From the NCBI GenBank assembly GCA_027489355.1, contig JAIXZY010000075.1, positions 1 through 64,000 of the forward strand: DNA of 64,000 bases, read 5' to 3'. A model generated the notes under the pieces. It was not told the DNA's origin and made no database searches. It saw only the letters and a program-made list of their open reading frames with translations. Positions 1-64,000 of the stretch are shown piece after piece; positions within the stretch are counted from its first letter, which is position 1; every line of letters begins with the position of its first letter. A program made the position numbers and the translations under genes. Source of the DNA: Paracoccaceae bacterium. Lineage in GTDB: Bacteria; Pseudomonadota; Alphaproteobacteria; Rhodobacterales; Rhodobacteraceae.

Positions 1-2330
1 AACTGGTCAAGGGTCATGCCGGTGATCGACAGCATGTCGGGCGTGGCCTCGAACCCGGCGCGGCTATCCTTCTGGCGCAGGATGTCGGCCAGGCGTTCCA
101 GCATGTCGATGCGGATCGCCCGGGCGCCTGCGGGGTGATAGCCCGCGAGCGTATAGTGCATCTTCGGCACTTCCTGGACGTTCGGGATCGTCACCAGGCC
201 GGGAGGCGGGGATTCGGGGAACTCCTGCAGACCGTTCCACAAGGACCACAGCACCAGCCGCAGACGCGTCGGCGCGGGTTTCAGAAGCGCGGGGAGGAAG
301 ATGGTGAACTGGCCGAAGCGGACGCCGTGCTTGCGCAGCGCGCCGCGGGCGTCCTGGTCCAGCTCTTTCACCTCGGCGGCCACCTGTTCGCGCGGGAGGA
401 CGCCCATCGCCTCGGTCAGGCGGAAGGCGAAGCCGCGGGCGAGGCCGGTCAGGGTTTCGTCGCGGGACATGGCGAGGAGCGGCTCGAACTGGGCGGCGAC
501 CTTGCGGTCGATGAAGTGCTGCAGGCGACGGCGAACCTTTTCCACCACCTCGGGGCCGGCTTCTTCATCGACGAAGGCCTCGACGGTGGGCTTGGCGGGC
601 TCGGAGCCCTTCACCAGCTTGCCCACCGCGTTCGTACCCCACATGAGGCCGCCCTGTTCGGTGAAATCAAGCTCGGTGTCCGGCGCGTTGTAGAAGCGGT
701 CGGCGCGCAGGTGGAATTCCGGCTTCAGCGCCTGGATCGCGGCCTGTGCCAGTGTGCGGGCGGCATCGGGGGTCGCCGAGGCATCCTGCTTGAAGCGGAA
801 GCCTTCCAGTTTCCCGGCGAATTCGCCTTCGACCGTCACTTCGCCCTTGTCGTTCACTTCGGCCACCAGAGCCTCCTTCTGCTTCAACCGGCGGAGGAGA
901 ACAGACGTCCGCCGGTCGACAAATCGTTGGGTCAGCGCCGCATGCAGGGCATCCGACAGGCGGTCTTCTACCGCGCGCGTTTCCTCACGCCAATGGCTTT
1001 CGTCTTCGACCCAGTTTTTCCGCTGAGTGACGTAGGTCCAGGTACGGATATAGGCCAATCTGCGCGATAAAGTGTCGATGTCGCCTTCGGTCTTGTCGAT
1101 CCGCTTGATGGCCTGGGCAAGCCAGTCCGAGGGGATGCGGCCCCCGCCAAGCCCGCGGCCCACCAGAAACTCGAAGATGCGCGTCAGAAGCGTGGTGTGT
1201 TCCGGCCCGGTAGAGGAGCGAAAGTCCGGAATCCGGCAGACGTCCCACAGAAGCTGGACGCGCTTCGGCTCGGTCAGGCGGTCCTGCACTTCCGGCAGCG
1301 CCGACAGCGCCTTCAGCGCCAGCAGGTCGTCGGCATCCCGCGCGCGGGTAAGCCAGTCGTTGTAGGTGGGTTCCTCCAGGCTGCGGATCAGCCGCTCGGC
1401 CGAGCCGAAATCCAGCGATTCGTTGCGCCAGTGCAGTTTGCGGACCGGGGCGAAGCGGTGGGTCTCGATCGCCTCGACCGTCTCTTCATCGAAGGGCCGC
1501 ACCTCACCCGTGACGCCGAAGGTCCCGTCCTCGGTATGGCGACCGGCGCGGCCGGCGATCTGGGCCAACTCCTGCGCGTAAAGCCCGCGCATCCGGCGGC
1601 CGTCGAACTTCGCCGTGGCGGAGAAGGCCACATGCTTGATGTCGAGGTTCAGCCCCATGCCGATGGCGTCGGTGGCCACCAGGTAATCCACGTCCCCGTT
1701 CTGGTACAAAGCCACCTGCGCATTCCGCGTCCGGGGCGACAGCGCCCCCATCACCACCGCGCAGCCGCCCTTCTGGCGGCGGATCAGTTCGGCGATGGCA
1801 TAGACGTTCTCGACCGAGAAGCCGACGATCGCCGACCGCGGCGGCATCCGGCTGATCTTCTTCGACCCGGAATAAGTCAGCGTCGACATCCGGTCGCGCT
1901 TGAGGAAGGTCACATGCGGCACCAGACCCGCGATGGCCCCGCGCATGGTGTCGGAGCCCAGGAACAGCGTTTCGTTCAACCCCCGCGCGCGGAGAAGCCG
2001 GTCGGTGAACACATGCCCCCGGTCGGCATCGGCGCAAAGCTGGATTTCATCGACAGCGACGAAATCCGCGCCGATCTCCAGGGGCATCGCCTCGGTCGTG
2101 CAGACCCAGTACTGCGTCCGCTCCGGGACGATCCGCTCCTCGCCCGTGACCAGCGCCACGACCGAAGGGCCGACCTTGGCGACGATGCGGTCATAGACCT
2201 CACGCGCGAGAAGCCGCAACGGCAGGCCGATCACGCCCGTACGGTGCGACAGCATGCGTTCGATCGCGTGGTGCGTCTTGCCGGTGTTCGTCGGTCCAAG
2301 GACCGCCGTCACCCGCCGTGTGGCGTCCAT
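1..2330 (-). CDS. Suv3-like DEAD/DEAH RNA helicase (3' end outside window)
   Basis: The gene reads leftwards from ATG at 2328-2330 and is open for about 776 codons to the window edge, so its C-terminus is missing. The N-terminus begins almost directly with a Walker A motif (GPTNTGKT, about residues 12-19). A DEIQ box follows in VDEIQLCAD, with helicase motif VI in QIAGRAGRH. The order and wording match the mitochondrial Suv3/bacterial helicase family, which unwinds structured RNA using ATP; the Suv3-type C-terminal region lies further left. It starts 3 bp after the stop of the upstream TPR gene, so the two are probably cotranscribed. The family call is firm; the precise substrate is not known from sequence. 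Confidence 0.88.
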   Translation of the reverse strand, partial: MDATRRVTAVLGPTNTGKTHHAIERMLSHRTGVIGLPLRLLAREVYDRIVAKVGPSVVALVTGEERIVPERTQYWVCTTEAMPLEIGADFVAVDEIQLCADADRGHVFTDRLLRARGLNETLFLGSDTMRGAIAGLVPHVTFLKRDRMSTLTYSGSKKISRMPPRSAIVGFSVENVYAIAELIRRQKGGCAVVMGALSPRTRNAQVALYQNGDVDYLVATDAIGMGLNLDIKHVAFSATAKFDGRRMRGLYAQELAQIAGRAGRHTEDGTFGVTGEVRPFDEETVEAIETHRFAPVRKLHWRNESLDFGSAERLIRSLEEPTYNDWLTRARDADDLLALKALSALPEVQDRLTEPKRVQLLWDVCRIPDFRSSTGPEHTTLLTRIFEFLVGRGLGGGRIPSDWLAQAIKRIDKTEGDIDTLSRRLAYIRTWTYVTQRKNWVEDESHWREETRAVEDRLSDALHAALTQRFVDRRTSVLLRRLKQKEALVAEVNDKGEVTVEGEFAGKLEGFRFKQDASATPDAARTLAQAAIQALKPEFHLRADRFYNAPDTELDFTEQGGLMWGTNAVGKLVKGSEPAKPTVEAFVDEEAGPEVVEKVRRRLQHFIDRKVAAQFEPLLAMSRDETLTGLARGFAFRLTEAMGVLPREQVAAEVKELDQDARGALRKHGVRFGQFTIFLPALLKPAPTRLRLVLWSLWNGLQEFPESPPPGLVTIPNVQEVPKMHYTLAGYHPAGARAIRIDMLERLADILRQKDSRAGFEATPDMLSITGMTLDQ

Positions 2331-2333
2331 GAG

Positions 2334-2897
2334 TTAAAGCTCCTGACCCTCGGCCGCGGTCTCCAGACGCTCGACGGCTTCCGTTGCGCCCTGAAGATGG
2401 GGATGGATGGCGAGGGCAGCCTTGTAAACCTCCAACGCGCGTTCGGGCTTGCCGGTTTCCTCGAGAATCAGCGCAAGGCCCGACAGCGCTCCGAAATGGC
2501 GCGGATTCAGCGTCAGGACCTTGCCGATGTCCGCGACCGCCGGGCCGAACTCCCCCGCCATGTAGTAGGCGGTGGCCCGGGCGTTCCACGCCTCGGCGAA
2601 GTCGGGGGCCTGGTCGATGACGGCAGTGAAATGCTCGATGGCTGCGGCAGTGTCGCCCAGGTCCATCGCGTCCTTTCCGCGCTGCAGAAGCAGGTCCAGC
2701 GCCGGCGAACCCGACTTCGACCATTCGATCCAGATTTCGGTCTCGATCCGCCCGGCCTCGGCCGCCCCGGCGGTCTTCAGCCGGTCGAAGAGCCCGTCCA
2801 GCTTGGCCACGTCCTCGGCCTGCGCAAGGGTACAAGTCAGGAAAAGCGGAACAAGTGCCGCAACGATACGATTGAGAATGGCGGCACGGAGACCCAT
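2334..2897 (-). CDS. Exported TPR-repeat protein
   Basis: A 187-residue protein with an N-terminal signal peptide (hydrophobic VAALVPLFLTCTLAQA, likely cleavage after AQA). About three tetratricopeptide repeats follow between residues 65 and 175, with typical helices such as DAMDLGDTAAAIEHFTAVI and the ALVL/EEA spacing. TPRs are protein-protein interaction scaffolds, so it is expected to act in the periplasm. It sits 3 bp upstream of the helicase on the same strand. No catalytic motif is visible and the partner cannot be named. Confidence 0.82.
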   Translation of the reverse strand: MGLRAAILNRIVAALVPLFLTCTLAQAEDVAKLDGLFDRLKTAGAAEAGRIETEIWIEWSKSGSPALDLLLQRGKDAMDLGDTAAAIEHFTAVIDQAPDFAEAWNARATAYYMAGEFGPAVADIGKVLTLNPRHFGALSGLALILEETGKPERALEVYKAALAIHPHLQGATEAVERLETAAEGQEL

Positions 2898-2963
2898 AAC
2901 GGGAAAGTAACCGATCCGCGCCAGATATCCAGTGGCGCAGGGGTCACGAAGGAGAGACTTGTG

Positions 2964-3251
2964 ATGAGCGAAATGATCGATGCCGCCGTCAAGGCGCTGA
3001 GCGCAAAGCTGTCGGGCGGGTTCGACGGGGTGGCCAAGTTCGTGATCAAGGGCGAAGGGGCGATCATGCTGGACGGGCAGGGCGTACGCGCGGGCGACGA
3101 AGAGGCCGACGTGACCCTGACCGCAAACGCCGAGGTGTTCCGCGCCATTCTCGAGGGCGACATGAACCCGACGATGGCCTTCATGACCGGAAAGCTGTCG
3201 GTGGACGGATCGATGGGCATGGCGATGAAGCTGGGCTCGGTGCTGGGGTGA
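2964..3251 (+). CDS. SCP2 sterol-binding domain protein
   Basis: A 95-residue single-domain protein resembling the SCP2 lipid-carrier fold (MSEMIDAAVKALSAKL, then DVTLTANAEVF and the C-terminal GKLSVDGSMGMAMKLGSVL). The ATG at 2964 is chosen because an AAGGAGAG ribosome-binding site lies 8 bases upstream. A GTG at 2961 is possible but less well placed. The stop overlaps the GTG start of the following hydrolase gene (GTGA), so the pair is translationally coupled. SCP2 domains bind lipids or acyl-CoA; no ligand can be deduced here. Confidence 0.88.
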   Translation: MSEMIDAAVKALSAKLSGGFDGVAKFVIKGEGAIMLDGQGVRAGDEEADVTLTANAEVFRAILEGDMNPTMAFMTGKLSVDGSMGMAMKLGSVLG

Positions 3252-4192
3252 AGGACGGCGCGATCTCTGGCGCGCCGTTCCACGCGGCGCTGGCCGACGG
3301 CCCGCCGGGCGCGGCCTGCGCCTGGCTGCAGGCCGGCGCGGCGCGGATTCGCGTGGCCTGGTGGCACGCCGGGGACAAGGGGACCGTTCTCCTGCTGCCG
3401 GGCCGGACGGAATGCGTCGAGAAATACGGGCGTACCGCCGGCGACCTTGTGGCGCGGGGCTTTTCGGTCATCACCATCGACTGGCGCGGGCAGGGGCTGG
3501 CTGACCGGGCACTGCCGGACCGGATGGTTGGCCATGTCGGGGATTTCGCGGAATATCAGCAGGACCTGGACGTGATGCTGGCCGAGGCGGCGCGTGCGGG
3601 CTTGCCGCAGCCCTACTTCATGCTGGCCCATTCGATGGGCGGCTGCATCGGGCTGCGCGCCCTGATGCGCGGCGTGCCGGTGAAAGCGGCGGTCTTCTCG
3701 GCCCCGATGTGGGGCATCGCGATGGCCGCCTGGCTGCGTCCGGTGGCCTCGGTCGTCTCGGCCCTGTCGCGGCCGTTGCGCTATGCGCACCGCTATGCGC
3801 CGACGACGGGCGGGACGCCCTATCTGCTCCAGTTTCCCTTCGAGGGGAACGTCCTGACCACCGATCGCGAGATGTGGGACTACATGCGCCGCCAGGTGTC
3901 CCAGATGCCTGAACTGGCCCTGGGCGGGCCGTCGATCGCCTGGCTGGACGCGGCGCTGCGGGAATGCGCGGCGCTGGCGCGGATGCCCGCGCCGAAGGTC
4001 CCGGCCATTTGTGCGCTGGGGACCGCGGAAAAGGTGGTGGACGTGCCGCCGGTCCATCTGCGGATGTCGGGCTGGCCCAATGGCGCGCTGGACCTTTATC
4101 CGGGGGCCGAGCACGAGATCATGATGGAAGGCCCCGCCGCGCGGGCGCGGTTCTTCGACCGGGCCGCCGCGCTGTTCGAGGCCAATCGCTGA
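3248..4192 (+). CDS. Alpha/beta hydrolase, lysophospholipase-like
   Basis: A 314-residue alpha/beta hydrolase with a GTG start that overlaps the SCP2 stop. Features are an early oxyanion-type segment (VLLLPGRTECVEKYG), IDWRGQGLADR, the nucleophile elbow AHSMGG (GxSxG, Ser about residue 127), and a late Asp/His pair with GAEHEIMME holding the catalytic His. The wording fits the PldB/monoglyceride lipase (serine aminopeptidase S33) group. Coupling to the SCP2 gene suggests a lipid substrate, which is inference. Confidence 0.88.
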   Translation: MKDGAISGAPFHAALADGPPGAACAWLQAGAARIRVAWWHAGDKGTVLLLPGRTECVEKYGRTAGDLVARGFSVITIDWRGQGLADRALPDRMVGHVGDFAEYQQDLDVMLAEAARAGLPQPYFMLAHSMGGCIGLRALMRGVPVKAAVFSAPMWGIAMAAWLRPVASVVSALSRPLRYAHRYAPTTGGTPYLLQFPFEGNVLTTDREMWDYMRRQVSQMPELALGGPSIAWLDAALRECAALARMPAPKVPAICALGTAEKVVDVPPVHLRMSGWPNGALDLYPGAEHEIMMEGPAARARFFDRAAALFEANR

Positions 4193-4232
4193 GTTCAGGC
4201 GCAAGGTGGGCGGATCACCCACCCTACGGCGG

Positions 4233-4670
4233 TCAGTCCTTCGGGACGCAGGTGGTGCAGCGCGTCAGGCTGTTCATCAGGTCGCGCGCGAATTCCATGC
4301 TGCGCCCGTCCGGGCCGGTCAGGACCAGCGTCCGGTCGTCCACCCGTTCCATCCGGGTCATCGCAGCAAGGGCGGCGAAGAACACCTGCTCGTCCGCCAG
4401 CCGGTCGCAGGCCATCTTGGTCGCCGCAACGCCGCCGAGCTTCAGCTCGGGCAGGCTCGCCTGATTCTGGCCCGAGTAGCGGTTGCAGGGCGCCTTGCCC
4501 GCGATCCGCCCCTCGGCGTCGACGGTCAGGGTGGCGGGCATGTCCGTGACCTGCCCGTCCACGGCCAGAAGCTCCCATTCGACGCCGGTGGGGTCCTGCG
4601 CCTCGGCGGTGCAGGCGGTGAGGGCGAGGCCGCCAAGGGCAAGGGCGGCAATGACGGGGACGACACGCAT
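4233..4670 (-). CDS. META-domain (HslJ-like) lipoprotein
   Basis: A 145-residue lipoprotein: MRVVPVIAALALGGLALTAC gives a clear lipobox (LTAC). The following segment has the META/HslJ pattern GVEWELLAVDG...LTVDAEGRIAGKAPCNRYSG, then KMACDRLADEQVFFAAL. The start at 4670 is chosen because it places the signal sequence at the N-terminus. META-domain proteins of this type are often exported and stress-related, but no reaction is known. It is convergent with the hydrolase gene (40 bp apart). Confidence 0.85.
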   Translation of the reverse strand: MRVVPVIAALALGGLALTACTAEAQDPTGVEWELLAVDGQVTDMPATLTVDAEGRIAGKAPCNRYSGQNQASLPELKLGGVAATKMACDRLADEQVFFAALAAMTRMERVDDRTLVLTGPDGRSMEFARDLMNSLTRCTTCVPKD

Positions 4671-4710
4671 GACTGGGCTCCTTCCGAAGGTTTCACCCCT
4701 CTTGGACGCG

Positions 4711-5178
4711 TCAGAAGGCCTCGGGCTTGGCCTCGCGCGCCATGTGGTCGAGCACGGCGTTGACGAACTTCGGCTCTTTCCCGTCGGGGAAGAAGGCCTT
4801 CGCCACATCGACATATTCGGTGATCGTCACCTTGGGCGGCGTCGCCATGTCCACCAGCTCGGCCCCCGCGGCGCGGAACAGCGCGCGCAGCACCGGGTCG
4901 ATCCGGTCGATGGGCCAGGCCGCAACCAGCGCGCGGTCGGTCAGCTGGTCGATCTTCGCCTGCCAGTTCACCGCCCCACCGACAACCGCGCGGAAGTGAT
5001 CGACGTCGCCCTCGGCGAATTCGCCTTCTTCGTAGGTCGCACCGAAGCGGTGCGTCTCGAACTCGCGCGTCACGGCTTCTACCGTCTGGCCCGAACTTTC
5101 CATCTGGAAGAGCGCCTGCACGGCATAAAGCCGGCTGGCGGATTTCATCTGGCGCTTTTCGTCACGTCTGGCGGTCAT
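4711..5178 (-). CDS. nusB: Transcription antitermination factor NusB
   Basis: A 155-residue NusB. It has the usual N-terminus (SASRLYAVQALFQME), a middle DRALVAAWPIDRIDPVLRALFRAAGAEL and the C-terminal ITEYVDVAKAFFPDGKEPKFVNAVLDH. NusB binds boxA RNA together with NusE (S10) during rRNA transcription. The start at 5178 overlaps the ribH stop by four bases (ATGA), the usual ribB-ribH-nusB arrangement of alphaproteobacteria. Confidence 0.96.
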   Translation of the reverse strand: MTARRDEKRQMKSASRLYAVQALFQMESSGQTVEAVTREFETHRFGATYEEGEFAEGDVDHFRAVVGGAVNWQAKIDQLTDRALVAAWPIDRIDPVLRALFRAAGAELVDMATPPKVTITEYVDVAKAFFPDGKEPKFVNAVLDHMAREAKPEAF

Positions 5179-5675
5179 GCCCGGAAACCGATCCCCTTGG
5201 TCTGCCCGGCCCATTTGCGCGACAGGGCCACGAGATGCAAGGCCGCCGCTGCGGCACCGCCGCCCTTGTTCTGGCCTGCCGGGTCGGCGCGGACCTCGGC
5301 CTGGGCGCGGTTCTCGACTGTCAGGATGCCGTTGCCAATGCAGGCGCCCTGCAGGCCCAACAGGCTCAGCGCACGCGAGCTGTCGTTGCACACGGTGTCG
5401 TAATGCGTCGTCTCGCCCCGGATCACGCAGCCAAGCGCCACGAAGGCGTCGTAGTCCGCCAGCCGCTGCGCCATCGCGATGGCCGAGGGGATCTCCAGCG
5501 CACCCGGCACTTCCACCACCTCGACCGTCGCCCCGCAGGCCTCGGCCACGGCGCGCGCGCCTGCCACGAGGTTGTCGGCGATGTCCTTGTAATACGGCGC
5601 CACGACGATCAGCAGCTTCACCGGCTTGTCGAAGCTGGGCAGCGGCAGGGTGTAATGCGTCTCGGCCGTGGCCAT
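5175..5675 (-). CDS. ribH: 6,7-dimethyl-8-ribityllumazine synthase
   Basis: A 166-residue lumazine synthase, the penultimate enzyme of riboflavin synthesis, joining 5-amino-6-ribitylaminouracil and dihydroxybutanone phosphate. Seen are VAPYYKDIADNLVAGA, VEVPGALEIPSAI, the conserved ALGCVIRGETTHYD and NGILTVEN. It begins four bases after the ribB stop and overlaps nusB, so the three form one operon read leftwards. Confidence 0.97.
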   Translation of the reverse strand: MATAETHYTLPLPSFDKPVKLLIVVAPYYKDIADNLVAGARAVAEACGATVEVVEVPGALEIPSAIAMAQRLADYDAFVALGCVIRGETTHYDTVCNDSSRALSLLGLQGACIGNGILTVENRAQAEVRADPAGQNKGGGAAAAALHLVALSRKWAGQTKGIGFRA

Positions 5676-5679
5676 GCCT

Positions 5680-6762
5680 TTACTCCTTGATCGGGCGGGT
5701 GCCCGCGATGGTCAGGTCATAGGCGTCCAGACCCACGAACCGCGGCGCGGCCGAGTTCGTGACCAGCGTGATCGCCGACAGCCCCAGCGAGGACAGGATC
5801 TGCGCCCCAAGCCCGTATTGCCGCAGCGTCTGCGGCGAATGTTCGCCCGGCGCCACCATCTTCATCGTCGTGTCGCGCAGAAGGACGACAACCCCGCGCC
5901 CCTCGGCCGCGATGATGCGCATGGCGGCGGGCAGGTCGCTTCCGCCACCGACGCCCAGCACATCCTCCATCGGGTTCAGCGCATGGACGCGCACCAGGAC
6001 CGGACCGGGGGCCGAAAGGTCGCCCTTGGACAGGACGATATGTTCGTCGCCATGCGTCTCGTCGGCATAGACCCGCATCAGCCAGTCGCCGCCGTGCACC
6101 GACTGCACCGAGCGGACGGCCTTTTCCGTGATAAGGTTGTCATGCCGGCGCCGGTAGGCGATCAGGTCGCTGATCGTGCCGATCTTCAGCCCGTGCTTCT
6201 GCGCAAAGGTCACCAGGTCCGGCAACCGTGCCATCGTGCCGTCGTCGTTCATGATCTCGCAGATCACGCCCGAGGGGTTAAGTCCGGCCAGGCGGCTTAC
6301 GTCCACCGCCGCCTCGGTGTGGCCTGCGCGGACCAGAACGCCGCCCTCGCGCGCGCGCAGCGGGAAGATGTGGCCCGGCGTCGCGATGTCGGCCGCGCCC
6401 TTGGTCGGATCGATCGCCACGCTGACGGTCCGCGCCCGGTCGGCGGCGGAAATCCCGGTGGTCACGCCCTCGCGCGCCTCGATCGACAGGGTGAAAGCGG
6501 TTTCGTGCCGGCTGGAGTTCTTCGGGCTCATCAAGGGCAGCCCCAGCGCGTCGATCCGCGACCCCGGCATGGCCAGGCAGATCAGCCCGCGGCCATGCGT
6601 GGCCATGAAGTTGATCGCGCTTGGCGTGCACATCTGCGCCGGGATGACCAGGTCGCCCTCGTTCTCGCGGTCTTCGTGGTCGACCAGGATGAACATCCGC
6701 CCGTTGCGGGCGTCCTCGATGATCTCTTCGGTCGAGGATATGGCGTCGGAAAAGTCGGACAT
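5680..6762 (-). CDS. ribB: 3,4-dihydroxy-2-butanone-4-phosphate synthase with degenerate GTP cyclohydrolase II-like domain
   Basis: A 360-residue two-domain protein starting at MSDFSDAISS; earlier in-frame codons are unlikely coding. Residues about 1-205 are a DHBP synthase with the acidic loop VDHEDRENEGDLVIPA and GHTEAAVDV. Residues about 210-360 resemble GTP cyclohydrolase II (RQYGLGAQIL near the end). However, the zinc-site region, which in active enzymes carries three cysteines, reads VHALNPMEDVLGVGG and has none. The second domain is therefore unlikely to open GTP; a separate cyclohydrolase should exist elsewhere. First gene of ribB-ribH-nusB. Confidence 0.93.
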   Translation of the reverse strand: MSDFSDAISSTEEIIEDARNGRMFILVDHEDRENEGDLVIPAQMCTPSAINFMATHGRGLICLAMPGSRIDALGLPLMSPKNSSRHETAFTLSIEAREGVTTGISAADRARTVSVAIDPTKGAADIATPGHIFPLRAREGGVLVRAGHTEAAVDVSRLAGLNPSGVICEIMNDDGTMARLPDLVTFAQKHGLKIGTISDLIAYRRRHDNLITEKAVRSVQSVHGGDWLMRVYADETHGDEHIVLSKGDLSAPGPVLVRVHALNPMEDVLGVGGGSDLPAAMRIIAAEGRGVVVLLRDTTMKMVAPGEHSPQTLRQYGLGAQILSSLGLSAITLVTNSAAPRFVGLDAYDLTIAGTRPIKE

Positions 6763-6861
6763 GGGTGCCTCGCAAGCTCTCCATGCCCCTCTAGCGCGGG
6801 CGGGGCGCAAAGGCCAGAGGGTCGCCGATGCCGAGCCTTTGTGCAGTGCCGCCTGTCGGCG

Positions 6862-7620
6862 TCAGACCCGCGCGGAAAGGACGGCCAGGCAGGCGACCTC
6901 GGCCAGTTGCTGCGTCGCGCCCAGGATGTCGCCGGTCTGCCCGCCGATCTTCCGCAGGGCCAGGAAGGCCAGCAGGACCGCCGTCCCCAACACGGCAAAG
7001 ACCAGCGCGACGGCGGACCAGCCGGTCAGCAGCGCCGTGATCCCGGCTGCGAGGGCCAGCGCCACCAGCGCGGTCGCCGGGCTGGGACGTCCCGTGGCGT
7101 GACTCAGCCCCTCGCCCCGCGCATTGGGCAGAAGTGCCATCACCAGCGCCATCGGTGCGCGCGACAGCGCGCCGGTTGCAACCAGCGCGGCCCAGTGGCC
7201 GCCGTAGACCAGCACCGCCGTCAGCGCCGACCAGCGCGCCAGCGTCACCAGCACCAGCGCCAGGACGCCATAGCTGCCCACCCGGCTGTCCTTCATGATC
7301 TCCAGCCGCCGCGCCCTGGTCCAGCCGCCGAAAAGCCCGTCCGCCGTATCGGACAGCCCGTCCTCGTGCAGGCCCCCGGTCAGCATCGCGCCAAGCGCCA
7401 GCACCAGCGCCGCCGTCACCCCCGGCGTGACGCCCAGCCACAGCGCGGCCGAGGCCAGCGCCGCCCCGCATCCGCCCAGCACCGCGCCGACCAGCGGCCA
7501 GGCCCAGGCCGAGGCCGCCCCGGACGGGCGGTGGTTCGGCAGGGGCAGGCGCGACAACAGCGCGAAGGCCGACAGGATGTCGCTTGGCAGGCGCAGGGCG
7601 ATGTCGCGGATCGGGGTCAA
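6862..7620 (-). CDS. cobS: Adenosylcobinamide-GDP ribazoletransferase (cobalamin synthase)
   Basis: A polytopic membrane enzyme of about 252 residues that joins adenosylcobinamide-GDP and alpha-ribazole. It shows [29 protein letters not shown], the conserved [18 protein letters not shown] segment, then [10 protein letters not shown]. Frame support begins at [14 protein letters not shown], which needs a TTG start at 7620. An in-frame ATG far upstream would run through cobT on the other strand and is implausible. It is divergent from cobT with 76 bp between them. The exact start is uncertain. Confidence 0.88.
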
Positions 7621-7696
7621 AGCGGCAGGTTCCGGCTGGCGTTCACATGGGCTCTGGGGTAGCCCCAGACGCGAAAAGGTGCAATCGGAGACGCCC

Positions 7697-8701
7697 ATGC
7701 CGTTCCACTCTCTCGCCGATGTCCGCGCGCTGCTTGGCCGCCTTCCGGCCCCCGACGCCACCGCGACCGCCGCGGCCGAGGCGCGGAACGGCCAGCTGAC
7801 AAAGCCCCCCGGCGCGCTGGGGCGGCTGGAAAAGCTGGCGATCTGGATGGCGGGCTGGCAGGGGACCGACAAGCCGCGCGCGGACCAGCCGCAGATCGCA
7901 ATCTTTGCAGGCAATCACGGGGTGACGGCCAAGGGCGTCTCGGCCTTCCCGGCCGAGGTCACGGCGCAGATGGTGGCGAACTTCGCCCACGGCGGCGCGG
8001 CGATCAACCAGCTGGCCAAGGCCTTCGGCGCAAAGCTTGATGTCCACGCGCTCGATCTCGACCGCCCGACCGCCGACTTCACCGAGGCCCCGGCGATGAC
8101 CGAGGACGAGCTGGTCGCGGCCCTGCGGCAAGGGTTCCAGGCGGTCGATCCCCAATCCGACCTCTTCGTCGCCGGCGAAATGGGGATCGGCAACACCACC
8201 GCCGCAGCCGCCATCGCCACCGCGCTTTACGGCGGCGTCGGCTGGGCCGGTCGCGGAACGGGCGTCGATGACGAAGGGCTGCGCCGGAAAGAGGCCGCGG
8301 TCGCCGCGGGGCTGGAGCGGCACAAGGCGCTGCTCGGCGACCCGCTTGAGGTGTTGCGCAGCCTCGGCGGGCGGGAGATCGCGGCGATGGCGGGCGCAAT
8401 CCTTGGCGCGCGCATGGCGCGGGTTCCAGTGATCCTTGACGGGTTCATCGCCTGCGCGGCGGCCGCGGTGCTGGAGAAGGCCGCGCCGGGGGCGCTTGAT
8501 CACTGCATCGCCGGTCATCAAAGCGCCGAGGGCGCGCATGCCCGTCTGCTCGAAAAGCTGGGCAAGGAGCCGCTGCTCAGCCTCGGCCTGCGGCTGGGCG
8601 AAGGCTCGGGCGCGGCGCTGGCGATCGGGGTGGTGCAGGGCGCGGTCGCCTGTCATTCCGGCATGGCGACCTTCGCGGAAGCGGGCGTCGCCGCGGGCTG
8701 A
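7697..8701 (+). CDS. cobT: Nicotinate-nucleotide--dimethylbenzimidazole phosphoribosyltransferase
   Basis: A 334-residue CobT, close to the usual family length. It makes alpha-ribazole 5'-phosphate, which feeds the adjacent cobS step. Visible are [30 protein letters not shown] (the conserved substrate loop), [11 protein letters not shown] and the C-terminal ESAEGAH-like HQSAEGAH, then [12 protein letters not shown]. The ATG at 7697 has a GGAG site 7 bases upstream. cobS and cobT are transcribed away from each other from a short shared region. Confidence 0.96.
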
Positions 8702-8703
8702 CG

Positions 8704-8755
8704 GGCGGCGGCGGGGCGGGCGATACCTTTACAGGGGGTAAATGCCCGCCGCCAA
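8704..8755 (+). terminator. Possible hairpin terminator after cobT
   Basis: Between the convergent ends of cobT and the 988-residue gene. A GGCGG/GGGC-rich left arm pairs imperfectly with GCCCGCCGCC, enclosing TTTAC agggg GTAAA. It has no clear T-run. Placement supports a terminator; the imperfect outer stem lowers confidence. Confidence 0.4.
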
Positions 8756-8784
8756 TTCCTTGATCTTGCAGGAAATGCCGGGCG

Positions 8785-8799
8785 TGTCCACGGTGGACA
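8785..8799. repeat. 15-bp perfect palindrome, copy 1
   Basis: TGTCCAC-G-GTGGACA, two 7-bp inverted halves around one base. This copy is 3 bp downstream of the stop of the leftward 988-residue gene and 84 bp after cobT. Identical copies occur at 16032-16046 and 26454-26468, each also preceded by G on the plus strand. Confidence 0.8.
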
Positions 8800-8802
8800 G
8801 AC

Positions 8803-11769
8803 TCAGGCTTTCGGCATAGCCAGGCTGATCAGTCGGCCGCCCTTCTGGTAGCGGACCTCGGTCTCGGTGATGGCCTTGACGGTCCCGCCGTCGATCTTGT
8901 CGCCGACCTTGACCTTCTTGTACTTGCCGTTCGACTGCCGGACCAGTGCGTAGCGGCGCGAATCGGTGCCATAGGTGCCGATCAGGTTGATCTTCGACAG
9001 GTTGATCGCGTTGGCATAGGTCGCCTGCTTGGCGACGCTGGCCTTGGTCGGGATCGAGGGCGCGGCCTTTGCAGGCTCGGGCTCGTCCAGTTCGGCCATT
9101 TCCTCGGGCTTCGCTTCCGGGGCGGGGGCCGCGGCGGCGACTTCCACCTGCGGCTCGGGCGCGGGCTCACGGACGGCGGCGGCCACGGCAGCCTCGACCG
9201 CGGCGGAGAAGTCGTTCGGGCGGGTCGCGGGCCGCATCGAGATGGCCACGACCGACGGATTCTGCGCTTCCAGCGCGGCGGCCTCGGCCAGTTTCGCCTC
9301 GGCCTGGGCGGTCAGCGAGGCACCCTGGGCGCCAAGATCAGCCGTCTCGGTCGGCGCGGCAGCGGCTGCTGCGGCGGCGACGCTGGCCGGGCGGGGCAGG
9401 GGGCGGAGCCCGGCAAACTCGGCCGCGGCGTCGGGAGACAAGGCCGCATCGTCCGGCGCGGCGGGGGCAAGGCCCTCGGGCCGCGGGCGCGGGCGGAAGC
9501 CAGCCATCGCCGGATCGGCGGGCGGCAGTTCGGCGGCAGGTGTGGTGTCGCCGCCAGTGACAAGCGAGGCGTCGGCGGGTGAGCTGGGGGTTTCCCCCGC
9601 CGCCGCCGTCGCCTCCGCCGCAGCGGGGGCCGCAACGGGAGAGGCCGCAAGAGCCGCGGCCGTTGCAGCCTCGCTCCGGGACGGTGGGACCAGCGGGGGC
9701 TTGCCGGCGATCAGGAATACACCCTCGGGGCTCATGATCCCGTCGGGCGTCGGCTTCAGCAGACCACGGGCGTCGAACTGGTAGACGGTACCGGGTGCCG
9801 GGGGCGGCATCACCGGGTCCGGCACCGCGTCGCGGGCGTCGGCCAGCGCGGGCAGGGCCAGCGCGTCCAGCGCAGGGGGCGGGGCGTCCATCGCGGACAG
9901 GAAGATCTCGTCCTGGTCCTCGACCGGGGCCGAGACGGAGGCCACGTCGGTCGCGACCGAGGTGCCGGGGGCAGGTTCCGGCGCGGCTTCGACAGTCTCG
10001 GACGCAAGGTCCTGCGCCGGATCGGCTGCGACCTCTTCTGCAGGCGCCTCGGCGGCGACGTCGGCGGGCGCCTCGGCAGGGACGTCGGCCACGGCCGTCT
10101 CGCCGCCCATGTTCACCGGCAGGCTTTCCGTCGCCATCTCGCCCGCATCGGCGGTTGCCGCACCCTCGGCCTCGGGGATCGGATCGGTCATCCCTTCGGG
10201 GTCCTGCATGTCGGCGAGCATCTCGTCGTCGACGCCGGGGGTCGCTTCAACGGCTGCGGCCGCGTCGGTCGTGGTCGCCCCGTTTCCGCCCATGAAGTAA
10301 GAGGCCCAGGCGGCAACCAGCGCCAGGAAGATCAGCAGAAGCGCGACCATCACCATGAAGACGGTGCCGGTGCGTTTTTTCGCTGGGGCGACCGCGCCGA
10401 AGGTGCCACCGGGGCGCGCCGGGGACTTCACCGTGGTCGGACCGGGCGCGGGCGGACGGGGAATGTCGCCGGATTTCAGCTTGGGCTTTGCCCGCGTTCC
10501 GGGGATCGAGGGCGCGGTCACCAGGCCGGGGAAGCCTTTGCCGTTCGACGGACGGGCGACCGGCGCGGCCTTGGTGGCGGGCGCGGCGCCGGTGCGGGTC
10601 ACGCCCTCGACCGGACGTGCGCCGGCGTCGGCAGCAGCGGCAGTGGCCGCGGCGCGGCGGCTGGCAAAGGCGACCATCGCCGAAGACGGCGGGGCGGGCG
10701 GGATGTCGTCGTCCAGGTCATCGACGACCAACCTGCGCGCGGCGGGCGGATCCTCGGGTTCCGGGAAGGCGCTGCTGTCCGTCACATGGGCGAAGGGCGC
10801 TTCCTCGGCCTCGGTGGCCTGCGCGGCAAGGGGGGCTGCGGGCTTCGCGACCGGTTCCGCCACGGGAGCCTTCGGCCCCGGCTGAGGCCGAGTATCTGCC
10901 AGCGCCGCGCGGGAGAGGCTCGCCTCGGGCTCGGGCTCGTCCTCGACAAGGTCCTCGACCGGCGGGGGAGCAGGGGGTGCGGCAGGGACGGTCGGGGCAG
11001 CGGGAGCCTCAGCGCGAAGCGCCTCGTCCAGTCCGGGCAGTTCGTCTTCGGGCGGAAGGGCGGCGGCCGGTTGCGGCTTGGCCGGCGCGGGTTCCGGCAC
11101 CGGCTCGGGTTCGGGCGCGAGGACCGGGGCCGGTTCTGGGGCCGGCGCAGGCTCTGGCGGGCGCACGGCAACAGCTTCGGGCGCGGATTCGGGTGTGGCG
11201 ACCGGCTCGGCCTTGGGCAGTTCGCGGTGGATGATCGAAACCGGCTCGCGGTCGCGATCGACCGTCTCGTCCTCGGCCAGGATCGAGGCCGCAGCGGCGG
11301 TCGGGCCGAACCAGGGTTCGCCGACGAAGGTGCCGTCCTCGGGGATCGCGACGAAGGAGACCGGGTTCAGTCGGTGTTCGACGGCGAAGCTCTCGGCCTG
11401 CTCCAGCGTCTCGCGGGCGATGACGGCGACCTTGACCGTCGCGCCCTTGCCGGACCAGTCGAACACCAGGTCCTCGACCGCATAGGGCGTACGGCCTTCC
11501 AGCGCCTCGGCGATCTGGCGGCGCTTGTCGTCGCGGCTGGGGCCGGGGGCGTGGATTTCGGTGTAGAGGATCTGGCTGTTCGGCAGGATCAGCTTGGTTG
11601 CGACCCCCAGCGGCGAAAGCCCCAGCGCGGTCTTGCGCAGATAGTCCATCGCCTCGGCCAGATCGGGGGCGTCGAAGGCCGCCTCGCCGATCGACAGCCA
11701 GCCTTTCGGCGTCCGGTGCAAGAGCCCGATGGTTTCGCGGGTCAGGTCAAGTGCAAATGTCGGTTTCAT
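8803..11769 (-). CDS. Large single-pass membrane protein with PilM/GspL-like N-terminus and GspC/PilP-like C-terminus
   Basis: A 988-residue protein. Residues 1-150 resemble the actin-like PilM/GspL fold (LILPNSQILYTEIHAPG, then EALEGRTPYAVEDLVFDW). Residues about 150-460 are very rich in Pro, Ala and Glu and look disordered. One transmembrane helix lies at about 466-490 (VFMVMVALLLIFLALVAAW). A second Ala/Pro/Glu-rich tract follows to about 910. The last 70 residues resemble the GspC/PilP homology region (LIGTYGTDSRRYALVRQSNG, then VKVGDKIDGGTVKAI). This suggests an envelope-spanning linker with a cytoplasmic N-terminus and a periplasmic C-terminus. No pilus or secretion genes are next to it. 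The resemblance is by eye. Confidence 0.7.
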   Translation of the reverse strand: MKPTFALDLTRETIGLLHRTPKGWLSIGEAAFDAPDLAEAMDYLRKTALGLSPLGVATKLILPNSQILYTEIHAPGPSRDDKRRQIAEALEGRTPYAVEDLVFDWSGKGATVKVAVIARETLEQAESFAVEHRLNPVSFVAIPEDGTFVGEPWFGPTAAAASILAEDETVDRDREPVSIIHRELPKAEPVATPESAPEAVAVRPPEPAPAPEPAPVLAPEPEPVPEPAPAKPQPAAALPPEDELPGLDEALRAEAPAAPTVPAAPPAPPPVEDLVEDEPEPEASLSRAALADTRPQPGPKAPVAEPVAKPAAPLAAQATEAEEAPFAHVTDSSAFPEPEDPPAARRLVVDDLDDDIPPAPPSSAMVAFASRRAAATAAAADAGARPVEGVTRTGAAPATKAAPVARPSNGKGFPGLVTAPSIPGTRAKPKLKSGDIPRPPAPGPTTVKSPARPGGTFGAVAPAKKRTGTVFMVMVALLLIFLALVAAWASYFMGGNGATTTDAAAAVEATPGVDDEMLADMQDPEGMTDPIPEAEGAATADAGEMATESLPVNMGGETAVADVPAEAPADVAAEAPAEEVAADPAQDLASETVEAAPEPAPGTSVATDVASVSAPVEDQDEIFLSAMDAPPPALDALALPALADARDAVPDPVMPPPAPGTVYQFDARGLLKPTPDGIMSPEGVFLIAGKPPLVPPSRSEAATAAALAASPVAAPAAAEATAAAGETPSSPADASLVTGGDTTPAAELPPADPAMAGFRPRPRPEGLAPAAPDDAALSPDAAAEFAGLRPLPRPASVAAAAAAAAPTETADLGAQGASLTAQAEAKLAEAAALEAQNPSVVAISMRPATRPNDFSAAVEAAVAAAVREPAPEPQVEVAAAAPAPEAKPEEMAELDEPEPAKAAPSIPTKASVAKQATYANAINLSKINLIGTYGTDSRRYALVRQSNGKYKKVKVGDKIDGGTVKAITETEVRYQKGGRLISLAMPKA

Positions 11770-11928
11770 GTCGCGGGTCTAGCACGGATTCTCAAGATGC
11801 TGGAACGTGCCCCAGCCGTTGCGCGCAGGTTTAAAGCAGCTTTTCGCCGAAGGGAAGGAAAACGGCCAAGGAAGTCGTTGCGACGCGCGTCACAACTGCG
11901 AATGTTGCGCCATTTGAAGGAGAACACA

Positions 11929-12624
11929 ATGCGTGCGCTTTCTGCCCTGGTCCTGTCGACCGCCCTTGCCCTGCCGCTTGCCGCCCCCGCGATGGCCGAG
12001 GGCGACACCAGCCGCTTCATTACCGTCACGGGAACCGGCACCACGCAGGCGGCACCGGACATGGCGACGCTGATGATCGGCGTGACGACGCAGGGCGCGA
12101 CTGCGGCCGAGGCGCTGGCGGCGAACTCCAAGGCGACCGAGGCGGTGATCGCCCGCCTGACGGCCTCGGGCGTAGCGGCGCGGGACATGCAGACCTCGAA
12201 CCTGTCGATCAACCCGAACTGGACCGGGTATGACAGCGCAACGCCGACGATTTCGGGCTATGTCGCCTCGAACATGCTGACGATCCGCATCCGGGCGCTG
12301 GACACGACCGGCGCGGTGCTGGACGCGGCGGTGGCCGACGGGGCGAACACGCTGAACGGCATGACCTTCGGGCTGGCCGACCCCGAGCCCGCCCTGAACG
12401 AGGCGCGCCGCGATGCGGTCGAGGATGCCCGCGCCAAGGCCGAGCTTCTGGCGGCAGCGGCCGGGGTCAAGCTTGGCCCGGTCCTGTCGATCTCGGACTC
12501 CGCCTCGCCGATGGACCCGATGCCGATGTATCGCGACGCGGTCGCGGCCTCGCCGGTGCCGGTGGTGGGCGGTGAGCTTGACCTGTCAGCCAGCGTGCAG
12601 GTCACCTACGAGCTGGCGGACTGA
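11929..12624 (+). CDS. SIMPL-domain (DUF541) periplasmic protein
   Basis: A 231-residue exported protein with a signal peptide (LSALVLSTALALPLAAPAMA) and a SIMPL domain: ITVTGTGTTQAAPDMATLMIGV, then LTASGVAARDMQTSNLSINP and DARAKAELLAAAAGVKLG. The family contains OMP26 and related periplasmic proteins of unsettled function. The ATG at 11929 follows GAAGGAGAA. It is divergent from the large membrane protein, with a 159-bp shared upstream region in which I see no clear promoter. Confidence 0.88.
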   Translation: MRALSALVLSTALALPLAAPAMAEGDTSRFITVTGTGTTQAAPDMATLMIGVTTQGATAAEALAANSKATEAVIARLTASGVAARDMQTSNLSINPNWTGYDSATPTISGYVASNMLTIRIRALDTTGAVLDAAVADGANTLNGMTFGLADPEPALNEARRDAVEDARAKAELLAAAAGVKLGPVLSISDSASPMDPMPMYRDAVAASPVPVVGGELDLSASVQVTYELAD

Positions 12625-12740
12625 CGCGGGGCTGGCAGGTCAAGCGGCGGAATTCCCAAGGATTCCGCCGGTTTTGACATGATTTGGCCCAAGTCGCCGG
12701 GCAGATTGCGCGAAAGAGAAGAAGGCAGGAGCAGTTCCCC

Positions 12741-13886
12741 ATGATCCGCGGGCCGATCAGTTTGTTGATCGTCGGTGCCGTCATGCTTGGCGTCACGCTG
12801 CTGGTTACGCTTGGGCCCCGCGCCTTCGAGGGTATCCTGCCGGAACCGGTGCTGGCGCTGCTGGACGGCGGGGCCACGGGGTCGTTCAGCACGATGACCG
12901 CAGGCACGGGAGAGGCGCCAGAGGACTTCCTGATCGATGGGACGGACGGCCTGACGGTCACCGGTCCCATCGCCGCCCTGGCCAGCAACCGCCCGGTCTT
13001 CATCAAGGACGTGATCACCGGCTACACCACGCGCACCGGATCGGACGTCCCGGCCGAGGTGACGACGATCCGCCCGATCTCGGGTTGCCGGTTGACGCCG
13101 CCGCTGGAGGGGACAAGGGTCGGCCATGTCACCTCGGGCGCGACGGACCTGATGCTTCCGATCCTGACCTACACTGACAGCGACCTTGCGGCCGCGGTGC
13201 AAGCTTTCGTGAACCTCTACCGCGCAGGCGGCCCGGTAAAGCTGTCCCCGCCGGCCGAACTGGCCTACAGCGTCTACGATGTGGCAGTGACGGAAACCCG
13301 GGTGCCGGTCTACCTGGTCCTGGAAAGCGCGGTGCGCAACCGGATCTGGAACATCCACCTTGCCGAAGGCGCGCGGGTCGAACGGGTGATCCTGCTGGGC
13401 GGCATGCAGTCCGGGGTGGCGAACCTGGACCCCGTGGTCCCGGTCGAGGTGTTGCCCGCCGACGCGCTGGCCGCCTGCGGCATCCAGCCGGCCTATCCGC
13501 TTAACCCCGGCCATCGCTTCTTCGAGGTGCTGGCCAGCGGCCCGGGCACCTACAAGGCCGAGGCCGAGGCGAAGTTCGAGATGATGAAACAGGCCATCGA
13601 CGCCTATGACACCTGGTTCCGCGACAGCTTTGGCCTGTCTGCCGGGGAAAGCCGCGCCGGGTTCGGCGGCACGCTGTCCGTCGTAGGCCCCCAGCCCGGC
13701 GAGGCCGACCCCAAAGCCGTCTACGCTCCGATCCAGGGGTCGCGGGTGCGGATGACGCAGGACACCTATCTCGAGATCCGGGGTCAGGTCGCCGAGGGCG
13801 AGGATTTCGGCGCAAAGGTGAAGGCCATTGCCACCACCTTCGCCTTCGGGGACCTTGCGAACCTGCGGCAGGGGGTGCAGTTCTGA
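12741..13886 (+). CDS. Unknown membrane-anchored protein
   Basis: A 381-residue protein with an N-terminal membrane helix (ISLLIVGAVMLGVTLLVTLG) and a large non-cytoplasmic part. I recognise no family. A stretch near residues 90-190 is rich in Pro and Thr, and there are isolated Cys at ISGCRLTPP and AACGIQP. The start at 12741 is chosen for the hydrophobic N-terminus. The stop overlaps the next gene by one base (TGATG), so the two are translationally coupled and probably act together in the envelope. Confidence 0.7.
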   Translation: MIRGPISLLIVGAVMLGVTLLVTLGPRAFEGILPEPVLALLDGGATGSFSTMTAGTGEAPEDFLIDGTDGLTVTGPIAALASNRPVFIKDVITGYTTRTGSDVPAEVTTIRPISGCRLTPPLEGTRVGHVTSGATDLMLPILTYTDSDLAAAVQAFVNLYRAGGPVKLSPPAELAYSVYDVAVTETRVPVYLVLESAVRNRIWNIHLAEGARVERVILLGGMQSGVANLDPVVPVEVLPADALAACGIQPAYPLNPGHRFFEVLASGPGTYKAEAEAKFEMMKQAIDAYDTWFRDSFGLSAGESRAGFGGTLSVVGPQPGEADPKAVYAPIQGSRVRMTQDTYLEIRGQVAEGEDFGAKVKAIATTFAFGDLANLRQGVQF

Positions 13887-14665
13887 TGCTGCGGCTTCTG
13901 ATCGGCAGCGGGCTGCTTCTGATGACCGTCGGGTTCGGCGCGGCCGGCTGGCAATACTGGCAATCGCCTCCCGAGGCAGATCCCGTGAGCGCGGCCCCCG
14001 ACGCAGCGCCCATGCCGGCCCGGCAGAGCTGGCTGATCTCGCCGACGGGCGGGCTGATCCCGCAAGAGCAGGTGCGCGGCTATCTTGCGCAGGAACGCTT
14101 CGTGCCCGGCCGCAGCCTGCTGGTCCGCCGCCAGGCCAGCCTGACCTCGCTTCTGGCCGAGGGCGAAAAGTTGCCAGAGCCCGCTTTCCTTCAGGTGCTG
14201 GCCGACATCCGCGCCCCGAAAGTGGCCGATGGTCTGTGCGATGTTGTGCTGCAAACGCTCGCCGCGGATTGCGCCGTCCATTCGGCCCGCGTGGTCGAAG
14301 GCAGCGTCGACCCGGTGCTGGGCACTGCCGAGTTCCAGCTGGAACTTGTCTACCGCCTGAAAGAGGACGGGGCCGAGCTTCCCGACCTTGCCGCGCATGT
14401 CCTGCGGTCGGACCGTGTCGCGCTGGAGCTTGAGCCTGGCACCGAGGGCGCGTCCAGCCCCGAGGCGGCCCTGCAGGTATTGCTTGCGGCCGTGGACGCG
14501 ACCTGTTCCGCCGATCAGGTGGGCGCGCTTTGCCGTCCGATGCAGCTTGCGCTGGAGATGACCCCCGGTGGGGCGGTCTCGGCGCGGGCGGCCATTGCCT
14601 GGCTCGACCCGCTGCCGAAGGGGATGTTCGTGGCCCCGCCGCTCGACACCGTCACCGGCGGCTGA
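13886..14665 (+). CDS. Unknown membrane-anchored protein
   Basis: A 259-residue protein with an N-terminal helix (MLRLLIGSGLLLMTVGFGAAGWQYW) followed by an exported domain. Four cysteines lie in the exported part (GLCDVVLQTLAADCAVHS and TCSADQVGALC), consistent with two disulphides. The middle contains VEGSVDPVLGTAEFQLELVY. No family recognised. It overlaps the upstream unknown gene by one base and ends 15 bp before the convergent metY. Confidence 0.68.
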   Translation: MLRLLIGSGLLLMTVGFGAAGWQYWQSPPEADPVSAAPDAAPMPARQSWLISPTGGLIPQEQVRGYLAQERFVPGRSLLVRRQASLTSLLAEGEKLPEPAFLQVLADIRAPKVADGLCDVVLQTLAADCAVHSARVVEGSVDPVLGTAEFQLELVYRLKEDGAELPDLAAHVLRSDRVALELEPGTEGASSPEAALQVLLAAVDATCSADQVGALCRPMQLALEMTPGGAVSARAAIAWLDPLPKGMFVAPPLDTVTGG

Positions 14666-14680
14666 GCGGCAGGTCTTCGG

Positions 14681-15970
14681 TCAGGCCGTGGCCTTGGCCA
14701 GCGCCTGGTCGAGGTCGGCGATGATGTCCCGCACATCCTCGATCCCGATGGAGACGCGCACCGAATCCGGCGCGGCCCCGGCCTTCACCTGCGCGTCCTC
14801 GCTAAGCTGGCGGTGGGTGGTCGAGGCCGGGTGGATGATCAGCGACCGCGTGTCGCCCAGGTTCGCAACATGGGAGAAGAGCTTCACGTTGTCGATCAGC
14901 TTCACGCAAGCCTCATACCCGCCCTTGATCGTGAAGGTGAAGAGCGCCCCGGGACCCTTGGGCGTGATCATCTTCGCCAGGTTGTGGTAGGGCGAGGACT
15001 TGAGGCCCGGATAGGTGACCTTGCCGATCCGCGGGTCCTGCTCCAGCCATTCCGCGACGATCTGCGCGTTCTCGACGTGCCGCTGCATCCTCAGGGCCAG
15101 CGTCTCGATCCCCATCAGCGTGTAGTGCGCGCCCTGCGGGTTCATCGTCATGCCAAGGTCGCGCAGGCCGATGGCGATGGAGTGGAAGGTGAAGGCCATG
15201 TTGCCGAGGGTCGGGTGGAACACCAGGCCGTGGTAGGCGGGCTCGGGCTGGGAAAGCGAGGGGAACTTGTCCGATGCCGACCAGTCGAACTTGCCCGAAT
15301 CGACCACGATCCCGCCGGTGACGGTGCCGTTGCCGGTCAGGTACTTGGTGGCCGAATGGACGACGAGCGTCGCGCCGTGTTCGATCGGGCGGCAGAGATA
15401 GGGGCTGGCCGTGGTATTGTCGACGATCAGCGGGATGCCCGCCTGGTTCGCCACGCGGGCGATGGCGGGAAGGTCGGACAGCGCGCCGCCCGGGTTGCAG
15501 ATCGTCTCGCAGAACAGCGCCCGGGTGTCGGCGTCGATGGCGGCCTCGATAGCCTTGGGGTCGTCGAAGTCGACGAACTTGGCCGACCAGCCGAACTTGC
15601 GGATGGTGTTCGAGAACTGCTGGATCGTGCCGCCATAAAGCTTGGTCGAGGCGACGACGTTGCGGCCCGGGGCCATGAGCGGGAAGAGCGCCATGATCTG
15701 CGCCGCGTGGCCCGAGGAGCAGGCGATCCCGCCCGCGCCGCCTTCAAGGGCCACGACCCGGTTCGCCAGCGCCGAGACGGTGGGGTTGGTCAGGCGAGAG
15801 TAGATGTAGCCCACCTCTTGCAGGTTGAAGAGCTTGGCCGCGTGGTCGGCGTCGCGGAAGACGAAGGCCGTCGACTGGTAGATCGGCACCTGCCGGGCGC
15901 CGGTGGCGGGGTCCGGCGCGGCGCCGGCATGGATGGCAAGCGTCTCGAAGCCGAGGGGTCTGTCGGTCAT
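14681..15970 (-). CDS. metY: O-acetylhomoserine sulfhydrylase / aminocarboxypropyltransferase
   Basis: A 429-residue Cys/Met-metabolism PLP enzyme that makes homocysteine from O-acetylhomoserine and sulphide. It starts MTDRPLGFETLAIHAG. It has QSTAFVFRDADHAAKLF, SSGHAAQIMAL, the cofactor lysine in VHSATKYLTGNG, and the closing SLIIHPASTTH...VRVSIGIED. The length and motifs fit MetY rather than the shorter cystathionine enzymes. The promoter just upstream and the palindrome beyond it are described separately. Confidence 0.94.
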   Translation of the reverse strand: MTDRPLGFETLAIHAGAAPDPATGARQVPIYQSTAFVFRDADHAAKLFNLQEVGYIYSRLTNPTVSALANRVVALEGGAGGIACSSGHAAQIMALFPLMAPGRNVVASTKLYGGTIQQFSNTIRKFGWSAKFVDFDDPKAIEAAIDADTRALFCETICNPGGALSDLPAIARVANQAGIPLIVDNTTASPYLCRPIEHGATLVVHSATKYLTGNGTVTGGIVVDSGKFDWSASDKFPSLSQPEPAYHGLVFHPTLGNMAFTFHSIAIGLRDLGMTMNPQGAHYTLMGIETLALRMQRHVENAQIVAEWLEQDPRIGKVTYPGLKSSPYHNLAKMITPKGPGALFTFTIKGGYEACVKLIDNVKLFSHVANLGDTRSLIIHPASTTHRQLSEDAQVKAGAAPDSVRVSIGIEDVRDIIADLDQALAKATA

Positions 15971-15994
15971 GGGGTCCTCCCTTGTTCGGCGGCG

Positions 15995-16023
15995 AGGGTA
16001 GGAGCCTTTCGCGGCGCTGGCAA
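15995..16023 (-). promoter_or_regulatory. Sigma-70-like promoter of metY
   Basis: On the minus strand TTGCCA (16018-16023) and TACCCT (15995-16000) are separated by exactly 17 bases. This predicts a short leader of about 15-20 bases containing the GGGAGG ribosome-binding site at 15974-15979. The 15-bp palindrome begins 8 bp upstream of the -35 box, a position suited to an activator. Confidence 0.5.
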
Positions 16024-16031
16024 CGGGAAGG

Positions 16032-16046
16032 TGTCCACGGTGGACA
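16032..16046. repeat. 15-bp perfect palindrome, copy 2 (upstream of metY)
   Basis: Identical to copies 1 and 3, including the flanking G. It lies 62 bp upstream of the metY ATG and just beyond the proposed -35 box. Confidence 0.8.
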
Positions 16047-16195
16047 AGCAGCGGTCAGATAAGGAAATCAATGCCTTGAGCGCAGATGTTTACGGAACAT
16101 TCACCTCGGCCCAGACATCTCGGCAGAAGGATCGTTGCGGCTGCGGGGTCTTCCATGCTTGGATCGTCCCGCCTTGAACCCCGGAGCTTCCCGCG

Positions 16196-16609
16196 ATGCT
16201 GACCCCTTTCCATCTGGCCTATCACGTCACCAGCCTGGACCAGGCGCGTGCCTTCTACGGCGGGGTCCTGGGCTGCCGCGAGGGGCGCTCGACCGAGACC
16301 TGGGTGGATTTCGACTTCTTCGGCCACCAGATCAGCCTGCACCTGGGCACGCCCTTCGCCACGACGAACACGGGCAAGGTCGGCGACAAGCTGGTGCCGA
16401 TGCCGCATCTGGGGCTGGTCCTGCACCTGCCGGACTGGTAGCGGCTGGCGGACAGGCTGACGGCGGCAGGGGTGGACTTCGTCCTGCCGCCGCAGGTCCG
16501 GTTCAAGGACCAGCCGGGGGAACAGTGGACAATGTTCTTCCGCGACCCCTCGGGCAACCCCATCGAGGTGAAGGGGTTCGCGGACCTCGAAAGCGTGTTC
16601 AAGGGCTGA
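16196..16609 (+). pseudogene. VOC/glyoxalase-family gene with an in-frame TAG
   Basis: The frame opens at MLTPFHLAYHVTSLDQARAFY and continues to a TGA at 16607-16609, 137 codons in total, with the C-terminal half RLADRLTAAGVDF...FRDPSGNPIEVKGF clearly belonging to the same VOC fold. Codon 82 (16439-16441) is TAG, between LHLPDW and RLADRL. A one-base change from CAG, GAG or TGG would restore it. As read, only an 81-residue N-terminal half is made, lacking the second repeat and its metal ligand. It may be a real nonsense mutation or a base-call error. Confidence 0.8.
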
Positions 16610-16702
16610 GGCGCCGGGCAGCAGCTTGATTTGCGTCAACGTCGCGTGATCCTGCTTGGGGCAGTCTGCCGCGGACAGAGACGCCACAGAAGGGGACATC
16701 AC

Positions 16703-16858
16703 ATGAACCGGGCATTCTCCATCCTGCTGCTTGCTGCGACGCTGGGCCTGACTGCCTGCGCCGAGACCGGGACCTATCCGGTTTCGAGCGACCAGTGCGC
16801 TCCGACGGATCCGGTCAAGACGCTGGACGCGGACGACTGCGTGGTCCCGGGCACCTGA
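16703..16858 (+). CDS. Small lipoprotein
   Basis: A 51-residue protein: MNRAFSILLLAATLGLTAC is a lipoprotein signal with lipobox LTAC, leaving a mature peptide of about 32 residues with two further cysteines (SDQCAP and DDCVVPGT) that could pair. The start at 16703 follows an AGGGG site. Function unknown. A strong hairpin follows directly. Confidence 0.72.
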   Translation: MNRAFSILLLAATLGLTACAETGTYPVSSDQCAPTDPVKTLDADDCVVPGT

Positions 16859-16873
16859 CTGTCTGATGCCTGA

Positions 16874-16914
16874 CCTCCCGGCCGCTGCCGTCCGGTGCGG
16901 CAGCGGCCGGGAGG
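16874..16914 (+). terminator. Strong perfect hairpin after the small lipoprotein gene
   Basis: A perfect 17-bp inverted repeat (left arm 16874-16890, right arm 16898-16914) around a 7-base loop. It is nearly all G and C and lacks a T-run. It lies 16 bp after the lipoprotein stop and 86 bp before the Kef gene. Confidence 0.72.
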
Positions 16915-16999
16915 GGAACGCGCTGGCGTCCGCGCGCCGCCGAATCCGGTTGCCAAAGCCCCGCCTGCGGTCATGCTGGCCGCAGGTCGGAGGTGGCAG

Positions 17000-18754
17000 A
17001 TGGCAACGGAAAGCGCGGGCGTCGATCTGGTTTCTGTGGTGACGCTGCTGGGGGCCGCCGTTGTGGCGGTGCCGGTGTTCAAGCGGATCGGGCTGGGTTC
17101 GGTGCTGGGCTACCTTGCGGCGGGGCTGGCCATCGGGCCGTTCGGGCTTGGCCTCTTCTCGGACCCGATGGCGATCCTGCATGTGGCCGAGCTGGGGGTG
17201 GTGATGTTCCTGTTCATCATCGGCCTGGAGATGGAGCCATCGAAGCTTTGGGCGATGCGGCGGGACATCCTTGGCCTGGGCCTGCTGCAGGTGGCGCTTT
17301 GCGTCGGGCTTCTGGGCCTGGTCGGCGTGGCGCTGGGCTATTCCTACGCAAGCTCGCTGATCGCCGGGGCGGGGTTCACGCTGACCTCGACCGCCATCGT
17401 GATGCAGATGCTGCAGGAGAGAGGCGACCTCGCGGCGCCGAGGGGCCAGCGGATCGTCTCGATCCTGCTGCTGGAGGACCTGGCCATCGTGCCCCTGCTG
17501 GCGCTGGTCGTCTTCCTGGCCCCCGGGGGCGAGACGGTGACGCTTCTGGACCGGGTGCAGGGCATCGGGTTGGGGCTGGCCGCGATTGCGGCGCTGGTGG
17601 TGGCCGGGGTCTACCTTCTGAACCCGATGTTCCGGCTGCTGGCAGCCTCGCGCGCGCGCGAGGTAATGACGGCCGCCGCGCTGCTGGTGGTGCTGGGCTC
17701 GGCGCTGTGGATGCAGCTTGGCGGGCTGTCGGCGGCGATGGGGGCGTTCCTGGCCGGGGTTCTGCTGTCAGAATCAAGCTTCCGCCACCAGCTGGAGACG
17801 GACGTGGAGCCATTCCGTGGCATCCTGCTGGGGCTGTTCTTCCTGGCCGTGGGCATGGCGCTGGACCTGTCGGTGATCGCGGCGAACTGGCAGCTGGTCG
17901 CGGTCAGCGTCCTGTCGCTGATGGTGCTGAAATCGCTGATCATCTATGTCGTCGCCCGCGTGAACCGGGCCGGCCACGCCGAGGCGGTTGAGCGGACGGT
18001 GCTGATGGCGCAGGGCGGCGAGTTCGCCTTTGTCCTCTATTCCTCGGCGCTTGCGGTCGGGCTGCTGACGGCCGAGAACGCCGCGATCCTGAACGCCATC
18101 GTCATCGTGTCCATGGCGCTGACTCCGGTCATGGTGATCCTGCACGACCGCCTGCGGCGCGCGCCGGAGGTGTCGCTGGAGGGGATCGAGGCTCCGGACG
18201 GGCTGAAAGGCCAGGTGCTGATCGTGGGCTTCGGCCGTTTCGGCCAGATCGCCTGCCAGCCGCTTCTGGTGCGGCGGGTGCCGGTCAGCATCATCGACGA
18301 CGACCCCGAGATGATCCGCGCGGCCGAGACTTTCGGCTTCAAGGTCTGGTTCGGCGACGGCACGCGGCTGGACATCCTGAAGGCTGCGGGCGCGGACACG
18401 GCGCGCGCGGTGCTGATCGCGACGGACCGGAAGGAGGTCACGACCCGGATCGCCAGGCTGGTCCGGCACGAATTCCCGAATGCGGTCGTGCTGGCCCGCG
18501 CCTGGGACCGGGCCCATGCGCTGGAGCTGATCCGCGAGGGCGTCGATCACCAGATGCGCGAGGTGTTCCATTCCGCCCTTGCGCTGGGCGGCGAGGCGCT
18601 GGAGGCGCTGGGCGTGGACCCGGACGAAATCGGCGCGATCTCGGAAGGCATCCTGCGTCGCGACGCCGAACGGCTGGCTCTGCAGATGACCGGGGACATC
18701 TATTCCGGCCGCAGCCTGATCATCGGCAACGCCGAGCACACCGTCCGGGCCTAG
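17000..18754 (+). CDS. Monovalent cation:proton antiporter-2 (KefB/KefC type)
   Basis: A 584-residue protein with an N-terminal CPA2 Na+/H+-exchanger domain of about 12 membrane helices (residues 1-385), including GYLAAGLAIGPFGLGL, the acidic LLLEDLAIVPLLAL and LAGVLLSESSFRHQLE. It is followed by a cytoplasmic TrkA-N nucleotide-binding domain (QVLIVGFGRFGQIACQPLL, about residues 405-520). The family exports K+ in exchange for protons. The ATG at 17000 is preceded by GGAGG. No glutathione-system partner (KefF/KefG) is adjacent. Its stop overlaps that of the convergent thioesterase gene. Confidence 0.93.
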   Translation: MATESAGVDLVSVVTLLGAAVVAVPVFKRIGLGSVLGYLAAGLAIGPFGLGLFSDPMAILHVAELGVVMFLFIIGLEMEPSKLWAMRRDILGLGLLQVALCVGLLGLVGVALGYSYASSLIAGAGFTLTSTAIVMQMLQERGDLAAPRGQRIVSILLLEDLAIVPLLALVVFLAPGGETVTLLDRVQGIGLGLAAIAALVVAGVYLLNPMFRLLAASRAREVMTAAALLVVLGSALWMQLGGLSAAMGAFLAGVLLSESSFRHQLETDVEPFRGILLGLFFLAVGMALDLSVIAANWQLVAVSVLSLMVLKSLIIYVVARVNRAGHAEAVERTVLMAQGGEFAFVLYSSALAVGLLTAENAAILNAIVIVSMALTPVMVILHDRLRRAPEVSLEGIEAPDGLKGQVLIVGFGRFGQIACQPLLVRRVPVSIIDDDPEMIRAAETFGFKVWFGDGTRLDILKAAGADTARAVLIATDRKEVTTRIARLVRHEFPNAVVLARAWDRAHALELIREGVDHQMREVFHSALALGGEALEALGVDPDEIGAISEGILRRDAERLALQMTGDIYSGRSLIIGNAEHTVRA

Positions 18755-19200
18755 GCCGGCGCCCCCACGGCGCGGCGGTCGGGTTCGGTCGGGGTCATCA
18801 GGCTTTCAAGCTTGGCCTTCACCTCGGGCGGCCAGGGCATCGAGGTGTGCTTGTCGAGCCAGCTTGCGGCAAGCACCTGTTCCACCGACCAGCGGTGTTC
18901 CTCGCCGCAGTGGATGGTGTGGTGGAGGCGCACCGAGGACTTGCCGACCTTCAGGATCGAAATGCGAAAGGTAAGCTTGTCGCCGAAGAAGGACGGTTTG
19001 GAGAAGTCGCAGGACAGATGCACGGTGGGCGTGCCCCAGCGTTCGTTCCAGATGATCTCGTGCCAGGGCCAGCCGATATGGGCCCAGAACTCTTCCACCA
19101 CGCCGTTCAGGATGTTCAGGTAGGCCGGGTAATAGGCGGTGCCCGATATGTCGCAATCGCCGAAGTGCAGCATCCGGTCCGTGGTGTAGCAGATGGTCAT
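18751..19200 (-). CDS. Acyl-CoA thioesterase, 4-hydroxybenzoyl-CoA thioesterase type
   Basis: A 149-residue hotdog-fold protein. The start of the fold reads TDRMLHFGDCDISGTAYYPAYL, the 4HBT signature with the catalytic Asp in GDCD, followed by WHEIIWNERWGTPTVHL. Proteins of this type hydrolyse aromatic or short acyl-CoA. No pathway neighbours define the substrate. Confidence 0.88.
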   Translation of the reverse strand: MTICYTTDRMLHFGDCDISGTAYYPAYLNILNGVVEEFWAHIGWPWHEIIWNERWGTPTVHLSCDFSKPSFFGDKLTFRISILKVGKSSVRLHHTIHCGEEHRWSVEQVLAASWLDKHTSMPWPPEVKAKLESLMTPTEPDRRAVGAPA

Positions 19201-19249
19201 GTCCGGCCCCCCTTGTGCGGCGCAGGGTGGGGGCATGCGGGGCGAAAGG

Positions 19250-19702
19250 TCAAGCGCGGTCGTCCTTGGGGCTGTCCATGACCACGAAGGTAGTGATGGC
19301 GCGGACCTGGGGGAGGGTGCCCAGCACCTCGGTATGCCAGTGCTTGTAGGCGGCGAGATCGGCGCATTCGACGCGGAGGAGGTATTCGACGGTCCCGGTG
19401 ATGTTGTGGCATTCCCGAACCTCGGCCGCGCGGGAGATGGCGCGTTCGAACGCCTCTTGCGCGGCCTTGGTATGGGTGCCGAGGCCCACGGTGACATAGG
19501 CGACGAAGCCGATCCCCAGTTTTGCCGGGTCAAGAACGGCGCGGTAGGACCTGATGATCCCGGCCTTTTCCAGGGCCTGCACCCGGCGCAGGCAGGCCGA
19601 GGGTGAGAGGCCCACACGCTCGGCCAGGGCAAGGTTGGGTTGGCGGGCGTCCCGGGTCAGCTCGCGCAATATGCGGTGGTCTATGTCGTCAAGTTTCGTC
19701 AT
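19250..19702 (-). CDS. Lrp/AsnC-family transcriptional regulator
   Basis: A 150-residue Lrp-type regulator. An N-terminal helix-turn-helix (DDIDHRILRELTRDARQPNL, LAERVGLSPSACLRRVQALE) is followed by a ligand-binding RAM domain (VTVGLGTHTKAAQEAFERAI, then CHNITGTVEYLLRVE). It is divergent from an LysE exporter with 73 bp between starts, the classic arrangement in which the regulator senses an amino acid and controls the exporter. The effector is not readable from sequence. Confidence 0.93.
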   Translation of the reverse strand: MTKLDDIDHRILRELTRDARQPNLALAERVGLSPSACLRRVQALEKAGIIRSYRAVLDPAKLGIGFVAYVTVGLGTHTKAAQEAFERAISRAAEVRECHNITGTVEYLLRVECADLAAYKHWHTEVLGTLPQVRAITTFVVMDSPKDDRA

Positions 19703-19775
19703 TCGTTGCGAAGATTGGCTTAAGGTTCGCATCTTTGCAATCCGTTTCGGTTCCAGGCGCGTCAGTATTGCGGCC

Positions 19776-20375
19776 ATGACGCATGATCTCTTCCTCGCCC
19801 TGCTGGGCTTTGCCTTTGTCACCTCGGTCACGCCGGGGCCGAACAACATGATGCTGCTGGCCAGCGGCGTGAATTTCGGCTTTCGCCGGACGGTGCCGCA
19901 CATGCTGGGGATTTCCATCGGCCACGCGCTGATGGTGTTCCTGGTGGGGTTGGGGCTGGCCGGGGTGTTCACGGCCTGGCCCCCGGCGCTATTGGCGCTG
20001 AAGATCGCGTCGGTCGGCTACATGCTGTGGCTGGCCTGGAAGATCGCGCTGGCGCGCGCTCCGGGCGAGGGGCGGGTGAAGCCGCAACCGATGACCTTCC
20101 TGCAGGCCGCAGCCTTCCAGTGGGTCAACCCGAAAGCCTGGGCGATGGCCCTGGGGGCGGTGTCGGCCTATGTGGTGGAACCGTCGCCCTGGGCCTATGC
20201 GGCGGTCGCGGGGGCCTTCGCCTGCGTGAACCTGCCGTCAGTGTCGCTTTGGGCCGGGGCGGGTCAGGCGGTGCGGCGCTGGCTGGATGGTCCGGGCCGC
20301 CTGCGCACGTTCAACTGGACGATGGCGGGTCTGCTGGTTCTGTCGCTGTGGCCGGTGGTCATGCTGGAAATCTGA
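19776..20375 (+). CDS. LysE/RhtB-family amino-acid exporter
   Basis: A 199-residue membrane protein of the LysE superfamily, with about six helices and the diagnostic TSVTPGPNNMMLLASGVNFGF near the N-terminus, then VGYMLWLAWKIALA and FQWVNPKAWAMALGAVSAY. It exports an amino acid or derivative. It is divergent from the Lrp gene, which probably controls it. Confidence 0.93.
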   Translation: MTHDLFLALLGFAFVTSVTPGPNNMMLLASGVNFGFRRTVPHMLGISIGHALMVFLVGLGLAGVFTAWPPALLALKIASVGYMLWLAWKIALARAPGEGRVKPQPMTFLQAAAFQWVNPKAWAMALGAVSAYVVEPSPWAYAAVAGAFACVNLPSVSLWAGAGQAVRRWLDGPGRLRTFNWTMAGLLVLSLWPVVMLEI

Positions 20376-20463
20376 CCGGCCGTCCCCCGCATGCTACTGC
20401 CGCTTATTGCCTGGCCGCCCGTCATCGCCCAGGTGCAGGCATCGGACAGAGCGAGCGGGCAGG

Positions 20464-21036
20464 ATGCGGACAGGCAGGATCATCAGGCGGCTGGGGCTTG
20501 GCCTTGGGGCGGCGGTTGCGGGACTGGTTGGCTATCTGGCCTTCCTGCATGTCAGCGGCAACTTTCACCCGGTGGTGGCCGGAGAGGTCTACCGCTCGGC
20601 CCAGGTGTCGGCAGCGGACATTGCCACCTACCGCGCAAAGTATGGCATCGCCAGCATCCTGAACCTGCGCGGCGCTGCCCCCGGAGAGGACTGGTATGAC
20701 GAGGAGATCGCGGCAAGTTCGGCGCTGGGCGTGGCCCATGCGGATTTCGCGATGAATGCCTCGCGCGAGTTGGGACCGGACGAGGCCGCCCGGCTGGTCA
20801 GCCTGATGCGCGGAATGCCGAAGCCGCTGCTTGTGCACTGTCGGCACGGGTCAGACCGCACGGGGCTGGCGATGTCGCTGTATCTGGCGACGATCCGCGG
20901 CGCGGACGAGGCGACGGCGGAAGGCCAGCTGTCGCTGTGGTTCGGGCATATCGGGGTGCCGGTGCTGTCAGACGCCTGGCCGATGGACACCAGCTGGGAG
21001 AAGCTGGAGGCCGGTTTGGGCTATGTCGAGAGCTAG
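20464..21036 (+). CDS. Membrane-anchored dual-specificity (tyrosine) phosphatase
   Basis: A 190-residue protein with an N-terminal helix (RLGLGLGAAVAGLVGYLAFL) and a DSP-like domain. The P-loop is HCRHGSDRTG (Cys nucleophile and Arg) and the region FHPVVAGEVYRSAQVS is typical of these phosphatases. The anchor puts the catalytic domain outside the cytoplasm if oriented N-in. The start at 20464 is preceded by a weak site only. It overlaps the convergent 21033-22007 gene by 4 bp. Confidence 0.86.
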   Translation: MRTGRIIRRLGLGLGAAVAGLVGYLAFLHVSGNFHPVVAGEVYRSAQVSAADIATYRAKYGIASILNLRGAAPGEDWYDEEIAASSALGVAHADFAMNASRELGPDEAARLVSLMRGMPKPLLVHCRHGSDRTGLAMSLYLATIRGADEATAEGQLSLWFGHIGVPVLSDAWPMDTSWEKLEAGLGYVES

Positions 21037-22007
21037 CGGACCCAGAGCCCCTCGCGCTTCAGCGTGTTGCGGATGACCTGCTCGCGGCGGGGCAGGTCCG
21101 CCCGGTCGAAAAGCGCCCGGGCCTTTGCCCCCTCGCCCTGCAGGACCATCCGCTTGAACGCGCCCCAGTGCCGCAGGACGGGGCGCAGGCGCGGGTCGGC
21201 GGCAACGGTTTCCAGCACCCCGACCGCGTGATCGCTTTCGCGGGCGTAGAGAAGCGGCAGGGTGCGGTAATGGCAGGTGGCGCTGCCGTCCAGCGCGGCA
21301 AGCTCGGGGCCGGGGCGGCCGCCGCCGAAGGAATGGACCACCAGCGGCAGGGTGATCTGGTCAAGCCAGGGGTAAAGCTCCTGGCAGACCAGTTCGGCGG
21401 GCGGGGCGTCGTGGATCTCGCGCGACCAGGACAGGAAGCGGTTCCCGAAGGCGCGGGGGCTTTCGTGGAAGAACCAGCCCGCGTTGAAGTAGAGAAACCG
21501 CTGCCAGTAGTCCCGCGGCTGGGTCGGATCGAGGCTGCTGTCGAAGTCCAGGCCGAAGCGGTCGTAGAGCGCCTTCCAGGTCTGGGTGGCGCTGGGGCCG
21601 TAAAGTTCCACCTTGGGCCAGGTATTCTCGCGCAGCATCGAGGCCGAGGGACGGGTGAAGTCGAAGGCGATCTGCGACAGCGGGCCGGTGACCAGCGTGT
21701 CGGTGTCCAGGAACAGGAAGGGCGCGTCGGGCAGGGCGGCCAGCGCCTCGATCTTGTTGCCGTTGGGGTAGTCCGAGCCGAACACCCGGCTCTCGAACGG
21801 CAGGATCGTCGCGCCAAGCTCGGTCAGCGTCTTGCGCGTCCGGTTCGCGATGCGAGGGTCCTCGCGCCATTTCGGGCCGGGCTGGGGCTCGGCGATGTAG
21901 AGTGTCCCGGCGAAGTCCGGGTCCGAATGGCGCAGCGATGCGGCCAGCAGGATCGCCTCATGCTCCAGCCGTCCGGCCTGGGCAATGGCGAGGATGTTGA
22001 AGCTCAT
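21033..22007 (-). CDS. Glycosyltransferase-like protein of unknown family
   Basis: A 324-residue protein beginning MSFNILAIAQAGRLEHEAILLAASL. The central FLFLDTDTLVTGPLSQI resembles the DxD-containing strand of a GT-A fold (glycosyltransferase family 8-like). YFNAGWFFHESPRAFGNRFL and HSFGGGRPGPE are consistent with that fold. No family assignment is possible by eye and the substrate is unknown. It is translationally coupled to the upstream DDAH gene (ATGA). Confidence 0.72.
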   Translation of the reverse strand: MSFNILAIAQAGRLEHEAILLAASLRHSDPDFAGTLYIAEPQPGPKWREDPRIANRTRKTLTELGATILPFESRVFGSDYPNGNKIEALAALPDAPFLFLDTDTLVTGPLSQIAFDFTRPSASMLRENTWPKVELYGPSATQTWKALYDRFGLDFDSSLDPTQPRDYWQRFLYFNAGWFFHESPRAFGNRFLSWSREIHDAPPAELVCQELYPWLDQITLPLVVHSFGGGRPGPELAALDGSATCHYRTLPLLYARESDHAVGVLETVAADPRLRPVLRHWGAFKRMVLQGEGAKARALFDRADLPRREQVIRNTLKREGLWVR

Positions 22008-22795
22008 GCCGGGGTGAAGCGGAGCGAGAGGCAGGACATGCCCCCGTCCAGCTTGGCGCATTCCGAATTGCCGATCTCGCGGACGGTGAAGCCCGCCGCC
22101 GCGATCGCGTCGCAGGTGCGGGGGAAACCTGCGGGCATCAGCACCAGGTCGTTGAAGCGGATCGTGTTGGCGGCGGCTTCCTCGCCCTCGGGGACATCGA
22201 TGACCTTGTAGCCGTCGAAGCAGCCCGAGGCCGAAAGGCGGCGCGTGGACAGGATCGTGTCGATGTCCAGAAGCGAGCAGTCGGTCTTGAAATGCAGGAC
22301 GCCGGGGGGCGTATGCACCTCGCGGACGGCGTGGCCCCAGCGCGCGACGAGTCGCGTCAGTTCGGCGATCCCCGCCGCATTGGTCCGGGCCGAGCGGCCG
22401 ACGAGGATCTCGCGTTCGGTGACAAGGATGTCGCCGCCTTCGATGAAGTTGTCCGCGCCGGTGATCGCCACGACCTCGCGGTAAAGCGCGCGCAGGTGGG
22501 GGGCCATTTCGGCCGCTTCGCCCAGCCGCGAAGGTGCGCCGGGGCGCATGACGACGGCGCCCTGCGGCAGGCAAAGCGCCGTGTCCTCGACAAAGACCGA
22601 GTCCGGGTAGGCGGGCAGCGCCGGAAGTTCGACCACCGTGGCCCCGGTCTCGCGCAGGGTGGCAATGTAGGCGTCGTGATGGGCCTGCATCAGCGCCAGG
22701 TCGGGCGTCCCGGTGTCCACCGCGCGCAAGCCCTGCGTGATCGAGGGCGCGGGCCGGCGGGTGATGGCGTGGCTGAAGCGGATCGAGAAGGACAT
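22004..22795 (-). CDS. Dimethylarginine dimethylaminohydrolase (DDAH)
   Basis: A 263-residue guanidine-modifying enzyme that converts methylated arginines to citrulline and a methylamine. The N-terminus reads FSHAITRRPAPSITQGLR. Further motifs are SVFVEDTALCLPQGAVVMRPGAPSR, ITGADNFIEGGDILV, LHFKTDCSLLD (catalytic His), and the C-terminal Cys in SECAKLDGGMSCLSL. ATG at 22795 is chosen; another ATG 6 codons earlier is possible. Confidence 0.93.
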   Translation of the reverse strand: MSFSIRFSHAITRRPAPSITQGLRAVDTGTPDLALMQAHHDAYIATLRETGATVVELPALPAYPDSVFVEDTALCLPQGAVVMRPGAPSRLGEAAEMAPHLRALYREVVAITGADNFIEGGDILVTEREILVGRSARTNAAGIAELTRLVARWGHAVREVHTPPGVLHFKTDCSLLDIDTILSTRRLSASGCFDGYKVIDVPEGEEAAANTIRFNDLVLMPAGFPRTCDAIAAAGFTVREIGNSECAKLDGGMSCLSLRFTPA

Positions 22796-22915
22796 GGCAA
22801 ACCCCTGCGGCATCGCGCCTGTTTGGCAGAGCGGCAGGGGCGCGCGCAAGGGGGAGGGGGGACAGTCCGGTCCGTTCGTGCTAGTCAGGGGGCTGACGCC
22901 AGGCCGGAGCCGGAC

Positions 22916-23662
22916 ATGACCATCACCAACGAGGACGAATTGCAGGGCCTGCGCGCCGTGGGCCGCATCGTCGGCAACACGCTGCAGGCCATGGCCCGGG
23001 CGATGGAGCCCGGCATGACCACGCGCGAACTGGACGCCATCGGCCGGCGCGGCCTTGAGGCCGAAGGCGCACGGTCTGCGCCGGAGGTCACCTACGGCTT
23101 CCCGGGTGCCACCTGTATCAGCGTCGGGGAGGAGATCGCGCATGGCATTCCCGGCGACCGGGTGCTGGCAGCGGGTGATCTGGTGAACATCGACGTCTCG
23201 GCCGAGAAGGACGGCTTCTTCGCCGACACCGGGGCGAGCTTTCCCTTGGGCGCCGTGCGGCCCGAGGTGACGAGGCTTTGCCGGGACGGTCGGCGGGCGA
23301 TGCAACTTGGCATCCGGCAGGTCGCTCCGGGTCGGCCCCTGTCGGGAATCGGCAATGCGATCGGCCGCTATGCCTCGGGTCGCGGCTATACGCTGATCGG
23401 GAACCTCGCCAGCCACGGCGTCGGCCGGGCGCTGCACGAATGGCCGGAGGAAATCGCCACCTGGCCGAACCGCGACCGGCGGCACATCCACCGGGGGCTG
23501 GTGCTGACGGTAGAGCCGTTCCTGTCCCTCGGCGGCCGGTTCGCGCGCGAATGCGGCGACGGCTGGACCCTGCGCGCCACGCCGCGGGCGCTGGCGGTGC
23601 AATATGAACATACGGTGGTCGCGACCGACCGCGGTCCACTGGTGGTGACGCTACCGGGCTGA
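22916..23662 (+). CDS. Methionine aminopeptidase
   Basis: A 248-residue type-I methionine aminopeptidase that removes the N-terminal Met of new proteins. All metal ligands are in place: two Asp in NIDVSAEKDGFFADTGASF, His in SHGVGRALHE, Glu in TVEPFLSL and Glu in QYEHTVVAT. The gene is not in a ribosomal operon, so it may be an additional copy. The tRNA-Tyr gene follows about 60 bp later on the other strand. Confidence 0.93.
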   Translation: MTITNEDELQGLRAVGRIVGNTLQAMARAMEPGMTTRELDAIGRRGLEAEGARSAPEVTYGFPGATCISVGEEIAHGIPGDRVLAAGDLVNIDVSAEKDGFFADTGASFPLGAVRPEVTRLCRDGRRAMQLGIRQVAPGRPLSGIGNAIGRYASGRGYTLIGNLASHGVGRALHEWPEEIATWPNRDRRHIHRGLVLTVEPFLSLGGRFARECGDGWTLRATPRALAVQYEHTVVATDRGPLVVTLPG

Positions 23663-23724
23663 GACGTCAGTCCTGCGGCGAAGACGGCTTGCGCCCGCCG
23701 GTCTGATGGTCACCATTCTGGGAA

Positions 23725-23808
23725 TGGTGGGCGACCCTGGAATCGAACCAGGCGTGGGTCGCCCCGGGGGAGTTACAGTCCCCTGCCGCACCTTGCAGCT
23801 CGTCGCCC
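23725..23808 (-). tRNA. tRNA-Tyr (GTA)
   Basis: Read on the minus strand the gene begins GGGCGAC and ends GTCGCCC-A-CCA. The acceptor stem is 7 bp and the CCA is encoded. The D-stem is GCTGC/GCGGC, and the anticodon arm GGGGA-CTGTAAC-TCCCC has anticodon GTA. A long variable arm follows and the T-loop is GTTCGATTC. The long variable arm and GTA identify tyrosine. Confidence 0.93.
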
Positions 23809-23927
23809 GCCGGGGGTTCGTCTACTCAAGGGGGCGAGAGGCGTCAAGGGTGGTCGGGCAAGTTTTCGGCTTGCATCCCGAAGGGCGCCCAAGCAAAGGT
23901 CCGGACGGGTTCAGGAAGGGGTCGGAC

Positions 23928-24716
23928 ATGGCGGCGGGTGGCAAGAAACCGGCCTGGGTGGTGGAGAAGGAGCGCGGCCAGAAGGCCGAGGCGCGCGAGA
24001 CGGTGTGGCTCTTCGGCCTGCACGCCGTGCGCGATGCGCTGATGAACCCCCGGCGGGAAAAGCTGCGGCTGGTGCTGACGAAGAACGCGCTGGACAAGCT
24101 GGAGGCCGCGGTGGCCGCCTCGGGCATGGCGCCCGAAGTGGTCGAGCCGCGCAATTTCCGCGTGCCGATCGACGAGGGCTCGGTCCACCAGGGCGCGGCG
24201 GTCGAGGTGAAGCCGCTGAACTGGGGCAAGTTCCAGGATGTCTGCGCCGCGGGCGAGGGGTTGCCGCTGGTCGTCCTGCTGGACCGGGTGACGGACCCGC
24301 ACAACGTGGGCGCCATCCTGCGCTCGGCCGAGGTGTTCGGGGCGCGGGCCGTGATCGCGCCGCGCCACCACTCGGCGCCGGAAACCGGGGCCTTGGCCAA
24401 GACCGCCAGCGGCGCGCTGGAGCGGCAACCCTACCTGAAGGTCACCAACCTGGCCGAGGCGATGGAGGCCCTGAAGGACATGGGCTTCACCCTGATCGGC
24501 CTGGACGGCGAGGCTCCGGTCACGCTGGCCGAGGCGGTGGCGGGCGCGAACCGGCGGCCCATTGGCCTTGTACTGGGGGCGGAAGGGCCGGGCCTGCGGG
24601 AAAAGACGCGCGAGACCTGCGACGTGCTGGCGCGCATCCCCTTTGCGGGGGCCTTCGGCAGCCTGAACGTGTCGAACGCGGCGGCTGTCTCGCTGTATGC
24701 GGCGACGCGGCCGTGA
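23928..24716 (+). CDS. rlmB: 23S rRNA 2'-O-methyltransferase (TrmH/SpoU family, RlmB-like)
   Basis: A 262-residue SpoU methyltransferase. It has an N-terminal substrate-binding domain (LFGLHAVRDALMNPRREKLRLVL) and a knotted C-terminal domain with DRVTDPHNVGAILRSAEVFGA, LVLGAEGPGL and FGSLNVSNAAAVSLYA. RlmB modifies G2251 of 23S rRNA in E. coli; another SpoU target cannot be excluded. The start at 23928 is used because extending upstream would run through the antisense of tRNA-Tyr. A terminator follows. Confidence 0.9.
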   Translation: MAAGGKKPAWVVEKERGQKAEARETVWLFGLHAVRDALMNPRREKLRLVLTKNALDKLEAAVAASGMAPEVVEPRNFRVPIDEGSVHQGAAVEVKPLNWGKFQDVCAAGEGLPLVVLLDRVTDPHNVGAILRSAEVFGARAVIAPRHHSAPETGALAKTASGALERQPYLKVTNLAEAMEALKDMGFTLIGLDGEAPVTLAEAVAGANRRPIGLVLGAEGPGLREKTRETCDVLARIPFAGAFGSLNVSNAAAVSLYAATRP

Positions 24717-24826
24717 TCACGTCTTTGAGACGGGTCTTACATGCCGCGTCGCGGTTCCTAAATGAAAGGATGAGGCACGGGACCGGAACCCCGTACTTCT
24801 CTTCACTGTCCCTCGTTCCGCGACTT

Positions 24827-24860
24827 GGCGCCTGAGGTTATCCTCGGGCGCCATTTTCTT
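24827..24860 (+). terminator. Rho-independent terminator after rlmB
   Basis: GGCGCCTGAGG (24827-24837) pairs with CCTCGGGCGCC (24842-24852) with one G-U pair and a 4-base loop, followed by ATTTTCTT. It lies 110 bp after the rlmB stop and 13 bp before the start of the CoA-binding protein gene. Confidence 0.85.
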
Positions 24861-24873
24861 GACTGGAGGTTCC

Positions 24874-25281
24874 ATGACCAGCGACGCCGAACTTCGCGAG
24901 ATCCTGACCAGCGTGAAGACCATTGCCCTTGTGGGCTGGTCGCCCAAACCTGACCGGCCAAGCCACCGGGTCGCGGACTACCTGAAGCGCAAGGGCTACC
25001 GGGTGATCCCGGTCAATCCGGGACAGGCGGGGCAGCAGGCCCTGGGCGAGACGGTGGTGGCGACGCTGGCCGAGGCGGGGCCGGTCGACATGGTCGACAT
25101 CTTCAGACGCAGCGAGGAAGCCGGGGCCGTGGCGGACGAGGCCGTGCGGCAGGGGACGAAGGTGGTCTGGATGCAGCTGGGCGTGACGGACGAGGCCGCG
25201 GCATCGCGCGCCCGGAACGCGGGGCTTAAGGTGGTGATGAACCGCTGCCCGGCAATCGAGATTCCGCGGCTGGGTCTCTGA
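24874..25281 (+). CDS. CoA-binding domain protein (YccU-like)
   Basis: A 135-residue protein with a Rossmann CoA-binding fold: SVKTIALVGWSPKPDRPSHRVADYLKRKGYRVIPVNP, VDMVDIFRRSEEAGAV and VVWMQLGVTDEAAASRARNAGL, ending in NRCPAIEIPRL. The family resembles the CoA-ligase alpha subunit but lacks its catalytic part. ATG at 24874 is preceded by GGAGG. It is convergent with hisE; two hairpins separate them. Confidence 0.92.
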   Translation: MTSDAELREILTSVKTIALVGWSPKPDRPSHRVADYLKRKGYRVIPVNPGQAGQQALGETVVATLAEAGPVDMVDIFRRSEEAGAVADEAVRQGTKVVWMQLGVTDEAAASRARNAGLKVVMNRCPAIEIPRLGL

Positions 25282-25285
25282 CCGG

Positions 25286-25309
25286 CAAAATCCTTGAGTA
25301 AGGATTTTG
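25286..25309. terminator. Bidirectional hairpin 1 between convergent genes
   Basis: CAAAATCCTT gagt AAGGATTTTG: a perfect 10-bp stem with flanking A/T tracts on both sides. It can terminate the CoA-binding gene rightwards and hisE leftwards. Confidence 0.85.
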
Positions 25310-25310
25310 G

Positions 25311-25334
25311 CAAATTTCTTGCTTAAGAAATTTG
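25311..25334. terminator. Bidirectional hairpin 2, tandem with hairpin 1
   Basis: CAAATTTCTT gctt AAGAAATTTG: a perfect 10-bp stem, one base after hairpin 1 and immediately beside the hisE stop at 25336. The two are similar but not identical in sequence, so a simple duplication followed by change is possible. Confidence 0.85.
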
Positions 25335-25335
25335 G

Positions 25336-25641
25336 TCAGCGCCCGGCCTTTTCGGCGATGCCCGAGGTGCCTTCGCGGCGGTCCAGTTCCCCCAGCACGT
25401 CCTGGAGCGTAACATCCCGCGCGGCGAGCATGACGAGCAGGTGGTAGAGGACATCCGCCGCCTCGGCCGTCAGCCGGGCGCGGTCGCCCTTCACCGCCTC
25501 GATGATCGCCTCGACCGCCTCTTCCCCGAATTTCTCGGCGCATTTCTCTGGCCCCTTCGACAGGAGCTTCGCGGTCCAGGAGGTCTCCGGGTCGGCCCCC
25601 TTGCGGGAGGCGATCGTGGCGGCGAGGCGTTCGAGGGTCAT
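25336..25641 (-). CDS. hisE: Phosphoribosyl-ATP pyrophosphatase
   Basis: A 101-residue MazG-like HisE, second step of histidine synthesis. It has [30 protein letters not shown] and [18 protein letters not shown]. It is a separate gene, not fused to hisI. The ATG overlaps the hisF stop by four bases, so the two are coupled, hisF first. Confidence 0.96.
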
Positions 25642-26399
25642 GTCAGCCTTACGGGGATGCCGGCGGCGGCCATGTGGGCCTTGGCCTGGCCGATGGTGTA
25701 GGTGCCGAAGTGGAAGATCGAGGCGGCGAGGACGGCGGAGGCGTGGCCCTCGGTGATCCCCTCTACCAGGTGGTCCAGCGTGCCGACGCCTCCGCTGGCG
25801 ATGACGGGGATGTCGACGGCATCCGCGATGGCGCGGGTTAGGGGAATGTTGAACCCGGCGCGGGTGCCGTCGCGGTCCATCGATGTGAGGAGGATCTCTC
25901 CCGCGCCCTTGGCGGCGACGGTGCGGGCGAAGTCGACGGCGTCGATCCCCGTGGCGCGGCGGCCGCCGTGGGTGAAGATCTCCCACCGGCCGGGCTCCAC
26001 CGTTTTCGCGTCGATGGCGACGACGATGCACTGGCTGCCGAAGCGGTCGGCGGCGCGGGCGACCACGTCAGGGTCGGCCACGGCGGCGGAGTTGAAGCTG
26101 ACCTTGTCCGCCCCGGCGAGGAGGAGCTTCCGGACGTCCTCGGGCGTCCGCACGCCGCCGCCGACGGTCAGGGGCATGAAGCACTGCTCGGCCGTGCGGG
26201 TCACGAGGTCGTACATCGTGGCGCGGTTGTCCTCGGTCGCCATGATGTCGAGGAAGCAGAGCTCGTCCGCGCCGGCGGCATCGTAGGCCTTCGCGGCCTC
26301 GACCGGGTCGCCGGCGTCGATCAGGTCGACGAAGTTGACGCCCTTCACCACGCGGCCGTCGGCCACGTCGAGGCAGGGAATGATGCGGGTTTTCAGCAT
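25638..26399 (-). CDS. hisF: Imidazole glycerol phosphate synthase, cyclase subunit
   Basis: A 253-residue TIM barrel: [71 protein letters not shown] and [13 protein letters not shown], with the paired Asp residues of HisF. It acts with HisH (31582-32220) to make IGP and AICAR. The palindrome copy 3 lies 55 bp upstream of the ATG. Confidence 0.97.
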
Positions 26400-26453
26400 G
26401 GGGCAGAGATGGCCCGACGGGCGGGGAAAAGCAAGCGGGTTTGACGGACCGGG

Positions 26454-26468
26454 TGTCCACGGTGGACA
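26454..26468. repeat. 15-bp perfect palindrome, copy 3 (upstream of hisF)
   Basis: Identical to copies 1 and 2, preceded by G. It is 55 bp upstream of hisF and about 65 bp downstream of the leftward DUF2867 gene. In all three copies the central base and flanking G read in the same orientation. Confidence 0.8.
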
Positions 26469-26533
26469 GTCGCAGATTCCAGAAGGGAATCAGGTGCTTG
26501 GCCGCGGGCGTTAGGGAATCGGAAACCCGGTGG

Positions 26534-26974
26534 TTAACGCCCTGTCGCCATCCGTGCCACGGCCCCGCGCGAGATCAGGATGTGGAAGGGCATCACAAGC
26601 CGCAGGTAGACCCGGCCCCAGCCGTTGTGCGGGTGGACCCAGGTCGACATGAAGATGCGACCGTCCTGCTGGATCAGGCCGATGCGGAAATCGAGGTGGC
26701 GGTCGTCGGTGCCGAGGACCAGTTCGTCGTCGCTCTCGTGGCAGGTGGGGAAGATCGGGCGGTCGGGTTCGCCGGTCTTGAGGCCGAAGGGGCGGACGAG
26801 GGCATTGCGGAGGGCGAGGAGTCCGGCTGCCCATCCGGGCAGGGTGAGACCCCGGTCGGCGGCCTCTCGCGGGGAAAGGGTCGAGGGGACGGAATAGCAG
26901 TCGAGGAAGTCTCCCGGCCGGTGAAGGCTCCAGAGCGATGAGGCCGGGGGGAGGGTGTCGGGGCGCAGAGGCAT
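26534..26974 (-). CDS. DUF2867-family protein
   Basis: A 146-residue protein starting MPLRPDTLPPASSLWSLH. The C-terminal THVHPHNGWGRVYLRLVMPFHILI-like segment (HPHNGWGRVYLRLVMPFH) is the hallmark of the DUF2867 family. No function is known. The start at 26972-26974 fits the family N-terminus. It is divergent from the disrupted membrane-protein gene at 27156. Confidence 0.75.
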   Translation of the reverse strand: MPLRPDTLPPASSLWSLHRPGDFLDCYSVPSTLSPREAADRGLTLPGWAAGLLALRNALVRPFGLKTGEPDRPIFPTCHESDDELVLGTDDRHLDFRIGLIQQDGRIFMSTWVHPHNGWGRVYLRLVMPFHILISRGAVARMATGR

Positions 26975-27155
26975 GGCGGAAAGGTGACGCAGCCGGCAGG
27001 CCGGGGGAAGGGGGCATTCGGTCGCGGACAGTGGCGGGGACACGGGCCCATCGCGCAGAAGGCGCGGGCGCCATCGTCTGCGCGCAGGGACGATTGCCAG
27101 CGCCCGGCCTTGCAGCGCAGGATGGCGGGGAGGAGTGCCTGCCATACGAGAGACG

Positions 27156-28096
27156 ATGCGCTTCCTGATGCAGTCACTTGCCCTGGCCCTGGTGGGCTAT
27201 TGGGCGTCGGAGGCGCTGTTCTGGGGTTTCCGCCAGTTCCGGGCGACGCGCTGACGCTGGCTTTCACGGCTCTGGTCTATGCGCTGGTGATCGCGGCGGT
27301 CCTGTCGGCCGTGCAGGTCACCGGGGCGCGGGGCGGGCCGGGGCTGGTTCTGGGCGGGGCGCTGTTCGGTTTCCTGATCGAGGGCGTCATCGTCGACACG
27401 ATGATGTGGGGCGTGCCGATCACGCTGGTCTGGGTGCCGCTGGCCTGGCACATGCCGCTGTCGGTGCTGGCGGCCATCGTGGCGGTGCGGCGCGGCGGGC
27501 CGTGGCTTGGCCTGGCGATCCCGGCGTTGATCGGGGCAGGGATCGTGAACGCGGGCTATTTTCCGACGGTGCGCTCGGACCTGCCAGGACTGGGGGCGGT
27601 GCTGACCTATCAGCTTCCCTGCCTGGCGCTGGCGGTCGTCGGGCATCGCTGGCTTGACCGGCTGGGGCCGCTGGCGCGGGCGCCGCGCGGCCTGGTCTGG
27701 ATGCTCGCCCTCGGCGCGCTGGGGCTGTGGCTGTGGAAGGCGATCGGGGATCCGCAGCCGAAGCGGCTTCTGGTGCCGCTGATGATCGGGCTGACGCTGT
27801 GGGGGATGCGGGCAAGCGGGCGCGCGGGACCGGCGGCGGTGCCGGGTCTTGGACATGCGGGATGGCGGGCGGGCTGGCTGGCGCTGCCCGTGGCCGCGAC
27901 GGTCCTGGCCGGGCAGATGGTGCGGGACACGCCGGGCTTTCCGGGCAACGAGTGGCTGGCGGTGAGCTACGGGCCGGTGGGTCTGGGCCTGTGGCTCTGG
28001 GCGCTGGGACGGTCGTTTCGGACGGCGCGACGGTCGCGTCGTCCGGTGCCGGAGGCGATGCGCCCCAGGACGGGGGGAGGACGCGTCAGGCCCTGA
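27156..28096 (+). pseudogene. Polytopic membrane protein gene with a -1 frameshift
   Basis: ATG at 27156 gives MRFLMQSLALALVGYWASEALFWGF, then the frame dies at a TGA at 27252. The continuing hydrophobic protein is in another frame (FPPVPGDALTLAFTALVYALV...). One missing base in the GGGG run (27223-27226) restores a protein of about 313 residues with some eight membrane helices, ending in RRPVPEAMRPRT at 28096. Family unrecognised. It could be a genuine mutation or a base-call error in a G-run. Its end overlaps convergent hisA by 11 bp. Confidence 0.75.
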
Positions 28097-28805
28097 GCGC
28101 CCTCAGTGCCGCCGCCAGATCGATGGCCCCGTCATAGAGCGCGCGGCCCGAGATGGCGCCGGCGATGACCCCGGTATCGCGGAGCGCGATGAGGTCCTCC
28201 ATCCGGGACACGCCGCCCGAGGCGATGACGGGGATCGTCACGGCGCGCGCGAGGGCTTCCGTCGCCTCGATGTTCGGACCCTGCATCGCACCATCGCGGT
28301 CGATGTCGGTGTAGATGATCGCGGCGACGCCCGCGTCCTCGAAGCTGCGGGCGAGGTCGGTGGCCATGACGTCGGTTTCCGTCGCCCAGCCCTTGGTGGC
28401 GACCCGGCCCTTGCGGGCGTCGATGCCGACGGCGACCTTGCCGGGGAAGGCGCGCGCGGCTTCGCGCACCAGGTCCGGGTTCTCTACCGCGACGGTTCCG
28501 AGGATGACGCGGGACAGGCCCTTCTCCAGCCACATCGAAATCGTCGCCATGTCGCGGATGCCGCCGCCGAGCTGGGCGGGGACCTTGACGGCCTTGAGGA
28601 TCGCCTCGACGGCGGCGGCGTTCACCGGCTGCCCGGCGAAGGCGCCGTTCAGGTCAACGAGGTGGAGCCATTCGCAGCCCGCAGCCTGGAATTTCAGCGC
28701 CTGGGCGGCGGGGTCGTCGCCGAACACGGTTGCGGCCTCCATCTCGCCGCGCAGGAGGCGGACGCACTGGCCGTCCTTCAGGTCGATGGCGGGGTAGAGG
28801 ATCAT
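28086..28805 (-). CDS. hisA: Phosphoribosylformimino-5-aminoimidazole carboxamide ribotide isomerase
   Basis: A 239-residue HisA barrel: [57 protein letters not shown] and [14 protein letters not shown], then [15 protein letters not shown]. It supplies the substrate of HisF/HisH. It stands apart from hisF, with the disrupted membrane gene between them. Confidence 0.97.
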
Positions 28806-28948
28806 GCGCGGGCTCCGTCTTTGGTCGGGCGGTCTTTGGCACGGGGCGCGCGGAATGAAAAGGCGTGGAGGCGACCCGACGTCACGCTTGATCGGCTGGG
28901 CGGGGGGCGCAAAGTCGCGGGCAGGGACATTGCGGAGGAGGATGCAGG

Positions 28949-29338
28949 ATGAAGGTTTTCGCATTGGCGGCAGCGCTGGCGGTCGTGGCGGGGGTGGCCT
29001 CGGCCGATCCGGTCGAGGGGGTCTGGCAGACCAAGAAGGACGACAACGGGAATTTCGGTTTCGTGGAGATCAAGCCCTGCGGGCCGGCCTTCTGCGGCAC
29101 GCTGATCCGCGCATTCGACGGGGCGGGCCAGGAGATCGAGAGCCCGAACGTCGGCAAGCGGATCGTCTGGGACATGGTGGCCTACCCGGACGGGCTTTAC
29201 GACGACGGAAAGATCTGGTCGCCGGACCGGGACAAGACCTACAACGGCGACATGACCCTGGCGGGCGACAGCCTGTCGGTGCGCGGCTGCGTGCTGGGCA
29301 TCTGCCGGGATGGCGGGACCTGGAAACGGGTGAAGTAG
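28949..29338 (+). CDS. DUF2147-family exported protein
   Basis: A 129-residue protein with a signal peptide ([19 protein letters not shown]) and a DUF2147 domain ([20 protein letters not shown], then [29 protein letters not shown] and [17 protein letters not shown]). The ATG follows GAGGAGG. Conserved in proteobacteria; function not established. Four cysteines could form two disulphides. Confidence 0.9.
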
Positions 29339-29387
29339 CGCAGGTTTCGGGTCGTCTTTCGCCCGGGAAGCGGGCAGGAAGGGCGGC

Positions 29388-30250
29388 ATGAAAGCTGTCG
29401 ACTGGATCTTGCTCTGGACCCTCTCCCTGCTGTGGGGAGGGTCCTTCCTTTTCAACGAGCTGGCACTGGCGGGCTTGCCTGCGGTCAGCATTGTCTGGGG
29501 GCGGGTCGCGCTGGCGGCGATGGTGCTGGGGCTGGTGGTCCGGGCCTCGGGGCAGGGGATGCCGGGGCGGGGCGTCTGGCCCGCGCTGGCGGTGATGGGC
29601 GTGCTGAACAACCTGGTGCCGTTCACGCTGTTCGTCCTGGCGCAGGGGCAGATCACCGGGGCCTTGGCGAGCGTCCTGAACGCGACGACGCCCTTGTTCA
29701 CGGTGCTGGTGGCGCATCTTTCGACCTTGGATGAGCGGTTGACCCCGGCCAAGGCCGCAGGCGTGGGGCTGGGCTTCGCGGGCGTCGTGGCGATGGTGGC
29801 GGCGAGGACCTGGGCGGCGAGTTGCCGGCGATGCTGACCTGCCTGGGCGCGGCCCTGTCCTATGGTGTGGCGGGGGTCTGGGGTCGGCGGTTCAAGGCGG
29901 CGGGGATAAGCCCGTTGCAGACGGCGGCGGGGGTGGTCACGTGCAGCGCGGTGATCCTGACGCCGGTCTGGCTGGGGGTGGATCGCCCCTGGACCCTGGG
30001 CTGGCCGGGGTGGTCCCCGGTGCTGGCGGTGGTGGCGCTGGCGGTGCTGTCCTCGGCGGTGGCCTACCTGATCTTCTTCCGCATTCTGGCGCGGGCGGGG
30101 GCCACGGCGATCTCGTTGGTCACCTTCCTGATCCCGTTCAGCGCGGCGGGTCTGGGCTGGCTGGTCCTGGGCGAGCGGCTGGAGGCGCGGCATTTCGCGG
30201 GCCTGGCGCTGATCCTGGGGGGCCTTGCGCTGATCGAGCGGCGGCGTTGA
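29388..30250 (+). pseudogene. EamA/DMT-family transporter with a -1 frameshift
   Basis: The N-terminal EamA repeat (MKAVDWILLWTLSLLWGGSF, LGFAGVVAMV) ends in a spurious tail at 29837. The second repeat (MLTCLGAALSYGVAGVWGRR, then SLVTFLIPFSAAGLGWL and ALILGGLALI) continues in another frame to 30250. The break is at about 29797-29800: GTGGCGG where GTGGGCGG would give MVGGEDLGGELPAML and restore one protein of about 287 residues with ten helices. One missing G explains it; mutation or base-call error cannot be separated here. Confidence 0.78.
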
Positions 30251-30281
30251 CGGACGGGCGCGCGGGGCGCAGGCTGGGGGG

Positions 30282-30686
30282 ATGAGACCCTCGGCCATCC
30301 TCGAATCCGCCGTCTATGCCCGCGACCTTGCGGCGGCGGAAGGGTTCTATGGCGGGCTGCTGGGGCTTCCGGTGATCGCGAAGGTCGCGGGGCGGCATGT
30401 GTTCTTCAGGGTGGGGCCGGGCGTTCTGCTGGTGTTCAACCCGGATGCGACCGAGGTGCCTTCGGGCAACCCGGCGCTGCCGGTGCCCGTGCATGGCGCG
30501 CGGGGGCCGGGGCATGTGTGCTTTGCCGCCTCGCGCGCAGAGATCGACGGGTGGCGCAAGCGGCTGACGCAGGCCGGGGTGGAGATCGAGGCGGAGTTCG
30601 ACTGGCCCAACGGCGCGCGGTCGCTTTATGTCCGCGATCCTGCGGGCAACTCGGTGGAGTTTGCCGAGCCGCGGCTCTGGGATTAG
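30282..30686 (+). CDS. VOC/glyoxalase-family protein
   Basis: A 134-residue intact VOC protein: [23 protein letters not shown] opens repeat 1 and [17 protein letters not shown] opens repeat 2. [19 protein letters not shown] carries the usual C-terminal metal Glu. Members include lyases, dioxygenases and resistance proteins, and I cannot choose between them. It is convergent with glsA (4-bp overlap). Confidence 0.88.
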
Positions 30687-31585
30687 CCGAAGATCGACCA
30701 GCCGGTGCGGCGGGTGAGGAGTTCGAGGGCCTCGGTCCCAAGCCGGGAGTTGCCCTGCTGGGTAAGGCCGGGGGACCAGACGGCGATGGAGGCCTTGCCC
30801 GGCGCGATGGCAAGGATGCCGCCGCCGACGCCCGATTTGCCAGGCAGGCCCACGCGGAAGGCGAAGTCGCCAGAGGCGTCGTAGTGGCCGCAGGTCAGCA
30901 TCAGCGCGTTGATCCGGCGGACCCGTTCCCGGGCGATCAGGTGCTGGAGCCCCGCAAGAAAACGGCCCGCGCGGGCAAGCTGCTCGACGCTCATGGCGAT
31001 GGCGCATTGGTGGAAATAGGCGCCCAGCGTCAGCTCGGGCGGGTTCGTCAGGTTGCCGTGCGCCTTCAGGAAATGGGCCAGCGCAAAGTTGCGGTGGCCG
31101 GTTTCGGTTTCCGACCGTGCCACGGCGCGGTCGATGTGGATATCCTCGTCCCCTGCGGCGGAGCGGAGGAAGGTGAGGAGCTCGGCCAGGTATTCCTTGG
31201 GCGGCCGCTGCCCCAGGGCCGCATCGGTGGTGACGATCGCACCCGCGTTGACAAAGGGGTTTCTTGGGATGCCCTGCTCGCTTTCGAGCTGGAGGATCGA
31301 GTTGAAGGCGAGGCCCGAGGGTTCGCGCCGGACGCGGGACCAGAGCTGGTCGCCAAGACGGCCAAGCGCGAGGGCCAGGGCGAAGACCTTGGAGATCGAC
31401 TGGATCGAGAAGGGCGTGGCGCTGTCCCCGGCAGACTGTTGCGTGCCGTCGGCGAGGCAGACCGAGATGCCGAACTGGTCCGGGTCCACGGCGGCAAGCT
31501 GGGGGATGTAATCCGCGACCTGGCCGCGATCGGTGCGGGCGGCCATCTCCTGGGCGATTTCGCCAAGGATCGTGGAGAGGCTCAC
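30683..31585 (-). CDS. glsA: Glutaminase
   Basis: A 300-residue serine-dependent glutaminase of the GlsA (beta-lactamase-like fold) family: [38 protein letters not shown] (Ser-x-x-Lys), [12 protein letters not shown] and [14 protein letters not shown]. It hydrolyses glutamine to glutamate and ammonia. The start overlaps the hisH stop by four bases, so it is coupled to hisH, an amidotransferase that also uses glutamine. Confidence 0.95.
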
Positions 31586-32220
31586 GGCGTCCAGCGGAGG
31601 AAGTTGCCGATCAGGCGAAGGCCCGCGGCCTGGCTTTTCTCGGGGTGGAACTGGGTGCCGAGGATGTTGTCGCGGCCGACGATGGCGGTGATCTCGCCGC
31701 CGTATTCGCAGAAGGCGAGGCGGTGCGCGGGGTCGGCCACGCGGAAGTGGTAGGAGTGGACGAAATAGGCGTGATCGCCGGTCTTGATGCCATCGAGGAC
31801 GGGGTGCTGGTGGTCCAGGATCAGGTCGTTCCAGCCCATGTGCGGAACCTTCAGCGCGTGGTCGCCAGGTTCGATCTTCAAGACGTCGCCGGGAATCCAG
31901 CCGAAGCCGGGGGTCTCGCGGTATTCATGGCCGCGCGAGGCGAGCATCTGCATGCCCACGCAGATGCCGAGGAACGGGCGGCCCCTGGCGATGACGGCCT
32001 CTTCGATGGCCTCGAACAGGCCGCCGTAGCTGCCGAGTGCTTCCCGGCAGGCCGGAAACGCGCCGTCGCCCGGCAGGACGATGCGGTCCGCGCGGGCCAC
32101 GTCCTCGGGGCGCGAGGTGACGAGGATGTCGCCGCCGCCGACCTCCAACGCCATGCGCTGGAAGGCCTTCTCGGCCGAGTGGAGGTTGCCGGAATCGTAG
32201 TCGACGAGGGCAGTGAGCAT
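31582..32220 (-). CDS. hisH: Imidazole glycerol phosphate synthase, glutamine amidotransferase subunit
   Basis: A 212-residue class I amidotransferase: [32 protein letters not shown], the nucleophile Cys in [11 protein letters not shown] and [17 protein letters not shown] (His and Glu). It passes ammonia to HisF. It is downstream of hisB and coupled to glsA. Confidence 0.96.
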
Positions 32221-32290
32221 GGGTCTATCCGTTGCGCGGGCGGAGAGTGCGGGAGCCTCCGGCGGGGATATTTGGGCCAGTATGAAAGGG
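32221..32290. other. Gap between hisB and hisH with a GC-then-AT motif
   Basis: The 70-bp gap contains GCCTCCGGCGGGGATATTTGGGCC-like sequence at about 32254-32280. A motif of this appearance (GCCTCC...GGATATTTT) is common between genes in Rhodobacteraceae in my recollection. I cannot check this. It could act as a processing or termination element. Confidence 0.3.
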
Positions 32291-32878
32291 CTAGAGCGCG
32301 CCCTTGGTGGAAGGCAGCGCGTCGCCAAGGCGGGGGTCGGGCTCGACAGCCTCGCGCAGCGCCCGGGCGACGGATTTGAAGGTCGCCTCGGCGATGTGGT
32401 GGCTGTTGAAGCCGTGCAGCTTGTCCACGTGCAGCGTGATGCCGCCGTGGGTCGACAGGGCCTGGAAGAATTCGCGCACGAGTTCCGTGTCGAAGGTGCC
32501 GATTTTCCCCGTGGGGAAATCGACGGTCCAGATCAGGAACGGCCGCGCCGACAGGTCGAGCGCGGTTGCGATCTGGGCATCGTCCATCGCCAGCCGGAAA
32601 TGGCCGTAGCGGCGGATGCCGCGCTTGTCGCCAAGCGCCCTGGTCAGGGCCTGGCCAAGCGCGATGCCCACGTCTTCCACCGTGTGGTGGTCGTCGATGT
32701 GCAGGTCGCCGCGGGCAGCGATGGTCAGGTCGATCAGGCTGTGGCGGGCCAGCTGGTCGAGCATGTGGTCGAAGAAGCCCACGCCGGTCCGGCAGTCATG
32801 CGCGCCGGTTCCGTCGAGGTTGACGGTGACCGAGATCTCGGTCTCGGCGGTCTTGCGGCTGATGCTGGCCTGGCGCAT
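32291..32878 (-). CDS. hisB: Imidazoleglycerol-phosphate dehydratase
   Basis: A 195-residue stand-alone HisB (no phosphatase fusion): [41 protein letters not shown] and [26 protein letters not shown], with the paired His metal ligands. Followed leftwards by hisH. The 188 bp to manC on the right hold its promoter; I see no clear -35/-10. Confidence 0.96.
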
Positions 32879-33066
32879 GGCGGCCCCCTTTCCTGCCGCG
32901 TCTTCTTAGCGCGGGGGGCGGGCAAGGGGAAGCGGCTGCGGGGCGGCGGTTGCAATCGCGGCGCAAATGATTATCCCCTTGTCCAATTCCGGGCATAAAA
33001 TGGCCCGATCTTGCCGCGAGATATTCTTGAGGCCCCCGAGGGGCGAAGTTGGAGTTCGGTCAGGAC

Positions 33067-34503
33067 ATGCCTGAGATTTTCCCTGTCCTTCTGAGCGGCG
33101 GTTCGGGCACGCGCCTGTGGCCGGTGTCGCGCAAGAGCTTTCCCAAGCAGTTCGTGCCCCTGGCCGGGCAGGGAACGCTGTTCCAGGCGGCGGCGGGGCG
33201 GATGCGCGGGGCCGAGGGCGTTGCGGCGCCGCTGGTGATCACCAATGCCGACTTCCGCTTCATCGTGGCCGAGCAGCTGGCGGCCGAGGGGATTGCGCCC
33301 TCGGCCATCGTGATCGAGCCTTCGGCGCGCAACACCGGCCCGGCGATCCTGGCTGCGGCGCTGCATCTGGCCGAGGCGAACCCGGAGGCCATGCTTCTGG
33401 TGATGCCGACGGACCATTCGATCCCGGACGCTGGGGCCTTTCAGGCGGCGGTCGCGGCGGGCGTGCCGCGGGCGGAGGCGGGGCAGATCGTCACCTTCGG
33501 CATTCGTCCCGACCGGCCCGAGACGGGCTATGGCTGGATCGAGGTCGAGGGCGCCCCGGTCGAGGGGCAGGCCGCCAAGGTCGCGCGCTTTGTCGAGAAG
33601 CCGGCCCTGGACCGCGCCGAGGCGATGCTGGCCGAGGGGCGCTATCTGTGGAACGCCGGGATCTTCCTGGCGCGGGCCGACACGCTGATCGCGGCGTTCC
33701 GCGACCATGCCGGGGACCTGGTGGCCCCGGTGCAGGAGGCGGTGGCGGGGGCGCGCAAGGACCTGGGCTTCCTGCGTCTGGCGGAAGGCCCCTGGGGCGG
33801 GGCGCGTGACATCTCGGTCGACTTCGCGGTGATGGAGAAGGCGGCGAACATCGAGGTCGTGCCGCTGGGCGCGGCCTGGTCGGACCTGGGCGACTGGAAC
33901 GCGGTCTGGCGCGAGAACGGCAGCGGAACGGTGGCCCAGGGCGCGGTGACGGCGATCGACTGCGAGGGAAGCCTGCTGCGGTCGGAAGTCGAGGGGCAGC
34001 ATGTGGTGGGGATCGGGTTGCAGGACCTGGTCGTCGTGGCGATGCCGGACGCGGTGCTGGTCGCGGACCGCAGCCGCAGCCAGGACGTGAAGACGGCGGT
34101 CGCGCAGATGAAGGCGCAGGCGGTGCGCCAGGCCGAGGTCTTCCCGCGCGACCACCGGCCCTGGGGCTGGTTCGAGACACTCGCGCTGGCCGACCGCTTC
34201 CAGGTCAAGCGGATCGTGGTCAAGCCCGGCGCGGCGCTGTCGCTGCAAAGCCACATCCACCGGGCCGAGCACTGGATCGTGGTCAGCGGGACGGCTCAGG
34301 TCACGGTGGGCGACGAGGTGAAGCTTCTGAGCGAGAACCAGTCGGTCTATGTGCCGCTGGGGGCTATCCACCGGCTGGCCAACCCCGGCAAGGTCCCGGT
34401 GGTGCTGATCGAGGTGCAGACGGGCGCCTATCTGGGCGAGGATGACATCATCCGCTACGAGGACATCTACGCACGCGGCGACGAGAAGGGCCCGGTCCGG
34501 TGA
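33067..34503 (+). CDS. manC: Mannose-1-phosphate guanylyltransferase / mannose-6-phosphate isomerase
   Basis: A 478-residue bifunctional AlgA/ManC-type protein. An N-terminal nucleotidyltransferase (residues about 1-350) carries LLSGGSGTRLWPVSRKSFPKQF, GWIEVEGA and the VEKP motif (FVEKPALDRAEAML). A C-terminal cupin isomerase (about 360-478) carries the RPWGWF and LQSHIHRAEHWIVVSGTA metal site. It makes GDP-mannose for polysaccharide. A TTG at 33049 is possible, but ATG at 33067 with GGAG upstream is preferred. First gene of the rightward exopolysaccharide run; coupled to the next gene. Confidence 0.95.
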   Translation: MPEIFPVLLSGGSGTRLWPVSRKSFPKQFVPLAGQGTLFQAAAGRMRGAEGVAAPLVITNADFRFIVAEQLAAEGIAPSAIVIEPSARNTGPAILAAALHLAEANPEAMLLVMPTDHSIPDAGAFQAAVAAGVPRAEAGQIVTFGIRPDRPETGYGWIEVEGAPVEGQAAKVARFVEKPALDRAEAMLAEGRYLWNAGIFLARADTLIAAFRDHAGDLVAPVQEAVAGARKDLGFLRLAEGPWGGARDISVDFAVMEKAANIEVVPLGAAWSDLGDWNAVWRENGSGTVAQGAVTAIDCEGSLLRSEVEGQHVVGIGLQDLVVVAMPDAVLVADRSRSQDVKTAVAQMKAQAVRQAEVFPRDHRPWGWFETLALADRFQVKRIVVKPGAALSLQSHIHRAEHWIVVSGTAQVTVGDEVKLLSENQSVYVPLGAIHRLANPGKVPVVLIEVQTGAYLGEDDIIRYEDIYARGDEKGPVR

Positions 34504-35333
34504 GCAGGCCCGAGATCTTCGACCGGCTAGCCATCGTGATGGCGCATCCGGACGACGAGGTGCTCTGGGCCTGTTCGGCGCTGCGGGCGGCCGAGAAGAT
34601 CGTGCTGGTCTACGGGGACTTGCCCTGCGCTCCGGTCCTGAGCGAGGGGCGCAAGGTGGCGATGGCGGCCTTTCCGCTGCCGACGCTGGACTGGCTGCAG
34701 ATGGTCGAGGCGGGGGTGTTCGACAGTGCCTCATGGCCCAACGCGCGCGAGACGGACTATGGGGTCGAGCCGCATCCGCTGCTGCGGGTCCTGGAAAGTT
34801 TCGATGCCGACCGCTACCGCCGCCAGTTCGCTGCCATGCGGGATCTGTTGCGTCAGCGGCTGGCCGGGATGCGCAACGTCATTGCGCATGGACCCTGGGG
34901 CGAATACGGGCATGAGGATCACGTCCAGGTCTTCCGGGTGGTCGCCAGCCTGGCCGAGGAACTGGGGTTCCAGCTGTGGGTGCCTGGATATTACGGACCG
35001 AAGTCCCGGCGGTTGATGCTGCGGAACCTGCGCTTCCTGGGGCGGCCGACGGACTGGCTGCCGATCGACGGCGCGCTGGCCGAGGAGATCGCGCAGATCT
35101 ACAAGCGGACCGACACCTGGACCTGGATCGACAGCTATGTCTGGCCCGAGACCGAGCGGTTCTTCCCCTGGCATGCCGGAGGCGCACCGGCGGGCGAGGC
35201 GGCAAGCGCCAACGAGATCGCGCGCATCCCCTTTCCCCCCGAGTACGAGGCCAGGCGCCGCGCGCAGTGGCGCTGGAAGCGCGAGGCGGTGCGGAGCCTT
35301 CTGTCCTGGTGGAACGGGCGCAAGGCGGGGTAA
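34500..35333 (+). CDS. PIG-L/LmbE-family deacetylase
   Basis: A 277-residue PIG-L family protein with the zinc motif AHPDDE (residues 15-20) and HEDH in YGHEDHVQVF near residue 140. Members remove acetyl groups from N-acetylated sugars. GTG start overlapping the manC stop (GTGA) shows coupling. In this setting it probably deacetylates an amino sugar or a lipid-linked precursor. The C-terminus has Arg-rich helices after residue 240. Confidence 0.88.
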   Translation: MSRPEIFDRLAIVMAHPDDEVLWACSALRAAEKIVLVYGDLPCAPVLSEGRKVAMAAFPLPTLDWLQMVEAGVFDSASWPNARETDYGVEPHPLLRVLESFDADRYRRQFAAMRDLLRQRLAGMRNVIAHGPWGEYGHEDHVQVFRVVASLAEELGFQLWVPGYYGPKSRRLMLRNLRFLGRPTDWLPIDGALAEEIAQIYKRTDTWTWIDSYVWPETERFFPWHAGGAPAGEAASANEIARIPFPPEYEARRRAQWRWKREAVRSLLSWWNGRKAG

Positions 35334-35339
35334 GGGCAG

Positions 35340-35909
35340 TTGGGCACGACGCTGACCTGCGCCTTCACCCGCTGGAGCCCCGGCCTGGGGGACAATCACC
35401 CGATGGGATGGTTGACGGTGCTGGTCTACCTGGCGGCGGGGCTGGCCTCGCTGCGGGCGGCCCGCGGGCTTGAGCGCGAGGGGACGGCGGGGCGGGAGCG
35501 GCGCTTCTGGTGGATCGCCGGGGGGCTCATGCTGTTCCTGGCGGTGAACAAGCAGCTTGATCTGCAATCGCTTCTTACCATGATCGCCCGCTGCCATGCC
35601 TCGCTGCACGGCTGGTATGACGCGCGCCGGGGGCTGCAGCGCGCCTTCATCTATGCCGTGGCGGGCGGCGGCGTGGTGGTGCTGGCACTGCTTGCACTGA
35701 TGCTGCGGGGCATCCTGCGGCGGGTCTGGCCGGCGCTTGCCGGTCTTGGCTTCGTTTCGGCCTTCGTGGTGATCCGCGCCGCAAGCTTTCACCACATGGA
35801 CGGGCTGATCGGCGCGACGGCCCTTGGGCTGCGGGTGAACTGGCTGCTGGAACTGCCCGGTCCGCTTCTGGTCCTTGGCGTGGCCCTCCACCGGCGCCGG
35901 GCGGCCTGA
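35340..35909 (+). CDS. Polytopic membrane protein of unknown function
   Basis: An approximately 189-residue protein with five hydrophobic segments (GWLTVLVYLAAGLASL, WWIAGGLMLFLAVNKQL, YAVAGGGVVVLALLALML, WPALAGLGFVSAFVV, LLELPGPLLVLGVAL). The N-terminus CAFTRWSPGLGDNHPMGW has the look of a conserved start, so the TTG at 35340 is taken; ATG at 35403 is an alternative. It follows the PIG-L gene by 6 bp and may be cotranscribed. Confidence 0.72.
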   Translation: MGTTLTCAFTRWSPGLGDNHPMGWLTVLVYLAAGLASLRAARGLEREGTAGRERRFWWIAGGLMLFLAVNKQLDLQSLLTMIARCHASLHGWYDARRGLQRAFIYAVAGGGVVVLALLALMLRGILRRVWPALAGLGFVSAFVVIRAASFHHMDGLIGATALGLRVNWLLELPGPLLVLGVALHRRRAA

Positions 35910-36447
35910 GACGGCCTGCGAGGCCCCCCGACGAATCGAATTTGCCGTCCCGCGGGCCGGTCGCATGGCAAGCTGCCGACCTTTTCGGCACTGCCGCATG
36001 CCTCCCGGACGGTTTAACGAAAAATTCACCGTTTCGAGATTCCGCACAATTTCAGCCGGGGACGGAGTGACGAAAACCGGCACGTCGACTGCCCTGCAGA
36101 GCAGAGAAAAATTCGCGTCGGCAAAAAACGAAGGAAATCATGGCAATGGTGTGGCGAAACTTCGCCGCGAGGGTCAGATGGCTCTGGACGGGGCTGCGGA
36201 AGGGTCCGTCGGGCTGTGCCGCAGGGGAGTCCGGAATACAACCATAGCGTGTAACCCAATGAGAAGTAACCACTTTCCGTGCGTTTTGTCACCTATGGCA
36301 AGATTGCGGCACTGGAACCCAGATGGTAGAAGAAGGTTGTGAAGTAGCCGGTGTGATGAGTGCGGTAGGTGGGTCTGGACCGGCAGTCATAGAGCTGGTC
36401 TGGCGATTTTTCGCTCAACGATTGGCACCCTTGCGGAGGCGTTGCAG
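35910..36447 (+). promoter_or_regulatory. 538-bp upstream region of the sugar transferase gene
   Basis: This is the longest non-coding stretch of the left part of the locus and is distinctly less GC-rich (TTTAACGAAAAATTC, GAGAAAAATTCGC, GCAAAAAACGAAGG). It could hold promoters for the EPS genes to the right. A 35-codon candidate reading frame lies inside it (36140-36247). No match to a known operator was found by eye. Confidence 0.5.
36140..36247 (+). CDS. Candidate 35-residue peptide upstream of the sugar transferase
   Basis: ATG at 36140 follows GAAGGAAATC, a good ribosome-binding site. The peptide MAMVWRNFAARVRWLWTGLR... is basic and amphipathic and ends at TAG 36245-36247. It could be a leader or a small membrane-active protein, or chance. 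Weak evidence. Confidence 0.3.
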   Translation: MAMVWRNFAARVRWLWTGLRKGPSGCAAGESGIQP

Positions 36448-37140
36448 ATGGACGTTCGTTCTGGAATTGACGGGCATGATTTCGAACGGCCGTCCGTGGG
36501 CGTGGCGCAGGGCTGGGTGCGTGCCCGGAAGCTGCCGCTGTATCGCCGGGTGCTTAAGCGCTGGCTGGATGTGGCCCTGGTCCTGATGGTCGTGCCCTTC
36601 GTGGTGCCGGTCGTGCTGATCCTGGCGCTGGCGCTGAAGGCGACCGGCAACGCGCCGTTCTTCACGCAGGACCGCGTCGGCCTGGGCGGCCGGACGTTCA
36701 AGCTATGGAAGCTGCGCACCATGGTGCCCGACGCCGATGCGCGACTACGGGCCTATCTGCAAAGCGACGACTCCGCGCGGCAAGAGTGGGAAGCCTACCA
36801 GAAGCTGTCGCGCGACCCCCGGATCACCGAGTTCGGCCAGTTCCTGCGCAAGAGCTCGCTCGACGAACTTCCCCAGCTGTGGAACGTGCTGATCGGCGAC
36901 ATGAGCCTGGTCGGCCCCCGCCCGATGATGGTGGACCAGCAGGACCTTTATCCCGGCAGCGCCTATTACGCCCTTCGCCCCGGCCTGACCGGCACCTGGC
37001 AGATTTCGGAACGCAATCAGTCCACCTTCGCGCAGCGCGCCGAATTCGACGCCGAGTACGAACGCAACCTGGGCTTCTTCAAGGATTTGAAGATCCTGCT
37101 GGCGACTGTGGGTGTGGTGCTGCGGGCGACGGGGAAGTAA
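36448..37140 (+). CDS. Initiating exopolysaccharide sugar transferase (phosphoglycosyltransferase)
   Basis: A 230-residue bacterial sugar transferase: one hydrophobic segment (VALVLMVVPFVVPVVLILALAL, residues about 45-66) and the catalytic half FFTQDRVGLGGRTFKLWKLRTM, FLRKSSLDELPQLWNVL and LVGPRPMM, then YALRPGLTGTWQIS. The family moves a sugar phosphate from UDP-sugar to undecaprenyl phosphate to begin each repeat unit (ExoY/WcaJ type). ATG at 36448 is preceded by GGAGG. Preceded by the 538-bp region. Confidence 0.92.
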   Translation: MDVRSGIDGHDFERPSVGVAQGWVRARKLPLYRRVLKRWLDVALVLMVVPFVVPVVLILALALKATGNAPFFTQDRVGLGGRTFKLWKLRTMVPDADARLRAYLQSDDSARQEWEAYQKLSRDPRITEFGQFLRKSSLDELPQLWNVLIGDMSLVGPRPMMVDQQDLYPGSAYYALRPGLTGTWQISERNQSTFAQRAEFDAEYERNLGFFKDLKILLATVGVVLRATGK

Positions 37141-37333
37141 GGCGCTGCGACGACTGCGCCTCGGGCCGCGCGCTGCGGATCCAGGCAAAGAGCAGGACGC
37201 CAGGCAGCAGGATGGCCGACCCTGTCACGGGATAGGCAAGCAGGGCGATCCAGACCGGAAAACCGTAGGCAAACAGGACCACCGTAACGCTGGCAGCGCC
37301 AAGCATCGCGATGAGCACCAAGCCTAAGGCCAT
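37079..37333 (-). CDS. Small membrane protein, paralogue A
   Basis: 84 residues with two helices (LGLVLIAMLGAASVTVVLFAYG and VWIALLAYPVTGSAILLPGVLLFAWI), then a Ser/Pro-rich tail that overlaps the 3' end of the sugar transferase on the other strand by 62 bp. GGTGGAG lies upstream of the ATG. The middle, PVWIALLAYPV...L, resembles the 69-residue protein at 37534-37743. Function unknown. Confidence 0.62.
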   Translation of the reverse strand: MALGLVLIAMLGAASVTVVLFAYGFPVWIALLAYPVTGSAILLPGVLLFAWIRSARPEAQSSQRLTSPSPAAPHPQSPAGSSNP

Positions 37334-37533
37334 CTCGTCTCCACCTTTGGAGCTTGAAGTTACTAACCAATCCCCGTCTGGACCTTAACCTAGGCCGACC
37401 GGGGCATACCGTCGAGATGATTAGACAGAAACTTGATATTTGGAATCCGGTTCCTTCCGACAAGTGGCGGAACTTGGCCGATTTGCCACAGGACGTGGGA
37501 ACGCGATGCCGTCCCGGGCCGGTCCAACGGCCG

Positions 37534-37743
37534 TCAGGCCTGGGGGCGAAGCACTTCAGACCGGACGGTCTGGCCATTGCGCAGGGTCATCAGCACCGCG
37601 GTCGCGACCAGTGTCAGGCTGCACACCGCCGGATAGGCGGCGATCACCATCCAGGTGGGAACCGACAGGGCGAGACCGGCACCCACGGCCAGCATTCCCA
37701 CCATCGCGGACAACAGAACCATCCCTGCAAGCATCTGACGCAT
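37534..37743 (-). CDS. Small membrane protein, paralogue B
   Basis: 69 residues with two helices (MLAGMVLLSAMVGMLAVGAGLAL and PTWMVIAAYPAVCSLTLVATAVLM) and a short basic tail (LRNGQTVRSEVLRPQA). It shares P-x-W, AYP and the following hydrophobic segment with paralogue A. It is separated from A by 200 bp containing no other gene that I can support. Confidence 0.6.
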   Translation of the reverse strand: MRQMLAGMVLLSAMVGMLAVGAGLALSVPTWMVIAAYPAVCSLTLVATAVLMTLRNGQTVRSEVLRPQA

Positions 37744-38123
37744 CCCCCACGCCGTTTACAGGTCAAGCCTGCGGGCGCCGCATGGCAAGATTATGGCCAT
37801 GCGTGGGTTAATTTTCGTCGCATCACGCCAAGATTTCTGCCCGACGCTGACGCACGTCATGCGATTGCCGGGCCGGGCGGCCTGCAGCCAGAGGTTGAGG
37901 CGGCACCGGGTGATCGGAGGCGCAGCGGCAACAGATTGGAATGTCGAGATATTTGCGCCTGGTCGCGGAACGTTCCGCCGACCCGGCCGCTTGGCCCGCC
38001 TGCGGCACCATGTCGCAAGCCCGATGGGCATTCCGGCGTCGAGAGCCCGGAAGTTGCCACGGAATGCCTTTCTTTTGTCACCCCGTGGCAGCAAGGTACG
38101 CCCGCACAGGAAGGGACGCTTCT
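37744..38123. promoter_or_regulatory. 380-bp divergent region between paralogue B and the ABC transporter
   Basis: No reading frame here has convincing support on either strand; longer in-frame extensions lack family motifs. It should hold promoters in both directions. GTTAATTTTCG near 37806 is an AT-rich patch. I see nothing more specific. Confidence 0.5.
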
Positions 38124-39941
38124 TTGATTTCGACGTACCGCAAGCTTTTTTCGCTGTTCGACCGCGTCGAGCGGAAGCGATTCTGGCTGCTGACCGGGGC
38201 CATGGTCCTGGTCGCCGCCGCCGAGATCGCCGGTATATCCTCGGTGCTGATGCTGCTGAACGTGCTTTCGGCACCCGACACGATCCAGACCAGCAGCACG
38301 CTTTCCGCCATCTATGACCGGCTGGGCTTCACAAGCCCGTTCAGCTTCCAGGTGGCCCTGGCGGGCAGCGTGCTGGTCGTCGTGATGGTGGGCCTCGCCA
38401 TCAAGGCGGCGGGCACCTATGCGATGATCCGCTTTTCGACGATGCGGGGCTATACCGTCTCGACCCGGCTTCTGTCGGCCTATCTGAGCCAGCCCTATCC
38501 CTGGTTCCTGGACCGCAACAGCGCCGAACTGGGCAAGAACGTCCTGAACGAGGTCGACGGCCTGGTGTCGCGGGTGATCCTGCCCTGCCTGCGGCTGGTG
38601 TCTAACGCCATCCTGGTCGCGGCGATCCTGGGCTTCCTGATGCTGGTCGACCCGCTGGTCACGCTGTTCTCGGGCGGGGTGCTGGGGCTGGGGTACGGGC
38701 TGATCTACCTGCGCTTCCGCGGCCGGCTGCACCGGCTGGGCCAGGAGATGATGGATGCCTTCGAGGACCGCTTCCTGGTCGCGCAAGAGGCGACGGGCGG
38801 GATCAAGGACGTCAAGGTGCTGGGGCTGGAAGCGACCTATGTCGACAGCTATTCGGCCGCGGCGCAGAAGGCGGCGCAGGCGGGCGCGACCATGGGGGTG
38901 ATGTCCGAACTGCCGCGCTTCGTGCTGGAGGCGATCACTTTCGGCACGCTGCTCGGTCTGATCCTGCTGATGCTGCTGAAAAGCGGCGGCAACGTGACCG
39001 AGATCGTGCCGACGCTGGGGGTGATCGCATTCTCGACGATGCGGCTCTTGCCGTCGCTGCAGCAGATCTACCACGCGCTGGTGTCGATCCGCGGCGCGAC
39101 GCCGATCCTGGACACGATCACGGCCGACATCGCGGCGACCCCGGTCCTGCCGCTTGCCACGCCTGGTGCAGGGTCCCTGGTGCTGGACCAGGCGCTGGAG
39201 CTGTCGAAGGTCGGTTTCGCCTATGCCCAGGCCGAGCGTCCGACGCTGCGCGGGGTGGACCTGGTGATCCCGGCGCGGACGACGGTGGGGATCGTGGGCG
39301 GAACGGGGGCGGGCAAGACCACGCTGGTCGACCTGATCCTGGGGCTTCTCAGCCCGGACGAGGGCGTGATCCGCGTCGACGGCACGCCGATCACGGACGC
39401 CAACCGGCGGGCCTGGCAGCGGACGCTGGGCTATGTGCCGCAGTCGATCTACCTGACCGACGACACCATCGCGGCCAACATCGCCTTCGGCGTGCCGAGG
39501 GACCAGATCGACATGGCCGCCGTAGAACATGCGGCGCGGGTGGCGGCGCTGCATGACTTCGTGCTGTCGGACCTGCCGCAGGGCTACGACACCTTCGTCG
39601 GCGAGCGGGGCGTCCGGCTGTCGGGCGGCCAGCGCCAGCGGATCGGCATTGCGCGGGCGCTGTACCGCGATCCCACGCTCTTGATCATGGACGAGGCGAC
39701 CTCGGCGCTGGACAACATCACCGAGCGCGTGGTGATGGAGGCGGTGCAGCGTATCCGGTCGGACAAGACCGTGATCCTGATCGCCCACCGGCTGAGCACG
39801 GTGAAAAGCTGCGACACGATCTTCCTGATGGATCGCGGCCGGCTTCTGGCGCAGGGCAGCTACGACGAGCTTCTTGCCGGGAACGAGACCTTCCGCCGCA
39901 TGGTTGCCGGAGGCATGGAGGACGCCCATGCCACGGCGTGA
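38124..39941 (+). CDS. MsbA-type ABC transporter (permease-ATPase)
   Basis: A 605-residue half transporter. An N-terminal membrane domain of six helices (residues about 15-320) is followed by an ATPase with Walker A GGTGAGKTTL, signature LSGGQRQR, Walker B LLIMDEATSALD and H-loop IAHRL. Frame support starts at the TTG at 38124 (ISTYRKLFSLFDRVERKRF) with AGGAAGGG upstream. In an EPS locus it is a good candidate exporter or flippase of a lipid-linked intermediate, or of the small NRPS/PKS product. Its N-terminus is more certain than its substrate. Confidence 0.9.
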   Translation: MISTYRKLFSLFDRVERKRFWLLTGAMVLVAAAEIAGISSVLMLLNVLSAPDTIQTSSTLSAIYDRLGFTSPFSFQVALAGSVLVVVMVGLAIKAAGTYAMIRFSTMRGYTVSTRLLSAYLSQPYPWFLDRNSAELGKNVLNEVDGLVSRVILPCLRLVSNAILVAAILGFLMLVDPLVTLFSGGVLGLGYGLIYLRFRGRLHRLGQEMMDAFEDRFLVAQEATGGIKDVKVLGLEATYVDSYSAAAQKAAQAGATMGVMSELPRFVLEAITFGTLLGLILLMLLKSGGNVTEIVPTLGVIAFSTMRLLPSLQQIYHALVSIRGATPILDTITADIAATPVLPLATPGAGSLVLDQALELSKVGFAYAQAERPTLRGVDLVIPARTTVGIVGGTGAGKTTLVDLILGLLSPDEGVIRVDGTPITDANRRAWQRTLGYVPQSIYLTDDTIAANIAFGVPRDQIDMAAVEHAARVAALHDFVLSDLPQGYDTFVGERGVRLSGGQRQRIGIARALYRDPTLLIMDEATSALDNITERVVMEAVQRIRSDKTVILIAHRLSTVKSCDTIFLMDRGRLLAQGSYDELLAGNETFRRMVAGGMEDAHATA

Positions 39942-40011
39942 AACAGCAATTTTCAAACCGGGTCACGGCCGCGCTGCCGCGGCCCGCATCTGCACAGACT
40001 GAGAGGTTGTC

Positions 40012-40851
40012 ATGTCCGTCAATTCCTTGCCCATCGATCCCGTAACGCTGCTGATCTCGGCTGACGAGGCGCGTGAATTCGGCAAGTCCGTCGCCGAGGG
40101 CTACAGGTCGAAGACGCCCTATCCCTACGGTTGCTTCGACAATTTCATGCCGCCCGAGATCCTGGACAAGGTACGCGAGGAGCTGCGCACCTTGCCCGCG
40201 GCCGAGACCTTCTTCAACCGCCCGCAGGAAAAGCTGAAGGCGGCCTATATGCCGGAACGGCTTGGCCCCTATACGCGTGCGCTGTTCCATTCGCTGAACT
40301 CGAAGGCCTTCCTGGGCTTTCTGGAAGAGCTGACCGGAATCGAGGGCTTGATCCCCGACCCCTATTTCGCGGGGGGCGGCATCCATGTGGTGTCGAATGG
40401 CGGCCATCTCGACATCCACGCCGACTTCAACCACCACGGCAAGCTGAACCTGGAACGCCGCCTGAACGTCCTGATCTACCTGAACAAGGACTGGAAAGAG
40501 GAATACGGCGGGTCGTTCGAGGTGTGGAACGACGACATGACGGCCAAGGTGGCGGGCTTCGTGCCGCTGTTCAACCGGATGTGCTGCTTCAACACCGGAT
40601 CGGCCACCTGGCACGGCAACCCCGAGCCGGTGAACCACCCGGCCGGCGAGCCGCGGATGTCGATCGCGCTGTATTACTACACGGCGACCTGGGATTCGAC
40701 GAAGGTGTCGCACACCACGGTGTTCAAGCCGCGGCCGGGCACCCAGGACAAGAAGGATCGGTTGGAGGCGCGGCATCGCGTCATGCAGAACCTGTTGCCG
40801 CCGGTGATCTACCGCCGGCTGGGCCACCGGCTGCGCAAGCTGGGGATCTAG
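40012..40851 (+). CDS. 2-oxoglutarate/Fe(II)-dependent oxygenase
   Basis: A 279-residue protein with the jelly-roll metal motif: HIDIHADFN-type HxD in DIHADFNHHGKLN (residues about 140-145), the late His in ATWHGNPEPV (about 205) and the Arg in GEPRMSIALYYYTA (about 218). The family resembles prolyl 4-hydroxylase-like 2OG oxygenases. It lies in the EPS locus, 70 bp after the ABC transporter, and might oxidise a sugar, lipid or peptide. It overlaps the convergent glycosyltransferase by 4 bp. Confidence 0.85.
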   Translation: MSVNSLPIDPVTLLISADEAREFGKSVAEGYRSKTPYPYGCFDNFMPPEILDKVREELRTLPAAETFFNRPQEKLKAAYMPERLGPYTRALFHSLNSKAFLGFLEELTGIEGLIPDPYFAGGGIHVVSNGGHLDIHADFNHHGKLNLERRLNVLIYLNKDWKEEYGGSFEVWNDDMTAKVAGFVPLFNRMCCFNTGSATWHGNPEPVNHPAGEPRMSIALYYYTATWDSTKVSHTTVFKPRPGTQDKKDRLEARHRVMQNLLPPVIYRRLGHRLRKLGI

Positions 40852-42056
40852 GGCCGACAGATCGGCGCGAGGAAGTCCGCGACCTCGCGCGCGATCACCT
40901 GCGGGGCGAAACGCGCGGCCACATCGGCCTGGGCCGCTGTTCCCAGCTTCAGCGCAAGCGCCGGGTCAGCCAGCAGGCGAAGGCAGGCCTGGGCCAGCGC
41001 CTCGGCATCTTCGGGCGGGACAAGCAGGCCGGTCTCGCCGTCGCGCAGGATCTCGCCGCAGCCACCGACGCGGGTGCTGACCACGGCCGAGCCTGCCGCC
41101 ATCGCCTCGATGAGGGCGACGCCGAAGGTTTCGTAGCGCGAGGCCACGATGGTGATCGGACAGTCGCGCCGCAGGGTCGCGATCTCGTGCCGGGACAGCT
41201 GGCCCAGAACCCGCACGCGGTTTCGGACGGGGGCCGGAAGCCGGTCGAGTGCCTGGGCGAGGTGGAGCACCGAGCCGTCGGGTTGGACAAGGCCGCGGTC
41301 GGGGCCGACGAAGGTCAGCCGACAGGTCGGGTGCGCCGTGGCGATGCGGCTGAAGGCGGCCAGCAGCAGGTCGGCGCCCTTGATCCGGTCGAAGCGGCCG
41401 ATGAACAGCAGTTCGGGCGCGGTCATCGCCGCGGCGGGAGGGGCGGGAGGGCCGATATGGATCGGATTGCCGATCACGGTCGTCGGCACCTGCGGCAGGC
41501 CCCATTCCGCCCGTGTCCTGTCCAGCACATCGCGCGAGGGTGAGATCAGCGCGGCGACCTGTTGCAGTCCGGCGCTTTCCCAATCCTCGCGCCGGGCGTC
41601 GGGGCCGCGCTTGGGGCGACCAGGCCGGACGCGGTGCAGCCAGTGCGGACCGTGCAGGGTGACGACGACCGGGACCGGCAGCGCGCGGGCCAGCGTCCCG
41701 GCCCAGCCGAAGCTTTCCTCGATCATCAGGACCTCGATCCCGTGCCGATCGACCGCCTGCCGCGCCCCGGCGAGCAACCGACGGATCATCAGGGCGCGGG
41801 TGCTGCGGTCGGGCGCGAGGCGGAAGAGCAGCCGCTCGACCAGGGTGAGGCGGCCGGGCGGAAGCTCGATCACGCGGGGGTCGTCATACGGCGCGTCGAT
41901 GTGGTGGGTCAGGATCGTCACCTGGTGGCCAAGATCCTTCAGCCCGCCGGCCAAGTGGGCCGTGGCCGAGGCGATCCCGTTCGCCGTGGCGCTGCCCGGC
42001 CAGGCCGGGGTCACGAGGCCGATGCGCAGGGGCGGCCCCTGCCAGTCGCCGGGCAT
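40848..42056 (-). CDS. Glycosyltransferase family 4
   Basis: A 402-residue GT4 (GT-B fold): an N-terminal RIGLVTPAWPGSATANGIASATAHLAGGL and a C-terminal donor domain with LLFIGRFDRIKGADLLLAAF, the E-x7-E type motif in ASRYETFGVALIEAMAAGSAVV and VGGCGEILRDGETGLLVPP. It adds a sugar from a nucleotide donor. Start overlaps the stop of the upstream Wzy-like gene (TGATG), so the two are coupled. Confidence 0.93.
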   Translation of the reverse strand: MPGDWQGPPLRIGLVTPAWPGSATANGIASATAHLAGGLKDLGHQVTILTHHIDAPYDDPRVIELPPGRLTLVERLLFRLAPDRSTRALMIRRLLAGARQAVDRHGIEVLMIEESFGWAGTLARALPVPVVVTLHGPHWLHRVRPGRPKRGPDARREDWESAGLQQVAALISPSRDVLDRTRAEWGLPQVPTTVIGNPIHIGPPAPPAAAMTAPELLFIGRFDRIKGADLLLAAFSRIATAHPTCRLTFVGPDRGLVQPDGSVLHLAQALDRLPAPVRNRVRVLGQLSRHEIATLRRDCPITIVASRYETFGVALIEAMAAGSAVVSTRVGGCGEILRDGETGLLVPPEDAEALAQACLRLLADPALALKLGTAAQADVAARFAPQVIAREVADFLAPICRP

Positions 42057-43534
42057 CAGCGACGCCCCCGCTGCCCGGACCGGCTTTGCCGGGCGGGGGC
42101 GGCCTCTTCCGCCATGAGCCAGGCGGCCCGGGGCGCAACCGACAGCGCCGGTGTGGCGGCGTCCGCGAGGGCTCCGCTTTCCCGGGGATCGCGCCAGAGC
42201 ACATAGCCGGCAATCGCCCCGGCGGTCAGCCAGACATAGTTGACCAGGCCCGCATTCGGCAGCAGATCGATCAGCAGCGCGGCAAGCATCATGATCAGGC
42301 CGGGGGCGAGGTAGGAAGGGCCGAAGCTTTTGCGGCGCAGGGCATAGAACAGGATCGGCACCGTGAGCAGCCCGAAGCGGCCGATGTAGCCAAGCCAGCC
42401 ATAGACGCCGATGAAGATCACCCAGATCCCGTCGGTGGTGCTGGTCATCTCGCCGGTCAGCGGATCGTAAAGCGCGTTGCGGCCCCAGCTGCCCCAGCCG
42501 GCCAGCGGCTTTTCGTTGGCGTGTTCCAGCAGCGCATCCTCGTTGTCGAGGCGGAATTTCAGCGAGGCCGCCCGTTCCTCGCTGATGGACAGGGCAAAGC
42601 TGTGGATCGCGTCGACCGGAATCCAGCCGGCCCCCCGCAGGATCGGGTAGAACATCACCACGAAGGCGACGAAGACCGCGATGACCACCTGCAGACGGCG
42701 GGTCAGGAGCAGGACGGCCAGCATGAAAATCACCGCGATGATCAGCGCGCCCAGGCTTTTCGACAGATAGAGCACTCCGGTCAGCCAGACGACGGCAGCG
42801 AGCCAGTGCCAGGCGGTGCGCTTCTCGCGCCGGGCTTCGCGGTAGAGAACGGCCGAGGCGACGATCGAGATGCAGAAGAAAATGCCGACCATCAGCCCGT
42901 GGTTCAGGAAGACCACCGGGCGGAAGCCGCCGTCGCGGATGTGCTGGATGAAGTCGTGCGGGAAGAAGCCGTAGACCCAGTTGTGCAGCTGCGGGCTGAT
43001 GCGGACTTCCAGAAGCGCGGGGAAGGTATAGAGCAAACCGCCGATGGCGATCGCTTCCAGGAGCGCACGGTGGCCGTCGCGCGTGTTCAGGTAGCGCAGG
43101 CCCAGCCAGAGCGGGATGAGCGAGACCAGGGCCTGTGAGATCAGTCCGTAGGCATCGTAAAGCCGCAGACCCGGCAGGAAGATGTTGCCGTCGATCACCG
43201 GTTCGGTGTTCTGCAGGACGGTCAGGATCGGCGTGGCGAGGACGAGGAGGACAAGGGCGAAGATCACCTGCCGTCCGGTGCGCGCGGACAGGTCGGAGGC
43301 GGTGGTGATCCGGGGGGCGACAAGCGCGCAGAGGGCCAGCGCCGAGACGGCCGGAATCAGCGCCCGGTCGATGGCGGGCAGCATCGGAAATTTGATGTAG
43401 GTCCCCGAGGGCAGAAGAAGATGGCCAGAGATGATCGTCCAGACCAGCGCCCGTTGCAGGGGCAGCAGGCGGAACAGCAGCACCGCCACAAGCGGAAAGC
43501 TGAAAAGGACAAGATAGGCAAAGGTATTTGGCAT
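42056..43534 (-). CDS. O-antigen ligase/polymerase-like membrane protein (Wzy/WaaL type)
   Basis: A 492-residue protein with about 10-12 helices and the large periplasmic loop typical of Wzy/WaaL (around YGFFPHDFIQHIRDGGFRPV). The central RPVVFLNHGLMVGIFFC and GWGSWGRNALYD fit the ligase-type family. The predicted job is to polymerise repeat units or join polysaccharide to an acceptor. The start at 43534 is chosen so the first helix opens the protein. Confidence 0.87.
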   Translation of the reverse strand: MPNTFAYLVLFSFPLVAVLLFRLLPLQRALVWTIISGHLLLPSGTYIKFPMLPAIDRALIPAVSALALCALVAPRITTASDLSARTGRQVIFALVLLVLATPILTVLQNTEPVIDGNIFLPGLRLYDAYGLISQALVSLIPLWLGLRYLNTRDGHRALLEAIAIGGLLYTFPALLEVRISPQLHNWVYGFFPHDFIQHIRDGGFRPVVFLNHGLMVGIFFCISIVASAVLYREARREKRTAWHWLAAVVWLTGVLYLSKSLGALIIAVIFMLAVLLLTRRLQVVIAVFVAFVVMFYPILRGAGWIPVDAIHSFALSISEERAASLKFRLDNEDALLEHANEKPLAGWGSWGRNALYDPLTGEMTSTTDGIWVIFIGVYGWLGYIGRFGLLTVPILFYALRRKSFGPSYLAPGLIMMLAALLIDLLPNAGLVNYVWLTAGAIAGYVLWRDPRESGALADAATPALSVAPRAAWLMAEEAAPARQSRSGQRGRR

Positions 43535-43705
43535 CCGGGTCCGCGCGGAGGCTTGGCTACCGTGCTGTTGTAGCGGGTCCGGTCCGGGAAGGAAAATGCC
43601 AACTCGGCCGTGCGGGGTCTTCGCCGCGGTTTTTTCGCGCCGGGCCCGCCTTGGAAGCGCCGGGGATTTCCGGCATGGTGGCCCCATGTCAGCGCCGGGG
43701 TCCAT

Positions 43706-44686
43706 ATGCCATCCGTGACTGGCCAGGCCCTCGCGCCCGGCCGGTTGGGTGCCGTGATCATCGGCCGCAATGAAGGCGCGCGGCTGGTGTCCTGTCTCGC
43801 CTCGTTCCCCGACTGGGTGCGCCCGCTGGTCTATGTCGATTCCGGGTCCACCGACGGCAGCGTCGCGGCGGCGCGGGCGGCGGGGGCCGAGGTGGTGGCG
43901 CTGGACATGTCGGTGCCGTTCACCGCGGCCCGGGCGCGCAACGCGGGGTTCGCGCGGCTGCAAGAGCTGGGCGCGCCGGACTTCGTGCAGTTGGTCGATG
44001 GCGACTGCCGGATGCAGCCGGGCTGGCTGGAGGCGGCGGCCGAGTTTCTGGCGGCGCGTCCCGGCGTGGCCGTGGTCTGCGGCCGGCGGCGCGAGGTGCG
44101 GCCCGAGGCTTCGATCTGGAACCGGCTCTGCGATGCGGAATGGGATACTCCGGTCGGGAAGGCGAAGGCCTGCGGCGGCGATGCGCTGATGCGGGTCGCG
44201 GCGCTGGCGGCGGTGGGCGGATATGACCCGGCGCTGATCGCGGGGGAGGAGCCGGAGCTCTGCGTCCGCCTGCGGCAGGCAGGGTGGGAGATCTGGCGCA
44301 TCGACCGGGAGATGACGCTGCACGACGCTGCGATGACCCGGATCGGCCAGTGGTGGAAGCGGACGCGGCGAGGGGGCCATGCCTTTGCCGAGGGCGCCGC
44401 GCTGCATGGTGCGCCGCCCGAGCGGCATTGGGTGGCAGAGACGCGGCGGGCGTTCCTGTGGGGGGCGGTGCTGCCGGTGGTGCTGCTGGCGGGGCTGGTG
44501 GTGACCCCCTGGGCGGGGCTTCTGGCGCTGGCCTACCCGGCCCAGATGCTGCGCCTGTCGCGCCGCTGGGGGTGGGAACGGGGCGTCTTCACGGTGCTGG
44601 CGAAGTTCCCCGAGGCGCAAGGCGTCCTGGAGTATCACCTGAACCGCCTGCGCAAGCGCCGCTCGGCCCTGATCGAATACAAGTGA
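43706..44686 (+). CDS. Glycosyltransferase family 2
   Basis: A 326-residue GT-A transferase: GAVIIGRNEGARLVSCLASF, YVDSGSTDGSVAAA, the DxD-like VDGDCRMQPGWL and GGDALMRVAALAAVGGYDPALIAGEEPELCVRLRQ. A C-terminal hydrophobic segment (GAVLPVVLLAGLVVTPW) may anchor it. ATG at 43706 is used. It is divergent from the Wzy gene and convergent with the GT4 gene at 44699. Confidence 0.9.
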   Translation: MPSVTGQALAPGRLGAVIIGRNEGARLVSCLASFPDWVRPLVYVDSGSTDGSVAAARAAGAEVVALDMSVPFTAARARNAGFARLQELGAPDFVQLVDGDCRMQPGWLEAAAEFLAARPGVAVVCGRRREVRPEASIWNRLCDAEWDTPVGKAKACGGDALMRVAALAAVGGYDPALIAGEEPELCVRLRQAGWEIWRIDREMTLHDAAMTRIGQWWKRTRRGGHAFAEGAALHGAPPERHWVAETRRAFLWGAVLPVVLLAGLVVTPWAGLLALAYPAQMLRLSRRWGWERGVFTVLAKFPEAQGVLEYHLNRLRKRRSALIEYK

Positions 44687-44701
44687 CGGTCTGAACCGTC
44701 A
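44684..44701. terminator. Hairpin holding the stops of two convergent genes
   Basis: TGACGGT ctga ACCGTCA, a perfect 7-bp stem. The stop of the rightward GT2 gene (44684-44686) opens the left arm and the stop of the leftward GT4 gene (44699-44701) closes the right arm. There is no T-run. Confidence 0.5.
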
Positions 44702-45934
44702 GCGTGGCGAGTCCTTGGGGCCGCCCTGGCGGAAGAGCTGGGCCAGCCGCGCGCCTTCCTGCGCGATGTCGAAACCCGCTTCCACGGCGCGGCGTCCGGC
44801 TTCGCCCATCCTGCGGGCGGCGGCGGGGTCGTCCATCAGGCGGATGATCCGGTCGGTCAGGGTGGCGACGTCTCCGGGCGGGATGGCATAGCCGGTGACG
44901 CCGTCCTCGACCAGTTCCTGCACGCCCGCGACGCGGCTGGCGACCACCGGGATGCGCGAGGCGAGCGCCTCCATGTAGACGACCGGCAGACCCTCGGCGA
45001 AGGAGGGCAGGACCAGCATGTCGGAGTTCGCCAGCAGGTCGGCCACCTGGCCCTGGGTCATGAAGCCCGCGAAATGCACCGCACCGTCGATGCCAAGCGC
45101 CTTGGCCCGCGCCTCGGCCGGGGCGCGCGAGGGGCCGTCGCCGGCCAGGGTCAGGGTGGCATCGGGATGGGCCTTCAGCACCTGGGCCATCGCCTCGATC
45201 AGGAGGAGCGCGCCCTTCACCGGGTCGAGCCGCCCGACGAAGGCCACGCGCTTGCCGTTGCCGCCCGGGTCGCGCCGATAGGCCGCGGGCGTCACGCCGC
45301 AGTGGACGATGGCGATCTTTGCCCAGTCGGAGGGGTTGGAGAACAGCATCAGCTGCGAGCGGCAGAAATGCGTGATCGCCACGACGAACTGCGCCCGCGC
45401 GATCTTTTCCGGCAGGGACCAGCGGTCGACCTCGAAGAAGATCGCCGGCCCGTGTTCGGTGAAGCTGAAGGGGATTCCGGCGAGCCTGGCCGCAAGGACG
45501 GCGACCGAGCAACTGGAGTTGCCGAAGTGGTTGTGCAGGTGGCGGACGTTGGCGCGGCGCAGGTGGTCGGCCAGCACACCGGCTTCGAGGAAGTAGAAGA
45601 GCTGCCAGAGAAACGCCTTCAGCCCCGGCGACCGCATCCGGATCGCCAGTGCCAGGGTCGAGGCCCAGGTGCCGGGATTGCGCAGAAGCGCGCGGGCATG
45701 CCCGCCGAGCAACCGCAGCGGGTTCTTCGCGGCGGCGATGACGTAGAAGGTTTCGGCCCGGGCCTGACGTTCTTCCTGGCCCTTGAACTCGGACTCTGGC
45801 GGGCGGCGGATCGAGCAGGTGATGACCGGCACCCCGGCGGCGCGGACGGCCTGGACCTCGCGCAGGATGAAGGTGTGCGAGACCTTGGGATAGTCGCCGG
45901 TCAGATAGGCGACGGGGCCGGTCGGGTCGGTCAT
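44699..45934 (-). CDS. Glycosyltransferase family 4
   Basis: A 411-residue GT4. The N-terminal VAYLTGDYPKVSHTFILREVQAVRAAG is typical of colanic-acid-type WcaL transferases. The donor half carries VAFVGRLDPVKGALLLIEAMAQ, VLPSFAEGLPVVYMEALASRIPVVA and GVQELVEDGVTGY. Start at 45934 overlaps the stop of the upstream GT2 by four bases, so it is coupled. Confidence 0.93.
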   Translation of the reverse strand: MTDPTGPVAYLTGDYPKVSHTFILREVQAVRAAGVPVITCSIRRPPESEFKGQEERQARAETFYVIAAAKNPLRLLGGHARALLRNPGTWASTLALAIRMRSPGLKAFLWQLFYFLEAGVLADHLRRANVRHLHNHFGNSSCSVAVLAARLAGIPFSFTEHGPAIFFEVDRWSLPEKIARAQFVVAITHFCRSQLMLFSNPSDWAKIAIVHCGVTPAAYRRDPGGNGKRVAFVGRLDPVKGALLLIEAMAQVLKAHPDATLTLAGDGPSRAPAEARAKALGIDGAVHFAGFMTQGQVADLLANSDMLVLPSFAEGLPVVYMEALASRIPVVASRVAGVQELVEDGVTGYAIPPGDVATLTDRIIRLMDDPAAARRMGEAGRRAVEAGFDIAQEGARLAQLFRQGGPKDSPR

Positions 45935-46881
45935 GCAGATGCCTTTCGCCGCCACCAGAGAAGCTTGCCAAGTCCCCCGACGGCGGAAAGCTGGAAGCGG
46001 ACGGACCGGGCCTCGGACAGGGGGCGGGTTGCCAGCGCGGCCAGCCCGAGAAGCCCCAGTTGCGCCGCGCCGACCGCCATCCAGAGCGCGACGCGGGCGG
46101 CGCCCCTGATCCCGCCGGTATCGCTTTCGACCTTGCAGCGCAGCTGGCCGTCGCTGAACCGCCGCGCGCGCAGGAAAGCCATCGTCGCGCGGCGGGGCGG
46201 CACGATTTCCTGCACAAGCGCGTCGGGGCGCCAGATCATCGGCACGCCGTGCCGGTCGACGAGGCGACGGAACAGCCAGACGTCCTCGCCCCCGGCGTTG
46301 AACGAGGTGTCGAAGGGAGGGTCCACCAGAGCGAGCGTGTCGCGCGAGAACATGGAATTGCCCGAGCCGAGATAGGCGCGCAGGTGCTGGACCTCGGCCC
46401 CCGGAGCGGCGGGCAGGCGGCGGCTGAACACCCGGTCCAGCGGTGCGCGAAGCGCGGCGGGCGGGTCCTGGGGGTAAAGCGGCTCGACCGCCCCGAAAAC
46501 GGCGCGGTCGCCGCGGGCGGCGGCGGCGGCGAAGGCGGACAGCCAGCCGGTCGCCGGCAGTTCGTCGTCGTCGAGAAAGATGACATGGCCGCCCCGCGCC
46601 TCGGCCACGCCGCGGTTGCGGGCCTGGGCGACGCCGGTGCGGGGTTCGTGGATGTAGCGGACGAAATCGGGTGCGGGAACGGGGCGGGCCGAGCCCTCGG
46701 GGCTGTTGTCGACGAGGACGAGTTCCACCGGCAGGTCGAGCGCGGCGATCTGGGCGGCGACGGCCCGGAACAGTGGGGGCAGCAGATCCGCGCGCCGGAA
46801 GGTGGGGACGACGATGGAGAGGGCGGGCGCAAGGGGCGGGCGAACCGCTGCCGTGTCCAAATCCTTGTCCGCGAATGCCAC
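45931..46881 (-). CDS. Glycosyltransferase family 2
   Basis: A 316-residue GT-A transferase: ALSIVVPTFRRADLLPPLFRAVA, VLVDNSPEG, VIFLDDDELPATGWLSAF (DDD motif) and FNAGGEDVWLFRRLV. A hydrophobic C-terminal segment (MAVGAAQLGLLGLAAL) suggests membrane attachment. It is the first gene of the GT2-GT4 pair transcribed leftwards; 50 bp separate its start from the WecG gene. Confidence 0.92.
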   Translation of the reverse strand: MAFADKDLDTAAVRPPLAPALSIVVPTFRRADLLPPLFRAVAAQIAALDLPVELVLVDNSPEGSARPVPAPDFVRYIHEPRTGVAQARNRGVAEARGGHVIFLDDDELPATGWLSAFAAAAARGDRAVFGAVEPLYPQDPPAALRAPLDRVFSRRLPAAPGAEVQHLRAYLGSGNSMFSRDTLALVDPPFDTSFNAGGEDVWLFRRLVDRHGVPMIWRPDALVQEIVPPRRATMAFLRARRFSDGQLRCKVESDTGGIRGAARVALWMAVGAAQLGLLGLAALATRPLSEARSVRFQLSAVGGLGKLLWWRRKASA

Positions 46882-46931
46882 GAAAAAACCCTGTCGATCC
46901 TGTCTAAGCGAGACTACCGGCTTGACGCCCG

Positions 46932-47771
46932 ATGGACAATCGCCTGCAAGTCGGGATCATGACGACAGAGTTTGACGACAGAATGGCATATCGGATGCAG
47001 CATTTGACCGACCGGGCCGAGGGCGACGCAGACCCTCTGGCGCTGGTCAATTTCCCGACAGAGGCGGCGCTTCTGGCCGACATCGAGGCACGGCTGGGCG
47101 CCGGGCGTGGCTTTGCCATCGCCACGCTGAACCTGGACCATGTGGTGAAGATGCGCAGCAACCCGCAGTTCCTGCGCGCCTACCGGGCACATAGCCATGT
47201 CGTTGCGGACGGCAACCCCATCGTGTGGCTCTCGCGCCTGTCGGGACGGCCGGATGTGGCGCTGGTGCCGGGGTCCGAGCTGATCGAGCCGGTGGCGGCA
47301 CTGGCGGCGCGGCTTGGGGCGCCGCTGGGTTTCCTCGGCTCGACGCAGCCGGTGCTGGAGGCGGCGGCGGCGCGGCTGACGGCGGATCACCCGGGGCTGA
47401 AGGTCGCGGCCTGCCTGGCGCCGCCCCATGGCTTCGACCCGGAAAGCGCGGCGGCGGATGCGATGCTGGATCAGATCGCCGCCTCGGGCGCGCGGATCTG
47501 CCTGCTGGCACTGGGCGCGCCGAAGCAGGAGCTGCTGGCGGCGCGGGGGCTGGCGCGGCATCCGCAGCTGGGCTTCCTGTCGATCGGGGCTGGGCTGGAT
47601 TTCATCGCCGGCCACCAGACCCGCGCGCCGGTATGGGTGCGGAGGGTCGCGATGGAATGGCTCTGGCGCATGCTGTCGAACCCCAAGCGGCTGGCCCGGC
47701 GCTACCTGGACTGCGCGCTGGTCCTGCCTTCGCTGACCAATACGGCGCTGGCGGCACGGAGACGGAAATGA
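46932..47771 (+). CDS. WecG/TagA/CpsF-family glycosyltransferase (GT26)
   Basis: A 279-residue GT26: IATLNLDHVVKMRSNPQFLRAYRAHSHVVADGNPIVWLSRL, VPGSELIEPVAALA, GFLGSTQPVLEAAAARL and LGAPKQELLAARGL, the recurrent motifs of the family. It transfers an aminosugar in enterobacterial common antigen and teichoic acid systems. The initiator could be ATG at 46932 or nine codons later. It overlaps the next GT2 gene (ATGA). Confidence 0.92.
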   Translation: MDNRLQVGIMTTEFDDRMAYRMQHLTDRAEGDADPLALVNFPTEAALLADIEARLGAGRGFAIATLNLDHVVKMRSNPQFLRAYRAHSHVVADGNPIVWLSRLSGRPDVALVPGSELIEPVAALAARLGAPLGFLGSTQPVLEAAAARLTADHPGLKVAACLAPPHGFDPESAAADAMLDQIAASGARICLLALGAPKQELLAARGLARHPQLGFLSIGAGLDFIAGHQTRAPVWVRRVAMEWLWRMLSNPKRLARRYLDCALVLPSLTNTALAARRRK

Positions 47772-48766
47772 CCCAGACGACGATGGCGGCGGGGCCGACC
47801 GTCCTGACGGTGCTGCTGAACTGGCGCACGGCCGAGATGACGCTCACGGCCGCGGCGGCGGCCGAGCGCGCGATGGAGGGCATCGCGGGCGGGATCGTCG
47901 TGGTGGACAACGATTCGGGCGACGGCTCGTTCGAGCGGATGTCCGAGGCGCTGCAGGGCCACCCGCGGATCCGGGTGGTGCAGTCGGGCTGGAACGGCGG
48001 CTTCGGGGCGGGCAACAATGTCGGCATGCGGCTTGGCCTGCCGGGCGGGGTGCGGCCAGACTATGTCTACATCCTGAACTCTGACGCCTTCCCGGCCCCC
48101 GATGCGATTCGGCTGCTGGTCGACTATCTGGAAGCCCATCCCAAGGTCGGGATTGTCGGCAGCTATATCCACGGCCCGGACGGCGAGGCGCACTGGACCT
48201 GCTTCCGCTTCCCCTCGGTCGCGTCCGAGTTCGAGGGGGCCGCGCGCACCGGCCCGATCTCACGCCTGCTCGCGCATCGCACCGTGTCCATTCCGGTGCC
48301 CGAGGCAACGGGACCGGTGGACTGGCTGGCCGGGGCGAGCATGATGCTGCGCGAGGCGGTGGTGCAGGCGACGGGCGGCTTCGACGAGACCTTCTTCCTG
48401 TATTTCGAGGAAACCGACCTTTGCCGCCGGGCGGCGCTGGCCGGCTGGCCCACGCATTTTGTCCGGGAAAGCCGGGTCGAGCATATCGGATCGGTCTCGA
48501 CCGGGATGAAGACCTGGAAGCGGGTGCCCGGCTACTGGTTCGACAGCCGCTGGCACTATTTCCGCAAAAGCGGCGGGTCGGCGCGGGCGGTGGCGGCGAC
48601 GCTGGCCAACCTTGCCGGCGGGCTGATCCTGCGCGCGCGACGGCTGGTGCGGCCCAGCATTCCGCCGGGACCGCCGCATTTCCTGCGGGACCTCGCAGGT
48701 CATGCGGTCCGGCAAATCCTGCGCGGGAACCGCGGGCCTAGGGGCGGACCTGGAACTCTCGGCTGA
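47768..48766 (+). CDS. Glycosyltransferase family 2 (rhamnosyltransferase-like)
   Basis: A 332-residue transferase: VLTVLLNWRTAEMTL, IVVVDNDSGDGSFERM, VQSGWNGGFGAGNNVGMR, the DxD-like ILNSDAFPAPDA and FFLYFEETDLCRRAALAGW, all typical of rhamnosyltransferase-type GT2. It is coupled to WecG. Its 3' end overlaps the convergent outer-membrane protein by 29 bp. Confidence 0.92.
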   Translation: MTQTTMAAGPTVLTVLLNWRTAEMTLTAAAAAERAMEGIAGGIVVVDNDSGDGSFERMSEALQGHPRIRVVQSGWNGGFGAGNNVGMRLGLPGGVRPDYVYILNSDAFPAPDAIRLLVDYLEAHPKVGIVGSYIHGPDGEAHWTCFRFPSVASEFEGAARTGPISRLLAHRTVSIPVPEATGPVDWLAGASMMLREAVVQATGGFDETFFLYFEETDLCRRAALAGWPTHFVRESRVEHIGSVSTGMKTWKRVPGYWFDSRWHYFRKSGGSARAVAATLANLAGGLILRARRLVRPSIPPGPPHFLRDLAGHAVRQILRGNRGPRGGPGTLG

Positions 48767-50078
48767 GGGCGACGAAGACGTTCGGCGAGGTCGAGCGGCC
48801 GTCGCCATCGTTGCGCACCCGGTAGCCAAGGCCGGTATCCAGGCTCCAGTCCGCGGTCAGGCGCTGGTTGTAGCCGGCGCCGAAGGTCACCTGCTCGATC
48901 CGTTCCGAGGGCGAATCGCTTTGCTCGTAGGTCAGGTCCAGCGAGACCGAGGCCACGTCGTTGACGTTCTTCAGCCAGTTCACGCTGACCAAGGAGGACA
49001 CGGTTTCCTCGTCGTCGTCGTCGAAGGTGACGCTGCGCGCGATGTCGAGGCCAAGCGACCCGTCGGGAAGATCGTGTTCCCAGCTGAGGCTACCGATCAG
49101 ATCGGTTCCCGTAGGGTCGGCATGGGTGACGCCCAGTCGGGCGGTGATGGTGTGGACCGGGGTTTCAAGGCTGCGGCCGATCTCGAAGGTCTCGCGGCGG
49201 CCCTCGTCAGCATCGGTCGTCACGCGCAGAAGCGCCGAGGCGGTGCCGACCGGCATGTCGTAGGTCAGGCCCAGGCTGAGATCGGGACCGGTGGTCCGAT
49301 CGATCACGCCGAAATCCTCTTCCTCGCTTTCGGTGTAGCCAATCTCGGCAGCAAGATCCAAACGCTCGCTTACCGCGTAGTCGAGACCCGCATAGGTCAC
49401 GACCGTGGTGGTGACGGTGGTGCCGGGGGTCTCTTCCTCAAGCTCGCTGTAGCGCATTCCGAAGCGGCCGGTCGCCACTTCCGAGAAATGGAGAATCACC
49501 GCGGCATCGGCGCGGACCTCGGTGCTGTCGTCCAGTTCGGGGTCCAGAGTGTCCTGGTAATCGGTCGCCTCGTAGGCCGCGCCGATGGCGAAGCCGACCG
49601 AAGAGGTCCGGCCGCCTTCCAGCCGGGCGGACAGCAGGTAATCGGTACGCGTGCCGGATTCGTCGGTGTCCGCCAGATCGTCGTCGAAGGCATCGACGTC
49701 GTCGTTGCGCAGCTCGCCCTGGATGTCGAGGACGGCGGACGGAACCTCGCGGTGGTAGTCCAGCGTCACCGCCGCGCGGCCGAAGTCCAGCTCGGTTCCG
49801 GAATCGGAGGCCGTGTTCTGCACGATCGCTGCGCCGGTTGCGCCGAAGGCAAGGCGGTCGATCTCGGTTTCGCTTTGCAGGCCGAAGGACAGACGGGTGA
49901 CGTTCGCGACATCGGTGCCGTCGGCCGGGACGGCGAGGGCGTCATTGCGCACGACCTCGAACCGGTTCTCGAATCCGAAGGTCATCAGCACCCCGCCGTC
50001 CTGTGCCAGCGCGGCACAGGGCGACAGGGCGGTTGTCGCGGCGCAAAGCCCGCCGAACGCGATACCGAACCGGCGCAT
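48738..50078 (-). CDS. Outer-membrane beta-barrel protein of the polysaccharide export locus
   Basis: A 446-residue exported protein with a signal peptide (RRFGIAFGGLCAATTALSPCAALA) and many amphipathic strands with aromatic girdles. The C-terminus is VFVALSREFQVRP. It is acidic and contains no enzyme motif. The gene follows the short Wza gene by 6 bp in the same operon. The setting matches beta-barrels that serve as the outer-membrane channel in EPS secretion (VpsM/EpsX-type); that role is inferred. Confidence 0.82.
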   Translation of the reverse strand: MRRFGIAFGGLCAATTALSPCAALAQDGGVLMTFGFENRFEVVRNDALAVPADGTDVANVTRLSFGLQSETEIDRLAFGATGAAIVQNTASDSGTELDFGRAAVTLDYHREVPSAVLDIQGELRNDDVDAFDDDLADTDESGTRTDYLLSARLEGGRTSSVGFAIGAAYEATDYQDTLDPELDDSTEVRADAAVILHFSEVATGRFGMRYSELEEETPGTTVTTTVVTYAGLDYAVSERLDLAAEIGYTESEEEDFGVIDRTTGPDLSLGLTYDMPVGTASALLRVTTDADEGRRETFEIGRSLETPVHTITARLGVTHADPTGTDLIGSLSWEHDLPDGSLGLDIARSVTFDDDDEETVSSLVSVNWLKNVNDVASVSLDLTYEQSDSPSERIEQVTFGAGYNQRLTADWSLDTGLGYRVRNDGDGRSTSPNVFVALSREFQVRP

Positions 50079-50084
50079 CCGCGA

Positions 50085-50693
50085 TTACTCGAACAGCTTG
50101 CGCTGCGGGATGACGATCACGTCGCCGCTGACCAGCCGGGTGCCGCCGCCACCGGAAGCGCCGCGTTCGATCGCGTCGAGGTCGAACTTGTAGACCTGCT
50201 CGGCGCCCGACTTGTCGACGCGGCGCAGCTGGATGCGCTTCTTGGCGGCAAAGGGCGACAGGCCACCGGCCTGGGCCAGCGCCTGCAGGAGCGTGGCGCC
50301 GGGCTTGACCTCGACCTTGCCGGGGGTGTTCGCGGCGCCGAGGATGTAGACGTCGATCGTGCGCGCTGCGGCGGGCGTGCTGGGCGCGCGTTCGGCGAGC
50401 GCGCTGAGCGTCACATAGACCGTGGGCGCAGCCGCAAAGTTCGGGGCAAGCTTGCCGGCCAGATCGGCCTGGACTTCCGCAAGCGTGCGGCCCGCGGCGC
50501 GGATCGACCCGGCCAGCGGCAGCGAGATCTGACCGTCCGGAAGGACGATGGCGCTGCGGTTCAGTGTCGCGTCTTCCAGCACCTCGATCTGGAGCACGTC
50601 GCCCGACCGGACGCGGTAATCCTGGGCCGAGGACAGCCCCGCCAGAATCGGCAGGACGAAAAGGGCGGCAAGCAAGCGGCGAAGGATAGGCAT
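50085..50693 (-). CDS. Short polysaccharide export protein (Wza/OPX family)
   Basis: A 202-residue OPX protein with a signal peptide (MPILRRLLAALFVLPILAGLSSA, no lipobox Cys). It then has the polysaccharide export domain (YRVRSGDVLQIEVLEDATLN, VLPDGQISLPLAGSIRAAG) and one SLBB-like unit (YILGAANTPGKVEV, LLQALAQAGGLSPFAAKKRI). It is much shorter than E. coli Wza and has no C-terminal amphipathic helix to span the outer membrane. The adjacent beta-barrel may supply that. Confidence 0.92.
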   Translation of the reverse strand: MPILRRLLAALFVLPILAGLSSAQDYRVRSGDVLQIEVLEDATLNRSAIVLPDGQISLPLAGSIRAAGRTLAEVQADLAGKLAPNFAAAPTVYVTLSALAERAPSTPAAARTIDVYILGAANTPGKVEVKPGATLLQALAQAGGLSPFAAKKRIQLRRVDKSGAEQVYKFDLDAIERGASGGGGTRLVSGDVIVIPQRKLFE

Positions 50694-50861
50694 CGAAAAT
50701 ACTCCCTGGCGGCCAGTCAAAAACGGGCGCGACTGCGACAGAGCAACAGTATTTGCCCGACGACACTTGGGAAAGAGGAAATGCACCCGCATTCCGGCCG
50801 AATCAGGGTCATGACGGGGCAGGTGGGCCGAATGCTTCCTCCGGTGGCGCAAATGCCACAA

Positions 50862-51821
50862 TCAGACCGGAAGGCCGGACAGTCCCTGCGCGCGCACCAC
50901 GTCGTCCGTCAGCTCCTGCATCAGGCGCGCGACCTGGGGGTCAGGGGCCGTCGCAGGCGTGCCATCGGCCCGGGTCAGCTGGTGCGGCAGTCCGACCGGC
51001 GAGCTCTGGTAAAGGACCGCGAAATGCACCAGCGCCACCAGGTAATTGCCCAGGTCGTTCAGGTGGATCGGGTCGATCGTCCCATCCTCGGCCCGCTGGA
51101 AAAGCGCGGTGCGGTCGCGGACATTGCCAAGCCCGTCCCGGCCCTCGACCGCGCGGACGAAGGCGGCCAGGACCTGACCTGCCGGGATCACCCGAAGCGG
51201 GATGTCGTCGGGAAGCTGGTTCAGCGCCGGACCCAGAACGCGCGACAGCCAGTAGCGGTCGAGATCGCGGTCAAGCCGGTCAAGCCAGCCTTCCGGGTCG
51301 TCCAGCGGATGCCAGGTCTCGTAAAGATAGAGACGCACGTCAGGGCGCGCCGAAAGCGCCTTGGCCGCCCATCGCGCCAGGTACCCGGGGCTGTCGTACC
51401 AGCGGATCGAGGCGCGGATCTCGACCATTTCGGTCAGCACCACCGCATCGTAGTCGCCGCTGTCCACCGCCTCATGTGCGGGGCGGAAGCGGGGATGGGC
51501 GTTTTCGGTGTCGAAGCCGTTGATCGGCGCGTCGCCCCAATGCGCCTGCAGGGTCGTGCCCCAGCCGAGCTGGCTGTCGTAGCGGTGGCCGGGCGGGGCA
51601 AGCTGGGCCAGCATCGCCGGCATGTCGCGATTCACCAGGCTGTGTCCAAGGTGAAAGACGCTCATCGGACGGGGCGAGGCGGGCAGGGGCGCGGCAAGGC
51701 GGGCGCGGACCTTGGCGGGCGAGGGCGGGCGCGTCAGCCCCCAATAAAGCGCGCCGGTCACCGCCGCACCCATCCCCGCCAGTCCGCCCAGGATCGTCAT
51801 CCGCCGCGTCATTCGTACCAT
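50862..51821 (-). CDS. SGNH-hydrolase-like exported protein
   Basis: A 319-residue protein with an N-terminal membrane helix (MTILGGLAGMGAAVTGALYW). The core has FHLGHSLVNRDMPAML (candidate catalytic Ser), VVLTEMVEIRAS and IDPIHLNDLGNYLVALVHF (a D-x-x-H type pair), the layout of SGNH hydrolases or acyltransferases. It overlaps the PPTase gene by 13 bp, so it belongs to the NRPS/PKS operon. It could act on the product or on the polysaccharide at the cell surface. The family call is by motif only. Confidence 0.68.
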   Translation of the reverse strand: MVRMTRRMTILGGLAGMGAAVTGALYWGLTRPPSPAKVRARLAAPLPASPRPMSVFHLGHSLVNRDMPAMLAQLAPPGHRYDSQLGWGTTLQAHWGDAPINGFDTENAHPRFRPAHEAVDSGDYDAVVLTEMVEIRASIRWYDSPGYLARWAAKALSARPDVRLYLYETWHPLDDPEGWLDRLDRDLDRYWLSRVLGPALNQLPDDIPLRVIPAGQVLAAFVRAVEGRDGLGNVRDRTALFQRAEDGTIDPIHLNDLGNYLVALVHFAVLYQSSPVGLPHQLTRADGTPATAPDPQVARLMQELTDDVVRAQGLSGLPV

Positions 51822-52462
51822 GCAACCCCCGCCAGGACCCGTCCCTCGACCAGTGCAAGGCCCCCCGACAGGACCTGGCCCGCCCGGAAGACACCCGCAT
51901 CCTGCCGGAACTGGGCATCGAAACCGCCTTCGACAAGGGTCACGGAAAGCGCCTCGAAGCCGAACATGGCGCGGGCGTCGGGTGGCTGCGCCTTGAACAC
52001 GGCCTCCTTGGCGCAGAAGAGCTGGCGGACCTGGCGGCCGGGGTCGCCGGTCAGGCGTGCAAGCTCGTCGGGGTGGCAGAGGGTCGGCCAGAGGTCGGGC
52101 TCGATCGGGGCGTCGGGCTCCAGGTCCACGCCCAGGGGAGCGCCGCGGCGGGCTACGGCGACGGCAAGGGCGCCGTCATGCGCGATCGAGCCGGACAGGC
52201 CCGCGGGCCAGAGCGCGGCGCGGTCGGGCGCGACGGGCAGCGCGGCCGCCGGATGACCGAGAGCGGACAGAACCCGACGGGCGGCCAGGCGTCCGGCGGC
52301 AAACTCTGCCAGCCGCTTCGGGACTGCGCCCAGGATCGCGGACCGCTCCTCGGGCCAGAGGGAGCTGGCGTCGGCCGTTCCGATCGCTTCGGCGGCGACG
52401 GCGACACCGGCCGGAAAGATCCGCCGCAGCGCCGCCTCGACCGCCGCCGGGGCGGGCGTCAT
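51809..52462 (-). CDS. 4'-phosphopantetheinyl transferase (Sfp/EntD type)
   Basis: A 217-residue PPTase. It has LSGSIAHDGALAVAVA, the magnesium motif PLGVDLEPDAPIEPDL and QLFCAKEAVFKAQPPDARAMFGF, typical of EntD-like enzymes. It loads phosphopantetheine on carrier proteins and here should activate the carrier domains of the adjacent NRPS and PKS. The start overlaps the NRPS stop by four bases, so it is made with it. Confidence 0.93.
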   Translation of the reverse strand: MTPAPAAVEAALRRIFPAGVAVAAEAIGTADASSLWPEERSAILGAVPKRLAEFAAGRLAARRVLSALGHPAAALPVAPDRAALWPAGLSGSIAHDGALAVAVARRGAPLGVDLEPDAPIEPDLWPTLCHPDELARLTGDPGRQVRQLFCAKEAVFKAQPPDARAMFGFEALSVTLVEGGFDAQFRQDAGVFRAGQVLSGGLALVEGRVLAGVAWYE

Positions 52463-55400
52463 CCCAGGGCCTTCTCCCGCGCCTCGCGCATCGCCCGGCG
52501 TCGCGCCATCGCGTCCATCCGGCTGTCGGCAGCCGTATCGCCGGTGGCGGCGGGGGCCGCGGCGGGTGCAGGGGCCGGTGCCGCGGTGGCGGATGGTGGC
52601 GGTGCAGGAACGGGCGTCGGCACCGAGGTGATCGACTTGCCCAGATGCGCCGCCAGCGCCGAGACGACGGGGAAGCGGAAGATGTCGGTGATCGCCAGCC
52701 GGTCGGAGTTCAGCGCCACCTTCATCTCGCGATGCGCCTGAACGGCCAGCAGCGAATGGCCGCCCAAGGTGAAGAAGTTGTCCGACCGCCCGACCTGAGG
52801 CACCCCCAGGACGCGCGCCCAGACGGCGGCGATGGCGTCCTCAAGGCTGCCTTCATGGGCGACGGCGGGTCGGGTCGGTGCCGCCGGGGCTTGCGCGGAG
52901 GCAGGTGCGGCGGGCGCAGCGACGGGGGCCGGGGTGGCAGCAAAGGGCGCGGGCAGGGCCTTGCGGTCGACCTTGCCGTTGGGTGTCAGGGGCATGGCGT
53001 CGAGCTTGACGATATGGGCGGGGACCATGACCTCGGGCAGGTGCTCGGCCAGAGAGGTTTTCAGCGCCGCTGCGTCGATCGGGCCGCCCGCGGTGACGTA
53101 GGCCACCAGCCGCACGTCGCCGGGCTGGTCCTCACGCGCAAGGACGACCGCCTGCCGGATGCCGGGGAGGGCTTCCAGCGCCGTCTCGATCTCTCCCAGT
53201 TCGATCCGGTGGCCGCGGATCTTCACCTGAAAGTCGGCGCGGCCGAGGTAGTCGAGCTTTCCATCCGCGCGCTTCCGCACGAGATCCCCGGTGCGATACA
53301 TCCGGCCATGTCCGGCAAAGGGGTCGGGGCGGAAGCGGTCGGCGGTCAGGTCGGGGCGCTGGAAGTAGCCCTGCGCCACGCCCTCACCGCCGATCCAGAG
53401 CTCGCCCTCCTGCCCGTTGGCCACAGGGACCTGGGCGTCGTCGAGGATGTAAAGCGCCGTGTTGGCAATGGGTTGGCCGATGTTGACCACGCCTTCGCCG
53501 CCGGTGGTGGCTTCGACGGAAGACCATATCGTCGTCTCGGTCGGGCCATACATGTTCAGGACCGGCGCGCCGATCAGTCCGGACAGATCGCCCGCCAGAC
53601 GGCCCATCAGGGCCTCGCCGCCGACGAGCATCCGCTTGAGGGTCTTCAGCGCCGCCCGCGCACCCTCGTCCTCGGCCAGCATCCGGGCCATCGAGGGGGT
53701 GCATTGCAGGTGCGTGACCTTGTGGCGCTGGATGAGGCCCGCCATCGTCTGGTCGTCATCGGCACCCGAGTTGGTGATCTTCAGCACCTCGGCCACCAGC
53801 TTCAGCCCCTCCAGCACCACCTGGGTCGGGATGCCGTAGTCGATCAGGCAGGCGACCTCGTCCACGTCGATGGCCTTCAGCTCTTCGACCCGGGCGACGG
53901 CGTCTTCCACGGTGCCGAAAAGCCCTGAGTCCTCGAAGTAGCGCAGGAAGGCGAAGTCGAGGATCGCTTCCAGCTCGTCCGGGGCGAGGCTGCCAAGGTC
54001 GATGTCCATTGGGTTCGCCACGCCCTGCGGCTTCTTGAAGGCCGGGAAGGCCCAGGCGTACTGCTTGATGAGACCTGCGGCGGAGCGAAGGTAGTTCTTC
54101 ATCGGCTCGCGCGCGACCTCCCGGGCGGCCTCGCGGTCATGGGCCAGGAAGGTGTGCAGCATCAGCGTGACCTTGAAGCGGGACGGGTCATGCCCCGCTT
54201 CGGCCAGTGCGGCGCGGTAAAGCTTCACCTTCTCCGCGACCTCCTGGATGGACTGGCCAAGAAGGTGGGTCAGCACATGCGCGCCCATCCGCCCGGCCTC
54301 GCGCCAGGTCTCGGGGTTGCCGGCGGTGGTGACCCAGACCTCGACCTCTTTCGAGACGGGGCGCGGCTGGGTCGTCACGGCGAAGGGCGTGCCGTCCTTG
54401 CGCGGGAATTCCACGGCCTCGCCGCGCCAGAGTCTCCGTACGGCGTCAAGGGAGTCGAACAGCGCCTGCCGGTTCGCGGGGGGCGTGTTTTCTGGCCGCA
54501 GCACGAAGTCATCGGGCTGCCAGCCCGAGGCGAAAGCCAGGCCCGCGCGCCCGTTGGTCAGGTTGTCGATGATCGCCCATTCCTCGGCGATGCGGGCCGG
54601 GTGGTGGAGCGGCGCAACGATGCTACCCGCTCGGACGCCGATGTTCCGGGTGACGGCGGCGGCGGCGGCGCCGGTGACCGAGGGGTTCGGATAGGGGCCG
54701 CCGAAGGCGTGGAAGTGGCGTTCCGGCGTCCAGACGGCGACGAAGGTGTGCTGGTCGGCGAACTTCGCGCCTTCCAGGAGAAGCTCGTATTTCGACGGAC
54801 CCGGCAGGTCGTCGTTACCCCAGTAGTAGACCGAGAAGTCCATCTTGCGGGGGTTGATCGCGCTGTCGCCCGAGGGCTGGACGCGGGCGGAATCGTCGGC
54901 CAGAACGACGGTGAAGCCGTTGGTCAGCGTCCAGAACAGTTCGAGGATGGAAATGTCGAAGCTGAGCGAGGTGACGGCCAGCCAGGTCCCGGGGTCGGTG
55001 CCAAGCGTGTCGTCCATGCCCGCGAAGAAGTTCAGCGCGTTGCGGTGGGTGACGACGACGCCCTTGGGCCTGCCGGTGGAGCCGGAGGTGTAGATGACAT
55101 AGGCCGGGTCCTCGGCGAGGGGGCCTGCGGGCAGGGCAGTGGAGGCGTCAAGCGGGTCCGCGTCCAGGACCAGCCGCTGCGGCCCTTGCGGCAGGGCATC
55201 GGCGGCGGCGCTTTCGGTAACGATCACCGGGCAGCCCGAGTCTTCGGCATACAGCTCAAGCCGATCGGCGGGGTAGGCGGGGTCCATCGGGACGTAAGCG
55301 GCTCCGGCAAGCTGGATGCCAAGCGCGCCGGCGACCATGTCGGTCGTGCGGCGGCAGGCAAGGCCGACGAGGGTGCCCTTGCGGACGCCCATCCGGTGCA

Positions 55401-57069
55401 GCGTGTTTGCGATGCGGGCCGCGCGGGCGGCAAGTTCGGCGTAGGTGAGTTTGACGGACCCGGCGATGACGGCGGTAGCGTCGGGGGTCTTGGCCGCCTG
55501 GGCCAGGATTGCGGCTGGGATCGTCAGGGTACGGTCGTAGTCGCGGGCGGTGGCGGACAGGGCGGTTGCGTAGACCTGGGTTTCGGCCTCGGAGAGGGGG
55601 GAGAGGCTGGCGAGCTCGGCCTCGGGCTTCGCGGCCATCCGGGACAACAGGCGGGTGATGCGGGCGGCAAGGCGATGCGCCTCTTCCGCGGGCATCCGGC
55701 TGGCGTCGTGCCAGAGGGACCCGGCCGTCAGCGTGACCGTCGCCCCGGCGACAGGTTCGGCGCCTTCGCTGACGGCAAGGCCCGAGGGCGCAACCGCGGT
55801 CAGGCCCGGTTCGCGCAGCGCAAGGTCGGCGGCAAGGCCGGTGGCGCTGCGAGCGGCGTCGAGGGACTTGGCGGCGCGGGTTTCGGCGGTGTGGACGGTG
55901 CCCGAGGCGTCAAGGCGGACGGGGACCCACGGGAGGACATACCCCGGCGCGGGGTCCTGGCCGGTGGCAAAGGCGATGTCCCCTGCGCTGCGCCCCAGCG
56001 CGCGGAGGGCGGCGAGTGCGAGCGAGCTCGGACCAGCCGAGGGGAGCGGGATTTCACACCAGTCCTGGGGGCCGCCCGCGGCGGCGAGGGCCGGGTCAGG
56101 CTTCAGGAGCAGAGCGCGGAGGCGGGTCTCGGCCTCGGCCACCGGGGCGAGGGCGGCGTCGAGGGCTTGGGCCTCGGCTTCGCTGGGCCAGGACAGCGCT
56201 GTTCCGGCCCGCGCGGTGTCGATGGGCAGGCCCTTGAGGCAGGTGAGGCCGCCAAGCCGGACAGCTCCGCTGGCGCAGGCGACGGTCAGGCTGACCTCGT
56301 CGCGGGCAAGCACGGTGCCGGGAGCGCCGCTGCCGGGAAGGATCTCGGCATGGGCCACGGCCCAGACCTGGCCGGGAACTTCGATCTTGGCGACGGCCAG
56401 CGGGTTCCGATAGCCGCCGTGGTCGAGCGCACGGACGGTGCGGGCGACCTCTTCGGCGCTGCGGGTGAAATCGAGCCGCCCGTCGGCGCGGGGCCGGTCG
56501 GCGCGGCGCCAGACTTTCCGGGTACCTGCGTCTTGCGGCCGGCGGGGGTGGCCCCCGGCTTCCATCGCGGTGATGACCTCCGGGAAGCTTTCGACGGCGG
56601 CAGAGAAGCACCGGGCGTTCAGCGTGAAGGCGGTGTCGTCGGCCTCGATCGGGAAGCTGCGGGTCGCCAGCACCTCGCCCTCGTCGATCCCGGCGGTCAT
56701 CAGGTGCCAGGTGATCGCGTGGCTGGCCTCGCCGTTCAAAAGTGCCCAGACCGGGGCATTGAGGCCCGCATAGCCCGGCAGCGGGCCGTCATGGAAGTTC
56801 ACGCCGCCCATCCGCGCCAGCTGCATCACTGGCTCGGGCACCAGCGACAGGTTGGCGACCGACAGCACCCAATCGACCGCCAGCCCCTGCGTCCGTTCCA
56901 CCAGCCCCGCGCCGGGGGCGATGACCCGAAGGCCCGCAGAGGAGGCCCAAGATGCGACCTTGGGTTCGCGCGTGACGACGGCGGAAAGCCTGTGCCCCCC
57001 CTCAAGCCACAGCTTGCCACATTCGACCGTCAGGCTTTCGTTGCCGATCAGAAGGGCTGTCAGGGTCAT
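52459..57069 (-). CDS. NRPS: formyltransferase - C-like remnant - adenylation with inserted luciferase-like monooxygenase - carrier
   Basis: 1,536 residues from ATG at 57069, chosen for the GGAG site 9 bases upstream (an ATG nine codons earlier overlaps the PKS). In order: formyltransferase (1-310; NFHDGPLPGYAGLNAPVW with Asn and His, GIDEGEVL with Asp); a region (310-495) resembling only the end of a condensation domain, without HHxxxDG; adenylation N-part (about 500-735; YTSGSTGRPKG, SFDISILELFW); a flavin luciferase-like monooxygenase (about 742-1096; VYYWGNDDLPGPSKYELL, VWTPERHFH, IVAPLHHPARIAEEW); adenylation C-part (about 1105-1390; MYGPTETTIW, NGKVDRK); carrier (about 1405-1480; GGHSLLAVQA). 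No thioesterase. The pocket residues read D-I-L-Q-L-G-M-I-W-K, near the glycine code. It follows the PKS by 13 bp. Confidence 0.88.
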   Translation of the reverse strand: MTLTALLIGNESLTVECGKLWLEGGHRLSAVVTREPKVASWASSAGLRVIAPGAGLVERTQGLAVDWVLSVANLSLVPEPVMQLARMGGVNFHDGPLPGYAGLNAPVWALLNGEASHAITWHLMTAGIDEGEVLATRSFPIEADDTAFTLNARCFSAAVESFPEVITAMEAGGHPRRPQDAGTRKVWRRADRPRADGRLDFTRSAEEVARTVRALDHGGYRNPLAVAKIEVPGQVWAVAHAEILPGSGAPGTVLARDEVSLTVACASGAVRLGGLTCLKGLPIDTARAGTALSWPSEAEAQALDAALAPVAEAETRLRALLLKPDPALAAAGGPQDWCEIPLPSAGPSSLALAALRALGRSAGDIAFATGQDPAPGYVLPWVPVRLDASGTVHTAETRAAKSLDAARSATGLAADLALREPGLTAVAPSGLAVSEGAEPVAGATVTLTAGSLWHDASRMPAEEAHRLAARITRLLSRMAAKPEAELASLSPLSEAETQVYATALSATARDYDRTLTIPAAILAQAAKTPDATAVIAGSVKLTYAELAARAARIANTLHRMGVRKGTLVGLACRRTTDMVAGALGIQLAGAAYVPMDPAYPADRLELYAEDSGCPVIVTESAAADALPQGPQRLVLDADPLDASTALPAGPLAEDPAYVIYTSGSTGRPKGVVVTHRNALNFFAGMDDTLGTDPGTWLAVTSLSFDISILELFWTLTNGFTVVLADDSARVQPSGDSAINPRKMDFSVYYWGNDDLPGPSKYELLLEGAKFADQHTFVAVWTPERHFHAFGGPYPNPSVTGAAAAAVTRNIGVRAGSIVAPLHHPARIAEEWAIIDNLTNGRAGLAFASGWQPDDFVLRPENTPPANRQALFDSLDAVRRLWRGEAVEFPRKDGTPFAVTTQPRPVSKEVEVWVTTAGNPETWREAGRMGAHVLTHLLGQSIQEVAEKVKLYRAALAEAGHDPSRFKVTLMLHTFLAHDREAAREVAREPMKNYLRSAAGLIKQYAWAFPAFKKPQGVANPMDIDLGSLAPDELEAILDFAFLRYFEDSGLFGTVEDAVARVEELKAIDVDEVACLIDYGIPTQVVLEGLKLVAEVLKITNSGADDDQTMAGLIQRHKVTHLQCTPSMARMLAEDEGARAALKTLKRMLVGGEALMGRLAGDLSGLIGAPVLNMYGPTETTIWSSVEATTGGEGVVNIGQPIANTALYILDDAQVPVANGQEGELWIGGEGVAQGYFQRPDLTADRFRPDPFAGHGRMYRTGDLVRKRADGKLDYLGRADFQVKIRGHRIELGEIETALEALPGIRQAVVLAREDQPGDVRLVAYVTAGGPIDAAALKTSLAEHLPEVMVPAHIVKLDAMPLTPNGKVDRKALPAPFAATPAPVAAPAAPASAQAPAAPTRPAVAHEGSLEDAIAAVWARVLGVPQVGRSDNFFTLGGHSLLAVQAHREMKVALNSDRLAITDIFRFPVVSALAAHLGKSITSVPTPVPAPPPSATAAPAPAPAAAPAATGDTAADSRMDAMARRRAMREAREKALG

Positions 57070-57082
57070 GTCAGTCTCCGGG

Positions 57083-60000
57083 TCACTCGGCAGCAAGTCG
57101 TTGATCTGGCGCGCGGAATTCGCCCGCCTCGGCCGCCTGGATCGCGGCCTTCATCCGGGCGGCGAGCACCCGGACGTTCGGTTCCAGCACCATGGAATCG
57201 TGGTCGCCTGGGACTTCGACGACCTCCAACCGGGGCGCGTACGGCGTCCAGAGGTTGTCGTGGAAGACATATTCCCGCGCCTCGGACACCCAGTTGCCAC
57301 CCGTCACCTTGTAACGGCGATCCAGCGGCGGGCGGTAGAGGACGACCTTGCCGTCCTCCCAGCCCTTCAAATCGTAGACCCCGATGGCATGACGGAAGGC
57401 GGCCTCGATGGCGGCGTTGTTGTAGGACGGCACCGTCGGGTCGGGCTCGTTCGCGGCCTTGGCGCGGCGCGAGCGTTCCCATTCCCAGCGGCGCTTCGCC
57501 CATTCGGCCAGGAACTGCGGCCCCCCGGCGCGGAGTTCGGCGAGTTTTATCAGGGCCTTGTCGGGCTTGGTCAGGAAGGGCCGGACGGGAAGCGGCGTGT
57601 CAAGAAGGACCATGAGGGCCACTTCCTCGCCTTGCGCCCGCAGCATCTGGCCGATCTCCCAAGCCGTCAGGCCACCGCCGGAGAAGCCGCCCAGAAGGTA
57701 GGGGCCTTTCGGCTGGACCTGCCGGATTTCGGCGAGGCAGGAGGCGGCGGCTTCCTCGATGGTCATGTGCGGCTTGTCGTCGCCGAACAGGCCCTTGGCC
57801 TGAAGGCCGTAGAAGGGCCGGTCGGTGCCGAGGAGGCTGGCGAGGTGGCGGAGGTTCAAGACGTTGCCGAACATGCCGGCGACGAGGAAGAATGGGGTCT
57901 TCGGGCCCCCGTCGCCCCGGTGCATGGCGACGAGGTGGGTGAACTTCGGGCCTGCCGGGTCGGCAAGCTCGGTCGGCGCGGGAGCACTGTCGTCCTGGGG
58001 GCCGATGCGGTCGATGATCAACTGCGCGCAGCGGGCGATGGTCGGGGCCTCGAAAAGGACCGAGATCGGGAAGTCGACCTTCCACTGCCGCCGGATCATC
58101 GCAAACAGGCGCACGGCGATGAGGGAGTGGCCGCCGAGGGCGAAGAAGTCGTCCTCGACCCCCACTTCGGCGACGCCCAGAAGCTCGGCCCAGAAGCCTG
58201 CAAGGGTGCGTTCAACCGAGTTGCGGGGCGCGACGTATGCGCTTTCCAGGTCCGGCCGGGCGAAGCCGGGGCCTTCGGTTTCCGCCGCGATGGGGGCGTT
58301 GGCCTGCCTGACCAGCGCGTCGAGGTCGAGCGAGGAGACGAGGACCTGAGCGCTGTCCGCTGCGATGGCGCGGAGGAAGGCCTCGGCGCCCTCGGCAGGG
58401 CGGATGCCGCCCGCAAGAGCCTGCGCGAGCCGCTGTTCGGCGGGGGACTGGCCGCGTTGGTCGTCGTCGCGGATCACTTCGCGCGGGTTTGGGGGCTGGG
58501 GCTTTGCGAGGGCCTCTTCAAAGGCGACCTTGCGGAAGGTGATGCCTTCAACCTCGACGAGGACCTTGCCCGATGGGTCGGTGAGGCTGACGTCGAAGCT
58601 GGCCGTGTCATCGGTCGGGGTGCCGGAGAGGCGGACCCAGCTGCGGATTTCGGCCGGAAGCGCGCCGTGGACGCTGACGCTGGTCGTGGTGACGGGGGCC
58701 CAGACGAAGCCCTCGGCCACTTTGGGCAGAAGCGCGATGCCCCAGCCGGTGCCGATGTCGTAAAGCGCCGGATGCAGCGCGGCGGTGGCAGTGTCGACCA
58801 CCGCCTGCGGCGGCAGCGACAGCGTAGCAAGGCCTTCGCGGTTGCCCAAGGCGGTGGCCTTGAGAACTTGCCAACGTGGCCCGAAGGCGATGCGGTCTTC
58901 CTGCGCCGAGGGGAGGTTTTCCCCGCCTGCCGCCGTGGCCTTGTCCGGGCAGCGCGCGGCGATAGCGGTCAGGTCGATGGTCCCGGCGGGCGCGTCGAGC
59001 GGGGCGACCCCCATCTCGGCGGTCAGCGCCCAGCCCTGCGGCTCCAGCGCGCGGGCCTGCAGGCGCTGCTTGCCATCCCGGCTGCGCGTGAGGCTGACGC
59101 GGAAGTCGCGGGGAAGGTCCGCCTCCAGCCGCAGGGGGCGGAAGACGGTGAGGTCGGTGAGTTGGAAGCCGGTCTTTGCACCGGCCGCCGCAAGCGCTTC
59201 GCCCGCGATCTCCGGGTAGGCCGAGCCGGGCAGGACTGCGGTGCCGTCAAGGAGGCGGTGGTCGTCCATGACCCACTGGTCCTTGGTCAGGGTCGCGTGG
59301 AAGCGCGTCTCATCCTCGCCCTTCTGCATCCGTTCCAGGACCAGCTGGCCGGGCAGCGGCGCGCCCGCGTCCTTGCCCTGGCGGCGGGCGTCGGCGTCGG
59401 CGGCCATGCCGATGCCGGACCAGATGCCCCAGTTGACCGAAGTGACCTTGGTCAGGCCCCCGGCGCGGGATTTGGCGAAGGCGTTCAGGTATTCGTTGGC
59501 CGCCACGTAGTCCGCCTGGCCCGCTGGGGTCAGGACGGTGGAGGTGGAGGAGAAGAGGACGATCCGGTCGACGGACCCATCGGGGAGGAGCGTGTCGAGA
59601 AGCTTCGTCCCGTGGACCTTGGGCGACAGGACCGCGTCGGCGCTGCCGGGGTCCTTGCCGAGGAGGGGGGCGTCGTCGACGGTGCCCGCGGCATGGACGA
59701 CGCCGTAGATCGGGCCGAACTCCGCCCGGACGCGGGCGAAGGCGGCGCGCATGTCTTCGGGGTTGCAGACGTCGGCGGCGACGGCCATCACGCGGCCCAG
59801 GCGTTCGAGGCGCGAGAGGACCCCGGCGCGGACCGACCCGGTTTCGGGAAGATGGCGGCCGATGAGGGCGACCTTGGCGTGGCGGTCGCGCATCAGGCGT
59901 TCGGCGACGGTGACGCCGATCCCGCCGAAGCCGCCGGTGATGACCCAGACGGAGCCTTCGGGGACCTCAGCCTGCTCCGGCAGTTTTGCCGGGACGAGGC

Positions 60001-63000
60001 GGGTTTCCAGGCGGCGGCTGCCCCGGATCGCGGCGGCAGTGTTGGCGGGGGTCGCCAGCATTTCCTCAAGGACCGCCGAGACGGTCTCAGGCGCGATCTT
60101 CTTGTCGAGCGTCACGTCCAGAAGGCTCGCCGTCAGCCCCGGCAATTCGCGGGGCATGACGCGGACGGGGCCTGCGACGGTGGCTTTCTCGGGGTAGGGC
60201 AGCGCCTCGGTCCGGACCTGCGCCGCGCCGGAGGTGACGACGGTCAGGTGGGGCAGGGGCTTCAGCCCGATCTCGGCGATGGCCTGGCCGAGGAAGAAGA
60301 GGCTCCAGAAGCCTTGTTCCAGGTTGCGCTGGAAGAAGCTGGAGCCGGGGCGGAAGGCCTCTTTCTCGGTCACCAGCCAGAAGTGGGCGATCCGCGCAGG
60401 CGACAGGTCGCGTTGGGCGAGGTCGGCGAGAAGCGCGTCGTAGCCTTCGCGCCCGTGTTCGGGGGCCAGCGTGTAGGTGTCGTCCGAGGTGCGGGCGAAG
60501 GCGTCGCCGGCGTGGACGGTGATGACGCGGTGGCTAGCGGCGCGCAGGCGCTGGACGGCGGCGCGGGCAAGGCCGGCCTCATCGGCGAAGACGAGCCACG
60601 TCAGCGGCGCGCCGAGTTCGGTTTCGACGTCCACCGGGCAGTCGGCGGGCATCACACGCCAGCCGATCTTGTAGCCGAAGTCGGTCACGCTGTCGTGGCG
60701 GGCGGGGGTCAGGTCAGCCTCGGTCACGACCGCCGGTTGGCCGCGTTCGACGAAGTAACGGCTGCGCTGGAAGGGGTAGGTCGGCAGGGGGACGCGGCGG
60801 CGCTTGGCCTCGCCCCAAAGCTGGGTCAGGTCGGGTTCCGCCCCGCAGGCCCAGAGGCGGCCGAGCGTGGCGATGAAGTGGCGGTCGTCGGAGACGCTGT
60901 CGTCGGGGTGCCGCAGGCTGGCCGGGACCGGCTGGCCCCCCATCGCGCCGTTGGCCTGCGCAAGGGACGCCATCGCGCGGCCGGGGCCGACCTCAAGATA
61001 GACCCGGTCGGCCTTCTGGCGCAGCGTCGCCATGCCGTCGGCGAAGCGGACGGTGTTCCTCAGATGGGCGACCCAGTAGTCGAGGCTGGTCGCCTCGGCA
61101 TCCGTCAGCACCTGGCCGGAGCGGTTGGAGATGATCGGGATCTGCGGCGGGGAGAGGTGCATTCCGGCCAGGTGGGCGCGGAAGGCCGCAAGGATGCCTT
61201 CCAGCATCTTCGAATGCGCCGCGATGTCGATGGCGATGCGGGTCGTGTCGATGCCGTCGGCCTTAAGCCGCTCGGCCAGGTCCTTCAGGCCCGCGTCGGA
61301 CCCCGACACCACGGTCAGTTCCGGTGCGTTGACCGAGGCGATGTCGAGATCGCCAAGGTAGGGCTTCAGCGCCGCCTCGGACAGTGGCACGGACAGCATC
61401 CCGCCCGCAGGCACCGTGTCGAAGAGCTGCCCGCGCAGGCGGACGAGGCCCACGGCGGCTTCCAGCGTCATCACGCCCGCGACGCAGGCAGCGGCGTTTT
61501 CGCCCATCGAATGGCCGATCAGGACGGCGGGCTGGACGCCCCAGCTCTCCCAGAGCTTCGCCAGCGCCACTTCGACGATCAGGATCAAGGGGAGCTGCTT
61601 CGACGGCTGGCGCAGCGCCTCGGCAGCGGCCTGTTCCTGGCCCTTCGCGGGTAGCCAGAGCGCGCGGGTTTCCGCCTCGGCATCGCCCAGGGCGGCGAGG
61701 CCCCGGTCCATCCATTCGGCGAAGACGGGTTCCGTCTCGTACAGGTCGCGCGCCATGTTGGGGTATTGCGCGCCGCCGCCGGGGAACATGAACACGACGT
61801 CCGGGCGGTCGCCCAACCGGCGCTGGGTGAAGACGCGGCGGGGGTCGCCGGCCTCCAGCATCTGCGCGGCTTCCTCGTGGGTCTCGGCCACCAGCACGCG
61901 GCGGTGTTCAAAGGCGCGGCGACCGTGCTTCAGGGTCCAGGCGACGTCCGCGAGGTCCTGCTCCGGATGGGCGCGAAGGTGGGCGGCGAGGCGGGAGGAG
62001 GCCTCACCGAGGGCCGACTGGCTGCGGGCGGAGAAGGTGATGAGCTGGAAGGGCCAGTCCGAGGCCTCGGACGCGGCCAGGGCAGGGGGTTCCTGCACGA
62101 CGACGAAGGCGTTGGTGCCGCCGACGCCAAGCGAGTTCACCCCGGCGCGGCGGGGGCCTTTGCGGCGGGGCCAGTCGTTGAGGCGGTCGTTGACGCGGAA
62201 GGGGCTGCCGTCGAAGTCGATGGCGGGGTTCGGCGCCTCGAAGTTCAAGGACGGCGGCATCTGGCCGTGGTGCAGCGCGAGCGTGGTCTTGATGAGGCTT
62301 GCCACGCCTGCGGCGGTGTCGAGGTGGCCGATGTTGGTTTTCACCGACCCGATCTTTGCGAAGCCTTTTTCGTTGGTGGTACGGCGGAAGGCTTCGGTCA
62401 GCGCAGCGACTTCGATGGGGTCGCCAAGGTAGGTGCCGGTGCCGTGGCATTCGACATAGTCGATGGTCTCGGCAGGCGTTCCGGCGACGGCAAGGGCGGT
62501 GGCGACGCAGGCGGATTGGCCTTCGACCGAAGGTGCCAGGTATCCCGCTTTCGCGGCCCCGTCGTTGTTGACCGCGGACCCCTTGATGACGCCCCAGATG
62601 TGGTCGCCGTCGGCCAGCGCATCCTCGAGCCGCCGCAGCAACACCGTCCCGGCGCCCGAGCCGAAAACCGTGCCCTGCGCGCGATGGTCGAAGGCATGGC
62701 AGACGCCGTCGGGCGAGAGGACCTCGCCTTCTTTGTAGATGTAGCCGCGGCCCTGGGGCAGGTCGATGGTCACGCCCCCCGCCAGCGCCATGTCGCATTC
62801 GCCGTTCAGAAGCGCCTGGATCGCGTAGTGCGTGGCGACCAGCGACGTGGAGCAGGCGGTCTGCAGGCCGAGGCTTGGCCCCTTCAGGTCGAAGACGTGG
62901 CTCACGCGGGTGGACAGGAAGTCCTTGTCGTTCCCCGTGTGACGCAGAAGGAACATGCCGGTGCTTTCGACCAGCGCCGGGTTCGAGCAGAGGTTGAAGT

Positions 63001-63406
63001 AGAAGTAGCTGCCCATCCCGCAGCCCGCGAAGACGCCGATGCGGCCCTTGAACCCTTCCGGAGTGTGCCCGGCATTCTCCAGCGCCTCCCAGGCGACTTC
63101 CAGGAACTGGCGGTGTTGGGGGTCCAGGATCGCGGCTTCCTTCGGCGAAAACCCGAAGAACTCGGCGTCGAAACGGTCGTAGCCTTCCAGAAGGGCGGCG
63201 GCCGGGACGTAGTTCGGGTTGCGCAACACGGCCGGGCTTTCGCCCGAAGCGAGGATCTCCTCCTCGGTCAGGCGGCGCACGGCGGAACGCCCCTCGCGCA
63301 GGTTGTCCCAATAGGCCTGAATGTCGGCGGCGCCCGGCAGGTGGGCGGCCATGCCGACGATGGCAATATCCGTTTCTGCGGGAAGGTCCTGCATTGCGTC
63401 CTTCAT
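57083..63406 (-). CDS. Type I PKS module KS-AT-KR-DH-carrier-thioesterase
   Basis: 2,107 residues from ATG at 63406 (GAGAGGG upstream). In order: ketosynthase (about 10-440; Cys about 185 in TACSTSLVATH, His in ECHGTGT and NIGHLDTAAG); acyltransferase (about 530-850; Ser about 633 in GHSMGE); ketoreductase (about 1140-1330; TGGFGGIG, Tyr in ADYVAANEYL, VDD resembling the B-type LDD); dehydratase-like region (about 1370-1640; DDHRLLDGTAVLPG with His and LHPALYDIG with Asp); carrier (about 1725-1790; GGHSLIAVRL); thioesterase (about 1830-2100; GFSGGG, LLDTPLP, GDHDSMV). The order KR before DH differs from the textbook DH-KR. It is the first gene of the PKS-NRPS-PPTase-SGNH operon. Confidence 0.9.
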   Translation of the reverse strand: MKDAMQDLPAETDIAIVGMAAHLPGAADIQAYWDNLREGRSAVRRLTEEEILASGESPAVLRNPNYVPAAALLEGYDRFDAEFFGFSPKEAAILDPQHRQFLEVAWEALENAGHTPEGFKGRIGVFAGCGMGSYFYFNLCSNPALVESTGMFLLRHTGNDKDFLSTRVSHVFDLKGPSLGLQTACSTSLVATHYAIQALLNGECDMALAGGVTIDLPQGRGYIYKEGEVLSPDGVCHAFDHRAQGTVFGSGAGTVLLRRLEDALADGDHIWGVIKGSAVNNDGAAKAGYLAPSVEGQSACVATALAVAGTPAETIDYVECHGTGTYLGDPIEVAALTEAFRRTTNEKGFAKIGSVKTNIGHLDTAAGVASLIKTTLALHHGQMPPSLNFEAPNPAIDFDGSPFRVNDRLNDWPRRKGPRRAGVNSLGVGGTNAFVVVQEPPALAASEASDWPFQLITFSARSQSALGEASSRLAAHLRAHPEQDLADVAWTLKHGRRAFEHRRVLVAETHEEAAQMLEAGDPRRVFTQRRLGDRPDVVFMFPGGGAQYPNMARDLYETEPVFAEWMDRGLAALGDAEAETRALWLPAKGQEQAAAEALRQPSKQLPLILIVEVALAKLWESWGVQPAVLIGHSMGENAAACVAGVMTLEAAVGLVRLRGQLFDTVPAGGMLSVPLSEAALKPYLGDLDIASVNAPELTVVSGSDAGLKDLAERLKADGIDTTRIAIDIAAHSKMLEGILAAFRAHLAGMHLSPPQIPIISNRSGQVLTDAEATSLDYWVAHLRNTVRFADGMATLRQKADRVYLEVGPGRAMASLAQANGAMGGQPVPASLRHPDDSVSDDRHFIATLGRLWACGAEPDLTQLWGEAKRRRVPLPTYPFQRSRYFVERGQPAVVTEADLTPARHDSVTDFGYKIGWRVMPADCPVDVETELGAPLTWLVFADEAGLARAAVQRLRAASHRVITVHAGDAFARTSDDTYTLAPEHGREGYDALLADLAQRDLSPARIAHFWLVTEKEAFRPGSSFFQRNLEQGFWSLFFLGQAIAEIGLKPLPHLTVVTSGAAQVRTEALPYPEKATVAGPVRVMPRELPGLTASLLDVTLDKKIAPETVSAVLEEMLATPANTAAAIRGSRRLETRLVPAKLPEQAEVPEGSVWVITGGFGGIGVTVAERLMRDRHAKVALIGRHLPETGSVRAGVLSRLERLGRVMAVAADVCNPEDMRAAFARVRAEFGPIYGVVHAAGTVDDAPLLGKDPGSADAVLSPKVHGTKLLDTLLPDGSVDRIVLFSSTSTVLTPAGQADYVAANEYLNAFAKSRAGGLTKVTSVNWGIWSGIGMAADADARRQGKDAGAPLPGQLVLERMQKGEDETRFHATLTKDQWVMDDHRLLDGTAVLPGSAYPEIAGEALAAAGAKTGFQLTDLTVFRPLRLEADLPRDFRVSLTRSRDGKQRLQARALEPQGWALTAEMGVAPLDAPAGTIDLTAIAARCPDKATAAGGENLPSAQEDRIAFGPRWQVLKATALGNREGLATLSLPPQAVVDTATAALHPALYDIGTGWGIALLPKVAEGFVWAPVTTTSVSVHGALPAEIRSWVRLSGTPTDDTASFDVSLTDPSGKVLVEVEGITFRKVAFEEALAKPQPPNPREVIRDDDQRGQSPAEQRLAQALAGGIRPAEGAEAFLRAIAADSAQVLVSSLDLDALVRQANAPIAAETEGPGFARPDLESAYVAPRNSVERTLAGFWAELLGVAEVGVEDDFFALGGHSLIAVRLFAMIRRQWKVDFPISVLFEAPTIARCAQLIIDRIGPQDDSAPAPTELADPAGPKFTHLVAMHRGDGGPKTPFFLVAGMFGNVLNLRHLASLLGTDRPFYGLQAKGLFGDDKPHMTIEEAAASCLAEIRQVQPKGPYLLGGFSGGGLTAWEIGQMLRAQGEEVALMVLLDTPLPVRPFLTKPDKALIKLAELRAGGPQFLAEWAKRRWEWERSRRAKAANEPDPTVPSYNNAAIEAAFRHAIGVYDLKGWEDGKVVLYRPPLDRRYKVTGGNWVSEAREYVFHDNLWTPYAPRLEVVEVPGDHDSMVLEPNVRVLAARMKAAIQAAEAGEFRAPDQRLAAE

Positions 63407-63809
63407 GCGACTGCCCTCTCGACTGCTGTGTGGCGGGCGGCGCCCTGGCCGCACCCGAACCGCGTCTGCCCGACGCCACCCCCTGGTTGCGAGGGGTCTT
63501 CCAGACGTTCCGGCACCAACATGCCTGCCTCGTACATGGCCAAAATCCGCCAGCTGGCCAGAGTCATCAACGATTCGCGCGCCGTAAAAATTTCCTTGGA
63601 CTTTCCTACAGCACCTTGCCCCGATACGCACGGACCTTGGACAAGAAAAACGCCATTTCCGGGGCAAACCTGCGTCTAGGCGGCTGATTTCCCTACTTTG
63701 TTGCCAAGCTGGCATCAGTAGACTGGAAGCCGTCGCCAGACCCTCGAAGTTTGCTTATTTAGGGGGAACAGCTCCCCAAGGGGCCGGGGAATTGCTTTAA
63801 GGTGAGTAG
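63407..63809. promoter_or_regulatory. 403-bp divergent region upstream of the PKS operon
   Basis: Shared by the leftward PKS operon and the rightward 63810 gene. It contains a less GC-rich patch at about 63575-63700 (AAAAATTTCC, AAGAAAAACGCC). I see no convincing paired -35/-10 and no hairpin. It is the only candidate location for the PKS/NRPS promoter. Confidence 0.5.
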
Positions 63810-64000
63810 ATGACGCGCAGTAGATCCCGCAAGTTGTTATCCCGCATCCTGTGGTTCGATCCGGATGCCGGTAACGACCTGCCTGCTGCCCAGACCGAAG
63901 CCAGTCTCCAGCCCGACCCTGCGCCCGCGCCCGTCGCCTCTGCGGTGGTCGAGCCTGATCCCGGTCCGGTGCCGTCCAAGCGCCCGCGGTCCCGCATCCT
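63810..64000 (+). CDS. Unknown protein, N-terminal part (truncated by window edge)
   Basis: ATG at 63810 follows AAGGTGAG. The visible 63 codons read MTRSRSRKLLSRILWFDPDA, then a Pro/Ala-rich stretch (PDPAPAPVASAVVEPDP). The N-terminus is basic. It is divergent from the PKS operon and could belong to the EPS locus; too little is visible to assign it. Confidence 0.55.
   Translation, partial: MTRSRSRKLLSRILWFDPDAGNDLPAAQTEASLQPDPAPAPVASAVVEPDPGPVPSKRPRSRI

Follow-up and report, generated by a model that had tools for sequence, protein, structure and literature searches.

Genes at the locus

The non-ribosomal peptide synthetase (NRPS) described here lies on the reverse strand of the window (the whole stretch of DNA analysed, 64,000 nucleotides), within a run of PKS, NRPS, 4'-phosphopantetheinyl transferase (PPTase), SGNH-like and Wza-like genes sharing one direction. 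The PKS and NRPS genes are separated by 13 bases, the NRPS and PPTase genes overlap by 4 bases and the PPTase and SGNH-like genes by 13 bases. The features are as follows.

57083..63406, (-), type I PKS KS-AT-KR-DH-ACP-TE; likely start near 63406, ORF open to 63715
52459..57069, (-), NRPS F-A(MOX)-PCP, predicted loading module, 1536 aa
56200..57069, (-), formyltransferase domain, residues 1-290, triad N91/H93/D129 (Pfam, model and PDB matches, conservation)
55525..56199, (-), truncated condensation-domain remnant/linker, residues 291-515
54850..55512, (-), adenylation domain part 1, residues 520-740
53785..54837, (-), TIGR04020 luciferase-like monooxygenase inside the A domain, residues 745-1095
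52942..53784, (-), adenylation domain part 2 including AMP-binding_C, about residues 1096-1376
52642..52839, (-), peptidyl carrier domain, residues 1411-1476, S1439
51809..52462, (-), PPTase
50862..51821, (-), SGNH-hydrolase-fold protein, hydrophobic N-terminus
50085..50861, (-), Wza-like polysaccharide export protein, Poly_export and SLBB; likely start near 50693
48738..50078, (-), outer-membrane beta-barrel protein (OMP_b-brl, 30.7 bits)
47750..48766, (+), GT2, approximate start, within ORF 47225-48766
46932..47771, (+), WecG/TagA/CpsF glycosyltransferase
45931..46881, (-), GT2
44699..45955, (-), GT4
43610..44686, (+), GT2
42056..44638, (-), ORF with Wzy-like polymerase, true start inside (Wzy_C 30.0 bits, cut-off 31.7)
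40848..42056, (-), GT4
37941..39941, (+), ABC exporter
36442..37140, (+), priming sugar transferase (Bac_transf)
33049..34503, (+), ManC, mannose-1-phosphate guanylyltransferase / mannose-6-phosphate isomerase

The window proteins annotated (30.7-64 kb) are mainly polysaccharide proteins, a Wzz gene lies just beyond the window end, and the GT2 protein at 47750..48766 belongs to a family whose members, in several relatives, sit between the PKS and NRPS genes. The joint presence of priming transferase, glycosyltransferase, export and chain-length genes identifies the window, at the level of sequence, as a predicted surface-polysaccharide assembly locus. Among the annotated proteins (about 30.7-64 kb) we identified an ABC exporter and no Wzx-like flippase; the Wzy_C match stays below its cut-off in the window, and both points weigh against the polysaccharide destination proposed below.

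Domain architecture and catalytic residues

The original prediction read formyltransferase, condensation-domain remnant, monooxygenase-split adenylation domain and carrier from the translation, and Pfam and TIGR04020 matches bear out this order. The N-terminal domain is a formyltransferase of the Fmt/ArnA type (Pfam), its fold is supported by predicted-model and PDB matches, and the Asn-His-Asp triad that the original prediction had expected is kept as N91/H93/D129 in all 33 alignment rows covering it. The proposed kinship of the inserted domain with the MupA/Atu3671 group held in a domain search, as it scores 472.3 bits against TIGR04020 (seco_metab_LLM) over model positions 1-340 of 341, above the curated cut-off of 244.45 bits. 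Its best PDB match is the PuwE structure 6ket (347 bits).

No HHxxxDG motif was seen in the translation of residues 291-515, only 46 columns of this segment resemble C domains in hhalign, and a PDB sequence search returned nothing significant for it. Because the Foldseek and VIA rows for the model of residues 1-520 were occupied by the formyltransferase, residues 291-515 were tested by these two sequence comparisons only. The segment is thus predicted to lack a functional upstream condensation domain, as for an LgrA-like initiation module. In the PDB, the whole 1536-residue protein matches LgrA chains best; together with the aligned triad, these matches substantiate the likeness to LgrA that had been drawn from the formyltransferase-A-carrier order. 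The NRPS shares with LgrA, the initiation module of linear gramicidin synthetase, the F-A-PCP order, the triad and the absence of a complete C domain; it differs in the C remnant that follows the formyltransferase, the glycine code, the monooxygenase in the A domain, a probable handover to a PKS and the polysaccharide-locus setting.

The adenylation code, read across both parts of the A domain, is DILQLGMIWK, and DILQ[LFMA]GMIWK is found in all 34 rows that span the ten positions (38 aligned). Of the A domains that share this insertion but lack a formyltransferase, all seven that yielded a code have a similar one, although four of these have one end position missing or misaligned and one deviates at two positions. 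The code supports glycine as the predicted substrate, as originally proposed, and in the available text of a survey (PMC12283262) four glycine A domains with MOX all carry exactly DILQLGMIWK. MtaG/MelG-type modules, which also bear the insertion in a glycine A domain, end a chain; the module described here should instead start one and contains a formyltransferase. The analysis as a whole confirms the architecture of an assembly-line NRPS predicted to load, formylate and oxidise glycine.

In the PKS, the catalytic residues of KS, AT, KR, DH, ACP and TE show zero substitutions in 38 family rows, with gaps in three rows, and a thioesterase serine and histidine are present at the C-terminal end. 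No PKS-type enoyl reductase match was obtained in the PKS, where a PF13561 match overlaps the KR. The SGNH-like protein has invariant G59, H60, S61 and L62, D250 and H253.

Distribution and genomic setting of the pair

The TIGR04020 monooxygenase family occurs in 142/394 sampled Rhodobacteraceae genomes, mostly in frames of about 1500 residues. We therefore rejected a rare architecture, and the view that both features in one protein are unusual did not hold. A PKS match was found in 70/70 of the TIGR04020-positive family genomes searched (two of them weak, at 36-37% identity); in 64 of these genomes it shares a contig with the monooxygenase.

Poly_export lies near the pair in 25/32 genomes of a first set (counted by eye), but in the wider family in at least 1/70 genomes among the matches listed; as a sole marker of the polysaccharide link it was too narrow, and the flanks were therefore read directly. 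The first set and the family sample share some genomes (for instance G006 and G699, with equal coordinates), so that the two are not independent. In 19/19 other family genomes, picked for long contigs out of the 142 positives, a CpsD-like ATPase, Wzc- or Wzy-like genes and glycosyltransferase genes flank the pair (CpsD-like in 19, WecG in 18, Wzc/Wzz in 17, Wzy in 17, flippase in 16). Ten of the 19 genomes also supplied control regions, two of 19.5 kb from each, placed at round-number positions; there, CpsD-like, WecG, Wzc/Wzz and Wzy markers occur in 0/10 genomes and a priming sugar transferase in 1/10. These controls were scored with the first reference set, and the nine other genomes with a slightly larger one. 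Marker labels are our own, based on Pfam matches, on annotated plasmids and on the translations themselves; "CpsD" denotes proteins matching Pfam ParA-type ATPases, annotated as CpsD/CapB only in a Parasedimentitalea plasmid.

Across a wider comparison, a polysaccharide-assembly marker is present in 39/41 loci, or 33/35 without the six that supplied references (L042-L045, L137 and L139), which match by construction. The loci include near copies (the Neorhizobium-like L029, L030, L032, L035 and L036), and the 41 exclude the markerless locus of Aliiroseovarius M344 (L138). The same setting was found in Rhizobiales, one Hydrogenophaga locus, one Myxococcales locus, Methylobacterium, G934 and a Deinococcus plasmid. 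An apparent lack of polysaccharide genes in Methylobacterium and G316 was rejected, since Pfam and wider references find such genes there. Among the matches listed for open-licence PMC, we found no fitting publication.

Predicted product and its destination

We tentatively propose, at slightly below even confidence, that the product of the pair is an acyl group assembled from N-formylated, oxidised glycine and malonate, and that this group is attached to the surface polysaccharide. The NRPS would form the loading module in an NRPS-PKS line of two proteins. Its A domain would activate glycine and load it onto the carrier, the formyltransferase would place a formyl group on the glycine nitrogen, and carrier-bound N-formylglycine would be oxidised by the inserted flavin monooxygenase, presumably in that order and most likely at the alpha carbon. 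The PKS would add one malonate-derived C2 unit, followed by reduction and perhaps dehydration, and the thioesterase would free a small formamido-oxy-C4 acyl group, to be joined to the polysaccharide encoded around the pair.

No MBOAT or AT3 acyltransferase match was found on this contig, which leaves the SGNH-like protein as the leading candidate for dealing with the acyl group; with its hydrophobic N-terminus it may sit outside the cytoplasm. An SGNH-like gene was found in only 24/41 loci, which counts against the proposed attachment. The Dlt system, which D-alanylates teichoic acids, works along broadly similar lines: acyl groups pass from an A domain and a carrier to a polymer of the cell surface, with an SGNH-fold protein as partner. 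The present line is not a member: it has an extra formyltransferase, monooxygenase and PKS, and a Dlt-like MBOAT route was rejected because the MBOAT partner is absent from the locus (the sole MBOAT match of the genome is on another contig).

The setting suggests that the product decorates a sugar polymer and is not a free metal binder, and the neighbourhood, as judged from the annotated window proteins, lends nothing to the small metal chelator first imagined. An unlikely but credible alternative is that the product of the pair is a free small molecule (an antibiotic, signal or metallophore) and that the polysaccharide link is genetic only, for instance because both serve surface life. The terminal thioesterase with its serine and histidine fits such a product, and a PKS of this kind would permit plain free-acid release, which speaks against decoration. 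Likewise, the family members M344, G375 and G1074 keep the pair, and the stretches read there show no genes for polysaccharides. Of four formyltransferase-less relatives from Streptomyces and Nostoc plasmids, three have other NRPS/PKS genes as neighbours and the fourth a flavin reductase. Against a free product stand the polysaccharide flanks of every family genome read, the same setting in three phyla, and a lack of siderophore receptors among the annotated window proteins (about 30.7-64 kb).

Regarding the site of oxidation, we favour carbon over the nitrogen of glycine. In the available text of PMC4219810, PuwE-type enzymes oxidise the carbon adjoining the carrier thioester, although PuwE works on a fatty acyl chain within a PKS/NRPS, unlike the glycine predicted here; the accessible part of the palmerolide paper has several LLMs oxidising the carbon beside the thioester, and that of PMC12283262 states that the MOX of glycine A domains "cleaves the carbon backbone" of glycine. 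FbnE of fabrubactin, a flavin monooxygenase and proposed maker of alpha-hydroxycarboxylates, was not counted as a luciferase-like precedent, as the available source text does not describe it as such. These precedents make N-hydroxylation the weaker chemistry; of the N-hydroxylated glycine initially suggested, oxidation as a probable step is retained and the nitrogen site is not preferred. It is accordingly improbable, in our judgment, that the nitrogen is hydroxylated and then formylated to give an N-formyl-N-hydroxyglycine retro-hydroxamate, displayed on the polysaccharide or acting as a free chelator. N-oxidation of carrier-bound glycine has been proposed in another system, where the oxime of necroximes is ascribed to an oxygenase that modifies the glycine primer ahead of extension by the PKS (PMC7318616), although the word luciferase is absent from the text of that source available to us.

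Oxidation at carbon raises a further alternative, because an N-acyl alpha-hydroxyglycine may break down. The hydroxylated N-formylglycine would then split into formamide and a glyoxylyl-carrier, the PKS would start from glyoxylate and formylation would be a disposable mask. MtaG/MelG chemistry may offer a parallel for this route, which we nevertheless consider distinctly improbable, as we found no relative whose product is known and a folate-dependent domain serving merely as a mask would be costly.

RkpA-type PKSs in rhizobial capsule loci have been proposed to make a lipid carrier and are likewise type I PKSs within a polysaccharide locus, but are not known to work with an NRPS that bears a formyltransferase and a monooxygenase; that an iterative PKS makes a lipid anchor or primer here, as in Sinorhizobium capsules, is very improbable given the missing PKS-type enoyl reductase match and a glycine loading module, which would be odd for a lipid.

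In summary, the original prediction is partly supported, and the new point is the polysaccharide-locus setting of the NRPS-PKS pair. With somewhat greater reserve than for this locus, we suggest that a widespread class of surface polysaccharides across Pseudomonadota, Myxococcota and Deinococcota carries a dedicated NRPS-PKS-made group composed of an N-formylated, oxidised glycine and one acetate unit. If so, NRPS-PKS lines would not be makers of free metabolites only: a conserved example would modify a surface polymer, and its monooxygenase family is present in roughly one in three of the genomes sampled from a large family. This would explain the frequent "orphan" NRPS-PKS in genomes of this group, direct genome miners to the polysaccharide rather than the culture extract, and give polysaccharide chemists a specific group to seek.

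The NRPS and its partner PKS

The original prediction read the domains of the NRPS correctly, as a formyltransferase, an adenylation (A) domain split by a TIGR04020 luciferase-like monooxygenase, and a carrier. The protein is encoded next to a PKS.

52459-57069, minus strand: NRPS, 1536 residues
57083 to ~63406, minus strand: PKS, upstream of the NRPS, with KS, AT, KR, DH, ACP and TE domains

All 70 TIGR04020-positive family genomes searched (taken from 142 positives) contain a PKS match, which is weak in two (36-37% identity); the PKS and monooxygenase share a contig in 64 and lie on separate contigs in six. We aligned 43 PKS rows, comprising four from other PKSs, one from Deinococcus and 38 others. 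Catalytic positions show zero substitutions across the 38, with gaps at the KS positions in one row (L028) and at the TE histidine in two (L012, L027). In the Deinococcus row the AT motif is different, as is the residue aligned with the TE serine. The AT motif is an unusual IAAH in 34 of 38 family rows and VAAH in the remaining four. KR precedes DH in the window PKS (57083-63406).

A 13-base gap, followed by overlaps of 4 and 13 bases, separates or joins the PKS, NRPS, phosphopantetheinyl transferase and SGNH-like genes in turn, and this spacing points to a single operon. The next gene on this strand is Wza-like and begins ~168 bases further on if its likely ATG is the start. The Hydrogenophaga locus carries an extra 1981-residue AMP-ligase/NRPS-like ORF (L025:18892-24837) between the phosphopantetheinyl transferase and SGNH-like ORFs.

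Substrate and oxidation chemistry

Mapped onto the GrsA code positions, the window A domain reads DILQLGMIWK. The code is DILQ[LFMA]GMIWK in 34 of 34 aligned rows spanning all ten positions. According to PMC12283262, DILQLGMIWK is common to four glycine-activating domains bearing a MOX domain, which supports the earlier guess that glycine is loaded. Formyltransferase-less A domains with the same insertion (Streptomyces, Nostoc, Burkholderia and two other genomes) have a similar code in seven of seven cases, the final position being absent or misaligned in four; one, DMVQLGMVWK, differs at two positions near its start. The extraction behind these cases covered 35 loci, of which three lacked a monooxygenase frame, one yielded no code and one only part of it. 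Since codes are similar with and without the formyltransferase, the glycine A domain and the monooxygenase appear to travel together, and the substrate would most simply be carrier-bound (N-acyl)glycine.

We favour oxidation of a glycine carbon, because related domains are described, in the source texts available, as carbon-acting: PuwE tailoring yields a 3-amino-2-hydroxy acyl group (PMC4219810), several LLMs perform alpha-hydroxylation or Baeyer-Villiger steps (PMC8739492) and MOX cleaves the glycine carbon backbone (PMC12283262). The closest solved structure to the monooxygenase domain is PuwE (6ket, 347 bits). These descriptions weigh against the N-hydroxylation put forward originally, which is nevertheless possible given the proposal that an oxygenase converts the glycine primer of the necroximes to an oxime (PMC7318616); the available text on that oxygenase does not contain the word luciferase (PMC7318616). 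A flavin reductase gene (L155:6933-7454), a possible source of reduced flavin, neighbours a Streptomyces NRPS that has the same monooxygenase as the window protein but lacks a formyltransferase.

Distribution and relationships

At E <= 1e-80, TIGR04020 is present in 142 of 394 sampled family genomes (141 of 393 genera), mostly in frames of ~1500-1650 residues, with a few fragments or short frames. Samples of the class and phylum gave 11/385 and 19/378, other NRPS/PKS kinds included. A scan of named genomes yielded 33 loci, and 17 plasmid records have one place covering at least 80% of the protein. Five genomes (G003, G008, G009, G010, G032) carry second matches elsewhere, in frames of only ~375-419 residues; these seem to be monooxygenases of this family encoded on their own.

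In a tree of the A-monooxygenase part, whose root is unsure and which includes several long rows, the window branch (support 98/98) unites members of the family, Rhizobiales, Hydrogenophaga and Myxococcales. A second formyltransferase-bearing group (90/82) holds Deinococcus, Methylobacterium, Aliiroseovarius M344 and genomes G316, G375 and G1074; formyltransferase-less sequences fall elsewhere. On the Deinococcus plasmid L137, the formyltransferase (14785-15699) and A-monooxygenase-carrier (15945-20108) are two adjacent genes. The G375 formyltransferase (L129/L130) has N-F-F versus N-F-H in the family, and its catalytic histidine seems to be replaced.

Polysaccharide assembly loci

From 33 kb on, the window encodes ManC, a priming sugar transferase, an ABC exporter, GT2 and GT4 enzymes, WecG, a Poly_export/SLBB protein and an outer-membrane barrel. 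A Wzy-like ORF scores 30.0 bits, just below the cut-off of 31.7, and no Wzx-like flippase was identified within the window. Beyond its end, the same locus (L046) encodes an ExeA-like ATPase, a Wzz-like protein and a ParA/CpsD-like ATPase. The locus also contains a 2OG-Fe(II) oxygenase gene (40012-40851), and Ruegeria conchae has a 388-bit relative near the pair.

Of the 32 first-set genomes with a monooxygenase match (the 33rd had none), 25 have Poly_export no more than 25 kb away; in the other seven the pair is on short contigs or contig ends, where contig sizes are given. Poly_export is seldom near the pair in the wider family (at least one of 70 genomes, among the matches listed). We read flanks of ~19 kb to the left and right of the pair in 19 family genomes (ten, then nine) and found CpsD-like proteins in 19, WecG in 18, Wzc/Wzz and Wzy in 17 each, a flippase in 16 and a priming transferase in 14. 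In two 19.5-kb control regions per genome, placed at round-number positions in the first ten, WecG, CpsD, Wzy, Wzc/Wzz, flippase, GT2 and GT4 were each found in 0/10 and a priming transferase in 1/10. At least one polysaccharide-assembly marker occurs in 39 of 41 loci, the two without being short contigs, or in 33 of 35 when six loci that supplied reference proteins, and match by construction, are excluded.

The link extends to Methylobacterium, G934 and the Deinococcus plasmid; it was not seen in G375 or G1074, and Aliiroseovarius M344, kept out of the 41-locus count, has no marker. On the M344 plasmid (L138) the pair's relative has a larger PKS/NRPS partner and lies with nitrous-oxide reductase genes on one side and a VPLPA-CTERM exosortase on the other.

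Among the open-licence papers listed in our searches we found no description of an NRPS-PKS pair in polysaccharide loci, though one may exist. What is new is the incorporation of a conserved NRPS-PKS pair into loci for polysaccharide assembly, rather than the domain order that had been singled out as unusual. We infer, at roughly even chances, that the pair decorates the polysaccharide.
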